Notes under the pieces: model-generated
The model's database searches: none
Seen by the model: the letters and a program-made list of their open reading frames with translations, nothing else
Told to the model about the DNA's origin: nothing
Part shown: positions 1 through 64,000 of the stretch, in pieces
How positions within the stretch are numbered: position 1 is the stretch's first letter
Layout: each line of letters opens with the position of its first letter
Program-made: the position numbers and the translations under genes
Source: Paenibacillus riograndensis SBR5
GTDB lineage: Bacteria > Bacillota > Bacilli > Paenibacillales > Paenibacillaceae
Length of the DNA stretch: 64,000 bases
Assembly: GCF_000981585.1 (NCBI RefSeq)
Contig: NZ_LN831776.1
Location: 5,253,187 to 5,317,186, forward strand
Direction: 5' to 3'

Positions 1-354
1 AGTCACTACGCCAAAAATGGTTGGAATACCGGTCTTCAGATTGATGGCCGCCACCCCTTTGGCTACCTCGTTGCACACATAATCATAATGGGTTGTTGAT
101 CCGCGAATGACGGTTCCCAATGCGATGACTGCATCGTATCTGCCGCTTTCCGCCATTTTCTGGGCAATCAGCGGAATTTCGAACACGCCCGGAACCCAGG
201 CCACATCCACTTCATCATCAGCTACACCATGACGCTTGAACGCATCCAGCGCACCGGACAGCAGCTTGCTGGTAATAAACTCATTAAAACGCCCTACTAC
301 TACCCCGTATCTCAGTCCCTCGGATACTAAATGTCCTTCTAAATAATTCGGCAT
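1..354 (-). CDS. ribH: 6,7-dimethyl-8-ribityllumazine synthase, partial (C-terminus beyond left edge)
   Basis: Last gene of the riboflavin operon; it condenses the RibA pyrimidine with the RibB butanone phosphate to give lumazine, the substrate of RibE. Reading from the ATG at 354 gives [20 protein letters not shown], then a VGRFNEF segment, VPGVFEIP and a [21 protein letters not shown] stretch, all typical of the lumazine synthase active site. About 118 codons are present and the frame stays open to base 1; family members are about 155 residues, so the end lies outside the window. It starts 39 bases after the ribBA stop, as expected for co-transcription. The ribosome binding site is weak (GAAAGG, about 12 bases upstream). 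Confidence 0.93.
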
Positions 355-393
355 TGTATTCATCAACCTTTCATTAGTAAGTGATTATGGAGG

Positions 394-1647
394 TTACAGC
401 TTGGAATCCTCATTTTGCTCGATGTTGTCAAAAGTCAGCAGATGGCCCAGCTTGGCCTGCTTGGTATGGAGATAGTTGGTATTGTCCTTGTTCTCCGGCA
501 TTTGGATCGGCACACGTTCCACAACCTCAAGACCGTAGCCTTCCAGTCCTTTGATCTTGCGCGGATTGTTGGTCATCAGTTTGATCTGGCGTACCCCCAG
601 ATCCTTAAGAATCTGGGCGCCGATGCCATAGTCGCGCAGGTCTGCCGGGAAGCCCAGCTTCAGGTTGGCATCCACCGTATCCAGACCTTCCTCTTGAAGC
701 TTGTAGGCGCGGAGCTTGTTGATCAGCCCGATGCCTCTGCCCTCCTGGCGCATATAGAGCAGAACCCCCCGGCCTGCCGCTTCAATCTGGCGCAGCGCCG
801 CTTCAAACTGTGGGCCGCAGTCGCAGCGGTGAGAGTGGAACACATCGCCGGTCAGGCATTCGGAATGAACACGGACCAGCACCGGCTCTTCACCGGAAAT
901 ATCGCCTTTGACCAAAGCGACATGTTCTTTGTCATCTACTTCATTCGTATAGGCGATCGTCTGAAAGTCGCCGAAATCCGTCGGCAGCTTGACCGAAACC
1001 TCACGGGTGACCAGCTGCTCCTTCTCATTGCGGTAATGAATGAGATCCTTAATGCTGATCAGCTTGAGCTCATGCTTGCGCGCAATCTCCACCAGATCCG
1101 GCAGACGGGCCATGGTCCCGTCTTCCTTAACCACTTCACAGATTACGCTGGCCGGATAAGCGCCGCACATGCGGGCCAGGTCCACAGCAGCTTCCGTATG
1201 TCCGGAGCGGCGCAGCACACCGCCTTTTTTGGCAATCAGCGGGAACATATGCCCCGGTCTGCGGAAGTCGGAAGGTTTGGCCTCCGGGTCCATCAGCGCC
1301 TGAATGGTTTTGGATCTTTCTGCGGCTGAAATACCTGTGGTGGTATCCTTGTGATCGACGGATACGGTAAAAGCTGTGCCATGATTGTCGGTATTATGTG
1401 CAACCATAGGCTGCAGATCCAGTTCTGCCGCCCGCTCTGCCGTAATCGGCACACAGACCAGCCCGCGTCCCTCTGTAATCATGAAGTTGATCACTTCCGG
1501 TGTGGAGCGTTCGGCCAGTGCGATGAAGTCCCCTTCATTTTCGCGGTCTTCGTCATCCACTACGATAATGACCTTGCCGCGCATCAGATCATAAATTGCG
1601 TCCTCAATCGGGTCCAGGACGCTGTCGTTCTTGATTGGCTGGCTCAT
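394..1647 (-). CDS. ribBA: Bifunctional 3,4-dihydroxy-2-butanone-4-phosphate synthase / GTP cyclohydrolase II
   Basis: Makes both precursors of the lumazine ring in riboflavin synthesis. Residues about 10-205 form the RibB domain, with the acidic [11 protein letters not shown] metal/substrate loop near the N-terminus and a [12 protein letters not shown] segment. Residues about 210-400 form the RibA domain, with the zinc-binding cysteines in [20 protein letters not shown] and the RQEGRGIGL loop. The 417-residue length matches the Bacillus-type fusion. GGAGG precedes the ATG at 1647. It sits between ribE and ribH on the same strand with short gaps, consistent with one transcript controlled by the FMN riboswitch at 3726-3897. 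Confidence 0.97.
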
Positions 1648-1711
1648 CTTTCTGTCCTCCTGACAGCTTGGCGTACCCTAATAAGGGCTTAAGCGCAAGC
1701 CTGCTCTTTAT

Positions 1712-2380
1712 TTATACAAACCCGTTCGCCGCCAGAAAATCACGGCTGATCCGGGAGCTGTTCGCTTCTTCCGCATTCCCTGCACGTGAACCGTAGTTAA
1801 GGAGATGGTCCACATACTTGCCCAGCACATCGCATTCCAGATTGATCCGGTCCCCGGTCCGCTTGTGGGCCAGGACCGTTTCACCGAGCGTATGGGGAAT
1901 GATGGATACGGTAAACGCAGAAGCTGAAGTGTCGACGACGGTCAGGCTGATGCCGTCAATGGTAATGGAGCCTTTGGGAATAATGAATTTGAACAGCGAT
2001 GTACGCTCTGGAGCAATCTCGAAGACGACCGCGTTCTGGTCGCGTTTGACGCTGCGGATTTCCCCGGTTCCGTCTACATGGCCTTGCACAATATGTCCGC
2101 CGAAACGGCCGCCGGCCGCCATGGCCCGCTCCAGGTTCATTCTGCTTCCGCTGCGCAGCTCCTTCAGTGTGCTGTTCCGGTACGTCTGAGGCATGACATC
2201 AACGGTAAAAGAATGATCGCCGATGGAAGTCGCCGTGAGACAGACGCCATTCACCGATACGCTGTCGCCGATTTTCAAGTCATCCATAATGAGGGATGCG
2301 CCGATGTTCAGCACCATCATCTCGCCTCCGCTGGTCACCCCGCGCAGCACTCCGACCTCTTCAATTAAACCTGTGAACAT
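1712..2380 (-). CDS. ribE: Riboflavin synthase alpha chain
   Basis: Dismutates two lumazine molecules to riboflavin and the pyrimidine that is recycled. The protein begins MFTGLIEEVG, the family's usual N-terminus, and shows the two homologous lumazine-binding halves: DSVSVNGVCLT with HIVQGHVDGTG in the first and GSITIDGISLTV in the second. The start at 2380 is chosen because AGGAGG lies seven bases upstream; a longer open frame upstream has no binding site and overlaps ribD. The length of 222 residues is normal. It is the second gene of the rib operon, 23 bases downstream of ribD. Confidence 0.97.
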   Translation of the reverse strand: MFTGLIEEVGVLRGVTSGGEMMVLNIGASLIMDDLKIGDSVSVNGVCLTATSIGDHSFTVDVMPQTYRNSTLKELRSGSRMNLERAMAAGGRFGGHIVQGHVDGTGEIRSVKRDQNAVVFEIAPERTSLFKFIIPKGSITIDGISLTVVDTSASAFTVSIIPHTLGETVLAHKRTGDRINLECDVLGKYVDHLLNYGSRAGNAEEANSSRISRDFLAANGFV

Positions 2381-2403
2381 GTGATCGCCTCCTGATATTT
2401 GCT

Positions 2404-3504
2404 TTAGCGGATAGGCGTGCCGCTGATACACACATTATCCCCGAGCACTTCCACTTCCAATCCTTCCAGTGTAACCGCGCTTTGCATCAGCTCTACACCT
2501 GGAAAGTCGAAGGTTCCGGGTGAAGCTGAGCCGCCCCCTACGATCTTCGGGGCGAAGAACAGGACCACACGGTCCACCAGACCGTTCTCCAGCATGGCAC
2601 CGTTCAGGGTTCCGCCGCCTTCCAGCAGGATCGAACCTATCTCCAGCCCGCCAAGACTGGTCATTGCCGCCTTGAGATCCACCCGCGGCCCGGCGCCGCT
2701 GACAACGATCTGCACCCCGGCATCGAGCAGTGCTGCCCGCTTCACAGGATCAGCAGATTCGGTAGTGACGACAATGGTGGGCGCCTGGCCATCACGGACG
2801 ACAGCAGAATCAAGCGGAATCCGCAGCGTAGAGTCAATCACGATCCGGACCGGATTCAGTCCCGGCACTTCCATCCTCGTAGTCAAGGAAGGATTGTCGG
2901 CAATCACGGTGTTGACGCCAACCATAATTCCTTGGTGGCGGTGCCGCAGCGTGTGCACAATCTCCCGCGCCTGTCCATTGGATATCCATTTGCTGTCCCC
3001 GGTCCGGGTGGCCAGCTTCCCGTCAAGCGTGCTGGCGCTCTTCAGCGTGACAAAAGGCTGCTTGGTCAGAATATACTTGATGAATTTCTCGTTCAGCCGC
3101 AGAGCCCGGCTTCGGAGCAGCCCCACCTCAACCTCAATTCCCTGCTCCCGCAGCATGGTGATGCCACGCCCGGCAACCTGGGGATTGGGGTCCTCACAGG
3201 CCACAACCACGCGGGCAACCCCTTCATCAATCAGCCTCTGGCTGCAGGGGGGTGTCTTGCCATAGTGGCTGCAAGGCTCAAGAGTTACATAAGCCGTGCT
3301 TCCCTGCGCCTTGCCCGCCGCCATATTCAGCGCGTGCACTTCGGCGTGGCCTGTCCCCCGCTGCAGATGGGTGCCGAGGCCAATCATGGCTCCATCCTTC
3401 ACGACAACACAGCCGACTACGGGATTAATGCCAGTCTGGCCTTGCGCTCTTTCCGCCATATCCAGTGCGAGCGACATATAAAACTCGTCGTTCATTGTAT
3501 CCAT
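2404..3504 (-). CDS. ribD: Bifunctional diaminohydroxyphosphoribosylaminopyrimidine deaminase / 5-amino-6-(5-phosphoribosylamino)uracil reductase
   Basis: First gene of the riboflavin operon; deaminates and then reduces the pyrimidine intermediate. The N-terminal cytidine-deaminase-like domain has the zinc motif HAEVHAL followed by EPCSHYGKTPPC; the C-terminal half is a DHFR-like NADPH reductase with TLKSASTLDGK and a glycine-rich LLEGGGTLNGA segment. The ATG at 3504 is preceded by GGGAGG at six bases; the frame is open further upstream but that part overlaps the riboswitch terminator, so the shorter start is preferred. The 366-residue product has the usual size. Confidence 0.96.
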   Translation of the reverse strand: MDTMNDEFYMSLALDMAERAQGQTGINPVVGCVVVKDGAMIGLGTHLQRGTGHAEVHALNMAAGKAQGSTAYVTLEPCSHYGKTPPCSQRLIDEGVARVVVACEDPNPQVAGRGITMLREQGIEVEVGLLRSRALRLNEKFIKYILTKQPFVTLKSASTLDGKLATRTGDSKWISNGQAREIVHTLRHRHQGIMVGVNTVIADNPSLTTRMEVPGLNPVRIVIDSTLRIPLDSAVVRDGQAPTIVVTTESADPVKRAALLDAGVQIVVSGAGPRVDLKAAMTSLGGLEIGSILLEGGGTLNGAMLENGLVDRVVLFFAPKIVGGGSASPGTFDFPGVELMQSAVTLEGLEVEVLGDNVCISGTPIR

Positions 3505-3558
3505 ATCCTGCCTCCCATCACATAGCTGCTCTATCTTTTGTCCAGTTAAAAACATAAA

Positions 3559-3596
3559 AACCCGCCTCAATCTCCAGGCGGAGTTCAAGACGGGTT
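3559..3596 (-). terminator. Rho-independent terminator of the rib operon riboswitch
   Basis: On the minus strand AACCCGTCT pairs with AGGCGGGTT around a smaller inner hairpin and is followed by a run of T. It lies between the FMN aptamer and the ribD start, where FMN-dependent transcription attenuation is expected. Confidence 0.85.
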
Positions 3597-3725
3597 ATAC
3601 GAGAGTTTACCGGCAGTCAAATAAAACTGCGGCTTCCACACTCAATAAGGACCAAATGTGAAAGTTCGCACATAATATTTGAATACACTGCAGCACGTCT
3701 GTGCATGTAAGCACAAACGAAAGTC

Positions 3726-3897
3726 TCTCCTTCTTCCATCCAGACTATACTGTCGGTCCCGGAATTGCACCGGGTCCACCGTCCGTATGATATATACGAA
3801 GCGGGTAGCGGACTGAGCAGCGCAATCAGCTTGTTCAGCCAATCACAGTTGCATCACCGCCGGTAGGGAATTGCACCCTGCCCTGAAGGATTGATCT
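3726..3897 (-). promoter_or_regulatory. FMN riboswitch (RFN element) upstream of the rib operon
   Basis: The minus strand contains the conserved RFN blocks in order: AGGGCAGGGTGCAATTCCCT, ACCGGCGGTGAT, a variable stem, AGTCCGC, GGTGCAATTCCGGGACCGAC and AGTCTGGATGGAAGAAGGAG. FMN binding is known to switch off such leaders. Both aptamer halves read GGTGCAATTCC rather than the more common GGTGAAATTCC. Together with the terminator at 3559-3596 it forms a complete attenuation leader for ribD-ribE-ribBA-ribH. Confidence 0.95.
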
Positions 3898-3991
3898 ATT
3901 TAATTAATTTTCAGGTTTTGCCTACAACAAAATTATCACTTTGCCACCGGAAATGCAAGTGCGTTTATGAAATTAACTTTATTTATGTAAC

Positions 3992-4393
3992 TTAATTATC
4001 CTTTTGACCCTGCTTGTCCGTACGCAATAAATCACGGATCTCTGTCAACAATGCTACTTCAGGTGCCGGTGCGGGAGTCTCCACTACCTCCACTTTCACG
4101 GGTTCCTTGCGCTTGAAACGGTTAACCAGCTTGACCACCATGAAGATCGAGAAGGCAATGATAAAGAAATCGACAACAGACTGCAGAAACACCCCGTATT
4201 TCACGACAGCATCTCCATAGGCAAAAGAAAGTCCCTTCAAATCGATACCCCCGGTGAGTATCCCGACCAGCGGCATGATAATGTCCGTGACCAGCGAGGA
4301 GACAATCTTCCCGAACGCTGCGCCAATGACTACCGCCACTGCCAGATCCAGCACATTTCCCTTCAGAGCAAACTTTTTAAACTCTTCCCACAT
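3992..4393 (-). CDS. mscL: Large-conductance mechanosensitive channel MscL
   Basis: Membrane safety valve that opens on hypo-osmotic shock. The 133-residue product starts [20 protein letters not shown], the conserved amphipathic N-terminal helix and first membrane segment with the glycine-rich [20 protein letters not shown] pore helix; a second membrane segment (about residues 65-95) is followed by a charged C-terminal helix. The ATG at 4393 has GGAGG eight bases upstream; an in-frame TTG five codons earlier overlaps that binding site and is rejected. Single gene, no obvious partners. Confidence 0.96.
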
Positions 4394-4484
4394 TTCGATC
4401 TCCTCCAATATCTTAAATCTTGAATTTGAAGTTATTATAGCATTTGTTCAAGACCTTGGAAGAAATAATTAAGCTTTTCACTAT

Positions 4485-4703
4485 CTATATAGAGTGAACT
4501 TAAGAGCTTTACATTAGGGACTTCGTCGGGACTCCGGAGAATGTTTGGACTTCCGGCCGCTGTTGTCTGCAGATTTCTTGATTGTATACCGTTATTAACG
4601 GTTGAAATCCGCAGACAAAGGCGGACGCATTCGCTCCTCCAGTTCCAAACTTCCCCTCCATCCCTGTTCCCTTTTGTTCGTTTTTCAACTTCGCTTTATA
4701 TAA
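4485..4703. repeat. MITE-like palindromic repeat B, copy 1
   Basis: One of four related elements in this window (others at 25289, 32852 and 41127). It begins TATATAGAGTGAACTT and ends AACTTCGCTTTATATA, imperfect terminal inverted repeats. Inside, GTCTGCAGATTTC pairs with GAAATCCGCAGAC and GAATGTTTGGACTTCC pairs with the AGTTCCAAACTTC block near the other end, so the whole element can fold on itself. It fills the gap between mscL and the HTH regulator. No gene is seen in it. Confidence 0.85.
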
Positions 4704-4719
4704 CCTGAGGATGCATATA

Positions 4720-5928
4720 TCAGGAAATATGCAGCTCCCTGTATGTGGCTTCGATGAACCAGGTGTATACCGAAGGAGGATACTCCCTTACCCGTTCGTA
4801 AGCGATCTCTGACTGCTGGCGTGCTTCCTCCATCTTCCCTTGTCTGGCGTAGATCTTGGCCTTGTAGGCATAAGAAGTAAAGACAGCTGCACGGTCCAGC
4901 GGATGATAGGCATCATCCGGCAGGATAACTTTTGACAGCGCCGCCAGCGCTTCTTCATCCCGGCCCAAATGATACAGGGCAATCCCGGTTTGCAGGCAGC
5001 AACCCGATTCATACCTGGTTCCCTTGCTTTGATACTTCTGCCCAAGCATGATGGCTTCTTCATACCGCCGTTCTGCATTAGCCAGCCTGATCTCGGCCAG
5101 ATGAACAAGCTGTACGGATTGCTCATCCTCTGTAACCTGCACGAATAGCTTAGCCTTGTCCAAATACATGCCCGCCTCATCCAGATTCCCGGACATCAGG
5201 GCAAGCTTGGACAATACACGGTATAGATGATCTGTCAAATAATACACGCCTTCCTCCCGTGACAGGGCGATTGCCGCCAGCGCCGCTCTCCGGCTTCCAT
5301 CATATTGGCCCAGCGCCGATAAGGTCACACTTTCCGCATAGTGAAGGTCTATTTCGAATAAAAAATCGTTGCCGGTTTTTTTGCTTACATAGTCTTCCCT
5401 GACCCGCAGGATCAGTTCGAGGCTCTCGCTGTACCGGCTCTGCGTGAAAAGCAAAGCATAGGCCAAATACTGAACTTTTGCGCTTTCCACATATAAATTG
5501 AACCGTTCATAAATCTCTACGGCCCGCCGGATTGCCTCTTCTCCTCCCTCTGTTCCTGTGTGGTAGCAGGCGTTCACATAGAACCCCATCAGCCGTGCGG
5601 CATCCACCGTCATGGGGAGTCTGCCGTCCATAAGGGGTTTAACGCCGGATACAATCGCCTGATAGTTTTTGTGCTTGAACTTGGCTTCAATATCGCGCAC
5701 CAGGCGGGTAAGCTCTGCGTTTTGCTCCTCTTCAAGAAAATAGCCTGCGTCCACCCCAAGCCGCGCCGCCAAAATTTGCAGACTGCGCATAGAAGGCAGC
5801 GCTTTGCCGTTTTCGATTTGGCTGAGCATACTTTTGGTCATATCCTCACCAGCCAGATCACTTTGCGTGAGCCGTTTGCTTGTACGCAAATACTTGATTT
5901 TATCTCCAATCGTTTGTTTGCTTGTCAT
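4720..5928 (-). CDS. HTH (XRE/Cro-CI) transcriptional regulator with C-terminal TPR repeats
   Basis: Residues 8-62 form an XRE helix-turn-helix (IKYLRTSKRLTQSDLAG ... MLSQIENGKALPS). The remaining roughly 330 residues are helical with repeated TPR-like segments, for example ALAALSKVILPDDAYHPLDR near the end. The 402-residue architecture matches RRNPP-type peptide-responsive regulators and related Paenibacillus HTH-TPR proteins, but no signalling peptide gene is visible beside it, so peptide sensing is only a possibility. It diverges from the MFS transporter at 6088, suggesting it controls that gene; a 17-base palindrome lies between them (5997-6013). The binding site before the ATG is weak. 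Confidence 0.85.
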   Translation of the reverse strand: MTSKQTIGDKIKYLRTSKRLTQSDLAGEDMTKSMLSQIENGKALPSMRSLQILAARLGVDAGYFLEEEQNAELTRLVRDIEAKFKHKNYQAIVSGVKPLMDGRLPMTVDAARLMGFYVNACYHTGTEGGEEAIRRAVEIYERFNLYVESAKVQYLAYALLFTQSRYSESLELILRVREDYVSKKTGNDFLFEIDLHYAESVTLSALGQYDGSRRAALAAIALSREEGVYYLTDHLYRVLSKLALMSGNLDEAGMYLDKAKLFVQVTEDEQSVQLVHLAEIRLANAERRYEEAIMLGQKYQSKGTRYESGCCLQTGIALYHLGRDEEALAALSKVILPDDAYHPLDRAAVFTSYAYKAKIYARQGKMEEARQQSEIAYERVREYPPSVYTWFIEATYRELHIS

Positions 5929-5996
5929 TTAAAGGGGCCATCCTTCTGTCGATTTTGTCTCCAGTATAGCGTAAACGAAAACTCAGAGAAAGTAAT

Positions 5997-6013
5997 GTTA
6001 AATATAATTTAAC
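5997..6013. promoter_or_regulatory. Perfect palindrome, candidate operator of the divergent HTH regulator / MFS pair
   Basis: GTTAAATATAATTTAAC is a perfect 7-3-7 inverted repeat in the 159-base gap between the divergently transcribed regulator and transporter. A related imperfect repeat (AAGTTTAATAATACTTAACTT, about 6048-6068) lies nearer the transporter start. Assignment as an operator is inference from position and symmetry. Confidence 0.55.
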
Positions 6014-6087
6014 TTTTCATTGCATATTAATCCCTTCCGACTTAGAATAAGTTTAATAATACTTAACTTTATGAAAGAGGGTTTCAT

Positions 6088-7428
6088 ATGAAGATGAATG
6101 ACCGTGTTTTTTGGACTCCAAGCAACCGGAACATGCTGCTGTTCTTTACGGGCAAACTGGCATCTGTCCTGGGCTCCGGAATGTATACCTTCGTGGTGGG
6201 ATTATTTATTCTGAAGCTCACAGGCTCCGGAGGAAGCTTTGCGGTTACGATGGTCTGCGGGCTGCTGCCCCGGATTCTGCTTGCGCCCTTCGCCGGCGTA
6301 ACCGCTGACCGGATGAACCGCCGCAAGCTGCTGATCTGCTCTGATCTTGCCGCCGTCCTGACGCTTCTGCTGACCTTTCTGACCGTCTCCCTGGGAGGTG
6401 TGTCACTGCTTCCTGTCTATGCGTCCCTGGTTCTGCTGTCCGTCTGCTCCACCTTTTATGGAATTGCCGTCTCCTCCTCACTGCTGCAGCTTGTGGAGGA
6501 TGAACAAATCCAGCGTGCCGGGTCGCTCAATCAAATCGCCGGCTCCATCGGCAACCTGCTCGCGCCAGTGCTCGGCGGAATGCTGTACGCCCTGGTCCCC
6601 CTCAAGCTGTTCATGCTGCTGAACGCGGCGGGCTTTGCCGTTTCGACCCTCATGAGCTGTGGTTTGCGGTTCAAACCCTCCACGGTCACGGGAGTACAGA
6701 CCGAACTGCCGGATTCCGTCCCGGGAGGTGATGCCCGGCGGGTACAAACCAAAGTATTGGCAGAGCTGCGGAGCAGCCTTGCCGGAGGCATTTCTTATGT
6801 TTTTAAGAAACCTGTCATCCGCGCAGTAATCAACATCGTTTTCTGGGTCAACTTTTTCGTGGTATCGCTCAATGTTGTAATGCCCTTTGTCGCTGTGAAG
6901 TCCCTTTCGCTCTCTTCCAGCCAATATGGCACCATTAATGCCATGATGGCGGCAGGCATACTGGCTATGTCCCTGCTGCTGACCGTCCGCCGCCAAAAAA
7001 CCAGCCCCGCCGGCTCGCTGATCCTCGGCCTGTCCACACTTGGCCTGCTGTTCATAGCCATGGCGCTTCCCATGCTGTTTACGTTCAGTACCACTTCCGC
7101 TTATTTTTTCCTGCTTATACTGATGTTTCTTGTGGGTGTCACAGTGATGAATATCAATATCCCCATCCAGGTGTACCTGCAGCAAACGGTGGAAGAAGAA
7201 TATCGCGGAAGAGTGTTTGCTGTTGTCGAGACTGCCTCAGGGGCCATCGCGCCGGCAGGGATGATTCTGTATGGGATGCTGCTGGACCGGGTCCCGTCCG
7301 GTTTCCTGCTGCTGGCTTCCGGCGTTGCGATTGTATTAGTCGCCCTATTAGGACGAAGAGGACTTAAAAACGGCCGGGCGCTGGAGGTCATGCAGAACCG
7401 GGACCCCCTTCCGGAGCTTCATGCCTGA
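6088..7428 (+). CDS. Major facilitator superfamily transporter (MFS_3 / macrolide-efflux-like)
   Basis: A 446-residue protein with about 12 hydrophobic segments. The first half contains a LKLTGSGGSFAVTMVCGLLP segment and the MFS loop-2/3 signature APFAGVTADRMNRRK; the fold and length resemble MFS_3 exporters such as macrolide or staphyloferrin efflux permeases. The substrate cannot be read from sequence. AAAGAGGG precedes the ATG. It is divergent from the HTH/TPR regulator, which is the likely controller. The following 330 bases hold only short GTGGAAAAAGT-type repeats. Confidence 0.88.
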   Translation: MKMNDRVFWTPSNRNMLLFFTGKLASVLGSGMYTFVVGLFILKLTGSGGSFAVTMVCGLLPRILLAPFAGVTADRMNRRKLLICSDLAAVLTLLLTFLTVSLGGVSLLPVYASLVLLSVCSTFYGIAVSSSLLQLVEDEQIQRAGSLNQIAGSIGNLLAPVLGGMLYALVPLKLFMLLNAAGFAVSTLMSCGLRFKPSTVTGVQTELPDSVPGGDARRVQTKVLAELRSSLAGGISYVFKKPVIRAVINIVFWVNFFVVSLNVVMPFVAVKSLSLSSSQYGTINAMMAAGILAMSLLLTVRRQKTSPAGSLILGLSTLGLLFIAMALPMLFTFSTTSAYFFLLILMFLVGVTVMNINIPIQVYLQQTVEEEYRGRVFAVVETASGAIAPAGMILYGMLLDRVPSGFLLLASGVAIVLVALLGRRGLKNGRALEVMQNRDPLPELHA

Positions 7429-7478
7429 AAAGGCAGCCTGCAGCTCCAACCCTCCTCTTTGCACCAAACGGCAGCTCA

Positions 7479-7610
7479 AGTGGAAAAAGTCCACTTCATT
7501 CATCCTTTCCTGACCCCCGGCAAGCGTTAGTGGGAAAAAGTAAACTTAATCCGGCCCGTTCCGGCCGTTTCGGGTAAATCCGCTTCGAATAAGTATACTT
7601 TTTTCCACCT
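7479..7610. repeat. Diverged partial copy of intergenic repeat A
   Basis: AGTGGAAAAAGTCCACTT, AGTGGGAAAAAGTAAACTT and, in inverse orientation, TATACTTTTTTCCACCT recur here. The same GTGGAAAAAG / CTTTTTCCAC arrangement is found in the longer repeats at 24981 and 40851. No coding potential was recognised between the MFS gene and the intron remnant at 7761. Confidence 0.55.
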
Positions 7611-7760
7611 AATACCTTCTGTTGAAGGCTTTTGAGCCGATTTAGGTTCCCTAATTCCACTTCACTTGCCTGCAGCAACCTGACTGTGTTCCTCCTTACT
7701 AAAATTTCGCTGTCCCTTTTATACAGTAGAACTCACTTTTGCAGAGTGGAACAATATAAG

Positions 7761-8184
7761 CAATCGAGTAGGAGGCTACCCATTGACTGAGTAGCCGACC
7801 TCTCACACCACCGTACGTACCGTTCGGTATACGGCGGTTCAACCGCATAAGTGCCATTTACGTAATTGCTCGTACTCCTCCGTCTTTCGGATTTTTTTCC
7901 TACCGGACGTCTGTGAGACCTCCCCGGGTAAGAGCGATAACCTTCCCCTCATCTATCTGCCACATTTACATCCTGAGATTCGGGCAGTATTGGACTTTGC
8001 TTTGGATTGCAAGCTCGTCCGTCCCAGCATGCCTTGTATGTGATTTCTGTTCGTCAGACCGAGGGTTTGCCTCCGGCTTCCTTCAGATTCCGCCTCGCGG
8101 CGGACACCCTTGCCCTTGGCTAACAGTTCCTACTACCAAGCCTGTAGCGGACTTTCACCGCCTAGTTATCGCCCATGCCGGGCG
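7761..8184 (-). mobile_element. ORF-less, internally deleted group II intron copy
   Basis: Bases 7761-7876 match the 3' end (domains V and VI) of the intact intron at 12536-14433 with about one mismatch, and 7878-8184 match its 5' domain I region with about three mismatches. The roughly 1.46 kb carrying the reverse transcriptase is missing; the junction lies at a TACT shared by both flanks. The copy sits on the minus strand just after a strong GC hairpin (8194-8221), the kind of site group IIC introns prefer. Its 5' end reads GTGATACGCCC rather than GTGCGCCC. Confidence 0.85.
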
Positions 8185-8187
8185 TAT

Positions 8188-8578
8188 CACACAAAGCGGG
8201 CAGCGCCAAGGCGTTGCCCGCTTCTTCATGAGCGCCAGCGGAGTCATGGTGCCGACTCTTGCATGACGGCTCGATGCGGGCGCAGCCTAGCGGAGCGCGC
8301 ATCAAGCCGTCATGCCTTCCCCCGATCTCACCGGTAACGCGTCTGACCTGGCCTTAAGCTCCGTGCGGGGTGTGAAGCGACGGACAGGAACCTAGAGCGC
8401 CTTGGCTGGGGCGCTTTTGCTCGGCTGGTTATCGCCGGAGTAACCCCGCAGCGGGGCGTACCGGCTCTAAGGCGGCAAGAGCGGCCCACTAAGAGCCGGT
8501 AGCATCAGCCCAACCTCTATTTAGACCTTCTGTTTCTTTCCTTTGTCAGAACAAAAAACGCCCAAGTGGAAACCACCT
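8188..8578 (+). ncRNA. Structured RNA-like repeat, copy 1
   Basis: About 390 bases repeated at 10317-10678. It begins with the hairpin GCGGGCAGCGCC-AA-GGCGTTGCCCGC, has a second long stem GCATGACGGCT/AGCCGTCATGC, then GAAGCGACGGACAGGAACCT, a CCCCGC/GCGGGG hairpin, CCGGCTCT/AGAGCCGG and a final GTGG-AAA-CCAC hairpin. Between the copies stems stay paired while their tips and some base pairs change, which argues for an RNA structure. Strand is uncertain; plus is favoured by the trailing T-run at 8583. The identity is unknown; a HEARO/omega-RNA-like element is one hypothesis. No protein gene was recognised in it. Confidence 0.55.
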
Positions 8579-8795
8579 GAATGCTTTTTTATTACTCCTC
8601 CATAATTAGTAGCCTATTTGTATTTCTTTATTTATATGTAACTGTTTACTCATAAATATATCTATAGTAAAATTTACCTTGTAATTATATTCATTTTAAT
8701 GCAATAGAATGGGTTTTATAGTAAAATACACCTTTTTTTGTTTTGCTTCAAACCAAATTTCACTCCAAATCCTTTTACAGAAAAGAGGTTCTAAA

Positions 8796-9401
8796 TTGAA
8801 AAGTAAAATTAAAGCTATCTTGTCCCTATCTCTACTCGGAACTCTAGCAGGCACAATATTTATCGGAAATGCTGATGCTGATTTATATGGATATAAACGT
8901 AAAAATGGTGGTATTTTTAGCGCATGGTACGACTCGTCAGTTGCATCCTATGGTTATACAGGTACTTATGATACAGCACGTTCTAATTGGGGCGGAATTA
9001 GTTCCAATGTCTCTATTAGTAAAGCTTCATCACCTAATGGGAATAGTATTGATGAGTACTATGCTGGGACTACAAGCGATCCCTTACTGTTAGGTTTAAA
9101 TGTTGCCTATAATGTTTTTTGGCCGGGAAATATTCCTGTTAATAAATATGAAAAAAATTGGGATTATTCAGTAAATTCTTTGTATCACAATAACGTTACT
9201 GTTCCTAATGACGCTGCTGCCTCTGCACTTAAAGCTCGATTCACAGCAACACACGAAATCGGTCACTCTTTAGGATTAGATCACACCACAGGTACAAATG
9301 CTCAAAATTCTGTAATGAAAGGCGGTTGGCAAGGTAACGAAACATCTGCCAGTCCTACAACTTACGATAGAAATCAATTAAAATCTATTTACGGAAATTA
9401 A
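8796..9401 (+). CDS. Secreted matrixin-like zinc metalloprotease
   Basis: A 201-residue extracellular protease candidate. The start is a TTG at 8796 with AAAGAGG eight bases upstream; it gives a clean signal peptide (KSKIKAILSLSLLGTLAG then NADA as likely cleavage site), whereas the longer open frame would bury the signal. The zinc motif HEIGHSLGLDH (about residues 153-163, HExxHxxGxxH) and the downstream NSVMKGG as a Met-turn place it in the metzincin/matrixin group. It lies in a markedly AT-rich stretch unlike the surrounding genes, suggesting transfer, and is 16 bases upstream of the membrane protein at 9418, probably its operon partner. No propeptide with a cysteine switch is visible. Confidence 0.85.
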   Translation: MKSKIKAILSLSLLGTLAGTIFIGNADADLYGYKRKNGGIFSAWYDSSVASYGYTGTYDTARSNWGGISSNVSISKASSPNGNSIDEYYAGTTSDPLLLGLNVAYNVFWPGNIPVNKYEKNWDYSVNSLYHNNVTVPNDAAASALKARFTATHEIGHSLGLDHTTGTNAQNSVMKGGWQGNETSASPTTYDRNQLKSIYGN

Positions 9402-9417
9402 TTAAGGGAGACTAAAT

Positions 9418-10017
9418 ATGAAAACTTATAATATTCGTAAACCTTTCCATATGTTCTTAACAATTCTACTTTTATTTTTTGTTTTCGCTAGTGCCTATTA
9501 TTTTTTCATTTATAATTCAGTTAAAAGCACAGTAATTAACACAGCGGCTGTATATCCTGACTACGAAACAGAAGAAGCACTCTTCAATGAAGCAGATTTA
9601 GTTGTAGTTGGCTCCACTGATCAAAGCTTTGAGAATCGAGAACACATTAATGTAAGTTACCCAACAGGAGCAATTCAGGACTTTTATACAAAAACCGATT
9701 TTTCCGTAAAGCAGGCCCTAAAGGGTGATGTGCCAAATGATTCAATAATTGAAGTCGGCGAACCCATAGGTTACGTTCAAACACTTACAGGTAAAAGCAA
9801 GATAACACGGGATGAGTATACCGAATTACAACAATCCAGCGAATACCTACTTTACCTTAAACAAAATTCAGAGGGACTTTACTTTATTATCGCTGCCGAG
9901 TTGGGGAAATATAATATTGATAACACCGACCTCAATGAAAGCCAGAATGAAAAACAACAACAAATCAAACAAGAAATAATTAAAAGCAATATTCTTGATA
10001 ATATCGATATTCAATGA
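9418..10017 (+). CDS. Hypothetical membrane-anchored extracellular protein
   Basis: 199 residues. One hydrophobic segment (about 12-32, FLTILLLFFVFASAYYFFIY) anchors a predicted outward-facing domain rich in charged residues. GGGAG seven bases before the ATG supports the start. It follows the metalloprotease closely in the same AT-rich segment, so the two are likely co-expressed and perhaps functionally linked (for example as an inhibitor or chaperone of the protease, but nothing in the sequence shows this). I do not recognise the family. A terminator follows at 10077. Confidence 0.75.
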   Translation: MKTYNIRKPFHMFLTILLLFFVFASAYYFFIYNSVKSTVINTAAVYPDYETEEALFNEADLVVVGSTDQSFENREHINVSYPTGAIQDFYTKTDFSVKQALKGDVPNDSIIEVGEPIGYVQTLTGKSKITRDEYTELQQSSEYLLYLKQNSEGLYFIIAAELGKYNIDNTDLNESQNEKQQQIKQEIIKSNILDNIDIQ

Positions 10018-10076
10018 TCTGTCTAGCTGATCATTGAGGTGGTTCTTGCAACTCTTTTCACATCAAATAAAGAATT

Positions 10077-10108
10077 AAAGGTTAACCTCTGCTGGGGGGT
10101 TAACCTTT
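10077..10108 (+). terminator. Terminator of the metalloprotease pair
   Basis: AAAGGTTAACC pairs perfectly with GGTTAACCTTT across a 10-base loop and is followed by T residues, 60 bases after the stop at 10017. Confidence 0.8.
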
Positions 10109-10158
10109 TATGTGCCACATCAAAAAGAACCGGCGGTCGCCGATTCTCTCCTTAAGTA

Positions 10159-10308
10159 ACGAAGCGCGTGGTCTTTTACAACTTTATGGGACCCATCGGG
10201 GAAGCCACTTACGGGTTTGTGGAACCTAACGGAGAAGTCACTACCCTGGGGCAGCAAGAGATGAAGTTAAATCAGTTTTTCCACATTCCGGAAGAGAACA
10301 AATTTTAA
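10159..10308 (+). pseudogene. 3' remnant of a second copper-amine-oxidase-like stalk protein gene
   Basis: Read in the frame ending at the TAA at 10306, this stretch encodes about 49 residues including RVVFYNFMGPIGEATYGFVE and LGQQEMKLNQFFHIPEE. These align without gaps to the last residues of the intact gene at 11603-12526 (RVVFFEFMGHVGEAKYGFVE ... NQFFDIPEE). No start codon with a binding site and no upstream part of the gene remain. It is therefore the tail of a lost paralogue, directly followed by copy 2 of the structured repeat. Confidence 0.85.
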
Positions 10309-10316
10309 AGCATTTC

Positions 10317-10678
10317 CACACACAAAGCGGGCAGCGCCAAGGCGTTGCCCGCTTCTTCATGAGCGTCAGCGGAGTCATGGTGCCGTCATGCCTTCCTCGA
10401 TCTCGCCCACAACGCATTTGACCTGGCCTTAAGCTCCGTACTCGGTGTGAAGCGACGGACAGGAACCTAGAGCGCCTTGGCCGGGGCGCTTTTGCCCGGC
10501 TTAGGCGCTCTTGTTATCGGCCGGAGTAACCCCGCAGGGGGCGTACCGGCTCTTGGGCGGTGTTTTTCAGACGCCTTAGAGCCGGTAGCCTCAGCCCGAC
10601 CGGTCGTTTGCTTTATCCTTCAGCTCTTGGGTTTCTGGCTGAACACAAAAAGCGCCCAAGTGAATACTGCTTCACCTG
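10317..10678 (+). ncRNA. Structured RNA-like repeat, copy 2
   Basis: Second copy of the element at 8188-8578. The core GTGAAGCGACGGACAGGAACCTAGAGCGCC is identical, but the roughly 60-base hairpin present in copy 1 is missing, the CCCCGC hairpin loop differs, the CCGGCTCT/AGAGCCGG stem carries a different tip, and the last hairpin is GTGAA/TTCAC instead of GTGG/CCAC, a compensatory change. It lies between a pseudogene tail and the gene at 10839. Function and strand are not established. Confidence 0.55.
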
Positions 10679-10838
10679 GACGTATCATTCCGTTTCCCCC
10701 GGCGTCGTTTCGCCGTTCAGAGATTAAAAAAAGAAAAAGGTTGTAAATTACCCTCTAAATTCTCCCTAATAGATGAGAAGCAAGACGGCGCTCCAGCTTC
10801 CAAGCTACTCATCTCACACAAATAAGGAGAGAAAAACA

Positions 10839-11465
10839 ATGAACAGACACGGTGCAGTACGAACAATTACCAACTCGGCCTCTTATACGGGGGTGACAAC
10901 CAAGCTCATTTTGCCCACGACTATTAACGCTGTCAACGGCTATGTTGATTGGTATCTGGGCATTGGGGATGCGGCCATTGAAAGCGGCATTTCGTATTCC
11001 TACGAAGGATTTAAGGTGTTTCTCGGCTCTTCCTATGGGGACGTATCAACGTATAATGAATCTCATCCGGTGGCCAGCCTGGCCAAAGGTCAGACCGTAG
11101 ATTTGAAACTGGTATACGACTATGCGACGAACCGGGCAACCTTGTACGTAAATGGTTCACCCCTGCCTTGGACGAATAACGTCAACGTCGGTGCTACCAA
11201 AAACCTGCTGAGTACCCACAACAAAGTCAAAATGATTCATGGCGTGCAAGACCAGGGCGGTAGCTCGTACAGCCAAGCCAGCTTTTCGCAAACCCAGCTG
11301 CGAATGGATACCGCGGGAGCGGTTTACAATACATGGACGGACAATCTGTCTTCCACCAGTCGTGTAGTAGTCAGCACCAAGGAACATCCTGCTGATCCCA
11401 CCAGCGCCGACAAATTCACCATCTATAACTTCGCTCCGCTTATTACCAAGCTTGACCCTGCCTAA
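10839..11465 (+). CDS. Hypothetical protein, possibly beta-sandwich (concanavalin/laminin-G-like)
   Basis: 208 residues from the ATG at 10839, chosen because AAGGAGAG lies eight bases upstream. No signal peptide or membrane segment is seen. The middle (GQTVDLKLVYDYATNRATLY followed by VNGSPL) has the alternating pattern of beta-strands ending in an 'xVNG' turn, a pattern seen in LamG/ConA-like sandwich domains; this is a weak structural guess rather than a family match. GC content is closer to the chromosomal norm than the preceding protease pair. A very strong terminator follows directly. Confidence 0.7.
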   Translation: MNRHGAVRTITNSASYTGVTTKLILPTTINAVNGYVDWYLGIGDAAIESGISYSYEGFKVFLGSSYGDVSTYNESHPVASLAKGQTVDLKLVYDYATNRATLYVNGSPLPWTNNVNVGATKNLLSTHNKVKMIHGVQDQGGSSYSQASFSQTQLRMDTAGAVYNTWTDNLSSTSRVVVSTKEHPADPTSADKFTIYNFAPLITKLDPA

Positions 11466-11481
11466 CAGGAGTAGTCATATA

Positions 11482-11524
11482 AAACAAAGAAGAAACTTCT
11501 TTTATAGAAGTTTCTTCTTTGTTT
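11482..11524 (+). terminator. Strong terminator, 18-bp perfect stem
   Basis: AAACAAAGAAGAAACTTC and GAAGTTTCTTCTTTGTTT are perfect complements separated by seven bases, followed by TTAGTA. It closes the gene ending at 11465. Confidence 0.88.
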
Positions 11525-11602
11525 TTAGTAACATTTTGGATTTTCGTGCGTCTATAATACAGGGAGTGAAGACCAAAAATGGAACAAGGAGGATATGATA
11601 AC

Positions 11603-12526
11603 GTGAACAAGATGTTGAAAAGAGGATTCATCGGATGTCTCATCGCGTCCCTGCTAGTCGTAGGAAGTGCCCTACCTACAGGAACGGCTTCCGCAGCTTC
11701 CTCAGCTATCAAAATTAGTATCAATGGCATTTACGCAAATATGGATGTGGCCCCTTATATCACCAAAGGAACCACAATGGTTCCTTTGCAGGTAGCCCAA
11801 CAAATACCCGGCAGCTCGGTACAATGGAATAACGCATCCAAGACCGTCACGCTTACCCGAAACGGCGAAACCATCACCTTAGTGGCGGGTCAGAAAACAG
11901 CAAAGGTTGGAAATAAAGAAGTGAAACTGGAAGCAGCCTCGACCCTAAAACAAGGGCGTGTCATGGTTCCCTTGCGTTTTATCGCAGAATCGACGGGGGC
12001 GTATGTCCTGTGGAATCCCAAACAACGGATTGTATTCGTCGCCAAATCCAGTGAAGAGGAAGAGCTAAAGGAACAATTTGCCTCGTCCAGCCTGGCCGAA
12101 GCCCGAAGCGCAGCGCTAAAATTTCCAATGGTTAGCTCGTTGAAAGCCTTGGATATTACTCCCAGCGAAGTAGGGGGTAATCAAGGTTATTATTTCCCGG
12201 AAGGAAAAGCGGACCAATTTTTCTTGACTGGAGGCAACAGCATTTCATATTACGAAGTTGTGGGAAACCACAGCGAGAAAAAATGGACGGCCACCTTTGA
12301 TTCGGTTAAAGCCTCCAGCGGCCTGTTCTTTTTGCCTCTAAAAATCACCAACCAGGACGGCGAACTTCCAAAAATAACGAGTCGTGTAGTTTTTTTTGAA
12401 TTTATGGGGCATGTCGGAGAAGCAAAATACGGGTTCGTGGAGCCTAACGGAGAAGTCAAGACCCTGGGGACAAAGGAGATGAATTTAAATCAGTTTTTTG
12501 ACATTCCGGAAGAGAAAACATCTTAA
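11603..12526 (+). CDS. Secreted protein with copper amine oxidase N-terminal-like (stalk) domain
   Basis: 307 residues from the GTG at 11603, which has AAGGAGG ten bases upstream; the upstream ATG at 11579 overlaps that site. The N-terminus is a signal peptide (MLKRGFIGCLIASLLVVGSA then TGTASA). Residues about 30-145 form a Cu-amine-oxidase-N-like domain with the twin signatures GTTMVPLQVAQQIPGSSVQW and GRVMVPLRFIAESTGAYVLW, common in extracellular Paenibacillus proteins. The C-terminal half is not recognised. A TATAAT at 11553 is a possible -10 element. A broken paralogue lies at 10159, and the group II intron begins about ten bases after the stop. Confidence 0.85.
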   Translation: MNKMLKRGFIGCLIASLLVVGSALPTGTASAASSAIKISINGIYANMDVAPYITKGTTMVPLQVAQQIPGSSVQWNNASKTVTLTRNGETITLVAGQKTAKVGNKEVKLEAASTLKQGRVMVPLRFIAESTGAYVLWNPKQRIVFVAKSSEEEELKEQFASSSLAEARSAALKFPMVSSLKALDITPSEVGGNQGYYFPEGKADQFFLTGGNSISYYEVVGNHSEKKWTATFDSVKASSGLFFLPLKITNQDGELPKITSRVVFFEFMGHVGEAKYGFVEPNGEVKTLGTKEMNLNQFFDIPEEKTS

Positions 12527-12535
12527 AACATATCC

Positions 12536-14433
12536 AATCGAGTAGGAGGCTACCCATTGACTGAGTAGCCGACCTCTCACACCACCGTACGTACCGTTCG
12601 GTATACGGCGGTTCAACCGCATAAGTGCAATTTACGTAATTGCTCGTACTGTGCAGGGAAGTCATAATATCCGGCCTGTGCGAGCTTTTCGTTTGTTATG
12701 GAACGGGACAGCACCGGGCTTCCGGCCACTCGCCAGTAGCCCAGGCGGGAGTTCCCCCATTGGTAAGCCTGCCACTCTGGTATTCCCAGTTTCCGTAGGT
12801 TTTGTACCTTTGTTTTGGGCTTCTTCCACTGTTTCCAGATGTACATTCGCAGCCTTCTACGCAGCCATTCGCTCCAGCTTTGCAAGATCCGTTTTATATC
12901 GGCTACGTAGAAGTAGCCGATCCAGCCGCGAATGTAGACTTTCACCTTCTCCATCACTTGTGGAACATTCCTGCCCTGACTGCGGCTCGTCAGTTCCTTC
13001 AACTTCTTCTTTGCTTTGGCGAGGGATTGACCATGGGCGCGAATATACACTCCATTTCCGTTCTTGCCCAAGGCAAAGCCAAGAAACTTGAAATGCTTCC
13101 GAGCCACTACGCTCACGACCTTGCTTTTCTGCGCATTCACCTGGAGTCTCAGTTTATTCTCCAGGTACTTCCGGCAGGATTCCAGAAGCCGCGTTGCTGC
13201 CCGTTTGCTTTTCGCTAGTACCACGATATCGTCTGCATACCGAATGACCTTCACTCCACGGCTGCTCATCTCCTGGTCGAATTCGTTCAGATAAATATTC
13301 GCAAGCAGTGGAGATAAGGGGCCTCCTTGCGGAGAGCCTTCCTCCGTTTTGCAGTGTACCCCATTCTCCATAACCCCACTTTTCAGATATTTCTTAATCA
13401 GGTCGGTTACACGGTGATCCTGGATTTGCTTGCGTAGCAGATTCATCAGCAATTCATGATTCAGGGTGTCAAAATATTTGGAGAGGTCGATTTCGACTGC
13501 GTAGCCGTAGCCTTGCTGTGCGTACTCTCTTACCTTTCGGATGGCCTGCTGCGCACTCCGCTCGGGGCGGTAGCCGTAGCTTCCGTCAGAGAAGAGCCGT
13601 TCAAACAAGGGTTGTAGCTGCTGGGAGATCGCCTGTTGAATCACCCGGTCTATGACCGTAGGGATGCCCAGCTTCCGGACTCCGCTTCCATCTGGTTTGG
13701 GAATTTCCTTGCGCCGTACCGGGCTTGGCTTGTATCTGCCTTCTCGGATACTCTGTAAAAGCTCGCCCTTATGTTCCTGTAACCATGACAACGCGTCTTC
13801 TACGGTCATTCCGTCGATTCCCGGCGCTCCGTGGTTACGTTTCACCTGCTTGTAGGCCCTGTTCAGATTGTCTCTGTTCAAAATCTGCTCTAGCAGGTCT
13901 GTTGCACCGCCTCTTTCTCTACGTTCCCGAACGCTGGCGCTCCGCGCTCCCGCATACTCATCGCGTTCCACGTTATCCCTTTGCGGGTAGCCCTTTCGGT
14001 ATTCTGCTTTCATCGCGCCATATCCCTTCTGGTATGTAATCGAGACTTGCGATTGTTTGGCCCTTTCCGAAAAAAAAACTTCCCGGTACTATGGCCTCTG
14101 CTGACTTCTCACAGCAAGCTTTACTCCGTCTTTCGGATTTTTTTCCTACCGGACGTCTGTGAGACCTCCCCGGGTAAGAGCGATAACCTTCCCCTCATCT
14201 ATCTGCCACATTTACATCCTGAGATTCGGGCAGTATTGGACTTTGCTTTGGATTGCAAGCTCGTCCGTCCCAGCATGCCTTGTATGTGATTTCTGTTCGT
14301 CAGACCGAGGGTTTGCCTCTGGCTTCCTTCAGATTCCGCCTCGCGGTGGACACCCTTGCCCTTGGCTAACAGTTCCTACTGCCAAGCCTGTAGCGGACTT
14401 TCACCGCCTAGTTATCGCCCATGCCGGGCGCAC
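12536..14433 (-). mobile_element. Group II intron (group IIC-like), apparently intact
   Basis: On the minus strand the element starts GTGCGCCCGGCATGGGCG, ten bases after the stem of the adhesin terminator (14444-14470), and ends in domain V (ACCGCCGTATACC-GAAC-GGTACGTACGGTGGT) plus a domain VI hairpin finishing ...CTACTCGATT. Insertion just after a terminator hairpin, a CGC-like triad in domain V and an endonuclease-free reverse transcriptase all point to group IIC. The end positions are accurate to a few bases. A second, internally deleted copy is at 7761-8184. Confidence 0.88.
12613..14013 (-). CDS. ltrA: Group II intron reverse transcriptase / maturase
   Basis: 466 residues, needed for intron splicing and mobility. 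Reverse transcriptase blocks are in order: GAPGIDGMT, IPKPDGSGVRKLGIPTVIDR, GSYGYRPERSAQQAI, EIDLSKYFDTLNH, SPQGGPLSPLLANIYL and the catalytic RYADD (259-262 region), followed by the maturase domain (GWIGYF, LRRRLRMYIWKQWKKP). No C-terminal HNH endonuclease is present, as in IIC introns that use hairpin targets. The stop codon lies just at the 5' side of domain V. All catalytic motifs are intact, so it is probably active. Confidence 0.95.
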   Translation of the reverse strand: MKAEYRKGYPQRDNVERDEYAGARSASVRERRERGGATDLLEQILNRDNLNRAYKQVKRNHGAPGIDGMTVEDALSWLQEHKGELLQSIREGRYKPSPVRRKEIPKPDGSGVRKLGIPTVIDRVIQQAISQQLQPLFERLFSDGSYGYRPERSAQQAIRKVREYAQQGYGYAVEIDLSKYFDTLNHELLMNLLRKQIQDHRVTDLIKKYLKSGVMENGVHCKTEEGSPQGGPLSPLLANIYLNEFDQEMSSRGVKVIRYADDIVVLAKSKRAATRLLESCRKYLENKLRLQVNAQKSKVVSVVARKHFKFLGFALGKNGNGVYIRAHGQSLAKAKKKLKELTSRSQGRNVPQVMEKVKVYIRGWIGYFYVADIKRILQSWSEWLRRRLRMYIWKQWKKPKTKVQNLRKLGIPEWQAYQWGNSRLGYWRVAGSPVLSRSITNEKLAQAGYYDFPAQYEQLRKLHLCG

Positions 14434-14443
14434 AAGACGAAAA

Positions 14444-14470
14444 GCACACGGCAATAAATCTGCCGTGTGC
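14444..14470 (-). terminator. Terminator of the LPxTG adhesin gene, target of the intron
   Basis: GCACACGGCA pairs with TGCCGTGTGC; on the minus strand it is followed by TTTTCGTCTT and then the intron 5' end. T-runs on both sides suggest it works in both directions. Confidence 0.88.
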
Positions 14471-14494
14471 CTTTTTTACTGTATCGGGTTGTTC

Positions 14495-17400
14495 CTACTC
14501 TTTACGGTTTTTGAATACTCTGCTGAGAATAAACCCGGCAAGGACCAGAGCCAAACCGGCCATATATATAGGCAGCGGGCTGCTTTCACCAGTCTGAGGG
14601 AGCTTGCCGTCAGCTGCAGGATTAACAGCGGTTCCTTTCGGAACATCATCTTCGTCGACTGTCACTCCGCCCAGCGGAACTTCATCGTCAATAGGTGTTT
14701 CCTCATCCGTATTCCCTCCGGCTGCCGGTGAAGCAGAAGGGGACGGAGAAGCCGCCGCAGTCGCTGCTGGAGTTACTGCCGGCCCTGCTGGAATCTGCGG
14801 CTCATCAATGATTATTCCCGGCACACTGGACACTGCAGGTGTGGGTGCTGGAATAAACGGAACATCTGTTGACGTTGGCGCCGCCGTAGGACCAGATGTC
14901 GGTGCTGGTGATGCCGTCACCGCCGGTGATTCTGACGGCGTTGTAGTCGCTCCCGGCGACTCCGTCGGTGTTGTTGACGGCGTCGCAGTCGCTACCGGAG
15001 ACTCCGTTGGTGTCGTTGACGGCGTTGGAGTCGGCGTAGGTGTCGGTGTCGGTGTCGGTGTCGGCGTAGGTGTAGCCGGGGCCAGCTTCGTATTGAGCAC
15101 CGTTAAGTTGATTGTGGCTGAAGAGCCAATGGTAACCGGGTATTCACGTGTATCCAGAGCGTAACCGGCAGGAGCTGCTGTCTCAATCAGCACATAGCTT
15201 CCCAGCCATATATTGTTGAACACCGCGCTGCCTGCGGCATCCGTGGTCCGGGTATTGATAAGCACCCGTTCGGAGCCGTTCAGGCGGTACAGCTCAAAGG
15301 TCGCCCCTGCGAGTAGAAGCTGGCTGTCTGCCGCATCTAACTTCTGAACCGCCAGAGTCCCGCGTACACCGCTGCCTGTTCCCGAACCGCTGGAAACACC
15401 GACGGTAATTTCTCTGGTTGTTTCCTGGGTGACCCGCTCTACATTAGTCCCGGTGAGATTGACGGTATTCACCAGTTTTTCCCCTGTATTCGCAACGATC
15501 AGAGACTTGTATTCAAGGATATGGGCGTAACTAATATCATGCAGGAAACTGAGCACAAAGCTCTGCTTGCCGCCCTCATCCGTGATGACACGGAGTGTGT
15601 AATCAGAATCCCTAACCAATTCGGGTCCGCCTTTGATCAATTCTCCGTTTGTTTCCGCATAGGCAGGATAAAGGTGGAAGGAATCCGGCAGCAGAATCTG
15701 ATTCCGGCTCGGAATATCTGTCAGTACCGCATTTTTTATGGTGGACTGTGAACGGTTGATTGCAATCGTCCAATCCAGCTTATCACCATTCTGCACGCCA
15801 TTTTTGTAGACATATTCACCACCGTAAGGAATGTTGACCGAGGCGAATAAATCCTTGGATACTTTTCGGGTACCGTCCAGCAGCTTTGCCGTATTGTCGA
15901 CCTTAGGACCAATCAGTTGTCCTTGCATAGTTGTATTGAACACTACGTAGTATGGTGAGCTTATGGCATCCTTGAATGTAACCTTCAGCTCATTGCCGGT
16001 ACCGACAGTATAAGTGTAAGCATTCTTAGGAATCTCTGATCCCCGGGAAGGTTCACCATTGGCATCGATATTCATGTTAAAAACCCTGAGCGAGCCGTCC
16101 GCCATGATCTGGCCGGAAGTCAGAATATCCGTTATAACCGGGTCGGCAATCACCTTGCTGTTGTAATTGATTCCAAGGGTCCAGGCGAACAGTTTATATC
16201 TGGCATTATAAGCCCCGGCTTTGAAGCCATTGTTCTTCACCTCGGCACGGGGAATGAACAGCCCCTTCGCTTCCGTCCATTGCGCTTTGCCGTCACCGCC
16301 CACCCAGTCAATCCGCGCATTGTTCACAAAATTATCCGTATTGCCATACAGCCAGTCATTGCTGAACTCTGTGCGGTAGGCGATGGTATGGGTTCCCGAG
16401 ACTGGTGAGGTGAACTTCACCTTGAACCCGGCATTCGGTTTCACTGGCGAATTATATTCCAGCGTATAGGCAGAGGCACCAAGCACCGTACCGCTTGCGT
16501 TCCTTACGACCACACTCTCCGGAATAAACTTCTGTCCCCCCTGCGGGAAGGTATCCGTAACAACTACATTATTCATCGGGTAGCCGTCGCCGTTCAGAGT
16601 AATTTTCCAGTCCGTTGTATGGTTCTTGTAATCGACACCCGAGAGATTTTTATAAATGATTGCCGACCGGATCAGCTGTGAAGCCTCTACGCTGTAGGTG
16701 CTGTCCGAAACTGTATTGCTGATCGTTGTATCCGTGAGTACGCGGTCCGCCGACTTGGTTTTGTATTCAATGCGGAACGCCGAAGAAATATCGTGCAAAA
16801 ATTCCAGCTTGAAGCCTTTTTTACCCTGCCCAGTTGCTTCTGTCACCGTGTAGTCCACGTTCTCTGACAGGGCAGTGCCTTTTACAGCCGTCCCCGAGGA
16901 GTTCAGTGTCACCGGATAGACCTTCACCGAACCCGGAACCAGCTCCTGCGAGTTGTTGAACAAATCGGTCAGCACCCCGCTGCCCTGCGGGATCGCCTTA
17001 TTGTTGTAGTTGTATTCAATGGCCCAGGAAATCACCTGTTTGCCCCATTCATAATTCGTAGCCAGTTTGTTCAGGCTTCCGCCGCGTTCGATGGTGACGG
17101 TGGCAGATGAGCTGACGGGCTCACGGCCATCCCCGGCAAAAGACGCCGTATTCGTAAAGCTGCTCCGCGTATCGCTGACAACCGCCGTAGTATAGGCAAT
17201 CCGGTAAGCGCCTGTAATGGCAGGGTCCGTAAAATGCACCTTGAGCGTTCCGTCCGTCACTTCAGCGGTATACTTGCTGCTGTCCAGCAAAGCCCCTACC
17301 GTGACCGTCCCATCCAGCTGAACTCCCAGAGCATAGACTGCAAGCGTAACGGTGCTGTCCAGAGCCAGGCCTTCAGGAATCGGGTCTGTAACGACAGCAC

Positions 17401-18037
17401 CCGCTACCCGCTCCAGCTTTTTGTTGACATCGACGGTCCAATCAATGTGGTCCGCATTGAAACCGCCAGAGACGCCTTTCTTCTCGATCGTTGAACCTAC
17501 CGAAGGTTTGAAGTTCACAACAATGGTCTGAGTGCCGCCGTTGACCGGGAACACGATTTCCTGCACCGTGCTGCCCGAGATCACTTTTTTATCAAATTGG
17601 GTATTAATACTTAACGTACCTTGAACATTGTCATGAGTTTCGATGTAATTGTTGAAGGTCATCAGCACCTGGTGCGTGGATTGGCTGACTGTAAAACTGC
17701 CTACCTCCCCGTCATCGGATACCAGTGAACCGTTAATGTCATTGAACAGTTCAAATTGCGCGGGCAGCTGAAACGCAAAAGTGTCCCCGTCAACATACCC
17801 ATGACCGTTAGGAAGCGCCCACGTATAATCCAGCTTCACACTGGAACCAACGTCATACACGCTGCCTGTTACCGTCTGCCCATCCGGCCCATACACAGCC
17901 ATCGACACACTGGTAATAATGTCCCGGTCATTTTCAATTCCCGCTGCCGTAGCCTTCATGCTGAACCCGATGCTGTACGCATACTGCACAACCAGCATGA
18001 GTACGACCAAGGCAACGCTAATTCTTTTTTTCACCAT
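14495..18037 (-). CDS. LPxTG-anchored surface adhesin with Cna-B domain
   Basis: 1180-residue cell-wall protein. An N-terminal signal peptide (KKRISVALVVLMLVVQYAYS) is followed by about 850 residues of repeated beta-rich modules of roughly 130-150 residues (each with a 'WTI/WTLGINYN ... VLTD' motif) like collagen-adhesin backbone repeats. Then comes a Cna-B/SpaA-like domain (GTLAVQKLDAADSQLLLAGA ... IETAAPAGYALDTREYPVTI), a Thr/Pro-rich stalk with TPTPTP runs, and the sorting signal LPQTG at 1146-1150, a hydrophobic segment and the basic tail KNRKE. Sortase would link it to peptidoglycan; no sortase gene is in the window. The ligand is unknown. Confidence 0.93.
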   Translation of the reverse strand: MVKKRISVALVVLMLVVQYAYSIGFSMKATAAGIENDRDIITSVSMAVYGPDGQTVTGSVYDVGSSVKLDYTWALPNGHGYVDGDTFAFQLPAQFELFNDINGSLVSDDGEVGSFTVSQSTHQVLMTFNNYIETHDNVQGTLSINTQFDKKVISGSTVQEIVFPVNGGTQTIVVNFKPSVGSTIEKKGVSGGFNADHIDWTVDVNKKLERVAGAVVTDPIPEGLALDSTVTLAVYALGVQLDGTVTVGALLDSSKYTAEVTDGTLKVHFTDPAITGAYRIAYTTAVVSDTRSSFTNTASFAGDGREPVSSSATVTIERGGSLNKLATNYEWGKQVISWAIEYNYNNKAIPQGSGVLTDLFNNSQELVPGSVKVYPVTLNSSGTAVKGTALSENVDYTVTEATGQGKKGFKLEFLHDISSAFRIEYKTKSADRVLTDTTISNTVSDSTYSVEASQLIRSAIIYKNLSGVDYKNHTTDWKITLNGDGYPMNNVVVTDTFPQGGQKFIPESVVVRNASGTVLGASAYTLEYNSPVKPNAGFKVKFTSPVSGTHTIAYRTEFSNDWLYGNTDNFVNNARIDWVGGDGKAQWTEAKGLFIPRAEVKNNGFKAGAYNARYKLFAWTLGINYNSKVIADPVITDILTSGQIMADGSLRVFNMNIDANGEPSRGSEIPKNAYTYTVGTGNELKVTFKDAISSPYYVVFNTTMQGQLIGPKVDNTAKLLDGTRKVSKDLFASVNIPYGGEYVYKNGVQNGDKLDWTIAINRSQSTIKNAVLTDIPSRNQILLPDSFHLYPAYAETNGELIKGGPELVRDSDYTLRVITDEGGKQSFVLSFLHDISYAHILEYKSLIVANTGEKLVNTVNLTGTNVERVTQETTREITVGVSSGSGTGSGVRGTLAVQKLDAADSQLLLAGATFELYRLNGSERVLINTRTTDAAGSAVFNNIWLGSYVLIETAAPAGYALDTREYPVTIGSSATINLTVLNTKLAPATPTPTPTPTPTPTPTPTPSTTPTESPVATATPSTTPTESPGATTTPSESPAVTASPAPTSGPTAAPTSTDVPFIPAPTPAVSSVPGIIIDEPQIPAGPAVTPAATAAASPSPSASPAAGGNTDEETPIDDEVPLGGVTVDEDDVPKGTAVNPAADGKLPQTGESSPLPIYMAGLALVLAGFILSRVFKNRKE

Positions 18038-18329
18038 ACTTAAAAAGCCCCCATTCCCCTTGTATTATCGGATTCGCAAATTCCTCTTGCCCCTGCCGAA
18101 GACTACCGCCGAACACCCAGGTTAAAACATACTCCGCTTGAAAGCCAGTTATGTATTCCGGAAAATCCCGCGACCATCTTATGTGAATGTTCTGTGTTTT
18201 TTTCTTTTCTGGCCAGAGACTGCGATATATACTTATATCACCTTAGTGTAGATCATTAGAATCAGAAATTGTTAAAATTTCAGAATTTTATTTTTGCCAA
18301 ATATTTCTCGTCTTTCAAGGGGGAACGCT

Positions 18330-19073
18330 GTGAGCCACAACGCTTTTTTCGACCGGCAGCATGATACCGATTTCATTATGTTCTCAGTTTCGCATTGGAT
18401 CGCTGTATCTTTAGTCGCATGTTTCTGTGTAATACTCTTTGGCCTGCGCCGGACCATCCGTTCCAACCCGGGACTTAAGCAGTCTGTCCGCCTGCTGCTT
18501 GTTGCTGTGCTGCTGTTCTCCGAGGGCGGTCTGCAACTGTGGTACATCACTCAGGAGGTCTGGAAAAAAGGGAATTCCCTGCCGTTGGAACTATGCGGGA
18601 TCACGCTGCTCTTATCCATTGTGATGCTGCTTACCCGGAGCCGTCTGCTGTACTCCTTTCTTTATTTCGCGGGAATCGGCGGTGCATTTATTGCGCTGCT
18701 TACACCCAATCTGGTGTATCCTTTTCCCCATTTCCGCTTCCTGCTGTTTTTCGCTGCCCACGGCGGGATTATTCTGGCATCGCTGTACATGACCTGGATA
18801 GAGGGGTATAAGCCAACCTGGAAATCGCTGTTCTTCACCATGCTCTGCCTCAATATCGTGGCAGCCGCCGTCTATGCGGCAGACCGGATTCTCGGGGCCA
18901 ACTATATGTTTCTGGCGCACAAGCCCGGCACACTTTCAGTATTGGATTATTTTGGTCCCTACCCGTACTATCTGCTGGTGGAAGAGGCGTTTGCCTTTGT
19001 GGTATTTCTCCTGATGTATCTTGTGTTCTTCTGGTTTCCGCAGCGTCTGAATGCCCGTAAAAATAAGCCGTGA
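18330..19073 (+). CDS. TIGR02206/YwaF-family integral membrane protein
   Basis: 247 residues with about six to seven membrane segments. The GTG at 18330 is chosen because AAGGGGG lies six bases upstream; an earlier in-frame ATG lacks a site. The motif LPLELCGITLLLSI and the PYPYYLLVEEAF segment are characteristic of the uncharacterised YwaF family. Function is unknown. It is divergent from the adhesin gene across 290 bases that contain no recognised gene, and shares the terminator at 19107 with ppiB on the other strand. Confidence 0.85.
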   Translation: MSHNAFFDRQHDTDFIMFSVSHWIAVSLVACFCVILFGLRRTIRSNPGLKQSVRLLLVAVLLFSEGGLQLWYITQEVWKKGNSLPLELCGITLLLSIVMLLTRSRLLYSFLYFAGIGGAFIALLTPNLVYPFPHFRFLLFFAAHGGIILASLYMTWIEGYKPTWKSLFFTMLCLNIVAAAVYAADRILGANYMFLAHKPGTLSVLDYFGPYPYYLLVEEAFAFVVFLLMYLVFFWFPQRLNARKNKP

Positions 19074-19106
19074 ACACACGCTGCGACTGGCAGAACAACG
19101 CAAAAC

Positions 19107-19147
19107 GCCCGCAAGCAGACCTCCATACCGGAAGTCTGCTTGCGGGC
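19107..19147. terminator. Bidirectional terminator between the YwaF-like gene and ppiB
   Basis: GCCCGCAAGCAGAC and GTCTGCTTGCGGGC form a perfect 14-bp stem in the convergent gap; AAAAC before the stem gives a T-run for the minus-strand ppiB transcript. Confidence 0.85.
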
Positions 19148-19179
19148 AGTAAACGGGAAAAGCCCGAATATATTAAAAA

Positions 19180-19611
19180 TTACGCTTCGATAATTTCCAC
19201 CGAAGTCATTTTGTCGCGTCCCTGGAAAGCATCAACCTTGTCCATGCCTTCCACCACTTTGCCGAATACAGTGTGCACACCGTCAAGATGCGGCTGTGGA
19301 GCGTAGCAGATATAGAACTGGCTTCCGCCTGTGTTCTTGCCGGCATGCGCCATAGCCAGGGTACCGCGCTCATGCTTGTTCGGGTTGATTTCGCAGTCGA
19401 TGGTGTAGCCTGGACCGCCGGAGCCTGTACCATTTGGACAGCCGCCTTGTGCTACAAAACCCGGGATTACGCGGTGAAAGACCAGACCGTTGTAGAAGCC
19501 TTCTTTTGCCAGCTTCTCAAAGTTGGCCACCGTGTTGGGCGCATCCTTTTCGAACAGATCCAGCAGCACGACGCCGCCATTCTCGAGAGTAATTTTCGCT
19601 TGCTTTGCCAT
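19180..19611 (-). CDS. ppiB: Peptidyl-prolyl cis-trans isomerase, cyclophilin type
   Basis: 143-residue cytoplasmic cyclophilin. The catalytic segment [20 protein letters not shown], the [15 protein letters not shown] motif and [12 protein letters not shown] are all present. AAAGGGG precedes the ATG at 19611. It follows lysA on the same strand by 143 bases. The lysA-ppiB neighbourhood is also found in Bacillus. Confidence 0.96.
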
Positions 19612-19754
19612 ATGTAAATACCCCTTTCGAAATAACAGATATGGAACATGTTTATTAGTTTACTATGAAACGACGCACAAAGCAAAGCAGACGGAAGTCC
19701 TTCCGCCTGCCCTATCCTTGCACATTGGCTCCCGCGTCTGCCGCAGAAAATGAC

Positions 19755-21089
19755 TTACTTCGCTACCGTCTGCTTCGCAATGCGCGCCGGAACAATATCG
19801 TTCGCGATAATGTCCTGATGGCTTTCGCGGCGGACCACAAGGTCGCTCTGCCCGTTCTGTACGAACACCACCGCCGGACGGCGGATACGGTTATAGTTGC
19901 TGGCCATGGAGTAGTTGTATGCCCCTGTGCAGGCCACGGCGAGCAGATCCCCGCTCTCTACCTTTGGAAGCTCCACATCCCAGATCAGCATGTCGCCGCT
20001 CTCGCAGCATTTGCCGGCAATCGAAACCGTTTCTTCATTCGGTTCTGCGGCACGGTTGGCCAGCAGCGCCTCATATTTGGATTCATAAAGCGCCGGCCGC
20101 GGATTATCCGTCATCCCGCCGTCAACGGCAACATATTTGCGCACGCCGGGAATCTCCTTGTTCGTGCCCACAGTGTACAGCGTAGTTCCGGCATCGCCCA
20201 CAATGCTGCGGCCCGGCTCTACCCAGATTTGCGGCAGCTTCTCGCTAATGCCGGTAAAATGCGTCTTCACGGCACCTGTGATGGCGGCCACATATTCGGA
20301 CACCTGCAGCGGTGTATCGCCTTCGACATATCGGATACCAAAGCCGCCGCCGAGATTAACCACCGGGAATTCTACACCCAGTTCTTCCTTCACTTTGCGG
20401 GTAAATCCGGCAATACGCTCAACCGCCAGCTCAAAACCTTCGGTTTCAAAAATCTGTGAGCCGATGTGAGAATGAACGCCCAGCAGCTGCAGATTGCTTT
20501 GTGCCGCGGCGAGCTTTACCGCTTCCTGTGCAGCGCCGTTTCCAATATCGAAGCCGAATTTCGAATCGGTCTGGCCGGTAGAGGCATACGCATGGTGGGC
20601 ATGCGCCTCTACACCCGGAGTCACGCGCAGCAGGATGTTCACTGTGACTTCTTTGCGAAGAGCAATGGCCTGCAGCATGTGCAGCTCCACCAGATTATCG
20701 GCTACGAAGCAGCCGATCCCGGCATCAATCGCCATTTCGATCTCATCCGGCGTTTTGTTGTTGCCGTGGAAATGGATGCGCTCAGCCGGAAATCCCGCCT
20801 GCAGCGCGGTGTACAGCTCACCGTCGGACACAACATCCAGCGATAGTCCTTCCTCGTCAGCCAAACGGCACATAGCCATTACTGAGAAGGCTTTGCTGGC
20901 GTAGGCAACCTGGAACCCGAGACCGGATGCGGTAAAAGCCTCCATGTACTCGCGGCAGCGGCGGCGGACTAATTGCTCGTCCACTATATACAGCGGGGTA
21001 CCATATTCCGCCTTCAATTCAGTCACATCACATCCGCCGATCTCCAGATGATTGGCATCATTAATTCGGCTCGTCCCGTGTAAAAACAT
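19755..21089 (-). CDS. lysA: Diaminopimelate decarboxylase
   Basis: Last step of lysine synthesis, a PLP-dependent fold-type III decarboxylase. The PLP lysine lies in QVAYASKAFSVMAM, the phosphate-binding glycines in VNLGGGFGIRY, and the C-terminal active-site pair in KCCESGDML and ACTGAYNYSMASNYN. The 444-residue length is normal. GGAGG lies nine bases before the ATG. It lies 120 bases downstream of spoVAF, an arrangement shared with Bacillus subtilis. Confidence 0.97.
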   Translation of the reverse strand: MFLHGTSRINDANHLEIGGCDVTELKAEYGTPLYIVDEQLVRRRCREYMEAFTASGLGFQVAYASKAFSVMAMCRLADEEGLSLDVVSDGELYTALQAGFPAERIHFHGNNKTPDEIEMAIDAGIGCFVADNLVELHMLQAIALRKEVTVNILLRVTPGVEAHAHHAYASTGQTDSKFGFDIGNGAAQEAVKLAAAQSNLQLLGVHSHIGSQIFETEGFELAVERIAGFTRKVKEELGVEFPVVNLGGGFGIRYVEGDTPLQVSEYVAAITGAVKTHFTGISEKLPQIWVEPGRSIVGDAGTTLYTVGTNKEIPGVRKYVAVDGGMTDNPRPALYESKYEALLANRAAEPNEETVSIAGKCCESGDMLIWDVELPKVESGDLLAVACTGAYNYSMASNYNRIRRPAVVFVQNGQSDLVVRRESHQDIIANDIVPARIAKQTVAK

Positions 21090-21209
21090 TTGCGCAGTCC
21101 TCCAATTTCTGTGGAAATTCTTGTTCCACCCTATCTGTTTAGTGTATTCAGTATAACAGACAGTGGGAACTCCATTGAATGGACTAATTTGCAGTTGATT
21201 TGTATTTTC

Positions 21210-23771
21210 CTACGATTTGTTTTTCTTCTCCTGAACCGGCGGCATCCGTGTATTGTCTCTTGTTTTGTTGAAGGAAGGCCGAGTTTTGGAGCTAAGCACA
21301 GGCTGGCGGATAATGATCTCCCCCATCGCCTTTGCATTAAATGGTATAAACGGCCACATATATGATGAATTGTAGGAGCGGTTTATCGTGAGCAGGATTA
21401 TGAGCAGTGTTGTGCCGATCATAAAGCCCTGCACCTGGAATGCGGCCACGGCGAGCAGCAGCGCAAGCCTGACAGTCCGGTTGGCCAGCCCCAGCTCGTA
21501 GCTGGGCGTGGCGAACATCCCGATGGAAGCAACCGCCATGTAGAGCACAACCTCATTAACGAAAAAACCGCTCTTTACTGCAATATCTCCGACCAGGATC
21601 GCCGCAATAAGGCCCATAGCCGAGCCGAGTGGCGATGGTGTATGCACGGCGGCCATGCGCAGGAGATCGACCCCAAGCTCTACAATAAGGAACTGGGCGA
21701 GCAGCGGAATTTTGGCCATTTTCTGCGGCCCGATGAAATCAAGCATCGGCGGTTTAAGCTCGGGATGGATCACGAGCAGCATCCAGAGCGGAAGCAGGAA
21801 CATGGAAGCAAAAATCCCAATGAACCGCACCCAGCGCAGATACGTGCCCATAAATGGTGTCTGGCGGTTCTCCTCCGCATGTTGGCACAAATCAAAAAAG
21901 GTGGTCGGCAAAATCATAACGCTGGGGGAAGTATCTACGAATACAACCACCCGGCCTTCCAGCAGATGGGAAGCGACAGCGTCCGGACGTTCTGAATACC
22001 GCACCATCGGATAAGGATTCCAGCCTCCGCCGACAATCGCTTCTTCGAGCTGCTTGTCCGCAAGCGGGATTCCGTCGATATTCACATTCTTAATTTTATC
22101 GGTCACAGCCTTCACCTGGGTCTTGTCAACGATATCGTCAATATAGGCCACACAGACATCCGTGCGGGTCCGGCGGCCCACCTGATGCAGCTCATTTTTC
22201 AGCCCGGGATCCCGGACACGCCTTCTGACCAGGGCAATATTGCTCAGCAGCGTTTCCGTGAAGCCGTCGCGCGCCCCCCGCACCACCCGTTCAATGCTCG
22301 GCTCATCCGGATTGCGCGAGGGATAGGAGCGGGTGTCCATGATGATAACTTCAGTTTCACCTTCCAGGAAGAAAACACTCATTCCCGACAGCACTTTGGT
22401 AATGCTCTCGCTGAGGACGTCTCCCTTCTCCACCTGAATGTGGGGAATGTATTCGCCCATAAAGCTGGCCAGCACGTCCGCAGAAATATTCTCCGGAGTG
22501 AGATAGGTCAGGCGCTTCAGAATTTCATCGATGATGATATCCTTGGCGAACCCGCTGATGCACAGCAGCGCCGCCTTCTGTCCGCCAAAGGTCATTTCCC
22601 GGAACACTACGTCAAAGGATGAATTCAGACCCATGACCTCAACGAGTGTATTTTTGGTATCCTCAAGCTTAGCCGGGATGTTGTCATTGCCCTGCCAGTA
22701 AATGATCGATTGCTCCAGAGAATCAGATCGTTCAGCGTCGCGTTTCTTTTGGAGCGGATCTTCGTCCTTCTTCGCTTCAGCCCCGCCGGCAGCATTTTCC
22801 CCTGCACTTTTCCCGTTTTCCTCCGGCTGCTTCAGGGTTTTGCCTGCTGCCTTCGCTTTTGGCTGTGCGGCCGGAGCCTCTGCATCCTCAGCTTGATCCG
22901 CATCGTCTTCTGTCTCTTCGTCATCTCCGAACAATCTGGCAAAAAAACCTTTTTTGCCGCTCTCCGGCTCCTGCGCACCCAGTTCATCCGAGGCCTCAGC
23001 ATCCTGCGCACCCAGTTCATCCGAAGCCTCTGCATTCTGTGCACCCAGTTCATCCGAAGCTTCTGCATTCTGTGCACCCGGCTCTTCCGAGGCCTCTGCA
23101 TCCTGCACACCCAGTTCATCCGAGGCCTCTGCATCCTGCGCGTCCGGGTCCATCCCGCGGTCCCAGCTGAGGCCTCCCTGGCCGGAATCTGCTGCTGCGG
23201 ACCGGTTCTCAGGGGCGGCAGTGCCGGATGAGCTTTCATCCCCATATCCGGTTGCACCCGAATCCTCTCCGCTGTCCTCCCCGCTGCCCACGGTATTGCC
23301 GGCCCCGCGGCCGGTACCGCCGGTTCCGGATTCCTCTCCGTCCCCATCCGGTTCAGCTTCGTCGTCACTGAACAACGAAGCCAGGAACCCCTTAGCGCCC
23401 TTCTTGGGCGGTTCTGTACCGGACGCCTTCTCTTCATCCGCCTCCGATGCCTGGCTCTCCGCAGAAGATGCGGTGTCCCCGGCCGCTGAACCGGCCTCCC
23501 CGCCGCCTGGCTCCGTCTCCTGCTTCTCCACATTTGTTGTGTCCAGCTCCGCAGCCGCTTCCATATCCTGTGTCTCTGTTTCTGAACGTCCCGTATCCTC
23601 CCCGGCAGTTCCCGTACCCGTACCCGTCCCCGGACCGGGTGGACCATCGTCTCCCACACCAGTTGGCGCCTCCGGCCCTTCTTCCATCATCTCCGCACTG
23701 TCTTTACCGGCTGTTTGATTTTTTTCTTCTGAAGCCTCGACAGAATATCCGCTGTGAACATACTTAACCAC
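21210..23771 (-). CDS. spoVAF: SpoVAF-type spore germination protein with long acidic N-terminal extension
   Basis: 853 residues from the GTG at 23771 (AAGGAGG seven bases upstream). Residues from about 340 onward are a GerA-family protein: a soluble part (MDTRSYPSRNPDEPSIERVV, GARDGFTETLLSNIALVRRR) and about five membrane segments ending in FIPFNAKAMGE. SpoVAF proteins are usually about 490 residues; here about 335 extra N-terminal residues are Glu/Asp/Gly/Ala-rich, including five imperfect copies of an 11-residue unit (NAEASDELGAQ; 33-bp DNA repeats near 22974-23141) and two copies of a KGFxAxLFxDDE motif. Gene order spoVAA-spoVAB-spoVAF-lysA supports the name. It acts in the inner spore membrane. 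Confidence 0.9.
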   Translation of the reverse strand: MVKYVHSGYSVEASEEKNQTAGKDSAEMMEEGPEAPTGVGDDGPPGPGTGTGTGTAGEDTGRSETETQDMEAAAELDTTNVEKQETEPGGGEAGSAAGDTASSAESQASEADEEKASGTEPPKKGAKGFLASLFSDDEAEPDGDGEESGTGGTGRGAGNTVGSGEDSGEDSGATGYGDESSSGTAAPENRSAAADSGQGGLSWDRGMDPDAQDAEASDELGVQDAEASEEPGAQNAEASDELGAQNAEASDELGAQDAEASDELGAQEPESGKKGFFARLFGDDEETEDDADQAEDAEAPAAQPKAKAAGKTLKQPEENGKSAGENAAGGAEAKKDEDPLQKKRDAERSDSLEQSIIYWQGNDNIPAKLEDTKNTLVEVMGLNSSFDVVFREMTFGGQKAALLCISGFAKDIIIDEILKRLTYLTPENISADVLASFMGEYIPHIQVEKGDVLSESITKVLSGMSVFFLEGETEVIIMDTRSYPSRNPDEPSIERVVRGARDGFTETLLSNIALVRRRVRDPGLKNELHQVGRRTRTDVCVAYIDDIVDKTQVKAVTDKIKNVNIDGIPLADKQLEEAIVGGGWNPYPMVRYSERPDAVASHLLEGRVVVFVDTSPSVMILPTTFFDLCQHAEENRQTPFMGTYLRWVRFIGIFASMFLLPLWMLLVIHPELKPPMLDFIGPQKMAKIPLLAQFLIVELGVDLLRMAAVHTPSPLGSAMGLIAAILVGDIAVKSGFFVNEVVLYMAVASIGMFATPSYELGLANRTVRLALLLAVAAFQVQGFMIGTTLLIILLTINRSYNSSYMWPFIPFNAKAMGEIIIRQPVLSSKTRPSFNKTRDNTRMPPVQEKKNKS

Positions 23772-23785
23772 ACCATAACCTCCTT

Positions 23786-24211
23786 CTACTGTTGGTATAC
23801 AAACCAATCAAACAAAGAGCCGGCCACCTTGCCGCAGACCATCGCCATCAGCAGCCCGAAGAGCAGATGGGTCATACGGAGACGCTTGGCCAGGATGGGC
23901 AGCACATTCAGCACTTCGGTCAGCGCCGCGGCCAGCATCCCCACAAATACCCCGTCAAACAAGCCTACTCCCAGCTCTACCAGCGGCCCGGCGGAAATCC
24001 GCCAATTCCAGAAATCAGACATGGTGCCGAGCAGGGAGCCCCCGACCATTGCTCCTTCATACCAATGCACTTTATCGTAGGAGGATGTCAGCTGGGCCAG
24101 CCGTGGCACCATGTCCAGTACAATGAAAAGAGCGATTACCCCGCCGCCCACCGCAATGCCTCCGGCAATCCCCAGCAGCAGATGCAGCCCCAGCGACAGC
24201 TGTGCGGTCAT
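23786..24211 (-). CDS. spoVAB: Stage V sporulation protein AB
   Basis: 141-residue membrane protein with about four hydrophobic segments and the family motif GIAGGIAVGGGVIALFIVLD near the N-terminus, then PRLAQLT and GTMSDFW. Its ATG overlaps the spoVAA stop by four bases (ATGA), indicating translational coupling, and spoVAF begins 14 bases after its stop. SpoVA proteins are needed for dipicolinic-acid movement in spores, though the exact role of AB is not settled. Confidence 0.92.
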   Translation of the reverse strand: MTAQLSLGLHLLLGIAGGIAVGGGVIALFIVLDMVPRLAQLTSSYDKVHWYEGAMVGGSLLGTMSDFWNWRISAGPLVELGVGLFDGVFVGMLAAALTEVLNVLPILAKRLRMTHLLFGLLMAMVCGKVAGSLFDWFVYQQ

Positions 24212-24876
24212 AACCTTTTCCCCCTCCCCGGCCGTCTGGAGGATTCATCGCCATTGTTTTTCATTTTGCTGTACTCCTCGTTGACTACATAGTGGTCAAT
24301 ATTTTTTTGGTAAAGGAACATTTCCACTTCAAGCGGAGTTGGCTCTTCATTCCATTTTTTCTTAAAAAGATGGTTGAAAAAAATCACCATGCCAAATCCG
24401 ATGCCCAGGGAATAGGCAATTTGAAAGACATACGGATGCTCGTCCCGGCGGCCCGTCAGCATCTCCACAATCCTGACCTGCACCTCCAGCATGCTGACAT
24501 CCGCATGGAAATTCATAATCGTCAAAGCAGAGCCGAAGAACAGCAGCAGCCAGACCAGCACAAACAAGGCAATGGACGGCTTGCGCGCTTCCACAGGCCC
24601 TTCAATCTGCACCAGCGTCCGACCTTCGCCGATCGGCTGAATGTCTGCTCCGGGCACAAGCTCATGGATCTTGGGAATGACCGTCAGCAGATCAATCAGG
24701 ATCAGGTTGCCGTCGCTTTGGACAGGGTCCAGCAGCAGCAGTGAATACAGCGGCTCCCTCCACTCCGGATCGGTAATGAGGTAGGCCACATCACGCAGTA
24801 GAACACCTTTGCCTTTGGGCACCGTCACCCGGTTTTTGAGCTGTATGTAAATAGCGGGAGCCGAATGGGCAGTCAT
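24208..24876 (-). CDS. spoVAA: Stage V sporulation protein AA
   Basis: 222 residues from the ATG at 24876, preceded by AGGAGG at about nine bases. The soluble N-terminal domain has IYIQLKNRVTVPKGK, and two membrane segments (about 118-140 and 160-180) follow, as in SpoVAA. First gene of the operon. spoVAC, spoVAD and spoVAE, which follow spoVAB in Bacillus subtilis, are absent here and must lie elsewhere or be replaced. Confidence 0.92.
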   Translation of the reverse strand: MTAHSAPAIYIQLKNRVTVPKGKGVLLRDVAYLITDPEWREPLYSLLLLDPVQSDGNLILIDLLTVIPKIHELVPGADIQPIGEGRTLVQIEGPVEARKPSIALFVLVWLLLFFGSALTIMNFHADVSMLEVQVRIVEMLTGRRDEHPYVFQIAYSLGIGFGMVIFFNHLFKKKWNEEPTPLEVEMFLYQKNIDHYVVNEEYSKMKNNGDESSRRPGRGKRL

Positions 24877-24938
24877 GTGCGGACACCTCCTACAGGATCT
24901 AATGAAAAGCTTCAAAGTCTTATTTTCAAGAATAACGG

Positions 24939-24968
24939 TAGTATGGGAGAAAAGGCTTATTTTTACTC
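24939..24968 (-). promoter_or_regulatory. Candidate forespore (sigma-G/sigma-F) promoter of spoVAA
   Basis: On the minus strand GAGTAA (24963-24968) and CATACTA (24939-24945) are separated by 17 bases, 62 bases before the spoVAA start. CATACTA matches the sigma-G/F -10 consensus and the -35 is acceptable, which suits a spore-membrane operon. Confidence 0.6.
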
Positions 24969-24980
24969 TTGAACAACACA

Positions 24981-25266
24981 ATAACGGCTGTGCCGTCCTC
25001 CACGGAACAGCAGCCGTTTTTGTTCTAGTGTTACCTGGAGAACGATTCCCTATGAATCCTACGGCAACTTTTTAAGTGGAAAAAGGTTATCTAATTTACC
25101 GGAGTACCCTACCCTCGGGCAGATGAAGTGGAAAAAGGGTCACTAATTCAGCCCATTTCGCCATTGGACCAGAAATGTACCCCAATAAAGTTCACTTTTT
25201 CCACTTCACTCTCAGGATTTCTTAATTTGAGGAAAAATAAGTTCCTTTTTTCCATCTAGCTCCTGC
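24981..25266. repeat. Intergenic repeat A, copy 1
   Basis: Nearly the same as 40851-41126. It opens with a hairpin (AACGGCTG ... CAGCCGTTTTT), then TTAAGTGGAAAAAGG twice, and closes with the inverse CACTTTTTCCACTTC and AATAAGTTCCTTTTTTCCA. In both places repeat B lies immediately beyond it. Nothing coding was recognised. Confidence 0.8.
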
Positions 25267-25288
25267 GAAGAAACCGGTAAGTAACTTG

Positions 25289-25546
25289 CTATATAGAGTG
25301 AACTTAAGATATTTACATTAGGGACTTCGTCGGGACTACGGGGAATGTTTGGACTTCCGGCCGCTGTTGTCTGCAGATTTCTTGATTTGTACCGCTGTTC
25401 GCAGTGGAAATCCGCAGACTGCCTATGCTGAAGATAGCGAGCTTTCCTACGGAAAGCTTTTAGGCGGACGCTTTCGCTCCTACAGTTCCAAACTTCCCCT
25501 CCATCCCTTTTCCCTTTTGTTCGTTTTTCAAGTTCGCTTTATATAG
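25289..25546. repeat. MITE-like palindromic repeat B, copy 2
   Basis: Starts TATATAGAGTGAACTT and ends AAGTTCGCTTTATATA. It is about 40 bases longer than the other copies because of an insertion around GACTGCCTATGCTGAAGATA. The internal inverted blocks (TGTCTGCAGATTTC / GAAATCCGCAGAC) are present. Confidence 0.85.
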
Positions 25547-25561
25547 TTGGAATTAAAAAAA

Positions 25562-25592
25562 ATGCCTCCCGGCCATATGGCCAAGGAGGCAT
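25562..25592 (-). terminator. Terminator of the flavin transporter gene
   Basis: ATGCCTCC/GGAGGCAT with an inner GGCCATATGGCC; on the minus strand eight T residues follow. It lies 35 bases after the transporter stop. Confidence 0.9.
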
Positions 25593-25627
25593 CTTCTTGG
25601 TGCATCAGTGCCCTGGGGTCACTCCCC

Positions 25628-26617
25628 TCAGGCGCTGCGTTGATTCGTTTGGGATAATTCCAGGCTAGCCGGGACAGCCTGCCGGCTCTGCTGGCTTGAA
25701 ATGAAGAACAGTGCCGTCCAGATCAGCGCAAAGCCGATAATTTGCGGCAAGGTGACAAGCTGGTGGTAGACAACCCAGTTGATCAGGATGCCCGTCATCG
25801 GAAAGCTGAGCTCGGCTAACGTTGCATAGGAAGCTTTGGTAGTGTTAAGGCCTTTGTAATAGAGCAGCATGCTGAGCAGTCCGGGCAGCAGCGCCTGCAG
25901 CAGCAGATTGATCCCAATGGCTGCAGATGTGCCCAGGCCGCCATGGATCTGCCAAGGGGCTCCCTCCATGCTCGTAATCACGAACAGCAAAGGCAGCGCC
26001 AGGATAAAGCGCAGTGAAGTCACCGTCTCGTACTTCATGGAACCCAGCAGGTATCGTCCCATAACCGTAGAACCGCCCCATAACGCGGCTGCTCCCAGCG
26101 CCATCAGGCTGCTGATGCTGATGAAGCTGTTCACATGCCCGAAGGGAATGGTCCAGCCGAAGGTCAGCAGATAGGTTCCCGCCAGGGCGACGATAATCAG
26201 CGGCCCGAAGTTTTTGGGCAGGCGTTCTTTCAGAATGACAGCGGCCAGGCCGATAGCGAACAGCGGCTGCAGCTTTTGCAGCAGAAGAACCGCATTGAAG
26301 TCTCCGCTCGCCAAGGCCTTGGTGAACAGAATCGTAGCCACGGCAGAGCCGCCCCACGATACAATCAGCAGTGCCGCAGCCTGACGCAGCCGGACTCCCT
26401 TCAGTTCGGCGCGGTGGCGCCAGAGCACAGGGGCTGCTGCCAGAAAGAGCACGACATGCTCCAGCAGCACAATCTGTGACGAGGTCAGTGATTTCAGCAG
26501 GATAATGCGGAACAGCGGGTCGACACCCCACAGCGCCGCGCCCAGGACGACCAGCCAGAATCCGCTGCGCAGCGGCGCTGTGCGGACTCCTGAAGATGAA
26601 GCAGTAGCTTGACTCAT
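25628..26617 (-). CDS. EamA/DMT-superfamily transporter under FMN riboswitch, predicted riboflavin importer
   Basis: 329 residues, ten hydrophobic segments in two EamA-type halves (first half with AALWGVDPLFRIILLKSLTS; second with LMALGAAALWGGSTVMGRYL). AAGGAG precedes the ATG. The gene is preceded on its own strand by an FMN aptamer and terminator, so it is repressed when FMN is abundant. DMT proteins of the RibN type, and other FMN-riboswitch-linked carriers, import flavins; riboflavin uptake is therefore the best prediction. The link to flavin comes from regulation, not from residues in the protein, and a flavin precursor or exporter role cannot be excluded. Confidence 0.85.
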   Translation of the reverse strand: MSQATASSSGVRTAPLRSGFWLVVLGAALWGVDPLFRIILLKSLTSSQIVLLEHVVLFLAAAPVLWRHRAELKGVRLRQAAALLIVSWGGSAVATILFTKALASGDFNAVLLLQKLQPLFAIGLAAVILKERLPKNFGPLIIVALAGTYLLTFGWTIPFGHVNSFISISSLMALGAAALWGGSTVMGRYLLGSMKYETVTSLRFILALPLLFVITSMEGAPWQIHGGLGTSAAIGINLLLQALLPGLLSMLLYYKGLNTTKASYATLAELSFPMTGILINWVVYHQLVTLPQIIGFALIWTALFFISSQQSRQAVPASLELSQTNQRSA

Positions 26618-26660
26618 AATTCATTCTCCTTGTCGATACAAACCCTCGATAAGAGACCAA

Positions 26661-26701
26661 AACCCCCGGGGATCGCCTGAAAAAGGCGTAAACCGGGGGT
26701 T
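26661..26701 (-). terminator. Riboswitch terminator upstream of the flavin transporter
   Basis: AACCCCCGG and CCGGGGGTT form the outer stem, ACGCC/GGCG the inner; TTTTGG follows on the minus strand. It sits between the FMN aptamer and the transporter start and is the likely expression platform. Confidence 0.88.
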
Positions 26702-26744
26702 GTTTAGGGCAAAGACATCAGAAATAAGCCTGACCTCTTCGTCT

Positions 26745-26890
26745 TATGATCCTCTCCCATCCGGACTTTACCGTCGGCTCTGGAATGGCACCAGATCAGT
26801 TCTTTTCTCTGAAGAGAAAAGAAGTCGCGGGCTTAGTTCGCTTTGAACATCACCGCCGGTCAGGAATTTCACCTTACCCCGAGAATCTTG
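26745..26890 (-). promoter_or_regulatory. FMN riboswitch (RFN element) upstream of the DMT transporter
   Basis: On the minus strand the RFN blocks read GGGGTAAGGTGAAATTCCTG, ACCGGCGGTGAT, AGCCCGCGAC, a long variable hairpin (TTTTCTCTTCAGAGAAAA), TCTGGTGCCATTCCAGAGCC and GACGGTAAAGTCCGGATGGGAG. It is a second copy in this window, distinct in sequence from the rib operon leader. Sensing FMN is established for this RNA class. Confidence 0.95.
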
Positions 26891-27015
26891 TATTCCGTTA
26901 TATTTTTCACAACCTCAGAATAACGCCGTTTGTGCTTTTCGTCCAGTCCCTAATGAAAATATTCACAGTTTTTTCATCAGCCATAGCATTTCCAGGGGCT
27001 GACCCCGCTCAGAAA

Positions 27016-27046
27016 TTGGAAGAAGGTATGATCGTTTAGATATAAT
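27016..27046 (+). promoter_or_regulatory. Candidate sigma-A promoter of the PstS-like gene
   Basis: TTGGAA, 19 bases, TATAAT; the -10 ends 48 bases before the GTG start at 27095. The -35 is imperfect and the spacer is slightly long. Confidence 0.45.
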
Positions 27047-27094
27047 AGAAATGTATGTATAACTATATTTTTGCTTCAGGAAAGAGAGGCTGCT

Positions 27095-28270
27095 GTGAAA
27101 AGATCCTTTGGTCTGAATCTGCTGTATACTGTCCTGATCCTAATTGTCCTTGCTGTCGCCGGATTTATCGGATACTTCATTACTGCACTAACCCTTGGAC
27201 TGGCCTTCTACGCACCGCTTATCGTTGTCGTCGCCTGCGGGCTGGCTGCTTATTTTGTCATGACGGTCTTCCAGCTGCTCTCCCCCCGGACCCGGAATCT
27301 GGGCATTGCCGTTTTTGCCGGGCTTTGCCTGCTGGCCACAGCCGGATACGAGCTGAACAAAGCCTATGTCAACAGCTTCGCTGTAGTGGATGACCGGGAG
27401 GTTGACCTTACGCAGTACAAGCCGTTCGACGCCCTCTCCAAGGCCGCGGTTCTGGAGCATCCCGCATCCTACCATATCCATGACCAGCTTCCGCGTCTGG
27501 ATGGAGCAACGGCGCTTTACCCGCTCTATTCCGCTTTTGTACAGGCGGTGTACCCGGAAGACAATTACGATCCCTATGAAATTAATGATCAGAACATCGT
27601 TATATGCTCTTCTACCGCCTTTGCTTACAAACGGCTGATTGCCGGGGACAGCGACATTATTTTTGCCGCAGCCCCCTCTTCCGCCCAGCAAAAAGAGGCC
27701 AAGCAGGCGGGCAAAGAGCTGAAGCTCACGCCGATCGGACGCGAAGCGTTTGTCTTCTTTGTCAACAAGCGCAACCCGGTGTCTTCCCTGAGCACGGATC
27801 AGGTGAAAGACATTTATTCCGGCAAAGTGAGGAACTGGAAAGAGGTTGGCGGTAAACATCAACGCATCCGCGCCTTTCAGCGGGAAGAGGGCAGCGGCAG
27901 TCAGACCATGCTGGAGAAAATCATGGCTGGGCGAACGCTGATGACACCCCCGCAGGAGGATGTAATGGATTTGATGAGCGGCATCATCAGCCAGACCTCC
28001 GACTACCGCAACTTCAACAATGCGCTGGGCTTCAGCTTTTTGTTCTATGCCTCGGAGATGAATGCGAATCATCACATCAAGCTGCTGGCCATCGATGGTG
28101 TACAGCCTGACAAAGAGGGCATACGCAGCGGAAAATATCCGATGACCACCGAATTTTATGCCGTAACTGCAGGAAGCGTGAATCCGAATGTCCAGCCGTT
28201 TCTGGACTGGATTCAATCGGCTGAGGGGCAGGAGCTGGTAGAGAAGACGGGGTATACCTCGTTGAAGTAG
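27095..28270 (+). CDS. Membrane-anchored PstS-like substrate-binding protein
   Basis: 391 residues from the GTG at 27095 (AAGAGAGG five to six bases upstream). Three N-terminal membrane segments occupy about residues 5-85; the rest is a periplasmic-binding-protein-like domain of the phosphate/tungstate type (PBP-like 2), with SDIIFAAAPSSAQQK, KDIYSGKVRNWKEVGG and QREEGSGSQTMLE, motifs seen in PstS-family proteins. No PstC/A/B genes are nearby, so it may be a stand-alone sensor or binding protein rather than part of a phosphate importer. Ligand unknown. Confidence 0.82.
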   Translation: MKRSFGLNLLYTVLILIVLAVAGFIGYFITALTLGLAFYAPLIVVVACGLAAYFVMTVFQLLSPRTRNLGIAVFAGLCLLATAGYELNKAYVNSFAVVDDREVDLTQYKPFDALSKAAVLEHPASYHIHDQLPRLDGATALYPLYSAFVQAVYPEDNYDPYEINDQNIVICSSTAFAYKRLIAGDSDIIFAAAPSSAQQKEAKQAGKELKLTPIGREAFVFFVNKRNPVSSLSTDQVKDIYSGKVRNWKEVGGKHQRIRAFQREEGSGSQTMLEKIMAGRTLMTPPQEDVMDLMSGIISQTSDYRNFNNALGFSFLFYASEMNANHHIKLLAIDGVQPDKEGIRSGKYPMTTEFYAVTAGSVNPNVQPFLDWIQSAEGQELVEKTGYTSLK

Positions 28271-28376
28271 ACGGAATTTGTGAAATGAAGTAGGAAGCGG
28301 GGCTGTTCAGAAGATGGGCTATTCAGAAGCTGAGTCTGCTCGAAACTATTGGTCATGCAGCGCTCACCGGCATTCA

Positions 28377-28558
28377 ATTGCACTTTATACAACAGATGCT
28401 CCCTAAATCAGCGGGAAAATGGAATCTGCTGCACTCTGTACAGCAGATTCGGGCGAAAAAGGCGCTTTTGGCTCCAAATCAGGCAATCTGCTGCACGAAA
28501 TGCAGCAGATTGCCATTCGCTGCAGAACCTCTCAGCTTTCTAGTGTACAAAGTGCAAT
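28377..28558. repeat. Small palindromic element C (182 bp) with terminal inverted repeats
   Basis: Begins ATTGCACTTTATACAAC and ends GTGTACAAAGTGCAAT, near-perfect terminal inverted repeats. Two inner hairpins share the same arm: AATCTGCTGCACTCTGTACAGCAGATT and CAATCTGCTGCACGAAATGCAGCAGATTG. A single copy occurs in this window. The whole gap 28271-28616 contains nothing else recognised. Confidence 0.7.
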
Positions 28559-28616
28559 CAACCGGAAATTAATCCTTCAAAAACATCCGCCTGCTCTCAG
28601 GCCTCATGGTAATCAA

Positions 28617-30134
28617 TCAGCCCCGTGAATCGCTGGCCCCGGCGGAAAAAACCTTAGGCCAATTGGCCTGCGCAGCAAACAAACGCCGGCGTTTGTCCGC
28701 ATCCGGGTCCTGCACCACCCGCGTCTCTCCGTCAAAGATCAGGGTTGCACGCGAGTCCGTTCTGTACTGCGGCCATTCCAGATCAGCAAGGGAAGGGTTC
28801 CCGTGATGCGCAAACGCCGTCCAGGTCTTCTGCATCACCTCGGACAGCCTTTGCATTTCCGGCGTAACCGTCAAACCGTATTGCTTCAGCAGATGCAGGT
28901 TGCCGAACACGTACAGAATTTCAGCGCCGTGAACCGCCTTTTCCAGCAGCGGGTGGCCTTCAACCGTCCAGTCGAAGCGGTACATCCACACAGGTGCTGC
29001 CGCAGACTGGCTCTCTGCGAAGGCAATTGAGCTGCCCCAGAAAAAAAGGTCGGTCAGAAACGCTGCCTGTCCCTCCCAGGACTTAGGGTAACCGCCGGCA
29101 AGCTCTGCCAGATCGTCAATGCCCATCAGCAGCTCCAGCGATTTCAGTGACTGCTCGAAGCTCTCACCCGGGCGTTCTTCCCGGAAAAACAGGTTCCCTT
29201 CATGAAGGTTGGTGCCGATCAGCAGCGGAATCCCGCGTGCCGCTCCGCCCGCTACAGCTTCAGCAGGATCGGCCGGCAAAGTGGCAGGCTCCACAACCGG
29301 CTGAAAAAACATGCTGAGCGCTTCACCGGACAGCTTATAGGTCATCCGCGCCGCAGCCTCCATAATCTGCTCCGCCGGAAGGTGGTCCAGAAGCTCAAGG
29401 CCGCTGCCTGGCGCAAGCCCCAGCTCAGCCAGCAGCGCGGCGGCGATCTCCTGGGCCTGCTGCGGCGGCAGGCTCTGGGCGGCACCGCTCTCCATGATCG
29501 CGCCTGCGAACAGGCCGGCCGCGGCAGGCATCGCCAGCAGTGCAGCGATGCTCATGCTGCCTGCGGATTCCCCAAAGACGGTAACGCGCTGCGGATTTCC
29601 CCCGAAGGCGGCAATATTTCCCTGTACCCATTCCAGGGCGGCAATCTGGTCCAGGAGGCCTGCATTGGAGGCAAGGCCCCCGCCAAATGGGGACAGATGC
29701 AGAAATCCGAACGGTCCCAGCCGGTAATTCACCGTAACCAGAACAACCTTGCCGTTACGGGCCATGCAGGCACCGTCGAACATCGGCTGGCTTCCTGCCC
29801 CGGTCACAAAGGTCCCTCCGTGTATCCAGACCATCACCGGCAGGCTCTCCCCGGCTTCTGCAGGCGACCAGACATTCAGGTATAGACAGTCTTCAGAGTA
29901 TTCCGGAGATAATCCGCCAAACCGGGTGCTGCTGGTGCTCGCGGGCTGATGGCTGACAGGACTGAACGCCAGCGCCTCTCTGACGGAATCCCACGGCTGC
30001 GGCGGCTGTGGTGCACGAAACCGCAGCTTCCCGACTGGCGGAGCGGCAAAAGGAATCCCGCGCCACACCTTCACGCCCTCCTCCTCCGCCCCTTGAAGCT
30101 TTCCATATAAAGTAGTGACCAGGGTTGCTGTCAT
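28617..30134 (-). CDS. Type-B carboxylesterase (para-nitrobenzyl esterase-like)
   Basis: 505-residue alpha/beta hydrolase. The nucleophile elbow GESAGSMS, the oxyanion segment WIHGGTFVTGAGS, the EDCLYLNVWSP signature and a late HGAEILYVFGNL segment carrying the catalytic histidine define the carboxylesterase family; length matches PnbA. Substrate unknown. It starts 19 bases after the AI-2E family gene and is probably co-transcribed with it. Confidence 0.92.
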   Translation of the reverse strand: MTATLVTTLYGKLQGAEEEGVKVWRGIPFAAPPVGKLRFRAPQPPQPWDSVREALAFSPVSHQPASTSSTRFGGLSPEYSEDCLYLNVWSPAEAGESLPVMVWIHGGTFVTGAGSQPMFDGACMARNGKVVLVTVNYRLGPFGFLHLSPFGGGLASNAGLLDQIAALEWVQGNIAAFGGNPQRVTVFGESAGSMSIAALLAMPAAAGLFAGAIMESGAAQSLPPQQAQEIAAALLAELGLAPGSGLELLDHLPAEQIMEAAARMTYKLSGEALSMFFQPVVEPATLPADPAEAVAGGAARGIPLLIGTNLHEGNLFFREERPGESFEQSLKSLELLMGIDDLAELAGGYPKSWEGQAAFLTDLFFWGSSIAFAESQSAAAPVWMYRFDWTVEGHPLLEKAVHGAEILYVFGNLHLLKQYGLTVTPEMQRLSEVMQKTWTAFAHHGNPSLADLEWPQYRTDSRATLIFDGETRVVQDPDADKRRRLFAAQANWPKVFSAGASDSRG

Positions 30135-30153
30135 ATCTATCTACCTCTTCCCG

Positions 30154-31308
30154 TTATTCCTTGGTTTCTTCAATTTGTTTATAGAGTCCTGAGCGGAAGC
30201 GGAACCACTGGAAGACATGGGTAACGACCACTTTCAGCACAGCATAGCCCGGCACAGCCAGAATGATTCCGAGCACTCCGAACATTTTACCGGCAAAAAT
30301 AATGACAAATATAATCGTAATCGGATGAATTTTCAGCGTTTTGCCCATGATTTGCGGGGAAATGAACTTGCCTTCAATCAGTTGGACTGCGGTCCACACG
30401 CACACCATTTTCAGCAGCATGAACGGAGAAGTCACCAGTGCAACGATCAAGGCCGGTGTAATCGCAATTGCCGGACCCAGATAGGGGACGACCGCTGTAC
30501 AGGCAGCGACAATCGCCAGCACCAGCGAATATTCGAGTCCGATAATCAAATATCCGATGTAGAGCAAGGCGCCGATACAGCAGCTGACAATAATCTGCCC
30601 GCGGATATAGGAAGCCACCTGGCTGTTCATCTCCGACATGACCATGCGGGTCTGGGGCCGCAGTGCGGTCGGGATAAATCTCATCAGATAATCCGGCAGC
30701 CTTTTGCCGTCGCGCAGCAGGTAGAACAGAATAAAGGGAGTAGTCACCAAGGCCAGCACAATTTCCGTCAGCGCCCCTACGAAATTCCCGACGCCGCTCA
30801 CGGCATTGTTCAGGAAAGAGGTCCCCCATGTGGTTACTTTGCTTGTGATGTCAGTGAAATCCGTCCCAACATTCTCCTGAATTTGTTCGAACAGCTTACT
30901 GCCGGTCAAGTCGATAAATTCCTGCTGAATCTGGTCACTGTATTTAGGAAAATTATCGATCAGTCCAACCAGCTGGGTGCGGATCATAGGTATTACCGTA
31001 AGCAGGATCAGCGTTATGATACCGGCGATAAGCAGAAATAGAATGACGATGCCGTAAGGGCGTCTGATTTTGCTCCTTTTCTCCATCCGGTCAACCAGCG
31101 GATTCAACAGATAGTAGGCAATTCCCGACAGCAGCAGCGGTGCGGCCACGGTATGCAGCAGGACTGAAATCGGCTTGAAGATAAAAGGAATTTTGGCAAA
31201 CACCAGAATGTTTACTCCGATCAGCAGCACAATCAGCAGGGTTACCACAAATCGGTTATTGAGAAAAAACTTTTTGAACTTCTCCGGCCATACCTGCAGC
31301 CTCTCCAT
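30154..31308 (-). CDS. AI-2E family transporter-like membrane protein
   Basis: 384 residues with about seven to eight membrane segments and a central helical domain (about residues 110-180). The motifs VPYLGPAIAITPALIVAL and GKTLKIHPITIIFVIIFAGK are typical of the AI-2E/PerM family, members of which include ion antiporters and proteins of unknown role. The ATG at 31308 has AAGGGGG nine bases upstream; a longer frame lacks a site. The gene name cannot be fixed. Confidence 0.88.
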   Translation of the reverse strand: MERLQVWPEKFKKFFLNNRFVVTLLIVLLIGVNILVFAKIPFIFKPISVLLHTVAAPLLLSGIAYYLLNPLVDRMEKRSKIRRPYGIVILFLLIAGIITLILLTVIPMIRTQLVGLIDNFPKYSDQIQQEFIDLTGSKLFEQIQENVGTDFTDITSKVTTWGTSFLNNAVSGVGNFVGALTEIVLALVTTPFILFYLLRDGKRLPDYLMRFIPTALRPQTRMVMSEMNSQVASYIRGQIIVSCCIGALLYIGYLIIGLEYSLVLAIVAACTAVVPYLGPAIAITPALIVALVTSPFMLLKMVCVWTAVQLIEGKFISPQIMGKTLKIHPITIIFVIIFAGKMFGVLGIILAVPGYAVLKVVVTHVFQWFRFRSGLYKQIEETKE

Positions 31309-31465
31309 GATGCCTGTCCCCCTTAACACAAATGCCTCTTTGTATGTGTGATTATTTGCACTTTGTATTAGCATAGTCAACATGGGGGCAGCAAGTCAAA
31401 TTTCGGCAGAACAGTGAAACCAGGAATTCCTGCTGCCCGAAAACTCTCCTTAAGTACTTGTACGC

Positions 31466-32275
31466 TTAGTCAAACTTGAGATCTGCAATTTGGCCCGCGT
31501 GCTGAAAGCCGATCGACTGATAGACCTTGTTGGAGTCCGGATTTTTGCCGTCCGCATAGAGCACCGGTGTTAACCCTTCGTCCAGCAGCCGGCCGCACAG
31601 GGCGGCAACCAATGCGCTGGCATAGCCCTGCTTGCGGTGGACGGAAGGGGTATATACATCATTAATCCGTGCATGTCTGGCGGAACGATGCGTGATTTTG
31701 GCCATCGATACAGGAGTATGCTCTTCCGTCCACAAATACAGATTGCCGGATGCGGCATCCTCCGCTGCAATCTTCAAAAAATCCTCCGCCCGGAGCCTTT
31801 CGCCAAACGCATCCTTCATGAACCCGGCCAAAAAACCGGCAATCACCGGAACATGCTCAGCCTTGGCCTGCTCCAGGCTCCCCCTGACTCCAGCAGGCTT
31901 CCGCACCATCAGGCACTGATAAGCCTCAAGCATCATATGCGTATGGTAGAGCTTGCCCTGGCCTCCGCAAAAAGCTTCCGCAAACGTCTTCGCCGTCTCC
32001 GGCTGTGCAGAAATCCCCGGAAATTCATAAGTCCGCACCCATTCCGCCAGTAGCTGCACCAGTTTGGTCTGCTGTCCTTCGTGAAGTTCTCCAGACACCC
32101 ACAGCCAGGGATTATGTCCCTGGGATTGCGTAAAAATCAGCTTGCGGTCTGCCGTGGTCAGCCGGATCGCTTCGGGATATTCGGTAATCCGGTGGATCAG
32201 ATTATACCGCACCTCCTCCTGCATGAACGCCTCACTTTGCAGCACCATATCCCCTGTCTCAAAGCTCACAAACAT
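31466..32275 (-). CDS. GNAT-family N-acetyltransferase
   Basis: 269 residues. The C-terminal 130 residues carry the GNAT fold, with the acetyl-CoA loop in INDVYTPSVHRKQGYASALVAAL (R-K-Q-G-Y-A). The N-terminal half is a family-specific extension. AAGGGGG lies seven bases before the ATG at 32275; the GTG directly before it is too close. Monocistronic; substrate unknown. Confidence 0.88.
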   Translation of the reverse strand: MFVSFETGDMVLQSEAFMQEEVRYNLIHRITEYPEAIRLTTADRKLIFTQSQGHNPWLWVSGELHEGQQTKLVQLLAEWVRTYEFPGISAQPETAKTFAEAFCGGQGKLYHTHMMLEAYQCLMVRKPAGVRGSLEQAKAEHVPVIAGFLAGFMKDAFGERLRAEDFLKIAAEDAASGNLYLWTEEHTPVSMAKITHRSARHARINDVYTPSVHRKQGYASALVAALCGRLLDEGLTPVLYADGKNPDSNKVYQSIGFQHAGQIADLKFD

Positions 32276-32338
32276 CACGGTTCCCCCTTAATTTTCCTGT
32301 TCCTCTCAATCATAGACCCCCCTTCCGCAAAAATAAAT

Positions 32339-32371
32339 AGCCCGCCGCCAATGGATTTCCGGCAGCAGGCT
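32339..32371 (-). terminator. Terminator after the ferredoxin-like gene
   Basis: AGCCTGCTGCCGG ... GGCGGCGGGCT hairpin followed on the minus strand by ATTTATTTTT. Confidence 0.75.
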
Positions 32372-32435
32372 GTTCCTGTCTGTGTTCATACGGGGGAGGG
32401 ATTTATGCATCGTTTCCCGCCACCGCTCCCTTTTT

Positions 32436-32795
32436 TTATTTTTTCTTTTTACCCTTGGCGCCTTTTCCGGTCTGTGCCTGCAGGCCGCCATCGTAGGTAT
32501 AGAGGATATGATCTTCAAGCTGCTTCCCCTTGAGCATCTTCCGCACCAGTTTTTTACCTGCCTTGGGCGTCATTTCCCTATACCATACGCCTTCCGGATA
32601 AGCGATCACGATACAGGCATCCGAACATCTCCCGTTGCATTCGGTTACGGTGGTATGTATTTTGCTTGCAGCCCCTTGCTTCTCAATCTCATCCTCAATG
32701 GCTTCCGCCACTTCTTCGCCTGCATTCTTCCTGCAGCTGCTGCCGCCGCAGATCAGCAGATGGCTGAGCGTTCCTTGCAAATTCCAGGTCGTCAT
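32436..32795 (-). CDS. Thioredoxin-like [2Fe-2S] ferredoxin domain protein
   Basis: 119 residues. Four cysteines arranged as CGGSSCRKNAG (N-terminal pair) and CNGRCSDAC (C-terminal group) match the thioredoxin-like [2Fe-2S] ferredoxin family, which serves as a small electron carrier or sulfur-related protein. The C-terminus is lysine-rich (GKGAKGKKKK). The ATG at 32795 is preceded by a G-rich binding site; the longer upstream frame runs into repeat B and is rejected. Partner unknown. Confidence 0.88.
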   Translation of the reverse strand: MTTWNLQGTLSHLLICGGSSCRKNAGEEVAEAIEDEIEKQGAASKIHTTVTECNGRCSDACIVIAYPEGVWYREMTPKAGKKLVRKMLKGKQLEDHILYTYDGGLQAQTGKGAKGKKKK

Positions 32796-32851
32796 GACTG
32801 CCGCGCCCCCCTTCTGAACACTTATACCCTGTTTACGGATCATTCTAAACT

Positions 32852-33068
32852 TTATATAAATTGAACTTGTGATTTTTAAATTTCGGGATTGGTCGTGACT
32901 ACAGAGAATGTTTGGACTTCCGGCCACTGCCCATCTGCAGATTTCTTGATTGTTACCGCTGTTCGCGGTGGAAATCCGCAGACAAAGGCGGACGCATTCG
33001 CTCCTCCAGTTCCAAACTTCTCTTCCGCCACTTTTCCCTGTATGTATATTTTCAAGTTCAATTATATA
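32852..33068. repeat. MITE-like palindromic repeat B, copy 3
   Basis: Best terminal repeats of the four: TATATAAATTGAACTTG at the left and CAAGTTCAATTATATA at the right, almost perfect complements. Internal blocks TCTGCAGATTTCTTG, ACCGCTGTTCGCGGT and GAAATCCGCAGAC are conserved with the other copies. Confidence 0.87.
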
Positions 33069-33205
33069 GTGATTCCTTGGGGGACCGTCAAGTCGCGTGG
33101 TTTGGGGTTCCGCCTTAAATCCTTCTCCCGGAATGTTGGTTATCCGTCTCAATGATGGGGATAATACCGTTAACCCGCCAGATCTGAAGAAGGAGATTAA
33201 ACCCC

Positions 33206-33436
33206 ATGAAAATCCTTTTGATTTATGCCATGCTTGCAATACTGGGCTTATCCATGGTGATTTCGCTAGATTGGTTAACCGGAACCCCATTCTCCCAGTC
33301 CTTCAACTTCCTTACCAAAATCTTTATCACTACCACCTACCAGGAACTGTTGGTGATTATTACCTTTCTTTTTCTTCCGGTGATCCAAGTAGCAGTGGAG
33401 ACCGGCAAAAAAAAGAAGAAGAAACACGGCCACTAA
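33206..33436 (+). CDS. Small two-helix membrane protein, hypothetical
   Basis: 76 residues: two hydrophobic segments (about 3-22 and 45-63) and a basic tail with KKKKKK. GAAGGAG lies ten bases before the ATG. It is convergent with the germination permease gene and overlaps its stop codon by four bases. Real translation is plausible from the binding site and membrane pattern; no family is recognised. It could be an accessory subunit of the germinant receptor, but its opposite strand argues for separate control. Confidence 0.6.
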   Translation: MKILLIYAMLAILGLSMVISLDWLTGTPFSQSFNFLTKIFITTTYQELLVIITFLFLPVIQVAVETGKKKKKKHGH

Positions 33437-34536
33437 GGCTCCCTGTACCAGCCAAACCGCTTACGGATGCGGTGGACAAGAAACAGCAGAATCGGTACAA
33501 CGGCACAAATAACAGGGAGGAAGTACTTCAAAAACAATTTTCCCTCATTCAAATGGCTGGTGTAATTCTCCACGCTGATAAACGAGGAGATCAATACAAT
33601 GACACCCACTGGCACCACCAGCCTCCGGTAATCTTTAACCTTGAACAAATCCGCTGTGATTGCTGCCGCCGCAAAACAATAAATTGACATTTTGAAGAAA
33701 ACCCCGATAATCAGGGTCAGAATCACAAGCGCATCCAGACGCTGGATAAAATTCGCAACATTCACCAGCGTTATTGTTGTATATATGGGAAAAGCTGCTC
33801 TGCTGTAAATGTCCAACCCGAGGACGGAGATTTCAATCGCATGGGTGAAGCAGAGCAGAAATCCGCTTAGAATGATCGCGGTGACGCCCATTTTTCTCGA
33901 TATTCCGGAGTTCTTTAAAAAGGGCAGAACCGTTGTGAAGCATACCAGTTCGCCAAAAGGGAATATCCAGATGTTCGGATATGCGGAAGTCAAGGCATCC
34001 ACCCAATCCTTGTAGTGCAAGGGGAACAGATTCTTAAAATCAACCAGGCCCGCGATAATCACCACTCCATTGCACACCAGGCCCATGACCATCATAATCC
34101 AAAAATAAATCTCTGCAGTTCTGGCAAACACCTCGATTCCCTTGTTCAGAATATACATAACAGCAATGACCATAATGGAGTTAATGATCAGGATCGGTGT
34201 TCTGTCGTAGGAGGCCGAGATCAGGAGATCTCCCGCCTCCCGCAAATTTCGGGAGCCGTTGAACATCAGCACCGGAATATACAGCAAGCTTAGCGGCCAG
34301 CCGATATAATTGCCAAGTATTTTCCGGGTATAGCCGCTGATGATCAAATTCGGAAATTGGCGGTAGAGATCATTGTAGATCAGATACAGCAGAACCCCGC
34401 CGGGCAGAGCCATCAGAATTGACAGCCATACCGCATGGCCGCTCTCCAGCCCAATAGGAACCACAATAGCGGTTCCCAGTTCAAACAGCACAATCATGGC
34501 AAATACCTGACTGGGGCCGATGACCTCTTTTTTCAT
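33433..34536 (-). CDS. GerAB-type spore germination permease
   Basis: 367 residues with ten membrane segments; GPSQVFAMIVLFELGTAIVV at the N-terminus and the amino-acid-permease (APC) layout are typical of the B subunit of GerA receptors, which binds the germinant. Third gene of an A-C-B operon. AGGGAG precedes the ATG. Specific germinant unknown. Confidence 0.94.
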   Translation of the reverse strand: MKKEVIGPSQVFAMIVLFELGTAIVVPIGLESGHAVWLSILMALPGGVLLYLIYNDLYRQFPNLIISGYTRKILGNYIGWPLSLLYIPVLMFNGSRNLREAGDLLISASYDRTPILIINSIMVIAVMYILNKGIEVFARTAEIYFWIMMVMGLVCNGVVIIAGLVDFKNLFPLHYKDWVDALTSAYPNIWIFPFGELVCFTTVLPFLKNSGISRKMGVTAIILSGFLLCFTHAIEISVLGLDIYSRAAFPIYTTITLVNVANFIQRLDALVILTLIIGVFFKMSIYCFAAAAITADLFKVKDYRRLVVPVGVIVLISSFISVENYTSHLNEGKLFLKYFLPVICAVVPILLFLVHRIRKRFGWYREP

Positions 34537-34571
34537 ATCGCAGTCTCCCTGTCCTATTCAATCAGAATCGG

Positions 34572-35774
34572 TTATTCCGGGGCCTTCAGCGGTGTCACCC
34601 GCAATCCTGTTGCCCGGATATAAGCATGAACCTGAAGCTTCAGCGTGCCTTTGGCAAAAATTTGATTCCAATCCTTATCAACTTTTTTCCATTCAGCCGG
34701 GTGCAGGCGTTTGAGTTCGTTGCCAAAGTTGAAATAATCGCACTCTGCCCTTTGTGCGGCTTGAAAGGCTTCCCGGACTTCCTCCTCCGTTAATTTCTCC
34801 ATCCCCGTTTCCAGCTTTCTGATTTCATGGTTATCGCTCAGGTTTATAACGCTCTGCGTCTCATTGAGATTCCCTTCCTCGTTGATGTGGATATGGAATA
34901 CAGGCAACCCGTCACGCATCTCGACCTTAACCTTGGTTTTGGAAAACACCACGTTTACGGCAATCGCCTTAGCCTGGTCCCCGGAATCTATATTCATATT
35001 GGTTTCGACAATTTTATCGAGTATCCACTGGGTGCCCCTCGCTTCAGGCCCATCAATCCAGTTCTGAAGCTTCCCCTTGTTGAATACCGCCTGGCCGCTG
35101 ATCAGTATTGAGGTTTCCGCCTTCGTTTGTTCCAGGCTCGCCTTCTTTTGTCCTTCCTCCACGCTGCCAAGCATACGGACACCGCTGATCGTAAACCCTC
35201 CGCCGCCCGTTATTTCCTTGATCGTTTGAAACACACTGACCTTTGGGGTTTCCCCCCAGACCCTTGAGGTATTTTCCGCCTTTTTGCCCAGCCCGACAGA
35301 GGGCACGCTCTCCTGAGGCAGCAGCACCCTCAGAATGGACTCGGCATCCGTATCTCTTGACACCAGTACAGTTGTATTCAGCCGAAGCTCATGGGATCTT
35401 TCAAAAATATCATACACCTCATTCATACCGCCTTCTGCGAGCGATTCTCCTATCACCAGAAGCTGAGCATGGGCAAAAAAAAGCTGCCGGGTCGCCTGCT
35501 TAGAAGCTCTGCGGAGCGCCCCGAATACTGTCCGGTCATTGACCGTATAAATGGAGATGGGCGACTGGTTGGTGCTCGCCCCCTGGGTAGTGGTAGTGGA
35601 CGAAGGATTCACAACCTGGAACGTAACCCGGAGTTTCCCCGTTTCCTTCACCCGGTCAATGCCGATCCCGCTTACAATCGCAAGCTCGTTCAGCTCTCTG
35701 CTGTTCCAGCATCCGGCCAGGTTAACAGACAGAAGGACAAAGAGAACAAGAACTGACAGACGTTTTGTCTTCAT
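34572..35774 (-). CDS. GerAC-type germination lipoprotein
   Basis: 400 residues, Ger(x)C family. Lipobox SVNLAGC with Cys at about residue 22 is followed by WNSRELNELAIVSGIGIDR, the family signature. Its ATG overlaps the stop of the upstream A-subunit gene (ATGA), so the two are translationally coupled. It is the outer-face C subunit of the receptor in the inner spore membrane. Confidence 0.95.
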   Translation of the reverse strand: MKTKRLSVLVLFVLLSVNLAGCWNSRELNELAIVSGIGIDRVKETGKLRVTFQVVNPSSTTTTQGASTNQSPISIYTVNDRTVFGALRRASKQATRQLFFAHAQLLVIGESLAEGGMNEVYDIFERSHELRLNTTVLVSRDTDAESILRVLLPQESVPSVGLGKKAENTSRVWGETPKVSVFQTIKEITGGGGFTISGVRMLGSVEEGQKKASLEQTKAETSILISGQAVFNKGKLQNWIDGPEARGTQWILDKIVETNMNIDSGDQAKAIAVNVVFSKTKVKVEMRDGLPVFHIHINEEGNLNETQSVINLSDNHEIRKLETGMEKLTEEEVREAFQAAQRAECDYFNFGNELKRLHPAEWKKVDKDWNQIFAKGTLKLQVHAYIRATGLRVTPLKAPE

Positions 35775-37330
35775 GCCTGGTTCCCCTGTCTGTCCTTGTC
35801 CGCTTTTTTGCGCACATTGCTTTTGTGTTCCAGACGCGGCCGTATCTTCATAAAATGGATGGGCGACCGGATCAGGGTATCCTTCTGGGCCTGAGGGTCA
35901 AAGGGACCCAAAGGAGACATATACGGAACGCCGAGCGACCGCAGGCCGCATAAATGCGCGACCAGCATCAAGGCCAGAATCGCTATGCCGTACAGGCCCA
36001 TAAACGCGGAAACAAACACTATAACAAAACGCAATAAACGTACAGAAAGCGCCATATTAAAAGCAGGGGTAGTGAAGCTGGAGATCCCCGTTATAGAAAC
36101 CACAATAACCATTGCCGGAGAAACAATGCCCGCCTGTACAGCGGCCTGCCCCAAAACCAGACCTCCAATGATCGAGACGGTCTGTCCGATTGGCGAAGGC
36201 AGGCGGATTCCCGCCTCGCGGATAATTTCAAAGGTAACCTCCATCATCAACGCTTCGACAAAGGCGGGAAAAGGCACCCCTTCCCGTTGTGAAGCCAAAT
36301 TGATGAGCAGCGGAGTAGGAATCATCTCCTGATGAAAATTAAGCGCGGCAACAAAGATGGCGGGACCAAACATCGAAATAAAAAAACAGAGAAAACGCAA
36401 CAAACGGATCAGTGTAGAAATATCAAACCGCTGATAGTAGTCCTCCACGGTATGAAAAAACATAAAAAAAGTTGCAGGGGCTATAAGTACAAAAGGGGTA
36501 CCATCCACGAAAACGGCAATTCTTCCATCCAGCAAATTCCCGGCCACAGTGTCGGGTCGTTCTGTGTTGTACAGTGTCGGGAAAGGGGAGTACCCGCTCC
36601 CCTCAATTAACTGCTCGATGTAACCCGATTCCAGGATGGAATCCACTCTGATCTCCTTCAGCTTCTCCCTCAGCTTCTTGAGGACATCTTCGTCGGCTAT
36701 TCCATGTATATACATAATCGCGATGTTCGTCTGCGTCACAGCACCCAGCTTCATCGGCTCTACCCAAAGATTCGGATTTTTAATTCTTCGCCGGACCAGT
36801 GAAATGTTGACACTAATCGTTTCAGTAAAGCTTGCCTTGGACCCCCGGATGGATACCTGCGTTCCTGCCTCAGAGACCGGACGGACCTCGCCTCCGCTTG
36901 TATCGCCGCTGAGTGCTTCCGGCATGCCTTCAACCAGTACAAGCGTGTTGCCGGACAAAAGGGCTTCAAAGAGTCCGCCTCTGTTTGTGAGCGACTGGCT
37001 TTTACCCGGAGTCAGCGCTTTTTCCTTGATATAGTTAAAAACCTCCTGGCTGGTTGAGAGCTTCTGCCCTTCCTCACTTACGGTTTGAAAAGACATAGCA
37101 TGGGAGATGAAGTCATCCACTAACTCCTTATCCGTGAGGCCTTCCATATAAATAACTGCAACCTGAAGAGCTGCATTTATCAATTTGAAATGGCGGATAA
37201 TCAGATCCATACTGTTCCCCAGTCCTTGCCTGATGTGCTGTAAATCATCCTTCAGATTCCCGGAGAGCGGGGAGCTTGTATTGCTATCAGCCGTTTGTGA
37301 CTGTTTTTTTTCTTTGGTTTGAGCTGCCAT
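35771..37330 (-). CDS. GerAA-type spore germination receptor subunit
   Basis: 519 residues from the ATG at 37330, which has AGGAGG nine bases upstream. A large soluble N-terminal part (SDxxL... GKSQSLTNRGGLFEALLSGN, SFTETISVNISLVRRRIKNP) precedes about five membrane segments; IAPATFFMFFHTVEDYYQRF and PSPIGQTVSIIGGLVLGQAA are family motifs. First gene of the A-C-B receptor operon. Confidence 0.95.
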   Translation of the reverse strand: MAAQTKEKKQSQTADSNTSSPLSGNLKDDLQHIRQGLGNSMDLIIRHFKLINAALQVAVIYMEGLTDKELVDDFISHAMSFQTVSEEGQKLSTSQEVFNYIKEKALTPGKSQSLTNRGGLFEALLSGNTLVLVEGMPEALSGDTSGGEVRPVSEAGTQVSIRGSKASFTETISVNISLVRRRIKNPNLWVEPMKLGAVTQTNIAIMYIHGIADEDVLKKLREKLKEIRVDSILESGYIEQLIEGSGYSPFPTLYNTERPDTVAGNLLDGRIAVFVDGTPFVLIAPATFFMFFHTVEDYYQRFDISTLIRLLRFLCFFISMFGPAIFVAALNFHQEMIPTPLLINLASQREGVPFPAFVEALMMEVTFEIIREAGIRLPSPIGQTVSIIGGLVLGQAAVQAGIVSPAMVIVVSITGISSFTTPAFNMALSVRLLRFVIVFVSAFMGLYGIAILALMLVAHLCGLRSLGVPYMSPLGPFDPQAQKDTLIRSPIHFMKIRPRLEHKSNVRKKADKDRQGNQA

Positions 37331-37393
37331 CAGCAAGCACCTCCTGCACATACTATTTGCCCGCTATCCTTTTTTTATGCAGGTTATGGAAAA

Positions 37394-37432
37394 GAGGCTG
37401 ACCGTGCAGAATTTCTGCATACGGCCAGCCTC
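37394..37432 (-). terminator. Terminator of the ferredoxin-NADP reductase gene
   Basis: GAGGCTGGCCGTATGCAG / CTGCACGGTCAGCCTC hairpin 28 bases after the stop; on the minus strand TTTTCC follows. Confidence 0.85.
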
Positions 37433-37460
37433 AATTCGTGATTCCTTCATTAATAGCCTG

Positions 37461-38501
37461 CTAGTGTCCATCCACTACGCCAAGCGCCTTATTCTTCTCC
37501 TTAAAGCGTTCATTATGCGAGGAGACGTACGCCACCTTCGGGGCATCAGGGTCCATATACAGCTTGGCGCTGTTCAGAGCCAGTACCGCATCAGTGAACG
37601 TTCCGGCGATCAGCCGGACCTTGCTGCTGTAATCCACAAAATCTCCGGCGGCAAAAACACCGGGAAGGTTAGTCTCCAGCCTGCTGCTGACATTGGCCCA
37701 CCATTCGCCCATGTCCAGCCCCCAGTCCTTAAGCGGTCCAAAATCACTCTTCAGCCCGTGATTCACGATCACTGCATCGACCTCAAGCTGCTCGGATTCG
37801 CCGGATTCTATATGGCTTATCGTAACCTGGTCTATCTTCTCCCCGTCGCTGCTATGCAGCTGGCTGACTGTATGCGGGACCCGCACCTGGACCGACGACG
37901 CTTTCATTCGGGCAATGTTCTTCTCATGTCCGCCGAACTGCTCGCGCCGGTGCACAATCGTCACACTTGCGGCAATCGGCTCCAGCTCGTTGGCCCAGTC
38001 CACCGCCGAATCACCGCCGCCGGAGATGAGCACCCGCTTGCCGCGGAAAGGCTCCAGCTCCTGTACAGTATAATGAAGATTCGTTACCTCATAGCGGTCC
38101 GCGCCCTCTATTTCCAGCTTCGCCATTTGCAGGATGCCATACCCTATGGTTAGAATAATTGTACGTGTCCAGTGCCGCTCGCCGGTCGCCGATGTCAGAA
38201 TATAGGTCCCGTCCTCCTGCCGCTCCTGGCCAATAATCTGCTGGCCCAGTACGATGGTCGGATCAAAGGTCCGGGCCTGCTCGGCCAGCTGATCAATCAA
38301 CTTGCGGCAGAGAATCGGAGTAACTCCCCCTACATCCCAGATCATTTTCTCGGGATAGATGAGCATTCTGCCGCCCAGTTCTTCCTTAGCCTCTATCAGC
38401 TTGGTTTTAAGATCCCGCATGCCGCTATAAAAGGCTGTATACATACCGGCAGGACCGCCGCCAATAATCGTCACATCGTATAATTCCAGCTCTTTGCTCA
38501 T
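37461..38501 (-). CDS. Thioredoxin-reductase-type ferredoxin-NADP+ reductase
   Basis: 346-residue flavoprotein like Bacillus YumC. The FAD dinucleotide site is [12 protein letters not shown] (residues 14-25), the NADPH site [14 protein letters not shown], and the second FAD motif FAAGDFVDY near 287. The CxxC redox pair of true thioredoxin reductases is absent, and the C-terminus has the [16 protein letters not shown] segment of this subfamily. GGAGGGG precedes the ATG. It lies 106 bases downstream of the FecCD permease genes on the same strand and could supply electrons for iron release from siderophores; that is inference. Confidence 0.9.
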
Positions 38502-38607
38502 ATCTTCCCCTCCAAGGTGTATTGGTATAGATGGCTAGTTAAGCTAAACTTCTGATCTACTAAAACGGCGCAGGTTTTAGCTCAGCTTATAAATATGCTT
38601 CAGCATG

Positions 38608-39501
38608 CTAAGATTTGGTGCGGGCCAGCAAATAAAGAAAATAAGGCGCACCGATTACCGCGACAACAATACCGGTCGGTATTTCAGACGGCTGCAGAAT
38701 CCGGCGGCCCATGGTATCCGCCGTCAGGACAAGCAAGGAACCCAGCAGTGCCGAAGCAGGCAGCAGCAGCTGATGCTTCGGTCCCACCAGGCGCCGGGCC
38801 AGATGGGGGCCGATCAAGCCCACAAACCCGATTCCCCCGCTTACCGCTACATTGGCCGCTGCCAATCCTACGGCAGCCCCGGGCAGACGGAATTGTTCCT
38901 TGGTTACTGCCGCACCCAACCCGGTTACAGTCTGGTCGCCCAGATTCAACACATTCATGACTCTAGCCTTATAGATCACATAAGGCAGCTGAATGAGAAT
39001 CCAGGGCAGCAGGGACAGCACGAACTTCCAACTGGTTCCCCAGATACTGCCCGCCAGCCAGGTGGCAACAAATTGGTATTTATCCGGATCAAGGCGCAGG
39101 GTCAGCACAATCATCGCTGCACTCATCCCTGCAGCAACCGCTACACCGGTCAGCAGCAGCATAACCATCAATCCCGCTCCGGCATTGATCCCGAGAATAC
39201 CGGGGTCGGCCAGATCATTGCGGAAAACTCCTTGCATCACCGCTCCCGAAACCGCCAGACCAGCTCCAACCAGAATTGAAATCACAATCCGTGGCAGACG
39301 GAAATCGAAAAGAATGAGCTCCTGCTTGTCCGTCCCCCGGCCAAGCAGGGTATGCAGCAGCTCCAGCGGTGTCAAACGTATGTATCCTGTATTCACACTG
39401 ATGATCAGAGCAGCAGCAATCAAGAGCGACAGGATGGCCAGCACTTGAAGTCCGCGCCTGCGTCTAACTTCATCAAAACTTATAGCCGTAGTCCTGCGCA
39501 T
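38608..39501 (-). CDS. FecCD-family iron-siderophore ABC transporter permease
   Basis: 297 residues with about nine membrane segments. LRLPRIVISILVGAGLAVSG, GVFRNDLADPGILGINAGAG and FVGLIGPHLARRLVG are FecCD signatures. The ATG at 39501 has GGGAG eight bases upstream; its start lies two bases after the stop of the sister permease gene. The pair would make a heterodimeric inner-membrane channel. It is intact, unlike its partner. Confidence 0.93.
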   Translation of the reverse strand: MRRTTAISFDEVRRRRGLQVLAILSLLIAAALIISVNTGYIRLTPLELLHTLLGRGTDKQELILFDFRLPRIVISILVGAGLAVSGAVMQGVFRNDLADPGILGINAGAGLMVMLLLTGVAVAAGMSAAMIVLTLRLDPDKYQFVATWLAGSIWGTSWKFVLSLLPWILIQLPYVIYKARVMNVLNLGDQTVTGLGAAVTKEQFRLPGAAVGLAAANVAVSGGIGFVGLIGPHLARRLVGPKHQLLLPASALLGSLLVLTADTMGRRILQPSEIPTGIVVAVIGAPYFLYLLARTKS

Positions 39502-39503
39502 AG

Positions 39504-40568
39504 TCACAGCTCCCTTCTTTCTTTGCGGGCCAGATAGAGAAAGAAAGGCACACCAATCAGTGCAAGAACCGCGCCCAGCGGCGTTTCATGCTGCGGGATA
39601 ACCGTTCTGGCCGCCAGATCAGCAAGCACCACCAGCAGACTGCCCAGCACGGCAGAGCAAGGAAAAATCCACCTGTAATCCACACCGACAAGATACCGCG
39701 TCAAATGGGGGATAATCAGACCAATAAAACCGACGGCTCCAACTACCGATACCGATGAACCGGCAAGAATCAGAACGATCAGAGCGCCAGCCAGCTTCAC
39801 CAGGCCTGTACGCTGCCCAAGGCCTCTGGCAACCTCATCGCCCAGGCTAAGCATGGTAATAGAGCGGGACAACACGATGTCCCCGAGGATCGCCGCAAAA
39901 ACCCAGGGAAACATCACTTTCAGCTGGAACCATTTCGTTCCGGCTTTGCCTCCTGCATACCAAAGGGCCAGATCTTGTCCAATTTTATAATGCAAAGCCA
40001 CGCCTTCGCTTAACGCCGAGAGCAGCGCACTTAAAGCCGCACCGGCCAGCACCAGACGGGCTGGGGTCAATCCGCCTTTAGCCAAGGACCCGACACCATA
40101 CACAATCGCTGCTCCAGCGCCTGCCCCCGCAAAGGAATACAGAATCAAACTCATGAATGGCAGATTCGGCATAAATGCAAAACAAAGCGCCAGCGCAAAC
40201 CCTGCCCCTGAATTAATGCCCATCAGCCCGGAATCCGCAAGCGGGTTGCGGGTCATGCCTTGCATAATCGCTCCTGCCACTGCAAAGCTCGCGCCAATTA
40301 TCACGCCGCCAAGCACGCGGGGCAGCCGGAGCTCCCGGATAATCTAGTGATCCGTAATATCCGGATTGAAATGAAAAACAGCGCCCCATACCACCGGCAG
40401 CTTGATATCCGCAGCCCCGAACGAGACAGATACCGCAATACCCAGCGCCAGGGCAATCAGACCGCCAACCAGGATCAGTGTAGCCGCCCAAGGCCGCGAA
40501 CGAAGCTTCACCTCATTTCGCCGCCAAGGGGACCTGTACCGGCTGCTGTCTGTTGACTCATATCTCAC
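39504..40568 (-). pseudogene. FecCD-family siderophore permease interrupted by an in-frame amber codon
   Basis: The N-terminal 74 codons (to FNPDITDH) and the C-terminal 270 residues (from VLGG) are in the same frame and separated by TAG at 40344-40346, then IIRELRLPR. In the family the position is part of DHxIIRELRLPR, so TAG probably arose from CAG. Downstream motifs QGMTRNPLADSGLMGINSGA and FIGLIIPHLTRYLVG are intact. The start is also odd: the best-placed ATG (40553 region, MSQQTAAG) is in another frame and ends after 17 codons, close to a GTG in the main frame. A Fur box lies just upstream. Confidence 0.88.
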
Positions 40569-40586
40569 ACCTTTTTCTTATGAAAT

Positions 40587-40601
40587 TGATAATCATTATC
40601 A
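40587..40601. promoter_or_regulatory. Fur box
   Basis: TGATAATCATTATCA is a perfect 7-1-7 inverted repeat equal to the Bacillus-type Fur consensus, 19 bases upstream of the siderophore permease frame. Iron-loaded Fur should repress the operon. Confidence 0.92.
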
Positions 40602-40850
40602 TTATAACATTGTAAAGGAAAGAGTTGTATTTTGGCAATGGACAAATACAAGAAAGATTGCAATGCTGTCATTGCTCCAGAATAGAATCAACAGTTGGGG
40701 GGATAAAGTAGAAACGGCTACGCCGTCCTTATTAGGAGCCTATGCTTCCGAAGCAGCGATACAGTGTATCGCTATCAGGTACCCGTTTCAGAGAGAAATA
40801 GAAGGAACATTTATAGCGTGAAGCATAGAAATTCTTATATTTGGAATAAA

Positions 40851-41126
40851 AACGGCTGAGCCGTCCTCCACGGGACAGCGCAGCCGTCTTGGTTCTAGCG
40901 TTGCTTGGAGAACGACTTCCCGTGAACCCTACAACAACTCTTTAAGTGGAAAAAGGGACACTAATTTGCCGGAGGACCCTATCCTCGGGCAGATGAAGTG
41001 GAAAAAGGGACACTAATTCAGCTCATTTCACCATTGTTCAAGAAATGTAGCCCAAATAGGTTTACTTTTTCCACTTCACTCTCAGGATTTCTTAACTTCC
41101 GGAAAAATAAGTTCCCTTTTTCCAAC
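40851..41126. repeat. Intergenic repeat A, copy 2, split by repeat B
   Basis: Matches 24981-25266 closely (AACGGCTGAGCCGTCCTCCACGG; TTTAAGTGGAAAAAGGGACACTAATT twice; inverse CTTTTTCCACTTC). Its final part (GCCTCCTGACGAAGACGCCGGTA) appears beyond 41345, so repeat B copy 4 has inserted into it. The bases 40602-40850 upstream hold no recognised gene. Confidence 0.8.
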
Positions 41127-41345
41127 TATATTAACTGAACTTGTGATTTTTCTATTTGGGATTGGTCGTGACTCCAGAGAATGTTTGGACTTCCAGCCGC
41201 TGTTGTCTGCAGATTTCTTGATTTTGTACCGCCGTTCGCGGTTGAAATCCGCAGACAAAGGCGGACGCTACCGCTCCTCCAGTTCCAAACTTCTCCTCCG
41301 CCACTTTCCCCTTAATTGTAATATTTTCAAGTTCAATTTATATAG
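41127..41345. repeat. MITE-like palindromic repeat B, copy 4 (inserted in repeat A)
   Basis: TATATTAACTGAACTTG at the left and CAAGTTCAATTTATATA at the right. The flanks join into a continuous repeat A when the element is removed, with TA at both borders. The stretch from here to 41672 otherwise contains nothing I recognise. Confidence 0.87.
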
Positions 41346-41672
41346 CGCCTCCTGACGAAGACGCCGGTATGCGAATACTGGCTGGAATGAGGATATCTAG
41401 ACCGGCTACCGCCTCATAACTCGGCCCCCGCCGCCCCAACAGCGGTATTTCTGCCGTTGCTCGTTACAAATTCGTCCAATCACCTTGACGGGTGAATAGC
41501 AACCCTAGGCTTATGGCCGCAGGGATTCTCCACCGCTCCAAAATCAACGGGGGCATGCTGAAGACGGATCGCCCTATTCCTTCGCGAGCTATCCGCAGCC
41601 GTTACGGACAGGAAAGCCGTTATTGAAGGAAGATTCGTCTATACCGCAGGACAAACGGACTGAGTGTGCTTC

Positions 41673-42650
41673 TGTCAATAGAGTGGACACAGTAAAATCA
41701 GTTTGCTAGTGCAAGATTGCTGTAATATAGTTCCTCAAAGCGATCCGGTGAAAGATAACCCAGCTTACTGTGTATTCGTTTTCGGTTATAGAAGAACTCA
41801 ATATACCGAAACAACTGGTTCTGCGCTTCTTTTTGCGTTTGGAATTTTGTACGGTAGATGAGTTCTCGTTTGAGAATACTGTGAAACGATTCAATGCAAG
41901 CATTGTCGTAGCAGTTCCCTCGGCGGCTCATGCTGCGAATCATATGGTATCCCTTGAGCTTTTTCCGGTACTCTACAGAGGCGTACTGACTTCCGCGATC
42001 GGAATGGTGATCAGTCCTTTCCCGGGCTTCTGTGCGCTGTAGGCCTTGTCCAGGGCCGCTGAAACCAATTCGACTTTCATTCGGTTGCCCAGTTGCCAGC
42101 CGACAATCTTGCGTGTGTATAAATCTAAAACGCTCGCTAAATAGACCGTGCCTTGGCGTGTTCGGATATAGGTAATATCCGTGACCCATACTTGGTTGGG
42201 CCTAGTACACACGTCGAAATGTTGGTTTAGCCAATTCGGGGCAATCGAGAAGTCGTGGTTCGAATCAGTCGTCTGAACTTTAAAATTCCCCATTGCTTGG
42301 GAACGAAGATTGTGCTCTCGCATGAGTCAGCCTACCGTTTTCTCTCCCACGGTAAACCCTTCTTGCTGGAGCTTCTTTGTGATTTTGGGGCTACCGTAAA
42401 TTTCACCGTTGTCATGAAAGTGGTATTCAATGCGCTGTACGAGCCGTTCCCGATGCTTCTTGCGCTCACTGGGAGGAGTCGCCCGCCACTTGTAATATCC
42501 ACTTCGGGAGACTCCGAGTACGCTGCACATCTTCTCAATGCGGAACACGGAGCGATGTTCCTCAATAAACTGGAACTTCAGTCCCGGTCTTTGCTGAAGA
42601 TGTGCATTGCCCTTATTTGTCCCTTTTCCCTTTGTTCCAGGCTCCATCAA
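41673..42650 (-). mobile_element. Decayed IS3-family insertion sequence
   Basis: A putative left end (TGTCAATAGAGTGGACAC at 41673) lies 25 bases from the stop of a broken orfB. OrfA and the other terminal repeat are not present, so this is a 5'-truncated remnant. The repeated GGCTCCTGGGTCCG / GGGCTCCTCTGTCCG motifs beyond 42650 belong to some other element. Confidence 0.8.
41698..42650 (-). pseudogene. IS3-family transposase OrfB, with one nonsense codon and one frameshift
   Basis: Three pieces in order make one DDE transposase: CSVLGVSRSGYYKWRATPPS (from 42650 to a TGA at 42327-42329 where GEKTVG-x-LMREHNLRS expects Arg), then FDVCTRPNQVWVTDITYIRT and SVLDLYTRKIVGWQLG, then, after a one-base loss near 42009, HHSDRGSQYASVEYRKKL and CIESFHSILKRELIYRT. 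All rve-type catalytic residues are recognisable but not in one frame, so no functional transposase can be made. Confidence 0.9.
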
Positions 42651-42820
42651 ACGATATAACGGCTCCTGGGTCCGTAACTGCTGAAAAAGTTAGATTTTTG
42701 GAAAAATAAGGGCTCCTCTGTCCGCATCAGTCTGCGGATGGAGCCCAATCCTTCTGCATCGCTTATATCCTGTGCGGTTGCCAAGATATATCCACATTAA
42801 AATTCTTATATTTCAAAAAA

Positions 42821-42848
42821 ATCCGCTTCCCCACAAGGGAAAGCGGAT
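42821..42848 (-). terminator. Terminator of the glycation-type gene cluster
   Basis: ATCCGCTT/AAGCGGAT stem with TCCCTTGTGGGG inside; on the minus strand seven T residues follow. It lies 29 bases after the GntR regulator stop and ends the long cluster. Confidence 0.9.
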
Positions 42849-42877
42849 GAAAGAATCTTTGTCAGTGCTGGAGCACC

Positions 42878-43588
42878 TTATACATGCAGTTTATATTTCT
42901 CGCCGTTGATGATTTGGTTTCCTACATATACGATTTTATCGTTGTTCCCGTATACGACGCCATGGACCAGCAGCAGAGGACTATTCTTGCTGACCTGCAG
43001 ATAGGAAGCCTCCTGCATAGTGGCCCGGCAAATCTCGATCGTACGTTTGGATTTGGATATCTGAATCCCTGTTTTTTCTTTCAAAATTTGAAACAATGAA
43101 TGATCATTCAGGTTCTCTTCCAGCAAAAACGAATATTGAATGGAAAAATAGTTGTTTTCGATAACCATCGGATTGTTGTCCAACAGCCGGAGACGAGAGA
43201 TATAAACGGTTTGACTGCCCGGGGGAAGCTCCAGCTGTTCGAGAATGTCATTGCCGGGGATCATTAGCTCGGAGGCCAGCACCTTCGCACTCGGGACCGC
43301 CCCAATCAGCTTGCTGGCTTCGGTAAAGCTGAGAATCTGGTTTAGATCCTTTGGATATTTGGCCATGGCGACAAATGTACCTTTGCCTTGCCTTTTCTCC
43401 AGCAGTCCTTCGTTCCTCAGCTCATTGGTCGCCCTCCGGACGGTGATTACACTGACTTCATATTTTTGAGCCAACTCCACTTCGGGCAGCAGCTTCTCTC
43501 CAGGCTTCAGCCTTCCTTCGGCAATTTCGTTCTTCAGCTTTTCTTTTAGCTGCTCATACAATGGTGTAGCGATTTTCTCGTCTAACAT
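42878..43588 (-). CDS. GntR/HutC-family transcriptional regulator with UTRA domain
   Basis: 236 residues. The winged helix-turn-helix (residues about 8-75) has ATPLYEQLKEKLKNEIAEGR, ELAQKYEVSVITVRRATNEL and EKRQGKGTFVA. The C-terminal UTRA domain (about 95-232) binds an effector, typically a sugar phosphate in this family, with VYISRLRLLDNNPMVIENNY. Last gene of the cluster and most likely its regulator, analogous to FrlR of the Bacillus fructosamine operon. Its effector may be a phosphorylated Amadori product; that is inference. Confidence 0.9.
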   Translation of the reverse strand: MLDEKIATPLYEQLKEKLKNEIAEGRLKPGEKLLPEVELAQKYEVSVITVRRATNELRNEGLLEKRQGKGTFVAMAKYPKDLNQILSFTEASKLIGAVPSAKVLASELMIPGNDILEQLELPPGSQTVYISRLRLLDNNPMVIENNYFSIQYSFLLEENLNDHSLFQILKEKTGIQISKSKRTIEICRATMQEASYLQVSKNSPLLLVHGVVYGNNDKIVYVGNQIINGEKYKLHV

Positions 43589-43652
43589 AATAGGCGTCCC
43601 CTCATAAACCGGTTTCTTTCCATTTTATGATAACCAATTGTATGCCCAGCGT

Positions 43653-44639
43653 CTAGTGCTCATCGTTGTATAAGTGGCATGAAACACTGTGGTTACCCTG
43701 GGTTTGCAGCAAAATCGGGACCTCTACCGAACATTTGTCCATCCGGTACGGGCAGCGTGTGTGGAAGGAGCATCCGGGAGGAGGATTGGACGGACTTGGC
43801 ACATCCCCTTCTAAAACGATCCGTTCTCTGCTTATTTCGGGATTGGGATTCGGAATCGCTGACAGCAATGCTTTGGTATAGGGATGAAGCGGATTTCCAT
43901 ACAGCTCATTCCGGTCTGTGATCTCAACAATTTTGCCCAAGTACATCACGGCCACCCGGTCGCACAAATGATGAACCACACTCAGGTCATGGGAGATGAA
44001 CAGATAGGTTAATCCCAGCTTCTCCTTCAGCTCTTTCATCAAATTTAATACTTGCGCCCGTACAGAGACGTCCAGGGCGGAAACGGGCTCATCGCAAACG
44101 ATCAGCTTCGGCTCCACCGCCAATGCCCTCGCAATACCGATCCGCTGTTTTTGGCCGCCCGAAAATTCATGCGGAAACCGGTTAACATAATCTTTGTTCA
44201 ATCCGACCAGCTCAAGCAGCTCGTTAATGCGTCTTTCTTTAGCTTCGCCTTGGGCAAGTCCATATATATCCAAAGGTGCGCCAATGATTTCACCGACAGT
44301 CATACGCGGATTTAACGCCGCACCCGAATCCTGAAAAATAATCTGCAGCTCTTTCCTCATCATCCGCTTTTCTTCCTTGCCGTACGCAAGGATGTCTTGT
44401 CCTTCGAAGACAATATTCCCGGAAGTCGGCTCAATTAATCTCAGGATCGAGCGGCCCAATGTGGATTTTCCGCAGCCGCTCTCTCCGACCAGCCCCAATA
44501 TTTCCCCTTTGCGGATATTCAGGCTGATCCCGTCCACCGCTTTGACAACCGGTTTTTTCCGGCTCAGCAGACCCGATTTGGAGGTATAATGTTTTTTCAG
44601 CTCCCGGACTTCCAGCAGATAGGGACTGGGGTTTCCCAT
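43653..44639 (-). CDS. Oligopeptide/dipeptide ABC transporter ATP-binding protein (OppF/DppF)
   Basis: 328 residues from the ATG at 44639. Walker A GESGCGKSTLGRS, Q-loop IIFQDSGAALNPRMTVGEI, signature LSGGQKQRIGIARALA (here FSGGQKQR), Walker B LIVCDEPVSALD, and the C-terminal oligopeptide-specific segment HPYTKALLSAIPNPNP followed by a CSFHTRCPYRMDKC cysteine motif that can bind a [4Fe-4S] cluster in this subfamily. It starts five bases after the OppD-like stop. Confidence 0.94.
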   Translation of the reverse strand: MGNPSPYLLEVRELKKHYTSKSGLLSRKKPVVKAVDGISLNIRKGEILGLVGESGCGKSTLGRSILRLIEPTSGNIVFEGQDILAYGKEEKRMMRKELQIIFQDSGAALNPRMTVGEIIGAPLDIYGLAQGEAKERRINELLELVGLNKDYVNRFPHEFSGGQKQRIGIARALAVEPKLIVCDEPVSALDVSVRAQVLNLMKELKEKLGLTYLFISHDLSVVHHLCDRVAVMYLGKIVEITDRNELYGNPLHPYTKALLSAIPNPNPEISRERIVLEGDVPSPSNPPPGCSFHTRCPYRMDKCSVEVPILLQTQGNHSVSCHLYNDEH

Positions 44640-44644
44640 CGCGT

Positions 44645-45625
44645 TCACCTTCTTTCGATTTTTCCGGAATATAGAAAGCATCTGACTTTGCGTTGATCGA
44701 CCTCATACAGCTCCGGCTTCTCCTGTTTGCATATCTCCTGGGCATAAGGGCATCTAGGCCAAAAGCTGCAGCCTTTGGGGAGGTCATACAGACTGGGAAC
44801 GGAGCCGGGAATCGCCTCAAGCTTATCCTTGGGATCATCAATTTTCGGCAAGGAATTCATCAGGCCTTCCGTATAGGGATGCAGAGGTTTGTTATACAAG
44901 GACTTAACGTCACTGTATTCAACAACTGTTCCTGCATACATGACGATAACATAATCGGCCATTTCAGCGACGACACCCAAATCATGCGTAATCATCATAA
45001 TCGAAGTGTGGAACTTGTCTTTCAGGCTTTTCATCAATTCCAGAATTTGCGCCTGCACGGTAACATCCAGCGCGGTGGTGGGCTCGTCAGCGATCAGCAG
45101 CTCAGGGTTGCAGGAAAGAGCCATGGCAATCATGACCCTTTGCCTCATCCCTCCGCTCAGCTCATGCGGATATTCATCCACTCTTTTATCCGGATCGGGT
45201 ATCCCGACCAGCTTGAGCATTTCGACCGCCCTGCTCCGGGTCGTTTTCTTGTCCAGCTTCTGGTGGGTCCGGATAGCTTCCCCGATTTGATAGCCCACCG
45301 TATATGCCGGATTGAGTGAGGTCATCGGCTCCTGAAAAATGATTGAAATTTCGTTGCCCCGGATCCGGGTCATCTGGCGGTCGTTCAGACCGACCAGATC
45401 CTTCCCCTTGAACAGCACTTGACCATCCACAATTTTGGCTTCAGGCGCCAGCAGCTTTAAAATGGACATCGCAGTCACGCTTTTGCCGCAGCCGGACTCC
45501 CCGACAATTCCCAGCGTTTCACCTTTACGCACTACAAAATCTACACCATTGACAGCGGGAACCTGTTTGTTGAAATGATTGAAATAGGTTTTTAACCCTT
45601 TTACCTCCAGCAGATAATCACTCAT
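44645..45625 (-). CDS. Oligopeptide/dipeptide ABC transporter ATP-binding protein (OppD/DppD)
   Basis: 326 residues. Walker A GESGCGKSVTAMSIL, LSGGMRQRVMIAMALS, Walker B LLIADEPTTALD, and the C-terminal HPYTEGLMNSLPKIDDPKDK and CSFWPRCPYAQEIC segments. Pairs with the OppF-like ATPase to energise the importer made by the permeases at 48798-50636. Confidence 0.94.
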   Translation of the reverse strand: MSDYLLEVKGLKTYFNHFNKQVPAVNGVDFVVRKGETLGIVGESGCGKSVTAMSILKLLAPEAKIVDGQVLFKGKDLVGLNDRQMTRIRGNEISIIFQEPMTSLNPAYTVGYQIGEAIRTHQKLDKKTTRSRAVEMLKLVGIPDPDKRVDEYPHELSGGMRQRVMIAMALSCNPELLIADEPTTALDVTVQAQILELMKSLKDKFHTSIMMITHDLGVVAEMADYVIVMYAGTVVEYSDVKSLYNKPLHPYTEGLMNSLPKIDDPKDKLEAIPGSVPSLYDLPKGCSFWPRCPYAQEICKQEKPELYEVDQRKVRCFLYSGKIERR

Positions 45626-45650
45626 CCTGTTCCCCCCTCACATGAAGCTG

Positions 45651-47072
45651 TTATTCACGGTTCTTCATCTCTTCGGCTACTTGCGGGAACAGGTTCAAGT
45701 AATAGACCATCGACTTCTCGAAATCCAGCACGCCTTTGACTGTACAGTACTCATTGCTGGAGTGCTGTCTTGAACCATGACCCATTCCTCCGGTTACGTA
45801 GGGGAGTCCCAATATTTTTCCGAATAAAAAATAGGGGGCGGACCCCGGATTCCACGGCCAGATCTGCGGACGCGCACCCATCAGCTCATACATTCTTTTC
45901 AGGGTCTGCACTGACGTGGAGTAGTAGGGAACACTGGAAGGATAATAGGCCTTCCCATACTCCGTAATCTCAATATCGGAATACCCGTGCTTGTCCAGAT
46001 GATTTCTGATTTTGCCAAGCATCTTCTCCGGGTCCATGCCCGGAACAAGCCGTATATCCATCTTCACGGTGGTTTCATGGGGCAGCAGTGTTTTGGAGCC
46101 TTCGCCGATATAGCCGCCTTTGATGCCGTCAATATTCAGGGTTGGCACCGTCAGCATCTTTTTCCACAAGTCCAGGCCTTCCAAATCCCATTTGAACCGG
46201 TCGATTGCATATGCCTTTTTCCATTGCTCTTCGTCCAGCAGATCAGCCGATGCGTCCAAGGCATCTTCGCCTTCCTTCGCCAAAGGCAGAATGCCGTCGT
46301 AGAAGCCCTCCACCAGAATCTCCTTCTCATCTTCCCCGACCATGGTCGACAGAGCCTTCACCAGCCGCCAGGCCGGATTGCCGACCCAGGCGGCAAAAGC
46401 CCCGTGAATCCCTCTTTCCTTCGGGCCACCCCAGCTTCCGCCCTTCGCCTTCAACTCGAAGCTTACGATCCCCTTCACACCCATAAAAATCGAGGCTACC
46501 CGGTTTTCTTCACCGAATGACGGAAAAAACATGGCGTCGCATTCGGCAAATTTGTCTTTGTTGTCCACCAGAAACTGCTGCAGGGATTTGGAAGACAGCT
46601 CTTCTTCGCCTTCGATCAGGAATACCAGATTAACCGGCAGCTTTCCTTTGATCTTTTTGTACGCCTTGATCGTATTGAAGAACGCTGCTGTAGGTCCTTT
46701 GGTATTGACTGCGCCCCTGCCGATGATACATTTGCCGTAATCCTGAAAGTCATGAATTTCCGCCGCCCACGGGTCAGAGATCCAGTCCGGCTCTTCCGCC
46801 GGCAGCACATCGTACATGCTGTAAATCAACAGGGTATACTGTGCCCCTTCATCCAGTTTGCCGTATACAATCGGATGGCCCGGTGTTTCGATAATCTCTG
46901 AAGCGCCGCCGACCTCTTCAATCATCGCCTTGACAACCTGCGCCGTTTCACGGATGCCCTCACCTGTGGCTGAGATCGATTTTAACCTCATGAACTCTTG
47001 TGTCGATTTGAGATCCTCTTCAAAATGCTGCTCCAGATAATCAAAAACATCCTTCATTTCAGTGAGCTCCAT
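45651..47072 (-). CDS. M20-family amidohydrolase/peptidase with atypical metal site
   Basis: 473 residues, M20 fold with the inserted dimerisation domain. The usual zinc-ligand HxD reads S-M-Y-D (85-88), the bridging Asp in the RGAxD-KG loop is Asn (RGAVNTKGP, 123), and the later Asp ligand region reads FPSFGEEN; the catalytic IEGEEELSS (154 on) and the last His in GHGSRQHSSNEY (437) remain. Three of five expected ligands differ, so metal binding is in doubt; it may be a distinct subfamily that I half recall, not a random decay, because the frame is clean. In this cluster it could release an amino acid from a conjugate or peptide. Confidence 0.85.
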   Translation of the reverse strand: MELTEMKDVFDYLEQHFEEDLKSTQEFMRLKSISATGEGIRETAQVVKAMIEEVGGASEIIETPGHPIVYGKLDEGAQYTLLIYSMYDVLPAEEPDWISDPWAAEIHDFQDYGKCIIGRGAVNTKGPTAAFFNTIKAYKKIKGKLPVNLVFLIEGEEELSSKSLQQFLVDNKDKFAECDAMFFPSFGEENRVASIFMGVKGIVSFELKAKGGSWGGPKERGIHGAFAAWVGNPAWRLVKALSTMVGEDEKEILVEGFYDGILPLAKEGEDALDASADLLDEEQWKKAYAIDRFKWDLEGLDLWKKMLTVPTLNIDGIKGGYIGEGSKTLLPHETTVKMDIRLVPGMDPEKMLGKIRNHLDKHGYSDIEITEYGKAYYPSSVPYYSTSVQTLKRMYELMGARPQIWPWNPGSAPYFLFGKILGLPYVTGGMGHGSRQHSSNEYCTVKGVLDFEKSMVYYLNLFPQVAEEMKNRE

Positions 47073-47116
47073 ATTCCAAAACCTCCAAATTGATTATTAG
47101 TCCCTGTGTACGAGAT

Positions 47117-48781
47117 TTATTTGGCGATCTTCCATTTCCATGACGCGAAATTCATCCAGACGAAGTCCTCCATCGGCACGTCAGTCAGGCGGGAGGAATG
47201 GGCCCACAAATTGTTTTGATGGTAGAGCCAGATATACGGCTGATCCTTCACGAGGGCCTGTTGGTACTCATCGTATACCGCTTTTCGTTGGTCAAAATCA
47301 TAAAGAGAAAAGCCTTTGGCGGCAATATCGTACCATTTGGAATCTTTCAGCAGGGAATAGTTTCTCGAGTCGCCCGGCTTCATAATGACGCTGCTTTCGC
47401 CCGGGTCAATATTGCTGCCTCCGCCCAGCAGGCCAAGGTCCGATTCCCCATTCTTAAGCATCGACAGGAGTGTGGCAAAATCATAGGTCTCAATCTTCAC
47501 CTTTACCCCGATGGCCGCCAAATCCTGCTGGATCAATAGCGCCGACTGCTCTCTGACCTGGTTGCCCTGCGGGACGATCAGCAGATATTCACGCTTAAAG
47601 TCGAAGCCGGCCGCTTCCAGCATCTGCTTGGCTTCATCCGGGTTGTATGCGTTCGGCACCAGGCTCTGATTGTAGTAGGGGTGGTACTTCGGCATCGGCC
47701 CGACCGCAACTCCCCCTTCGCCTTTCATGAGGTTGTCGACAATCAGAGTTTTGTTGATCGCTTTGTCAAAGGCTGTTCTTACGTTAGAATCCTGGAAGGT
47801 GTCCTTGGACAAGTTAAACAACATGTACTGGTAGGAATAATCCGGGATGGAGGAAGCTACAATATCCGGATTGTTTTTGACCGTGTCCCAGTCGGACAGC
47901 GGAATGCTCCCCATCGCCACCACATCGATATCCCCGTTGATCAAACCTGCAGTAAGGTTGGCCGCCGGCACGACACGTACGACCAGCGTTTTGAAGCCGG
48001 GGCTGCCCTGATAATAATCAGTAAAAGCCTCCAATTGAAGCGATTCGCCTGCGGTCTGTTTGACGAATTTGAAGGGACCGGCGCCAACCGGGGCATTCCA
48101 GAACCCGGAGGTGTTGATCGAAGCCGGATCGCCTTGGCCCAAAATATGCTCAGGAAGAACATAAAGGAAGCTCAGGAACGCATTCAGGATTGTTTCTTCG
48201 GCCTTTGGTTCCTTGAATGTGAATTTGACAGAGGTATCGCTTACCGCTTCCACGCCCACTTTTGCCGGATCCTGCGCAATGCCATCTGCATCTGTGCCAG
48301 CGAGTACATTGAAGGCGGAACGGTAGTAGTTGTTAACAGCCGGATTGGTCATTGCCTGCACAGTGAAGACAATATCCTTCGCGGTCAGCTTTTCCCCGTC
48401 ATGCCAGGTGACATTATCGGCAAGCTCGAACGTCATCGACAGATTATCGTCCGCCATGGCCCAGGATTTGGCGAGCCGGGGGATGACATTGCCGCCATGC
48501 TCTCTGAAAACGAGGCGTTCGAACAACTGGTCGGCAACCGCGTTGCCGTAATTCCCTGAAGTGTTGTAAATATTGAGTGTGTCCCAGGTAGAAATAATGG
48601 CCATGGTTACAATTCCGCTGGCTGCCCCGCCCTCGCTCTGCGGCTGCGGACTTGCCTCTGTCCCCGGCGGACTGCTGGCGTTTCCGGCAGTGTTGCCTGC
48701 GTTCGATGAACATCCAAACAAAAGAAGTGAAGCTGTAAGCATCATCACCAGCACGAACAGTAAGCGGTTGTTCTTCTTCAT
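47117..48781 (-). CDS. Peptide ABC transporter substrate-binding lipoprotein (SBP family 5)
   Basis: 554 residues from the ATG at 48781 (AAAGGAG eight bases upstream). Lipobox SLLLFGC with Cys at about residue 24 anchors it outside the membrane; the SBP_bac_5 pattern (LAKSWAMADDNLSMTFELAD, TWHDGEKLTAKDIVFTVQAM, and GVGAGPFK-type loop) follows. It captures the substrate for the two permeases. A family-5 protein suggests a peptide-like or conjugated amino acid ligand rather than a free sugar. Confidence 0.93.
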   Translation of the reverse strand: MKKNNRLLFVLVMMLTASLLLFGCSSNAGNTAGNASSPPGTEASPQPQSEGGAASGIVTMAIISTWDTLNIYNTSGNYGNAVADQLFERLVFREHGGNVIPRLAKSWAMADDNLSMTFELADNVTWHDGEKLTAKDIVFTVQAMTNPAVNNYYRSAFNVLAGTDADGIAQDPAKVGVEAVSDTSVKFTFKEPKAEETILNAFLSFLYVLPEHILGQGDPASINTSGFWNAPVGAGPFKFVKQTAGESLQLEAFTDYYQGSPGFKTLVVRVVPAANLTAGLINGDIDVVAMGSIPLSDWDTVKNNPDIVASSIPDYSYQYMLFNLSKDTFQDSNVRTAFDKAINKTLIVDNLMKGEGGVAVGPMPKYHPYYNQSLVPNAYNPDEAKQMLEAAGFDFKREYLLIVPQGNQVREQSALLIQQDLAAIGVKVKIETYDFATLLSMLKNGESDLGLLGGGSNIDPGESSVIMKPGDSRNYSLLKDSKWYDIAAKGFSLYDFDQRKAVYDEYQQALVKDQPYIWLYHQNNLWAHSSRLTDVPMEDFVWMNFASWKWKIAK

Positions 48782-48797
48782 ATCATTTCTCCTTTGT

Positions 48798-49667
48798 TTA
48801 AAGTCTGGTTTTGGGGTCCAATGCGTCCCGCAGGCCGTTGCCGACAAAATTAATGGATAAGATAGTGAGGATAAGCAGAAGTCCGGGAGGCAGCCACATC
48901 CATGGCCGTTCCGATAAAATCGTGATGGACTGCGCATTGTACAGCATATTCCCCCAGGAAGCAGCCGGAGGCTGAACACCCATGCCGAGAAAGCTCAGTG
49001 ACGATTCAAGAATGATCGCCCCGGCAATCCGAAAGGTGATTTGAATGAGGATCGGCGCGATGGCGTTGGGCAAAATGTATTTGAAAATGATGGTTCTCTG
49101 CTTCTCGCCGATAGCGGCCGCACCTTCGATATAATCCTTTTCTTTGATGCTCAGCACGGTGCCAAACATGAGCCTGGCGAAAAACGGCCAGCCCAGTACG
49201 CCGATTACCACAGTTACCGTAATAATGGAAGGGCCAAAAATGGAGACCAGAAACAGGATCAGAATTATATTCGGGAAGGACAGGAAGATATCAGCTAACC
49301 GCATGGTCACCGTTTCGAACTTCCCCCGGAAAAAGGCAGCCAGCAGCCCGAGCGGAATCCCCAGCGCGACACTGATCAATGCGGAGAGAATCCCGACAAA
49401 AAGCGATACGCGTCCGCCGTTTAACAGCCGGCTCAGGACATCCCGTCCAACATCATCCGTCCCCAGGAGATGGCTGCCGCCGGGGGCTGCGCTGAAAGCG
49501 AGCGGGTCGATTTGGTCTTCGGCATATTGCAGGAACGGGGGGAGAAAGGCAACGAGCAGCCCGATCAGCACGATGGAGACCAGTCCTGCAATAGCCAGTT
49601 TGTTGTGACAATACCGTTTCATAAAGTTAAGGAAGACTGTCCGTTTTCTGCTGTTTGCTTTCACCAT
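48798..49667 (-). CDS. Peptide-type ABC transporter permease (DppC/OppC)
   Basis: 289 residues from the ATG at 49667 (AGGTGG eight bases upstream). HLLGTDDVGRDVLSRLLNGG and the EAA loop EGAAAIGEKQRTIIFKYILP define the OppC/DppC type; about six membrane segments. Follows the OppB-like permease gene by 12 bases. Confidence 0.93.
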   Translation of the reverse strand: MVKANSRKRTVFLNFMKRYCHNKLAIAGLVSIVLIGLLVAFLPPFLQYAEDQIDPLAFSAAPGGSHLLGTDDVGRDVLSRLLNGGRVSLFVGILSALISVALGIPLGLLAAFFRGKFETVTMRLADIFLSFPNIILILFLVSIFGPSIITVTVVIGVLGWPFFARLMFGTVLSIKEKDYIEGAAAIGEKQRTIIFKYILPNAIAPILIQITFRIAGAIILESSLSFLGMGVQPPAASWGNMLYNAQSITILSERPWMWLPPGLLLILTILSINFVGNGLRDALDPKTRL

Positions 49668-49679
49668 ACAGATCGCCAC

Positions 49680-50636
49680 CTAGTCATAACGAATCCTCGG
49701 ATCCAACAATCCATAGACAAGATCCGTAATAAGATTAAAAATCAAGACTGCCAGCGCAACCAGCACCGTAACTCCCATAATGACAGGATAGTCACGGGCG
49801 GAGATGGACTGAATCATCAGCTTTCCGATCCCCGGCCAGGAAAAAACCTGTTCGGTAACGACCGCACCGCCGAGCAGAAGCGGAATCTCCATCCCCAGAT
49901 AGGTAGCCACGGGGATCAGGGAATTCCGGAGCACATGTCTTACAATCAGCACACGCTCCTGTAATCCCTTCGCTTTGGCGGTCCGGACGTAGTCCTCCCG
50001 CATCACCTCCAGCATGCTGCTGCGCGTAAATTGAATCAGCGTCCCCATCATGTGAAAGGATAACACCAGGCAAGGCATAATCAGATGCGCCAATAATGAC
50101 AAGAAGCTGTTAGCTGTCCCAACGGTGTACATTCCGCCGATAGGCAGAAGCTGCAATTTTACCGAAAATAAATAAAGCAGCACCAAGGCAATAAAAAAGC
50201 TGGGCGTTGAGGTGGCCAGGAAGGAAAACACAGCGGCCAGGTTGTCCCATAATTTACTTTGGTGCCTTGCCGACTGGATGCCTAACGGGATGGCAATCAG
50301 GCAAGCCAGGAGGACCGAAGCGACAACTAGAATGGAGGTAGCCCCCAAACCTTTAAGAATCATGCTGGTCACGGCTTCCATCGTCCGGTACGATTCGCCG
50401 AAATTGCCTGTAAGCATATTGCCCAGCCAGGAAAAATACTGCATATAGACCGGCTGATCCAAACCAAGCTTGATCCGCTGCCGCTCAATTTCTGCTTCCG
50501 AAATGTTTTGATTGCTGAGCAGCAGCTCCAGCGGGCTTCCCGACGCCAGGTAGGAAACAAAAAACACCAGTATGGTAATTCCCAAAAACGTCGGCAATGC
50601 GATGAGCAGCCGCCGCAATACATATGTTTTCATCAT
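49680..50636 (-). CDS. Peptide-type ABC transporter permease (DppB/OppB)
   Basis: 318 residues; YVLRRLLIALPTFLGITILV at the N-terminus and the EAA-like DYVRTAKAKGLQERVLIVRH are OppB/DppB signatures. The frame starts ATGATG and either ATG could be used. It follows the deglycase gene by 20 bases. Confidence 0.93.
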   Translation of the reverse strand: MMKTYVLRRLLIALPTFLGITILVFFVSYLASGSPLELLLSNQNISEAEIERQRIKLGLDQPVYMQYFSWLGNMLTGNFGESYRTMEAVTSMILKGLGATSILVVASVLLACLIAIPLGIQSARHQSKLWDNLAAVFSFLATSTPSFFIALVLLYLFSVKLQLLPIGGMYTVGTANSFLSLLAHLIMPCLVLSFHMMGTLIQFTRSSMLEVMREDYVRTAKAKGLQERVLIVRHVLRNSLIPVATYLGMEIPLLLGGAVVTEQVFSWPGIGKLMIQSISARDYPVIMGVTVLVALAVLIFNLITDLVYGLLDPRIRYD

Positions 50637-50656
50637 TCACCCCACCTACATTCTGC

Positions 50657-51628
50657 TTAATATTCCACCTTCCACATGTATCTGCGCATATTCATAGAAT
50701 GATTTCTGATCTCAGCCATACGGGACACGATATCCCGTTCCACCGGGATCATGATGACGGAGAGGAAATACTCGGCAACGGAATCGTCAATGATGTTAAT
50801 TCCCAGTTCTTTTGCATCGATGACAGTCACCCGCTGGGCATAGCGGGTCAGGAAGGTCAAAGCCCGTTCGTCGAGCGGACGGGTGGCGCCTTCCGACACA
50901 AAGAGGATGATCGGGATGTTTTTATCGGTCGTTTCAAACGGTCCATGAAAATATTCACCTGAATGCATCGGCACCGCATGCCTCCATTGCATCTCCATAA
51001 AGTGGCAATAAGCCATCGTATAAGCTGTGCTATAGGCCGGGCCGCTTGCCATGACGTAGAAGATTTCATCGTCCTTGTACTCATCCGCAAACCTGCTGGC
51101 GATACGTTTGATATAAGTGCGGGCGCTGGCCACTATCGAGTCCACCTTGGTGAATGCTTCGAGCGCCGCCTGGTAGTGGGCATAGGCTTCGAACTGATGC
51201 AGAATTTCAAAGCTGATGCGCAGTACGGAGGATTGGTTGCCTTGGCTGTAAATTTGCTGCTCTCCGTTCGAATAGACTACGGGATACATGCCGTTTGTGG
51301 CCATCTCTGTGGTGGGAAACCCGGTCATGGCGATTGTATAGGCTCCCCGCTCATTCGCCAGTTGAACGGCTTGCACCGTTTCAGCCGTGGCATTTAGCGA
51401 GCACAGCACCACAATGCACTGTTCATCCAGCATCGCCGGTGTCGCATGGACAAATTCACTGCTGTTATAGATCGAGGTTCCGAAGGTCCGTGCCTCTTTT
51501 TGAATGAGATAATGGCCGCTGAAGATTGCCGCCTGGGAGCCTCCGCAGGCAACAAAGTAAATATGCTTCAGTCCCCCGTTTTCCTTGAGCTTGCTTCTGA
51601 TGTCACTGATAATGTCCTTAATTTCCAT
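50657..51628 (-). CDS. frlB: SIS-domain protein, FrlB-like fructosamine-6-phosphate deglycase
   Basis: 323 residues with two SIS (sugar isomerase) domains. The first has YFVACGGSQAAIFSGH as phosphate-binding loop; the second ends with the MHSGEYFHGPFE motif and RRYMWKVEY C-terminus, which resemble FrlB of Escherichia coli (HGPLE and a VEY terminus). FrlB cleaves phosphorylated fructosamines to glucose-6-phosphate and the free amine. Context with a FrlD-like kinase supports this role; the exact amine is unknown. Glucosamine-6-phosphate-type deaminases of the same fold are the alternative. Confidence 0.82.
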   Translation of the reverse strand: MEIKDIISDIRSKLKENGGLKHIYFVACGGSQAAIFSGHYLIQKEARTFGTSIYNSSEFVHATPAMLDEQCIVVLCSLNATAETVQAVQLANERGAYTIAMTGFPTTEMATNGMYPVVYSNGEQQIYSQGNQSSVLRISFEILHQFEAYAHYQAALEAFTKVDSIVASARTYIKRIASRFADEYKDDEIFYVMASGPAYSTAYTMAYCHFMEMQWRHAVPMHSGEYFHGPFETTDKNIPIILFVSEGATRPLDERALTFLTRYAQRVTVIDAKELGINIIDDSVAEYFLSVIMIPVERDIVSRMAEIRNHSMNMRRYMWKVEY

Positions 51629-51664
51629 GGTTCTCCTCCGTTTGCCGGATAGGTGCCTATCCGC

Positions 51665-53386
51665 TTATTGTTGGGCAATTTGATATCCCTGCGGGGTCTG
51701 GATGATTGGCAGGCCATACTTCTCTTTCGCCTGCCGGATACTGATCTTCTTCTCAATGACGTCTTTCAGGACAAGTGAAGGGTCTCTGTCGGCCGGATTG
51801 CCGTAGCCGCCAGCCCCCGGCGTGTGGATGACGATCCGGTCCCCCCGGTTCAGGACGATCTCCGTACATTTGGAAGGGAGTCTTTCTACAGAATTGTCGG
51901 CGCGTTTCAGCTGATAGACGCCTCCTGCCCCCTCTCCGCCGCCATTCAAGCCCCAGGGGAGAAACTTCTGCCTGTCTCCAAGTCCTGTGAACGTAACCTG
52001 GTCAAACCGGGACTCGAACTCCCGGCGGATTCCCAGGCCTCCGCGGTACTCACCCGCTCCGCCGCTGTCTTCAATCAGGGAATATTCCCGCACGATTACC
52101 AGCGGAAACTCCATTTCCAGCGCTTCAATCGGTAAGTTGGAGGTGTTCGTCAAATGAACCTGCACACCGTTCAGTCCGTCCGCCCGCCGGCTGGCCCCCG
52201 AACCCCCGGCGATCGTCTCCAGATAGACATAGAATTGATCGGGATCACGGGGGTCATATCCGCTGAATACCGCCGTCGTACATGAACTGTTGCACCCTGC
52301 GATGGCCCTGTCCGGGACCAGCGGTGCCATCGCACCGAAGATGACGTCACTGACCCGCATGCAGGTGTCGATCCGCGCACCGACCGGGGCCGGATTGCGT
52401 GCGTTGATAATCAGCCCGGGTTCGGCCTTGATCGTAAATGCACGGTAAATGCCTGCATTGGAGTAGATATCCGGATCTATGAGCGCTTTGATCGAATAAA
52501 AGACAGTGGCCAGCAGCCCGTTATACGTGACATTGATCGGGCCGTTTACCTGCGGCTGTGAGCCCGCAAAGTCCAGTTCCATCGCATCTCCCTGAATGGT
52601 AATTTTTACGGTCAGCTTGATGGGATCGGGACTGGCCGCTCCGGCATCATCCATGTAATCGGTAAAGCTGTATTCACCATCCTGAAGCTTTTCGATGCCC
52701 GCCCTTAATCTGCGCTCTGCATAATTTTGCAGCTGGGCCATGCTTAAGACCAGTGTCTCCCCATATTGTTCATAGGCTTCCAGCAGCCTTCTCACCCCAA
52801 CCCGGTTGGAGGCCATTTGCGCATGGAGATCGCCGTAACGTTCTTCAGGAATGCGGCTGTTGGTCATAATAAAATCTACAATCTCTTCATTGACCTCATC
52901 CTGGCGGCAAATTTTGGAGATGGGGATTTTTATCCCTTCCTGATAAATACTGACGGCGTCGCCGGAGGTGGAGCCCGGCACCTTTCCGCCTACGTCGCTG
53001 TGATGGGCCAAATTGGCCACCCAGCCGATGAGCCTTTCGCCCGCGAACACTGGTGCTACGATCGTAATATCCGGAAGATGGGTACCGCCTCCGTTATACG
53101 GATCGTTTCCGATAAACATGTCTCCCCGCTGTATGGCTTCCGGCGGATACTTGTTATACACCTCCTTAACGATGCTGAGCAATGAACCCAAATGCATCGG
53201 CACATGTTCAGCCTGGGCCACCAGATTGCCTTCCGGGTCAAAGACTGCGGCGGATATATCCCGCCGTTCCTTGATATTCGAGGAGTAGGCGCTCTTGATG
53301 ATGCTGATGCCTATTTCTTCAGCAATCGTGAGCAGCAGATTCCCGACAATTTCAACCGTCACTGCATCGACCTTGTGCTTATTCAT
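51665..53386 (-). CDS. hyuB: Hydantoinase B/oxoprolinase-family subunit
   Basis: 573 residues. VTVEIVGNLLLTIAEEIGIS, VFDPEGNLVAQAEHVPMHLG, GDMFIGNDPYNGGGTHLPDI and LAHHSDVGGKVPGS are diagnostic of HyuB/oxoprolinase beta subunits; C-terminal PGAGGYGNPADRDPSLVLKD also matches. With HyuA it makes an ATP-dependent enzyme that opens cyclic amides such as hydantoins or 5-oxoproline. Its ATG overlaps the hyuA stop by eight bases. Confidence 0.93.
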   Translation of the reverse strand: MNKHKVDAVTVEIVGNLLLTIAEEIGISIIKSAYSSNIKERRDISAAVFDPEGNLVAQAEHVPMHLGSLLSIVKEVYNKYPPEAIQRGDMFIGNDPYNGGGTHLPDITIVAPVFAGERLIGWVANLAHHSDVGGKVPGSTSGDAVSIYQEGIKIPISKICRQDEVNEEIVDFIMTNSRIPEERYGDLHAQMASNRVGVRRLLEAYEQYGETLVLSMAQLQNYAERRLRAGIEKLQDGEYSFTDYMDDAGAASPDPIKLTVKITIQGDAMELDFAGSQPQVNGPINVTYNGLLATVFYSIKALIDPDIYSNAGIYRAFTIKAEPGLIINARNPAPVGARIDTCMRVSDVIFGAMAPLVPDRAIAGCNSSCTTAVFSGYDPRDPDQFYVYLETIAGGSGASRRADGLNGVQVHLTNTSNLPIEALEMEFPLVIVREYSLIEDSGGAGEYRGGLGIRREFESRFDQVTFTGLGDRQKFLPWGLNGGGEGAGGVYQLKRADNSVERLPSKCTEIVLNRGDRIVIHTPGAGGYGNPADRDPSLVLKDVIEKKISIRQAKEKYGLPIIQTPQGYQIAQQ

Positions 53387-55448
53387 TTCCTTTCACCTCC
53401 CGATAAGCGGCCCTGATATTGCCCAGTTCATCGACATAAGCCTCCCAATGCGGAGGGAGAATGGTCGTGGAGTCCATTTCCTCGATGATCGCCGGACCTT
53501 GAATCTGACAGCCGATTTCTATCTCGTCCCTGTGGTAAACGTTAGTCAAATGTCTCACCGGCTCACCCTCAAACAGAACGTTGCGCACTTCCGCCGGCTC
53601 AGGCGGCTTGGCACCGGGGACCGCTTCCTTGACGGGCAGATCCGGCTTGTCAATTACGCCGATGGCGCTGACCCGGTAGTTAACCATCTGTATTTTTTTA
53701 TTGTGATTGGAATAGCCGTACAGTTTTTCGTGTTCGGCATGAAACGTTTGAATCATCTGCTCCAGAACATCCCCCGTTAATCCGGGGTCGATTGAAATCG
53801 GAATTTCATAGTTTTGCTTCTCGTACCTGCATTCGACCGTACACTTGAATTCGCGTTCCGTGTCGCCGACCTGCTCTTTGTCCAGGAATGCACTGCCGTC
53901 GCGGATCATGCGGGAGAATATTTCCTGCAGGGCGGGTACATTGCTTGGATCGGCAATCAACATCCGGGAATGGCTGAGATCGAATTTGGTATCCGCCATA
54001 AGCAGGCCAAGCGAGCACAGCGTTCCGGGAGAAGGCGGGATCAGGACCCGGTGGATGCCCATTTTTTGCGCAACCTCACATGCATGCAGCGGTCCTGCGC
54101 CGCCAAAAGCCATCAGTGTGAATTCACGGGGATCGTACCCCTTCTCTACGGACACGACCCGGATTGCCCGGATCATGTTGGAATTGACAACGGATACAAT
54201 TCCTGCGGCTGCCTCATCGGGGCTTAACCCTGATTTCTGCGAGATATGGCGGGTGATGGCTTGCTCGGCCAGCGGAGCCTTGATCTCCATTCGGCCGCCC
54301 AGAATGCGATAAGGGTTCAATTTCCCCAGCACCACGTTTGCATCGGTAACCGTGGGAAGTTCACCGCCCCGTCCATAACAGGCCGGTCCCGGCAGCGCCC
54401 CTGCACTTTGCGGGCCTACCTTTAATGCGCCGCCTTCGTCAATCTGCCCAATTGAGCCACCCCCGGCGCCTACGGTTGCAATGTCGATCATCGGAATCCG
54501 GGCCGGATAACCTTCAATCAGCCGTTCATTGGAAATTTGGGCCACGCCGTTTTCGATCAGGCTCACGTCAATGCTTGTTCCACCCATATCAAACGTAATA
54601 ATCTTTTCGATTCCACACTGTCCGGCGATGTAGTTCGCACCGATGACTCCTGCGCTTGGGCCGGATACCGCCGTTTTGACCGGGCTTTCAATGGTTTCGG
54701 CAATCGAAATCACGGAGCCGTTGGATTGCGTAATATAAGGATCTGCCTCCACTCCCGCATCAGCCACCGATGTGCCGAATCTGTCAACATACCTCTTCAT
54801 TACAGGACCAAGATAGGTGTTCAGCACCGTTGTGCTCATCCGCGAATATTCCCGGAATTCAGGAACAAGCTGGGAGGACAGGGTGATATAGGCATCCGGG
54901 CATTCCCTTAAAATCAGTTCCCTGATCTTCAGCTCATGGGCCGGGTTAATGAACGAAAATAAAGTGCATACGGCGAACCCTTCCACACCTTGGGCGGCCA
55001 AAGCGCGGACAACCGCCGAAATCTCTTCTTCGTCAATGTCCGTCTCAACCGTGCCATCGTAGAGGATTCTTTCTTTCACTTCATAGATCAGTCCGGATTC
55101 GATCAGGCTCGGCGGCTTCTTTTTGAGAAGGTCGTATAAGGACGGCCTTTTTTGCCAGCCGATTTCCATTAAATCTTTGAACCCCTTTGTCGTAATGAGT
55201 CCGATCCGGGCGCCCTTTTTCTCAATAAGCGCATTGGTCGCCACCGTAGTCCCATGGGCAAGATAACTTACGTCACCCGGAAGAATCGCATGCTCGCTTA
55301 AAATATGAATGACACCGTCGACAATGGCTTTCGATGGGTCCTCCGGGGTGGAGCTATGCTTGAAATGGCTCAGCTTGCCCTGCTTTTTATCGAACAAAGA
55401 AAAATCGGTAAATGTTCCGCCGACATCCACGCCAATCATATAGCTCAT
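53379..55448 (-). CDS. hyuA: Hydantoinase A/oxoprolinase-family ATP-dependent subunit
   Basis: 689 residues from the ATG at 55448. IGVDVGGTFTDFSLFD gives the ATP-binding actin-like motif; AHGTTVATNALIEKKGARIG, FDMGGTSIDVSLIENG and AFGGAGPLHACEVAQ are the HyuA signatures. Partner of HyuB in opening a cyclic amide at ATP cost. It follows the FrlD-like kinase gene by 19 bases, so the pathway combines a sugar kinase with a ring-opening step. Confidence 0.93.
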   Translation of the reverse strand: MSYMIGVDVGGTFTDFSLFDKKQGKLSHFKHSSTPEDPSKAIVDGVIHILSEHAILPGDVSYLAHGTTVATNALIEKKGARIGLITTKGFKDLMEIGWQKRPSLYDLLKKKPPSLIESGLIYEVKERILYDGTVETDIDEEEISAVVRALAAQGVEGFAVCTLFSFINPAHELKIRELILRECPDAYITLSSQLVPEFREYSRMSTTVLNTYLGPVMKRYVDRFGTSVADAGVEADPYITQSNGSVISIAETIESPVKTAVSGPSAGVIGANYIAGQCGIEKIITFDMGGTSIDVSLIENGVAQISNERLIEGYPARIPMIDIATVGAGGGSIGQIDEGGALKVGPQSAGALPGPACYGRGGELPTVTDANVVLGKLNPYRILGGRMEIKAPLAEQAITRHISQKSGLSPDEAAAGIVSVVNSNMIRAIRVVSVEKGYDPREFTLMAFGGAGPLHACEVAQKMGIHRVLIPPSPGTLCSLGLLMADTKFDLSHSRMLIADPSNVPALQEIFSRMIRDGSAFLDKEQVGDTEREFKCTVECRYEKQNYEIPISIDPGLTGDVLEQMIQTFHAEHEKLYGYSNHNKKIQMVNYRVSAIGVIDKPDLPVKEAVPGAKPPEPAEVRNVLFEGEPVRHLTNVYHRDEIEIGCQIQGPAIIEEMDSTTILPPHWEAYVDELGNIRAAYREVKGNE

Positions 55449-55467
55449 CAATGTTCACCTGGCCTTC

Positions 55468-56379
55468 TTAGGATGATTTGTTCGTCCGCGGCCGTTTCGG
55501 CAGCGGGTGCTGATATTTTTTGCCGTAGCCGAAGGCCCCCCGTTCCAGACAGCTTTGGGCCGCAAATGCAGCTGCGCTTGCGAGTGCCTGCCGGCAGGCT
55601 TCTTCCCGGTCATGCGTACTGGTATTCATCAGACCCTGATCTAGCTTGTTCTGACGCAAATAATCAACCAGAAACGCCGCCGCAAATGAATCGCCTGCCC
55701 CCAAAGTGTCAACCGGATCAACATATTGTGAGGCTTGGAACAATCTTAGTTCTCCATCATAGAACCAAGCCCCCCGGCTCCCCAATGTTGCGACTACGCT
55801 GCGGCAGCCCAGCGCATGAACCTTACGGCAGGTCTCCCCCGCCTCTTCATCCGTCATATCACTGCTGCATGAGAGGAAACCGTAGTCCAGGTGAGGGGCG
55901 ATTTGCTCCACATCCCTCCAATTGCTCCAGCTTTTTGAGAAATCATAGGAGATGGCTACACCCAGCTTGTGAACCTTGGACAGTTGCTCATTGAAATAGC
56001 TGTTGTTGCTGGTATGAACAAGATCAAACTGCCTAATATACGACTCGTCCCGGCTGTCAAGAATGATGGGCTTGTCCTTCAGCACCCCGCCCCGGTTGCT
56101 ACCCAGAAAAACCCGGTCCCCGTCTACCAGTTCCACCAGAGCATACCCATTCTCCCCTTGGACATGGCGGCAATGGCTGCGGTCAACTCCGACTTCATCC
56201 AGCGTACCGGCAATATGGCGGGCCACTGCATCATCGCCAAAAACTCCAATATAAGCCGATTCTGCCCCCAGCCGCTTGGCGTAGACGGAGAAGTTAAGGG
56301 CTTGTCCACCGGGGAACATCTCATAGGAATCCAAATAGATATCTCCGACATTGTCTCCTATGCCAATCACTTTCACCAT
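55468..56379 (-). CDS. frlD: PfkB-family kinase, FrlD-like fructosamine 6-kinase
   Basis: 303 residues from the ATG at 56379, with AGAGGGG eight bases upstream; an ATG two codons earlier sits too close. PfkB signatures: an N-terminal GDNVGDIYLDSYEMFPGGQA (substrate and first glycine motif), the FSKSWSNWRDVEQ loop, and VDPVDTLGAGDSFAAAFLVD with the catalytic Asp. The GDN-DIY start and 'YDFSKSW' loop resemble FrlD, which phosphorylates fructoselysine for FrlB. First gene of the cluster, directly behind the promoter at 56449. Confidence 0.82.
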   Translation of the reverse strand: MVKVIGIGDNVGDIYLDSYEMFPGGQALNFSVYAKRLGAESAYIGVFGDDAVARHIAGTLDEVGVDRSHCRHVQGENGYALVELVDGDRVFLGSNRGGVLKDKPIILDSRDESYIRQFDLVHTSNNSYFNEQLSKVHKLGVAISYDFSKSWSNWRDVEQIAPHLDYGFLSCSSDMTDEEAGETCRKVHALGCRSVVATLGSRGAWFYDGELRLFQASQYVDPVDTLGAGDSFAAAFLVDYLRQNKLDQGLMNTSTHDREEACRQALASAAAFAAQSCLERGAFGYGKKYQHPLPKRPRTNKSS

Positions 56380-56448
56380 GCGCATAACCCCTCTTATAAA
56401 AGTATACAAACTAATAATCGCTTATATAAACTTATATGTTTTTTTAAT

Positions 56449-56477
56449 AATCTATTACAAATTTTAAGTGTTGTCAA
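56449..56477 (-). promoter_or_regulatory. Candidate sigma-A promoter of the glycation-type cluster
   Basis: TTGACA (56472-56477), 17 bases, TAGATT (56449-56454) on the minus strand, about 70 bases before the FrlD-like start. The -35 is perfect, the -10 matches four of six. Confidence 0.65.
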
Positions 56478-56501
56478 TTCAAATGTTAGATTATATGGCA
56501 T

Positions 56502-56517
56502 TGATAAAGCGCTATCA
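56502..56517. promoter_or_regulatory. cre-like CcpA site upstream of the cluster promoter
   Basis: TGATAAAGCGCTATCA on the plus strand (TGATAGCGCTTTATCA on the minus) matches the strong cre TGAAAGCGCTTTCA at about 11 of 14 positions. It lies about 25 bases upstream of the -35, where CcpA could either activate or repress. Confidence 0.55.
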
Positions 56518-56656
56518 TTGAGATAAAAATTATTTTTCAGCAGATTTTACGTTTAAAATCAGCCAAATGGCCTTTTTATGTAATTTTTATGTAACTATAA
56601 TGTTATGTTTTCAAGCTGCACTTTTCATATAATTTGCCATGTTTCCGCACAAAAAA

Positions 56657-56693
56657 GGATATCCCCGCCGCAAGCTGCGGCTGTGGATATCCT
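56657..56693 (-). terminator. Terminator of the TetR-family gene
   Basis: GGATATCC (A)CAGCCGCAG/CTTGCGGCG GGGATATCC hairpin; six T residues follow on the minus strand. The rest of 56410-56726 contains the promoter region above and no gene. Confidence 0.88.
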
Positions 56694-56726
56694 TCTTTCC
56701 ATTCATTCAATATACAGTTACCAAGT

Positions 56727-57314
56727 TCATTTGTATGAGGGGGTAAGATAGTTGGCCAGCCCCCGGGAGATGCTTCCGTCCATAATCCGGGCTACCTTTG
56801 CCACAATCCAGGCCGGGTCAGAGTCCGCTCCTGCTTTTAGCCAATGGATCACCTGCCCGAGAATAGCCAATGTATAGAAATCAGCAATCTCTTGCTTGGC
56901 CTGCACGTCCGCCCGTTCCGGTTCCCGCGCATCCAGTTCTTCCACGACCTGAATCACTACCCCGTAGATCACCCCGTACAAAAAGCTCTCCAAGTGCTCC
57001 CGGCCCAGCGAATGGAAGGTATTCAGGCAAATGGTTTTGTTGTTTTGTGTATAATACAGTACGCTCAGGAACCCCTGCTTCCAGCCGGCGCAATTGCGGT
57101 ACTGCTCAAGATCCTCAATGATTTCTGTCTGGTAGACCCAGCCAAGCAGTTCATAAATATCCTGGAAATGATTGTAGAAGGTATGCCGGGTCACCCCGCA
57201 ATCATCCGTAAGCTGCTGAATGGTGATCTTGTGGAGCGGTTTTGTGAGCATCAGCTTTTTGAGTGAGTGTGCTAAGGCGTTTTTCGTGACTTGTGAATAG
57301 GACATCGCTTGCAT
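56727..57314 (-). CDS. TetR/AcrR-family regulator (DhaS-like)
   Basis: 195 residues. The DNA-binding domain has ALAHSLKKLMLTKPLHKITI, QLTDDCGVTRHTFYNHFQDI and a DhaS-like C-terminal domain, which in some members binds dihydroxyacetone. The start is ambiguous: ATG at 57314 is three bases and ATG at 57305 twelve bases from AAGGGGG. No likely target gene is adjacent; it may act elsewhere. Confidence 0.88.
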   Translation of the reverse strand: MQAMSYSQVTKNALAHSLKKLMLTKPLHKITIQQLTDDCGVTRHTFYNHFQDIYELLGWVYQTEIIEDLEQYRNCAGWKQGFLSVLYYTQNNKTICLNTFHSLGREHLESFLYGVIYGVVIQVVEELDAREPERADVQAKQEIADFYTLAILGQVIHWLKAGADSDPAWIVAKVARIMDGSISRGLANYLTPSYK

Positions 57315-57686
57315 CTGCCCCCTTGATGGATAAATGGATGATTATACTATGTAAAAAGTTTACTTCTTTTTCCAATATATGAGCAAAGGGTTGAAAATTC
57401 CCATTCCATTTATGCTGTCTTTCCGGCTAATATAACGATGCTCCTTCACCGGGGGTCAAAAGCCGCCGCGCCGGAGGTCATCCGCACACGTGCTGCACTG
57501 CTCGCAGGAGCAGGTACAGAGACTTCAGGCATTATGGGATGACAAGATCCGGGATCCGGGGCGGGGTGGCAGTGTTCAAGCTGTGAATAGAAGCACAAGA
57601 GTAGCGGACAGACATTCAAGTATGACCTTCAATGAATTCCAATGATATTCGGATGGCCTCAGATATGTAATTCAGGGTATCTAATT
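57315..57686. other. Intergenic stretch with no recognised feature
   Basis: No open frame with a binding site, no clear hairpin with T-run and no match to the repeats seen elsewhere in the window. The first bases carry the TetR gene leader. Confidence 0.5.
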
Positions 57687-57896
57687 CTAATTCATCAAGA
57701 AGTCCAATATATTCATGCCGCTTGCCGTATTGGACTTGTATAATTCAGTATATCCGCATTCCCGGCAGCTGATGGTGATGAATTTTTTATTCTGGACATC
57801 AAAAAGCTTGGCAAAATTGCCGCCGGTTGCCTGAAACTGATCCACGGCATACTCTTTACATCCGCATTTACTGCAAATAAATTGTTTCTTAGCCAT
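57687..57896 (-). CDS. Small zinc-ribbon protein
   Basis: 69 residues with two CxxC pairs, CSKCGCKEY and CRECGYTEL, separated by 33 residues, forming a four-cysteine zinc ribbon. GGAGGAG precedes the ATG. Such proteins often bind nucleic acid, but no role can be read here. The first 35 residues are basic and the C-terminus ends in LDFLMN. Confidence 0.88.
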   Translation of the reverse strand: MAKKQFICSKCGCKEYAVDQFQATGGNFAKLFDVQNKKFITISCRECGYTELYKSNTASGMNILDFLMN

Positions 57897-58327
57897 GGTA
57901 CTCTCTCCTCCAAAAGGTTTCTCTGGTTCATCTTGAGTTGCGTCTGTTACGTATTACATCGGTTAAACCGGGGCGGAAAATAAACTTATCGCGTACATTG
58001 ATGCTTAAGGCGCAGAGCTGTACTTGGATTCGCCCTCGGGTCTAGGCCGTTTTTCATTGACCCGCTGATAAGGTATCCCCATCATACCACCCATAATTTT
58101 CCTTAACCAGCGAACCGGATGAATAAGTAAAAAAGACCCACTTGCAGATGCAAGAAGGGCAGGGCATATATTTATTTTATTCCGAAATGTAACTGGAGTT
58201 CATTGATTTGTATCCGGACATATAAAATGACTCTCGCAGATCAGAATAATAATTATACGTTAAAAATCGTATTTTGTTATGGTAAGCGGCAAAAAACAAT
58301 TTCCAATATTATCCCGGCAGCCGGTAT
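57897..58327. other. Intergenic stretch with no recognised feature
   Basis: About 430 bases without an open frame that has a binding site or without a repeat shared with the rest of the window. It ends in AT-rich sequence next to the convergent sigma-factor gene end. Confidence 0.5.
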
Positions 58328-59914
58328 TTACTGTGTATTTAGCTGGGGGACCAGTTGTTCAGCCTCAGTATCCCACCGCCACGGCACCTCACGCCCTTGC
58401 AGGTGCAGACCTCCATACCACTCGTCTATTCCTTGGACCAGGACGCGGTCCGCCGCCCCTTCCTGGACCTGCTGCCCCAGCGCTGTCGCCGCCACCCTGC
58501 GGTTCAGGAACTCCGGAATCTGCCGGAAATCCGTGTAACCCTCAACACCTTCGATGTGCAGTAGAGGATGCTCCCCTGCCGTGAGCGCACGCAGAACCTT
58601 CCAATATTCGAGATCCCCCATGCCGAGCACATGCAGCGTGTCAGTCACCTGACGGAATAATTCCAGCGGCGTATGTGCCCCGGATGCAAGTGCATCAAAT
58701 GTGGCCTGTTCCACAATCCCGAGGCCATTATGCACCGAAGGCAGACGCATGAGATGCGTCCGGAAGGCTTCACTGGCAAAAGGCAGGCCGGATGCTGCGA
58801 GTTCTGCATTCTTTTGATCCAGTAAATCAGCCATCCGGGTGGGATCAGGAGAAGCATACGCCTGCCACAGCTCACTTCCCAGCTCTATTTCCGGCCGCCC
58901 AATCGTCCGCCAGGTCCCGGATAACGTTCCTAGCTGGGCCGGAGTAAGCTGCCCCAGACCATGGAACCGTTCAATTCCCGGAAACTCCCCGATGCACAGC
59001 AGACTAAGCTTGGTCCGGCCCAGCTTTTGCCCCTTGAACCAATGGAGCAGATAGGCAAGCATACTCTGGTCGAACAGGTCATGCTCAAACCACAGTACGA
59101 CTTCATCGTATTGGGCATATTCACGAAGTTTCCGCTCTTGTTCCTCACAGCTTGTCATATACTCACCAGCCGGAATCCCGAGAGTTGCTTCCAGCACCCG
59201 GGCGCGTTCGGCCCGTTCCCGGGACCCGGAAAGGTCTGCAAATACCGGCCCGGAAGAGTAAATCTCCCTCCACACCAGTACCTCTCCTTGAACAATGCCA
59301 TGCTTCAGCATGTTGCCCACAACATCTCCGTTCACAATATGCAGCATTTTTCCGCCTCCTTCATACAAAAGATTGAACACGGATGCCAGGTCGGCTACCG
59401 GGAGTGTGCCTTTCAGCTTTTGGCGGGCATCGTGAAGCCGCTTCTTGAGTGTCTGCACCGGAGTTCCCAGATATCCGGATATTTCCTGAAGCGAATAGCC
59501 GTAGAAATAAAACAGCTGCACCGGAACTCTGAGCTTGGCGGATAACGCCGCCACTGAGCTTTGCAGCACCTGCTCTGCTTCCTTCCGTTCCAGGATATCC
59601 GCTGCACCCGGCTCATTCTGCAAGCCTTGCAGAGCTTCGTCCAGAGGGAGCAAGGGATGGCGCTTGCGCCGCAGGGTCCGCTGGCATTGCCTCACTACAA
59701 TCGTCCTGAACCAGCCCGGAAACGCGGCCGGCTCGCTCAGCTTTTGCAGATTCAGATAGGCTTCAAGAAACGCCTCCTGAACCGCATCCTCCGCCAGATG
59801 GACATCCTTCAGCATGTCGTATGACACCGCATACGCCATCCCCCGGCAATGCGCCATCAGCTGCGCGAACGCCTCCGCATCCCCCTGCCTCGCCTTCTCC
59901 ACCCACTGCCGCAT
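58328..59914 (-). CDS. ECF-type sigma factor fused to DUF1835-like domain
   Basis: 528 residues. Residues about 1-185 are an ECF sigma factor: sigma-2 region QLMAHCRGMAYAVSYDMLKD and AEDAVQEAFLEAYLNL, sigma-4 region AALSAKLRVPVQLFYFYGYS and EISGYLGTPVQTLKKRLHDA. From residue 190 (MLHIVNGDVVGNMLKHG) a DUF1835/DUF3658-like domain follows, with FEHDLFDQSMLAYLLHW. The junction contains a perfect AAGGAGG seven bases before an in-frame ATG (59347), so the second part may also be made alone (339 residues). No anti-sigma gene is adjacent, so the C-terminal part may control the sigma domain. Confidence 0.88.
   Translation of the reverse strand: MRQWVEKARQGDAEAFAQLMAHCRGMAYAVSYDMLKDVHLAEDAVQEAFLEAYLNLQKLSEPAAFPGWFRTIVVRQCQRTLRRKRHPLLPLDEALQGLQNEPGAADILERKEAEQVLQSSVAALSAKLRVPVQLFYFYGYSLQEISGYLGTPVQTLKKRLHDARQKLKGTLPVADLASVFNLLYEGGGKMLHIVNGDVVGNMLKHGIVQGEVLVWREIYSSGPVFADLSGSRERAERARVLEATLGIPAGEYMTSCEEQERKLREYAQYDEVVLWFEHDLFDQSMLAYLLHWFKGQKLGRTKLSLLCIGEFPGIERFHGLGQLTPAQLGTLSGTWRTIGRPEIELGSELWQAYASPDPTRMADLLDQKNAELAASGLPFASEAFRTHLMRLPSVHNGLGIVEQATFDALASGAHTPLELFRQVTDTLHVLGMGDLEYWKVLRALTAGEHPLLHIEGVEGYTDFRQIPEFLNRRVAATALGQQVQEGAADRVLVQGIDEWYGGLHLQGREVPWRWDTEAEQLVPQLNTQ
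59345..59361 (-). promoter_or_regulatory. Internal ribosome binding site and ATG inside the sigma-factor/DUF1835 gene
   Basis: AAGGAGG (59355-59361), seven bases, ATG (59347-59345), in the same frame as the fused reading frame, exactly where the DUF1835-like domain begins. Confidence 0.75.
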
Positions 59915-60071
59915 ACGCTCGCCTGCCTCTTTTCTCTCATGTTCTTAACCTATAGGTGCCATAATGAGGGGGAAAGGTTACATCTTATACAGCCCCCAGA
60001 GTATTTCATCACATTTATTGAGCCGGTACCCCGGTTCGGTTAACCCGACTTGGTGCAAGCAGGCCAATCAC

Positions 60072-60665
60072 TTATTTACTAAACAACTCAAGTCTATCTA
60101 ACAGAAGAAATTGTAACGAAGACTCATCCACAGCACCGAACTTAATAAAGTTATCACGAGCCTGAGCAAGAGTCATGTGGTTGGGTGAACTATAGTGGCT
60201 TGGGTCTCTACTTCCATCATCTTCCCAAAAGCATACTGGGCAAATATCGTATTCACCCTTTGTTGGAAGGGTCTTAAATTCACAACACGGACAACTATAA
60301 AGTTCTTCCGGCAAACCTTCAACCTCCTGATTAGAATCCAGGATTGCTGACACTAATTTCGATAAATACGTATGCGAAAAACCGAACACATTGGGCAGGC
60401 GCGAGGTGTGCGGGCTGAATGTATGCGAAAAACCGAACACATTGGGCAGGCGCGAGGCGGTAGGGCCAAATGTATGCGAAAAACCGAATACAATGGGCAG
60501 GCGCGAGGTGTGTGGGCCGAATGTATGTGAAAAACCGAACACAATGGGCAATGCGGAGGTGGGCGGGCCAAATGTATGCGAAAAACCGAATACAGGATGA
60601 GACGGCACAATTGTCTCATCGGGTTGGAGTTGCCCGTGGTATAAAGCTGCCAGAATTGATTCCAT
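60072..60665 (-). CDS. CPCC-type cysteine-rich protein with inserted 17-residue repeats
   Basis: 197 residues from the ATG at 60665 (GGAGG six bases upstream). The C-terminal 70 residues are a CPCC domain: YSCPCCEFKTL, YDICPVCFWEDDG and the SPNHMTLAQARDNFIKFGA segment. The first 25 residues (MESILAALYHGQLQPDETIV) resemble the small DUF6809-type family. Between them sit four copies and a half of a 17-residue repeat (VFGFSHTFGPxTSxLPx) that splits the DUF6809-like segment, whose second half resumes at YLSKLVSAILD. The repeat DNA is described separately. Function unknown. Confidence 0.85.
   Translation of the reverse strand: MESILAALYHGQLQPDETIVPSHPVFGFSHTFGPPTSALPIVFGFSHTFGPHTSRLPIVFGFSHTFGPTASRLPNVFGFSHTFSPHTSRLPNVFGFSHTYLSKLVSAILDSNQEVEGLPEELYSCPCCEFKTLPTKGEYDICPVCFWEDDGSRDPSHYSSPNHMTLAQARDNFIKFGAVDESSLQFLLLDRLELFSK
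60370..60593. repeat. Tandem 51-bp repeats inside the CPCC gene
   Basis: Four 51-bp units and a partial fifth, each starting GTATGCGAAAAACCGAA; unit starts near 60421, 60472, 60523 and 60574. 51 is a multiple of three, so the reading frame is kept. Units differ by a few bases. Confidence 0.9.
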
Positions 60666-60805
60666 GTTCATCCTCCCATAAATGTCATCGCATAGCTTGA
60701 ATGAGACTCCTGCACATGGTAGGATATTTATGCAGTCTGCTTATCCAAGCGGTTGCGGGATAGGAAGTAGCGGTGTTCTTCTCGGGATGCTCGCTGCTTC
60801 CTTCT

Positions 60806-60985
60806 TTATTTTTGGAGCTCGTCATACACCTTTTCAATCCCTTTGCGGACAATTGCAGAACGTGACGTATTTAGCTTTTCAGCAGAAGCATCAAGCTTAC
60901 TCATCGTTTCCTCATCGACACGTATCTCAATCGTTTTGCTTTTGGGTTTGTCAGATGGTGGACGCCCCATCTTTTTAGAGGACAT
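60806..60985 (-). CDS. Ribbon-helix-helix (CopG/Arc-like) DNA-binding protein
   Basis: 59 residues from the ATG at 60985 (GAGGTG seven bases upstream). SKTIEIRVDEETMSKLDASA gives the ribbon strand followed by the two helices (AEKLNTSRSAIVRKGIEKVY). Such small proteins often serve as antitoxins, but no toxin frame overlaps it; it appears as a single gene. The perfect inverted repeat directly upstream is probably its own operator. Confidence 0.85.
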   Translation of the reverse strand: MSSKKMGRPPSDKPKSKTIEIRVDEETMSKLDASAEKLNTSRSAIVRKGIEKVYDELQK

Positions 60986-60997
60986 CACTTCACCTCG

Positions 60998-61039
60998 CTT
61001 TTTGTCCTGACAATAATTTATTATTGTCAGGACAAAAAG
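60998..61039. promoter_or_regulatory. Perfect 19-bp inverted repeat upstream of the RHH gene
   Basis: CTTTTTGTCCTGACAATAA and TTATTGTCAGGACAAAAAG are exact complements across a four-base centre, ending 13 bases before the gene start. The motif TTGTC-A-GGAC and the symmetry suit an autoregulatory RHH operator; it could also act as a terminator. Confidence 0.7.
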
Positions 61040-61122
61040 TCAATCTGATTTCCCGCGCCGAACGGTAATTCTTTCTCGGCTGGTTAGGTATTTTTCACGA
61101 GATTTCTATCTCGAACTTACCT

Positions 61123-61647
61123 TTACAGTTCATTTTGTACTTCTTTAATGATAGTATCATGACCATAGACCTTCGTAGGCCGCCCCCATGTGAAGGTGGT
61201 CAGACCGACCTCACGGAAGCCATACTTTTCGTAATAACCGATCTCACCGGTGGTGAGGTAAACAAGCTTGAAGCCAAGCCGCCCGGCCTCCTTTCGCGCG
61301 TGTTCTAAGAGCATTTTGCCGTAAAGGTTGCCCCTTTCATCGGGATGCACTAATAAAGGTGTAATCCATGGGGAGAGGTCTTCGCTCACAACTTCTTCCT
61401 TCGCAAGCGTTCCTTCCCACCCGTACACTCTGCCGGTAACGGCTTCTTTTTCAAGAAGTCCAGTCCAACCGATAACCCTGTTGTCTTTTAGCATTAAATA
61501 TCCCTGTGGAAATGGTTCGGCGCTTGCCAACACTTCCGCTGGATGTAATGATGTAAACTCGTTGAAATGTTCCAAAAGGAATTCACGGCATTCATCCGCC
61601 CATTCGGGGTGTTCGCGCAGGGATAAAATCTGCACCCCGTAATCCAC
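61123..61647 (-). CDS. GNAT-family N-acetyltransferase
   Basis: 174 residues from the GTG at 61647, which has AGGAG seven bases upstream. The acetyl-CoA motif is in ITPLLVHPDERGNLYGKMLL (R-G-N-L-Y-G), followed by YLTTGEIGYYEKYGFREVGL as the last strand and helix. A remnant of another GNAT domain directly precedes it in the same frame. It is the last gene of the methyltransferase/APH group; substrate unknown. Confidence 0.85.
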   Translation of the reverse strand: MDYGVQILSLREHPEWADECREFLLEHFNEFTSLHPAEVLASAEPFPQGYLMLKDNRVIGWTGLLEKEAVTGRVYGWEGTLAKEEVVSEDLSPWITPLLVHPDERGNLYGKMLLEHARKEAGRLGFKLVYLTTGEIGYYEKYGFREVGLTTFTWGRPTKVYGHDTIIKEVQNEL

Positions 61648-61731
61648 TATATAGCTCCTGCAAAATTCTTTATCGGTTTCGGAATAGACGAAAAAACCAA
61701 ACCTTTCGTACAATCGGATTGCCGCAGCCAA
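61648..61731 (-). pseudogene. Remnant of a second GNAT acetyltransferase
   Basis: This stretch reads AAAIRLYERFGFFVYSETDK and FCRSYIV in the frame of the downstream gene. The 'RLYERFGF' motif is the C-terminal strand-helix of a GNAT domain, but the upstream 100 residues of such a domain are absent. It is a fragment, not a start of the gene at 61647. Confidence 0.65.
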
Positions 61732-61750
61732 TCAAGCTCAATCGTTATAT

Positions 61751-62575
61751 TCATTCCGCACCTTTTTCCATTATGAAACACAGCGTATCCGCTTCGCCAG
61801 TGTACGGGCTTCCGCACACATCGTCAAATACGCCTTTTACCGTAAACCCAAATGGGGATACCTCTTCGGTCAGCTTTTGAACGGTATAGGCGGTGTCCCA
61901 TATCAAATACTCTTTAAGCCCGTCTTTGCCGAATATCACATATTTATTGACGGCGACCGTATTGTTTTCATAGAGATACGTCGCTTCAAGGCATATATGC
62001 GGTTCGGCACTCCAAAAGCCGCCGTTTGTACATAATGCCCAAGAGGTTGAGCTTTTCTTGTTCTCAAACTGCTTCTCAGTGAAAACATCCAATATAAACA
62101 ACCCGCCTGGTTTAAGAGCTTTATGGACCTTTTCCACAAGCGTTTTCCGCTCATCGGGCGTTAGCGCGGCATAGTCACCGTAAATCAGCGTAACAGCGTT
62201 ATACATTGCGGTATACTCAATGTCCAGGTAGTTCTTATATATATATTCGGTTTTTGCGTCTTGACTTTTTGCATACGCGATAGAGCGTTTTGAAAAATCA
62301 ACACCGGTTACGTCATACCACATACCCGAAAGTCTTTTTGCGTAAAGCCCCGGCCCGCAACCGAGGTCAAGGATTTTTCCATTTGCCGGGATGACGCCGG
62401 AGAGCCATTTCACGGAGCGGTTTATATAACTCTGTTTACGGCTGGCTGCGTCCCAATCGGGATTCAAGTGGGCTTCAAGCATCCCCTTTGAGATATGCTC
62501 GTCATCCCAAAAAGGTTCGTGGCTTCGCTGCCAAAGCGCGGGTTTTTGTAATAAGTGAAACCATTTATCCATCAT
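61751..62575 (-). CDS. Class I SAM-dependent methyltransferase
   Basis: 274 residues. SAM-binding motif I is NGKILDLGCGPGLYAKRLSG, followed by VTGVDFSKRSIAYAK and LIYGDYAALTPDERK (motifs II/III). Its ATG overlaps the stop of the APH-like gene by four bases, so the two are translationally coupled. Substrate unknown; pairing with a kinase and an acetyltransferase suggests modification of an aminoglycoside-like small molecule, by inference only. Confidence 0.9.
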   Translation of the reverse strand: MMDKWFHLLQKPALWQRSHEPFWDDEHISKGMLEAHLNPDWDAASRKQSYINRSVKWLSGVIPANGKILDLGCGPGLYAKRLSGMWYDVTGVDFSKRSIAYAKSQDAKTEYIYKNYLDIEYTAMYNAVTLIYGDYAALTPDERKTLVEKVHKALKPGGLFILDVFTEKQFENKKSSTSWALCTNGGFWSAEPHICLEATYLYENNTVAVNKYVIFGKDGLKEYLIWDTAYTVQKLTEEVSPFGFTVKGVFDDVCGSPYTGEADTLCFIMEKGAE

Positions 62576-63603
62576 TGATCATTTCTCATCTCATAGATTT
62601 TTTGCAGGGTATGAATGTGCAGCGTTCTCTGATTATCCGTTTCTTGGAGTTTGTCTCCAGACCCTGCGTTCATATACCACTCTACAAGCCTGTACCCGAA
62701 CATAAGCAGAATCATCTCATAAACGCAGTTATCCGTTATGTGTGAAATATCCGCAGATTCCGAAAAGCCCTTGTAATACGCCGGGATACATCTGCGGTAG
62801 TATTCAACCATGTGTTCAATATCGGCTTCGTCCGCGATAAGACTTGCCAAATCTTCACCTAAATAGCCCCACCCGGCGGTATCCCAGTCGATGAGTATGG
62901 TTTTACCGTCTGAATAGAATAGGTTTGCTACCCAAAAATCCCTGTGGCACAGCACGATGGGCAGCTTTTCAATACGGTTGAATATTTCGTCTGCGCTTTC
63001 ATCAATGTCGATGAGCATTTTACATAAGTGTTTCGGGATTTCGCAATCGTCTGAGCGTATATAATCGTACACTCTTTTCCATGACCGGTAATGAAGATAG
63101 AAGTTCTTCATATACTCCACTTTGCTCAGGTTGGTCAAATTCTGTAAAAAAGCCGGCTGTTCGGCATATACCTTGCCTTGAAACCGTCCTAATTCCTCGG
63201 CTGCACGTTCATACATATCGCCGGTTAAGTCTAAACCCGATATGCCGTCGATATATTCCATCCATATCTGCGTTTCGTTTTCTTCTTCGTTCATTTCGGC
63301 GTGATAACATTCAGGCCATCGGAATGATTCAGACAACAGAGCGCCGAAATCGGATTTATAAAAATCATATTCCCTGCGCCATGAATCGGGATCGCTGAAG
63401 CGTTCCCATTTCTTCTGCGTTTTTGAAACGATTGTATAGGGTAATTTCCCGCCGTCAGCGGTTTCGGCATAGCCCGTTACAAGCTGTACATCACCCAGTG
63501 TACCACCATGTAATGGTTTGGTTTGAAAATCGGCGCAGATTATTTTTGTACCGAGTATTTTGCTTAAAACCTGCGTCAGAGTTTCGGCTTTTATTTCGCT
63601 CAT
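62572..63603 (-). CDS. APH-like (aminoglycoside phosphotransferase-family) small-molecule kinase
   Basis: 343 residues from the ATG at 63603 (GGAGG eight bases upstream). The Brenner-type catalytic loop is VLCHRDFWVANLFYSD, followed by ILIDWDTAGWGYLGEDLASL with the Asp for metal binding. Ecological role may be antibiotic or choline/ethanolamine-like phosphorylation. The leader upstream (63604-63794) has a stable hairpin that may regulate it. Downstream coupled to the methyltransferase. Confidence 0.88.
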   Translation of the reverse strand: MSEIKAETLTQVLSKILGTKIICADFQTKPLHGGTLGDVQLVTGYAETADGGKLPYTIVSKTQKKWERFSDPDSWRREYDFYKSDFGALLSESFRWPECYHAEMNEEENETQIWMEYIDGISGLDLTGDMYERAAEELGRFQGKVYAEQPAFLQNLTNLSKVEYMKNFYLHYRSWKRVYDYIRSDDCEIPKHLCKMLIDIDESADEIFNRIEKLPIVLCHRDFWVANLFYSDGKTILIDWDTAGWGYLGEDLASLIADEADIEHMVEYYRRCIPAYYKGFSESADISHITDNCVYEMILLMFGYRLVEWYMNAGSGDKLQETDNQRTLHIHTLQKIYEMRNDQ

Positions 63604-63626
63604 TATGAAGTCCTCCAATCTAAATA

Positions 63627-63666
63627 CCGCGAACAAGCAGCCTCCTAAGAAGCTGCTGTTTCGCGG
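63627..63666 (-). promoter_or_regulatory. Stable hairpin in the APH-like gene leader
   Basis: CCGCGAAACAGCAGC and GCTGCTTGTTCGCGG (minus strand) form a stem of about 15 pairs with two mismatches around TTCTTAGGAG. The loop contains AGGAG, so an alternative fold could affect translation. No T-run follows, so it is not a normal terminator; the role is speculative. Confidence 0.5.
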
Positions 63667-63794
63667 CGAAAAGCCAAAAAGCTGGCTTCTATCATAGGAA
63701 AAAAGTAGAAATACAATTTCACAACTACAGTGTGGCATAACCCATTGTGAGGATTCAAAAGAAAGTTTGATTATAAGCAAGTTTTCTCGGTCAG

Positions 63795-64000
63795 TTAACA
63801 CTCCAACGATTTACAAAATTGTATATATCTCATCAGTTCCGCTATGCCGTTCATTTGCTTTTCCAATTGCTCATTCAGCTTTTGCAGAGCCACTTTGAAG
63901 GAACGTTCAATTGTAGTAAGATCATGGATCTCTAAAGCTTCAAGCAACTGCTTCATGCTTTCAATGAAAAAGACGGTTTTCCTTAAGCTGCTTAGCACAA
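63795..64000 (-). CDS. C-terminal part of a MerR-like regulator, cut by the right edge
   Basis: Sixty-seven residues visible, almost all helical; SFKVALQKLNEQLEKQMNGI with a C-terminal IQFCKSLEC looks like the dimerising coiled coil of MerR-family regulators. The N-terminal winged-helix part would lie beyond base 64000. Neighbour of the APH-like gene, so it may sense its inducer. The assignment rests only on the coiled-coil pattern. Confidence 0.45.
   Translation of the reverse strand, partial: VLSSLRKTVFFIESMKQLLEALEIHDLTTIERSFKVALQKLNEQLEKQMNGIAELMRYIQFCKSLEC

Follow-up and report, generated by a model that had tools for sequence, protein, structure and literature searches.

Eleven genes on the minus strand of Paenibacillus riograndensis SBR5 (42878-56379 of the 64,000-nucleotide stretch analysed here, the window) combine a fructosamine kinase- and deglycase-like pair with HyuAB, an ATP-dependent lactamase/hydantoinase, a peptide-type importer, an M20-fold protein and a GntR regulator. 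We propose, giving the proposal an even chance of being right, that they form a salvage operon for lactam-locked Amadori compounds, likeliest N-fructosyl-pyroglutamate, in which HyuAB would open the lactam and the kinase and deglycase would then act. A wider claim, to which we commit ourselves slightly less, is that this is an undescribed deglycation route in which HyuAB unlocks the lactam for the kinase and deglycase, possibly with more than one origin, with four unrelated importers and, in the Dpp form, with an M20 protein of a subfamily with a remodelled metal site. Each part is known by itself, whereas no description of the combination was found: in a literature search that lay outside most subscription journals, no paper tied a hydantoinase to fructoselysine or agropinic acid. 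A paper that names Amadori products together with oxoprolinase is on eye disease, and in the excerpts of PMC10410297 the terms Amadori and hydantoinase appear in unrelated places.

Organisation of the operon and its putative operator

The genes are separated, in order, by 16, -8, 36, 20, 0, 13, 44, 25, -37 and 64 bases, with a promoter-like site upstream of the first gene and a terminator-like site downstream of the last (Table 1). The first-pass annotation had described a one-strand cluster of catabolic and transport genes with a GntR regulator, a single promoter and a single terminator, and this description was confirmed. Ten of the eleven genes were identified by Pfam, and the kinase instead by NCBIfam and PDB matches. 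Scans counted 20 promoter-like and 20 terminator-like sites against shuffled means of 14.5 and 15.7, respectively; these totals barely exceed the shuffles, so the credibility of the promoter and terminator rests on their position. The kinase more likely starts at the ATG at 56379, because residue 11 of the longer ORF is where the match to the FrlD profile starts, and for the binding protein a start at 48784 was preferred by eye over 48979.

Table 1. Genes and putative regulatory sites of the operon (window coordinates)
Feature	Position	Strand	Evidence or remark
PfkB-family kinase, FrlD-like	55468..56379	-	NCBIfam PRK09813; DTxGAGD motif; ORF open from 56409
HyuA, ATP-binding subunit, ATP-dependent lactamase/hydantoinase	53379..55451	-	PF05378, PF01968, PF19278
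HyuB, metal-binding hydrolytic subunit	51665..53386	-	PF02538, 618 bits; four CapB metal ligands
SIS-family fructosamine-6-phosphate deglycase-like (FraB/FrlB-like)	50657..51628	-	PDB 9otj, 3eua; fraB 42%
DppB-type permease	49680..50636	-	PF00528, PF19300
DppC-type permease	48798..49679	-	PF00528, PF12911
Family-5 solute-binding lipoprotein	47117..48784	-	PF00496, 284 bits
M20-fold protein, substituted metal site	45651..47072	-	Met86, Asn123, Pro184 at three ligand positions
DppD-type ATPase	44645..45625	-	PF00005, PF08352
DppF-type ATPase	43653..44681	-	PF00005, PF08352
GntR/UTRA regulator, operon's last gene	42878..43588	-	PF00392, PF07702
Sigma-70-like promoter TTGACA-17-TAGATT	56449..56477	-	motif scan; aligned upstream regions
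Putative operator CATATAAGTTTATATAAG plus weaker copy just downstream	56421..56438	-	conserved columns in 5 operons
Intrinsic-terminator-like hairpin, 12-pair stem, T run	42821..42848	-	motif scan

Just downstream of the promoter lies a putative operator, also written as ATATAAGTWTATATAAG, which has no second exact occurrence in the genome. Among five operons, two of them near-identical, 15 of its 16 core columns were invariant, and it formed tandem pairs in two related loci (L041 and L053). The conserved sequence, common to part of the loci, is a candidate site for the GntR protein, and the operon is probably under the control of this regulator of its own. Scanning of L042 and L072 detected no copy in either locus, so the operator does not mark every locus of this kind.

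The importer comprises an SBP_bac_5 protein, two permeases and two oligo_HPY ATPases by Pfam, as in Dpp/Opp-type systems. In the PDB search, the binding protein matched HbpA, AppA and DppA, with AgaA lower, and it was closer to many other family-5 proteins than to AgaA; by name, the family-5 chains in the match list bind opines, nickel, haem and peptides.

Core enzymes and proposed pathway

The kinase, SIS, HyuA, HyuB and M20 proteins of the window all scored below the curated cut-off of the NCBIfam model nearest to each. The best model for the kinase was fructoselysine 6-kinase PRK09813 (176.7 bits, cut-off 247); the kinases of L053 and L072 reached 165.7 and 165.1, both under this cut-off, and that of L054, the second Petroclostridium HyuAB locus, passed it with 251.3. 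The PDB sequence search alone placed the window kinase no nearer to any single sugar kinase. Its relatives at 54-63% identity adjoin HyuAB in L039, L040, L041 and L053. The SIS protein scored 81.6 bits with the FrlB model PRK11382 (cut-off 430), was 42% identical to a gene product annotated as fraB in plasmid records, and had PDB matches to 9otj and to the deglycase 3eua, a good match and presumably B. subtilis FrlB, with other deglycase-type chains at 240-266 bits (phmmer). Its E212 and H228 align with FraB positions 214 and 230 and are kept in all 42 rows of the SIS alignment and tree, the catalytic pair of FraB being E214/H230. In this tree all but 11 rows have a label for HyuAB linkage, the unlabelled proteins including many close FrlB-like ones, and 13 further rows are labelled as linked solely through equal-sized contigs in both match lists. 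The excerpts of PMC9609667 name neither E214 nor H230, and together with those of PMC12632257 they describe FraB and the B. subtilis enzymes as using alpha-glycated amino acids. Although below the curated cut-offs, the two proteins have fructosamine kinases and deglycases as their nearest relatives, which upholds the earlier assignment as a FrlD/FrlB-like pair.

HyuA reached 617.4 bits with the NCBIfam model of caprolactamase subunit CapA, and HyuB 303.3 bits with that of CapB, both under cut-offs of 1000. The HyuA motifs GVDVGGTFTD and DMGGTSID fall at the positions of the CapA ATP-site aspartates D11 and D295, and HyuB keeps all four CapB metal ligands. The presence of these catalytic residues of ATP-dependent lactamases agrees with the first reading of HyuAB as a putative ATP-dependent ring opener. 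At 15 pocket positions, counted in one of two alignments that place positions 365 and 368 differently, the window HyuB has 11 residues in common with the opine-plasmid HyuB, 7 with an unlinked HyuB (L055), 5 with N-methylhydantoinase and none with CapB. The match of 11 of 15 compares with about 6.6 expected at 44% overall identity (binomial p 0.02); as proof of substrate this was rejected as too weak, since active-site columns are conserved anyway. A hydantoin may still be the substrate, but the closest parallels that turned up are opines with a lactam ring.

In a lactam-locked Amadori compound, the 1-deoxyfructosyl group would sit on a nitrogen that also belongs to a ring amide. The Dpp-type ABC transporter would import such a conjugate; HyuA would use ATP to activate the ring amide, which HyuB would then hydrolyse, converting the amide nitrogen to a secondary amine (fructosyl-pyroglutamate, for example, would become fructosyl-glutamate). 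The FrlD-like kinase would then phosphorylate C6 of the sugar, and the FraB/FrlB-like deglycase would free glucose 6-phosphate and the amino acid; catalytic residues for the ring-opening and deglycation steps are present in the predicted proteins. Ring opening should precede deglycation because the nitrogen on which the deglycase acts should have to be that of an amine, not of an amide. Besides the substrate, we infer the order of ring opening and phosphorylation and the part of the M20 protein, which would take a peptide or amide form.

N-fructosyl-pyroglutamate is annotated by LC-MS in buckwheat honey in excerpts of PMC12114437, and excerpts of PMC8303902 place an Amadori product of pyroglutamic acid and glucose in soy sauce; in those of PMC11395089, fructosyl amino acids and pyroglutamic acid both appear, but the conjugate does not. 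The known frl and fra pathways use conjugates with a free amine, and lactam forms should escape them. If the proposed pathway is true, its lactam-opening step would account for bacterial recovery of both the sugar and the amino acid from pyroglutamate-type Amadori compounds, supply a sequence marker for lactam opening in Bacilli and Clostridia, assign a substrate class to one branch of HyuAB, a large family that is mostly unassigned, and join the catabolism of crown-gall opines and of Maillard products by the same chemistry.

Recurrence of the gene set and competing readings

We defined a five-gene core of kinase, HyuA, HyuB, deglycase and GntR, and found it complete in seven loci (the window, L062, L039, L040, L041, L053 and L072). 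Gene order is identical throughout in Gordonibacillus (L039) and Bacillus renqingensis (L040), and also in L062 of the 99% sister genome G208, where the regulator is a 159-aa ORF only; because the order agrees gene for gene in all three, it is not due to chance. The gene-set search suggested in the first-pass annotation thus found the neighbours conserved together elsewhere, with the same M20 and Hyu partners in these three loci. In L041, the core occurs with a CUT1 importer and an MmgE/PrpD gene, for which iminodisuccinate epimerase is a precedent; in L053 it occurs with a TRAP importer and a FrlC-like epimerase, and in L072 with an MFS transporter. Since the core stays the same while the importer beside it belongs to one of four unrelated types (Dpp, CUT1, TRAP and MFS), a small fructosyl conjugate is the probable substrate of the core, and not a peptide as such, contrary to the earlier suggestion of glycated peptides.

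The M20 protein bears on the same point. It has the M20 fold, with Sso-CP2 and the carnosinases as nearest solved relatives. At the metal-ligand positions of carnosinase (His, bridging Asp, Glu, Asp/Glu, His), it carries Met86, Asn123 and Pro184 as substitutions and keeps Glu157 and His437. This loss of three of the five canonical ligands is common to nearly all of its subfamily, whose activity is possibly mononuclear or non-metal, and it makes trimming by the M20 protein an unsafe assumption. Among the complete-core loci, M20 was present only alongside the Dpp importer (the window, L062, L039 and L040), and no relative was found in the other three of the seven (L041, L053 and L072). On both counts, the earlier claim that M20 trims the substrate is unsupported as stated. 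The classical hydantoin route (HyuA, HyuB and an M20-fold carbamoylase), considered because an M20 protein is present, was judged unlikely: the hydantoinase/carbamoylase model TIGR01879 lies outside the best 25 of 34 families for this protein, and the solved structures nearest to it are those of Sso-CP2 and carnosinases.

We regard it as unlikely that glycated peptides, cyclic dipeptides or hydantoins are imported, with HyuAB opening a ring elsewhere, M20 cutting the peptide bond and the kinase and SIS protein deglycating. The joint occurrence of the Dpp importer and M20 in four complete-core loci favours this reading, as do the M20 relatives of at least 70% identity, which have 4 of 18 contig sizes in common with the HyuA match list, but the core also occurs with other importers and without M20, and the M20 metal site is incomplete. 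The same size matching favours our own proposal: 14 contig sizes are common to the HyuA and SIS lists, whereas the 101 remaining M20 rows, among them three fragments, all short, from close relatives, share one size with each list. It covered the 120 top rows of the HyuA list (of 7921 proteins at 1e-100), the 120 top rows of the SIS list and 119 of 120 M20 rows, one being unsized, and short contigs may agree in size by chance.

Linkage between HyuAB and the kinase depended on HyuA identity. At 50% identity or above, a FrlD-like kinase was found in 8/8 loci, spanning Bacilli and Clostridia, and SIS in 7/8, whereas at 48% or below both were found in 0/10 (tblastn E 1e-8). The kinase contrast gave a Fisher p of 2e-5, or of 0.0035 when limited to the loci reached via HyuA alone (3 versus 10), with some near-duplicate loci counted on both sides. 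We consider it improbable that HyuAB serves a separate nutrient, such as free 5-oxoproline or hydantoin, that only happens to occur along with Amadori compounds, in an operon that salvages both from decaying plant matter or food with no linear pathway: the ten more distant HyuAB loci without kinase or SIS would fit, but all eight close ones adjoin FrlD-like kinases, and a Priestia plasmid keeps the SIS/kinase/HyuAB/GntR set, though its gene order differs and its members have diverged. The route may have arisen more than once, in a Bacillus-Clostridia clade and on the Priestia plasmid. Its parts are separable, because HyuAB is missing from L042, where SIS, kinase, GntR and a Dpp importer are kept, and SIS is missing from the second Petroclostridium locus (L054/L085), which keeps HyuAB and the kinase.

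The operon was rare and patchy in the samples searched, given the low counts in family and class. A deglycase orthologue occurred in 2 of 394 genomes of the family sample (its own and G208); matches at 1e-20 occurred in 41 of these, the non-orthologues at no more than 45% identity except one in G233 (51% over 184 residues, with an internal stop). In the class samples, the deglycase at 1e-80 was found in 1 of 398 genomes, its own, and M20 at 1e-100 in 2 of 388; HyuA at 62% or above was found in 1 of 391 genomes from the class of the L042 genome. A deglycase of at least 70% identity was confined to L041 among 17 genomes around it and to L053 among 7 around it, with a 46% relative in G868. A genome-contig scan built on the patterns of one protein returned four loci and misses more distant cases.

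Agropinic acid is a mannityl sugar-amino-acid lactam, and HyuAB relatives adjoin AgaA, presumably the agropinic-acid binding protein, on the Agrobacterium opine plasmids pTiBo542 and pAoF64/95, a precedent for the ring opening proposed here. A reading in which HyuAB opens this opine lactam, which is then oxidised to the fructosyl form elsewhere in the genome, draws on that neighbourhood and on the broad family that the window binding protein shares with AgaA; it is nevertheless very improbable, as the eleven genes include no oxidoreductase for the mannityl-to-fructosyl step and a close HyuA (66%) occurs in gut-type Clostridia such as Pseudoflavonifractor, where crown-gall opines would be unexpected. 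That the kinase and SIS protein act on an ordinary sugar or amino sugar unrelated to glycation is scarcely credible and was given low weight: both proteins fall below the Frl cut-offs, but the best models, the solved SIS relatives and the tree all indicate fructosamine enzymes, the L053 operon holds a FrlC-like epimerase, and a sibling-locus kinase passes the FrlD cut-off.

Comparison with known systems

Lyi, Jafri and Winans in 1999 are said to have assigned the opening of the agropinic-acid ring to hydantoinase-like aga genes. The aga regions of pTiBo542 and pAoF64/95 resemble the operon in that a family-5 importer adjoins HyuAB (HyuA 45%, HyuB 43-44% identity), and that of pTiBo542 has an MmgE/PrpD gene, as does L041. 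They differ from the operon in that their conjugate is mannityl and not fructosyl, the stretches read carry SDR and FAD oxidoreductases, and neither the window kinase nor the SIS protein found a match there. A study of agropinic acid import appears by title among the references of PMC6683767, a figure legend of PMC6341043 mentions an agropinic acid uptake operon on pAoF64/95, and in excerpts of PMC8554961 the authors speculate that hydantoinase/lactamase genes of another Ti region are tied to a lactam-forming opine.

HyuAB shares its family, the ATP-site aspartates and the four metal ligands with the caprolactamase CapAB of Pseudomonas jessenii, as described in excerpts of PMC8453981; however, HyuB is only 31% identical to its counterpart, with 0/15 pocket positions in common, and the CapAB substrate is a plain lactam.

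The B. subtilis frlBONMD-frlP system likewise joins FrlB and FrlD enzymes to ABC import and has a repressor, FrlR, but its importer FrlONM is of the sugar type and the operon, as described in excerpts of PMC12632257, is without HyuAB or M20. Salmonella fraBDAE-fraR serves the use of fructose-asparagine, in which the asparaginase FraE hydrolyses the amide (excerpts of PMC4072780 and PMC4941530). It shares with the operon a FraD-type kinase, a FraB deglycase, a GntR regulator and amide hydrolysis within the pathway, and differs in having no ATP-dependent lactamase, in its one transporter gene (fraA) and in cleaving a side-chain amide and not a ring amide. By analogy, HyuAB would fill the role that FraE has in the Salmonella fructose-asparagine pathway.

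Organization and putative control of the operon

The cluster comprises 11 minus-strand genes with gaps of at most 64 bases and two overlapping gene pairs, and a promoter-like site and a terminator-like hairpin stand at its two ends, confirming the first-pass annotation of a one-strand cluster with one promoter and one terminator. The host genome is a single contig of 7.92 Mb, and the cluster's closest named relative belongs to Paenibacillaceae. Several short, broken-looking transposase ORFs directly past the terminator (one with an integrase core domain; IS3 type by eye) are compatible with horizontal arrival. The M20 protein carries Met, Asn and Pro (Pro184) at three of its five canonical metal-ligand positions, as do nearly all of the best 120 homologues listed (P0241-P0360).

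Coordinates of the features in the window, in related loci and elsewhere in the host genome
Feature	Sequence	Coordinates	Strand	Remarks
Operon: FrlD-like PfkB kinase, HyuA, HyuB, SIS-domain deglycase-like protein, DppB, DppC, family-5 binding lipoprotein, M20, DppD, DppF, GntR/UTRA	Window	56379..42878	-	In gene order
Promoter-like site TTGACA-17-TAGATT	Window	56477-56449	-	Sequence scan; upstream edge of operon
Terminator-like hairpin, 12 pairs and T run	Window	42848-42821	-	Sequence scan; downstream edge of operon
M20 protein	Window	45651-47072
Transposase ORFs	Window	41698-42650
ECF sigma factor (regions 2 and 4) fused to DUF1835 domain	Window	58328-59914		One ORF
FrlB-like deglycase genes	Host, G000:C1	1574706 (L061), 5659548 (L059), 5674531 (L058), 7737427 (L060)		35-44% identity
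Regulator ORF	L062 (sister genome G208)	2989-3468		159 aa
198-aa protein between importer and SIS	L042	9390-9986		No NCBIfam match; C39-peptidase-like by eye
FrlC-like epimerase	L053	11162-12016		Between kinase and HyuA
MmgE/PrpD beside HyuAB	L041	6713-8110
MmgE/PrpD beside HyuAB	L071 (pTiBo542)	15824-17157		Two annotated CDS

A putative operator, CATATAAGTTTATATAAG, lies directly downstream of the -10 element, and 15 of the 16 columns of its core were invariant across five aligned operons (window, G208, L039, L040 and L041), among which the window and G208 are near-identical relatives. The 17-base core occurred exactly once in the genome; the pattern gave 11 matches, the other 10 with two mismatches, similar to the 8 obtained with a reversed control pattern. 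Tandem putative operators 20 bases apart precede the L041 operon (2 found vs 0.05 expected) and the TRAP genes of L053 (2 found vs 0.01 expected), and a search of L042 and L072 found the operator in neither. The operon-encoded GntR protein would be the obvious candidate regulator at this site. In G208 the regulator is readable only as a short ORF, and regulation may therefore have been lost there.

Recurrence of the core with different importers

Scanning genome_contigs, a collection described as covering 84,980 species, with SIS as query gave four loci (L039-L042). The search for the same gene set that the first-pass annotation had proposed was borne out: Gordonibacillus kamchatkensis (L039) and Bacillus renqingensis (L040) have the identical 11-gene order, with proteins 57-88% identical, and the core occurs in seven loci, the window included. 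Bacillus sp. REN16 (L041) retains the kinase, HyuA, HyuB, SIS and GntR, and M20 and Dpp give way to an MmgE/PrpD protein together with a family-1 binding protein and a pair of permeases (importer CUT1 type by eye). In a Lachnoclostridium MAG (L042), HyuAB is missing, but the kinase, SIS, GntR, a Dpp importer and different M20 proteins are present. Querying 391 genomes from the class of that MAG with HyuA led to a Petroclostridium locus (L053, G937), in which a divergent GntR gene is followed by a TRAP transporter (DctP and DctM by Pfam), kinase, FrlC-like epimerase (fructoselysine 3-epimerase model 144.8 bits, cut-off 305), HyuA, HyuB and SIS, suggesting that this clostridial operon may also use psicosyl conjugates. 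A Priestia filamentosa plasmid (L072) has the order MFS transporter, SIS, HyuA, HyuB, kinase, GntR, with only 35% identity to the window in SIS and 50% in HyuA. The five-gene core was thus accompanied by four importer classes among the seven loci read. The MmgE/PrpD proteins of L041 and pTiBo542 are just 22% identical over the matched part, and are possibly epimerases of N-substituted amino acids.

Linkage of HyuAB with the kinase and deglycase-like protein

We compared 18 HyuA loci, each a 14-26 kb stretch except for the window, with the window proteins by tblastn (E 1e-8). Where HyuA was at least 50% identical to that of the window (window, L062, L039, L040, L041, L053, L054/L085 and L072), the FrlD-like kinase was present at 8/8 loci and SIS at 7/8, whereas loci with HyuA at most 48% identical (L055, L056, L057, L071, L073, L074 and L088-L091) had neither (0/10 each). 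Kinase linkage differed significantly between close and distant loci (Fisher P = 2e-5) over all 18, which include two near-identical pairs (window/L062, L090/L091) and one 88% alike (L071/L073). L039, L040 and L041 came via SIS, and four plasmid loci were hand-picked from the 40 rows listed; for loci reached via HyuA alone, the kinase was found at 3/3 (L053, L054/L085, L072) vs 0/10 (Fisher P = 0.0035). The sole close-HyuA locus without SIS, the second Petroclostridium locus (L054/L085), has HyuAB, a Dpp importer and a kinase that scores 251.3 bits, above the curated threshold of 247 for fructoselysine kinase; a YjbQ-family protein and, by eye, a possible amidohydrolase adjoin this kinase in place of SIS. 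The HyuA and SIS homologue lists (best 120 rows each) had 14 equal-sized contigs in common, including Anaerovirgula, Geosporobacter and Petroclostridium records. M20 homologues of at least 70% identity had 4/18 equal-sized contigs in common with the HyuA list (best 120 rows), and the remaining 101 M20 rows one with the HyuA list and one with the SIS list.

The window SIS protein shares 42% identity with products annotated as fraB and matched the deglycase-type PDB chains 9otj (265.6 bits) and 3eua (244.2 bits); its score against the FrlB model PRK11382 was 81.6 bits, under the cut-off of 430. In a 42-row tree it fell inside a 30-row clade (100/100) that excludes FraB as well as the other four FrlB-like paralogues of the host. 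HyuAB-linked members (18, 13 of them by equal contig size alone and the rest by reading loci; 11 unknown, 1 without HyuAB) were scattered through the clade, and the Priestia protein fell outside two well-supported branches, though on a long branch; it is therefore probable that HyuAB and deglycases became linked repeatedly, or that the linkage was shuffled. The Glu and His aligned with FraB 214 and 230, which we take to be the catalytic pair, were conserved in 42/42 rows. Three of the four host paralogues have genes for a GntR protein and a FrlD-like kinase beside them; the remaining one lies ~8 kb from a PfkB kinase. FraB and FrlB have their general acid and base in common (PMC9609667, excerpt).

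Predicted substrate and comparison with known systems

On comparative and chemical grounds, the most likely function of the operon is salvage of lactam-locked Amadori compounds, in which the 1-deoxyfructosyl nitrogen is part of a ring amide. TRAP importers usually serve carboxylates and CUT1 importers sugars, and for both a small, acidic conjugate of a sugar would be a more fitting cargo than a peptide. Of the proposed import, ring opening and deglycation of glycated amino acids or peptides, the pairing of fructosamine-type enzymes with HyuAB held up through its recurrence, and the peptide cargo fitted less well. The literature searched yielded no description of HyuAB together with fructosamine enzymes. 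An LC-MS study of buckwheat honey annotated N-fructosyl-pyroglutamate (PMC12114437, excerpt), and a pyroglutamic acid-glucose Amadori product was reported from soy sauce (PMC8303902, excerpt). Because the nitrogen of N-fructosyl-pyroglutamate is an amide, FrlB/FraB-type deglycation should be impossible before ring opening; by this chemistry, HyuAB would open the ring ahead of the deglycase.

The window HyuA retains both ATP-site motifs and HyuB has 4/4 metal ligands, residues important in caprolactamase (PMC8453981, excerpt). Caprolactamase CapB is 31% identical to the window HyuB, less than the HyuB of the opine plasmids pTiBo542 and pAoF64/95 (43-44%; HyuA 45%). On these plasmids the binding protein of the importer adjoining HyuAB is AgaA, the agropinic-acid binder, or a very close match to it (6hlx, 980 and 1018 bits); a structural study of agropinic-acid import is cited in the reference list of PMC6683767 (excerpt). 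Hydantoinase/lactamase genes of another Ti region were speculated by the authors to serve a lactam-forming opine (PMC8554961, excerpt). Among fructosyl conjugates, the parallel would be N-fructosyl-pyroglutamate. In the fra pathway, FraE takes off an amide and the deglycase acts on 6-phosphofructose-aspartate (PMC4072780, PMC4941530, excerpts); this amide removal mirrors the proposed opening by HyuAB ahead of the deglycase.
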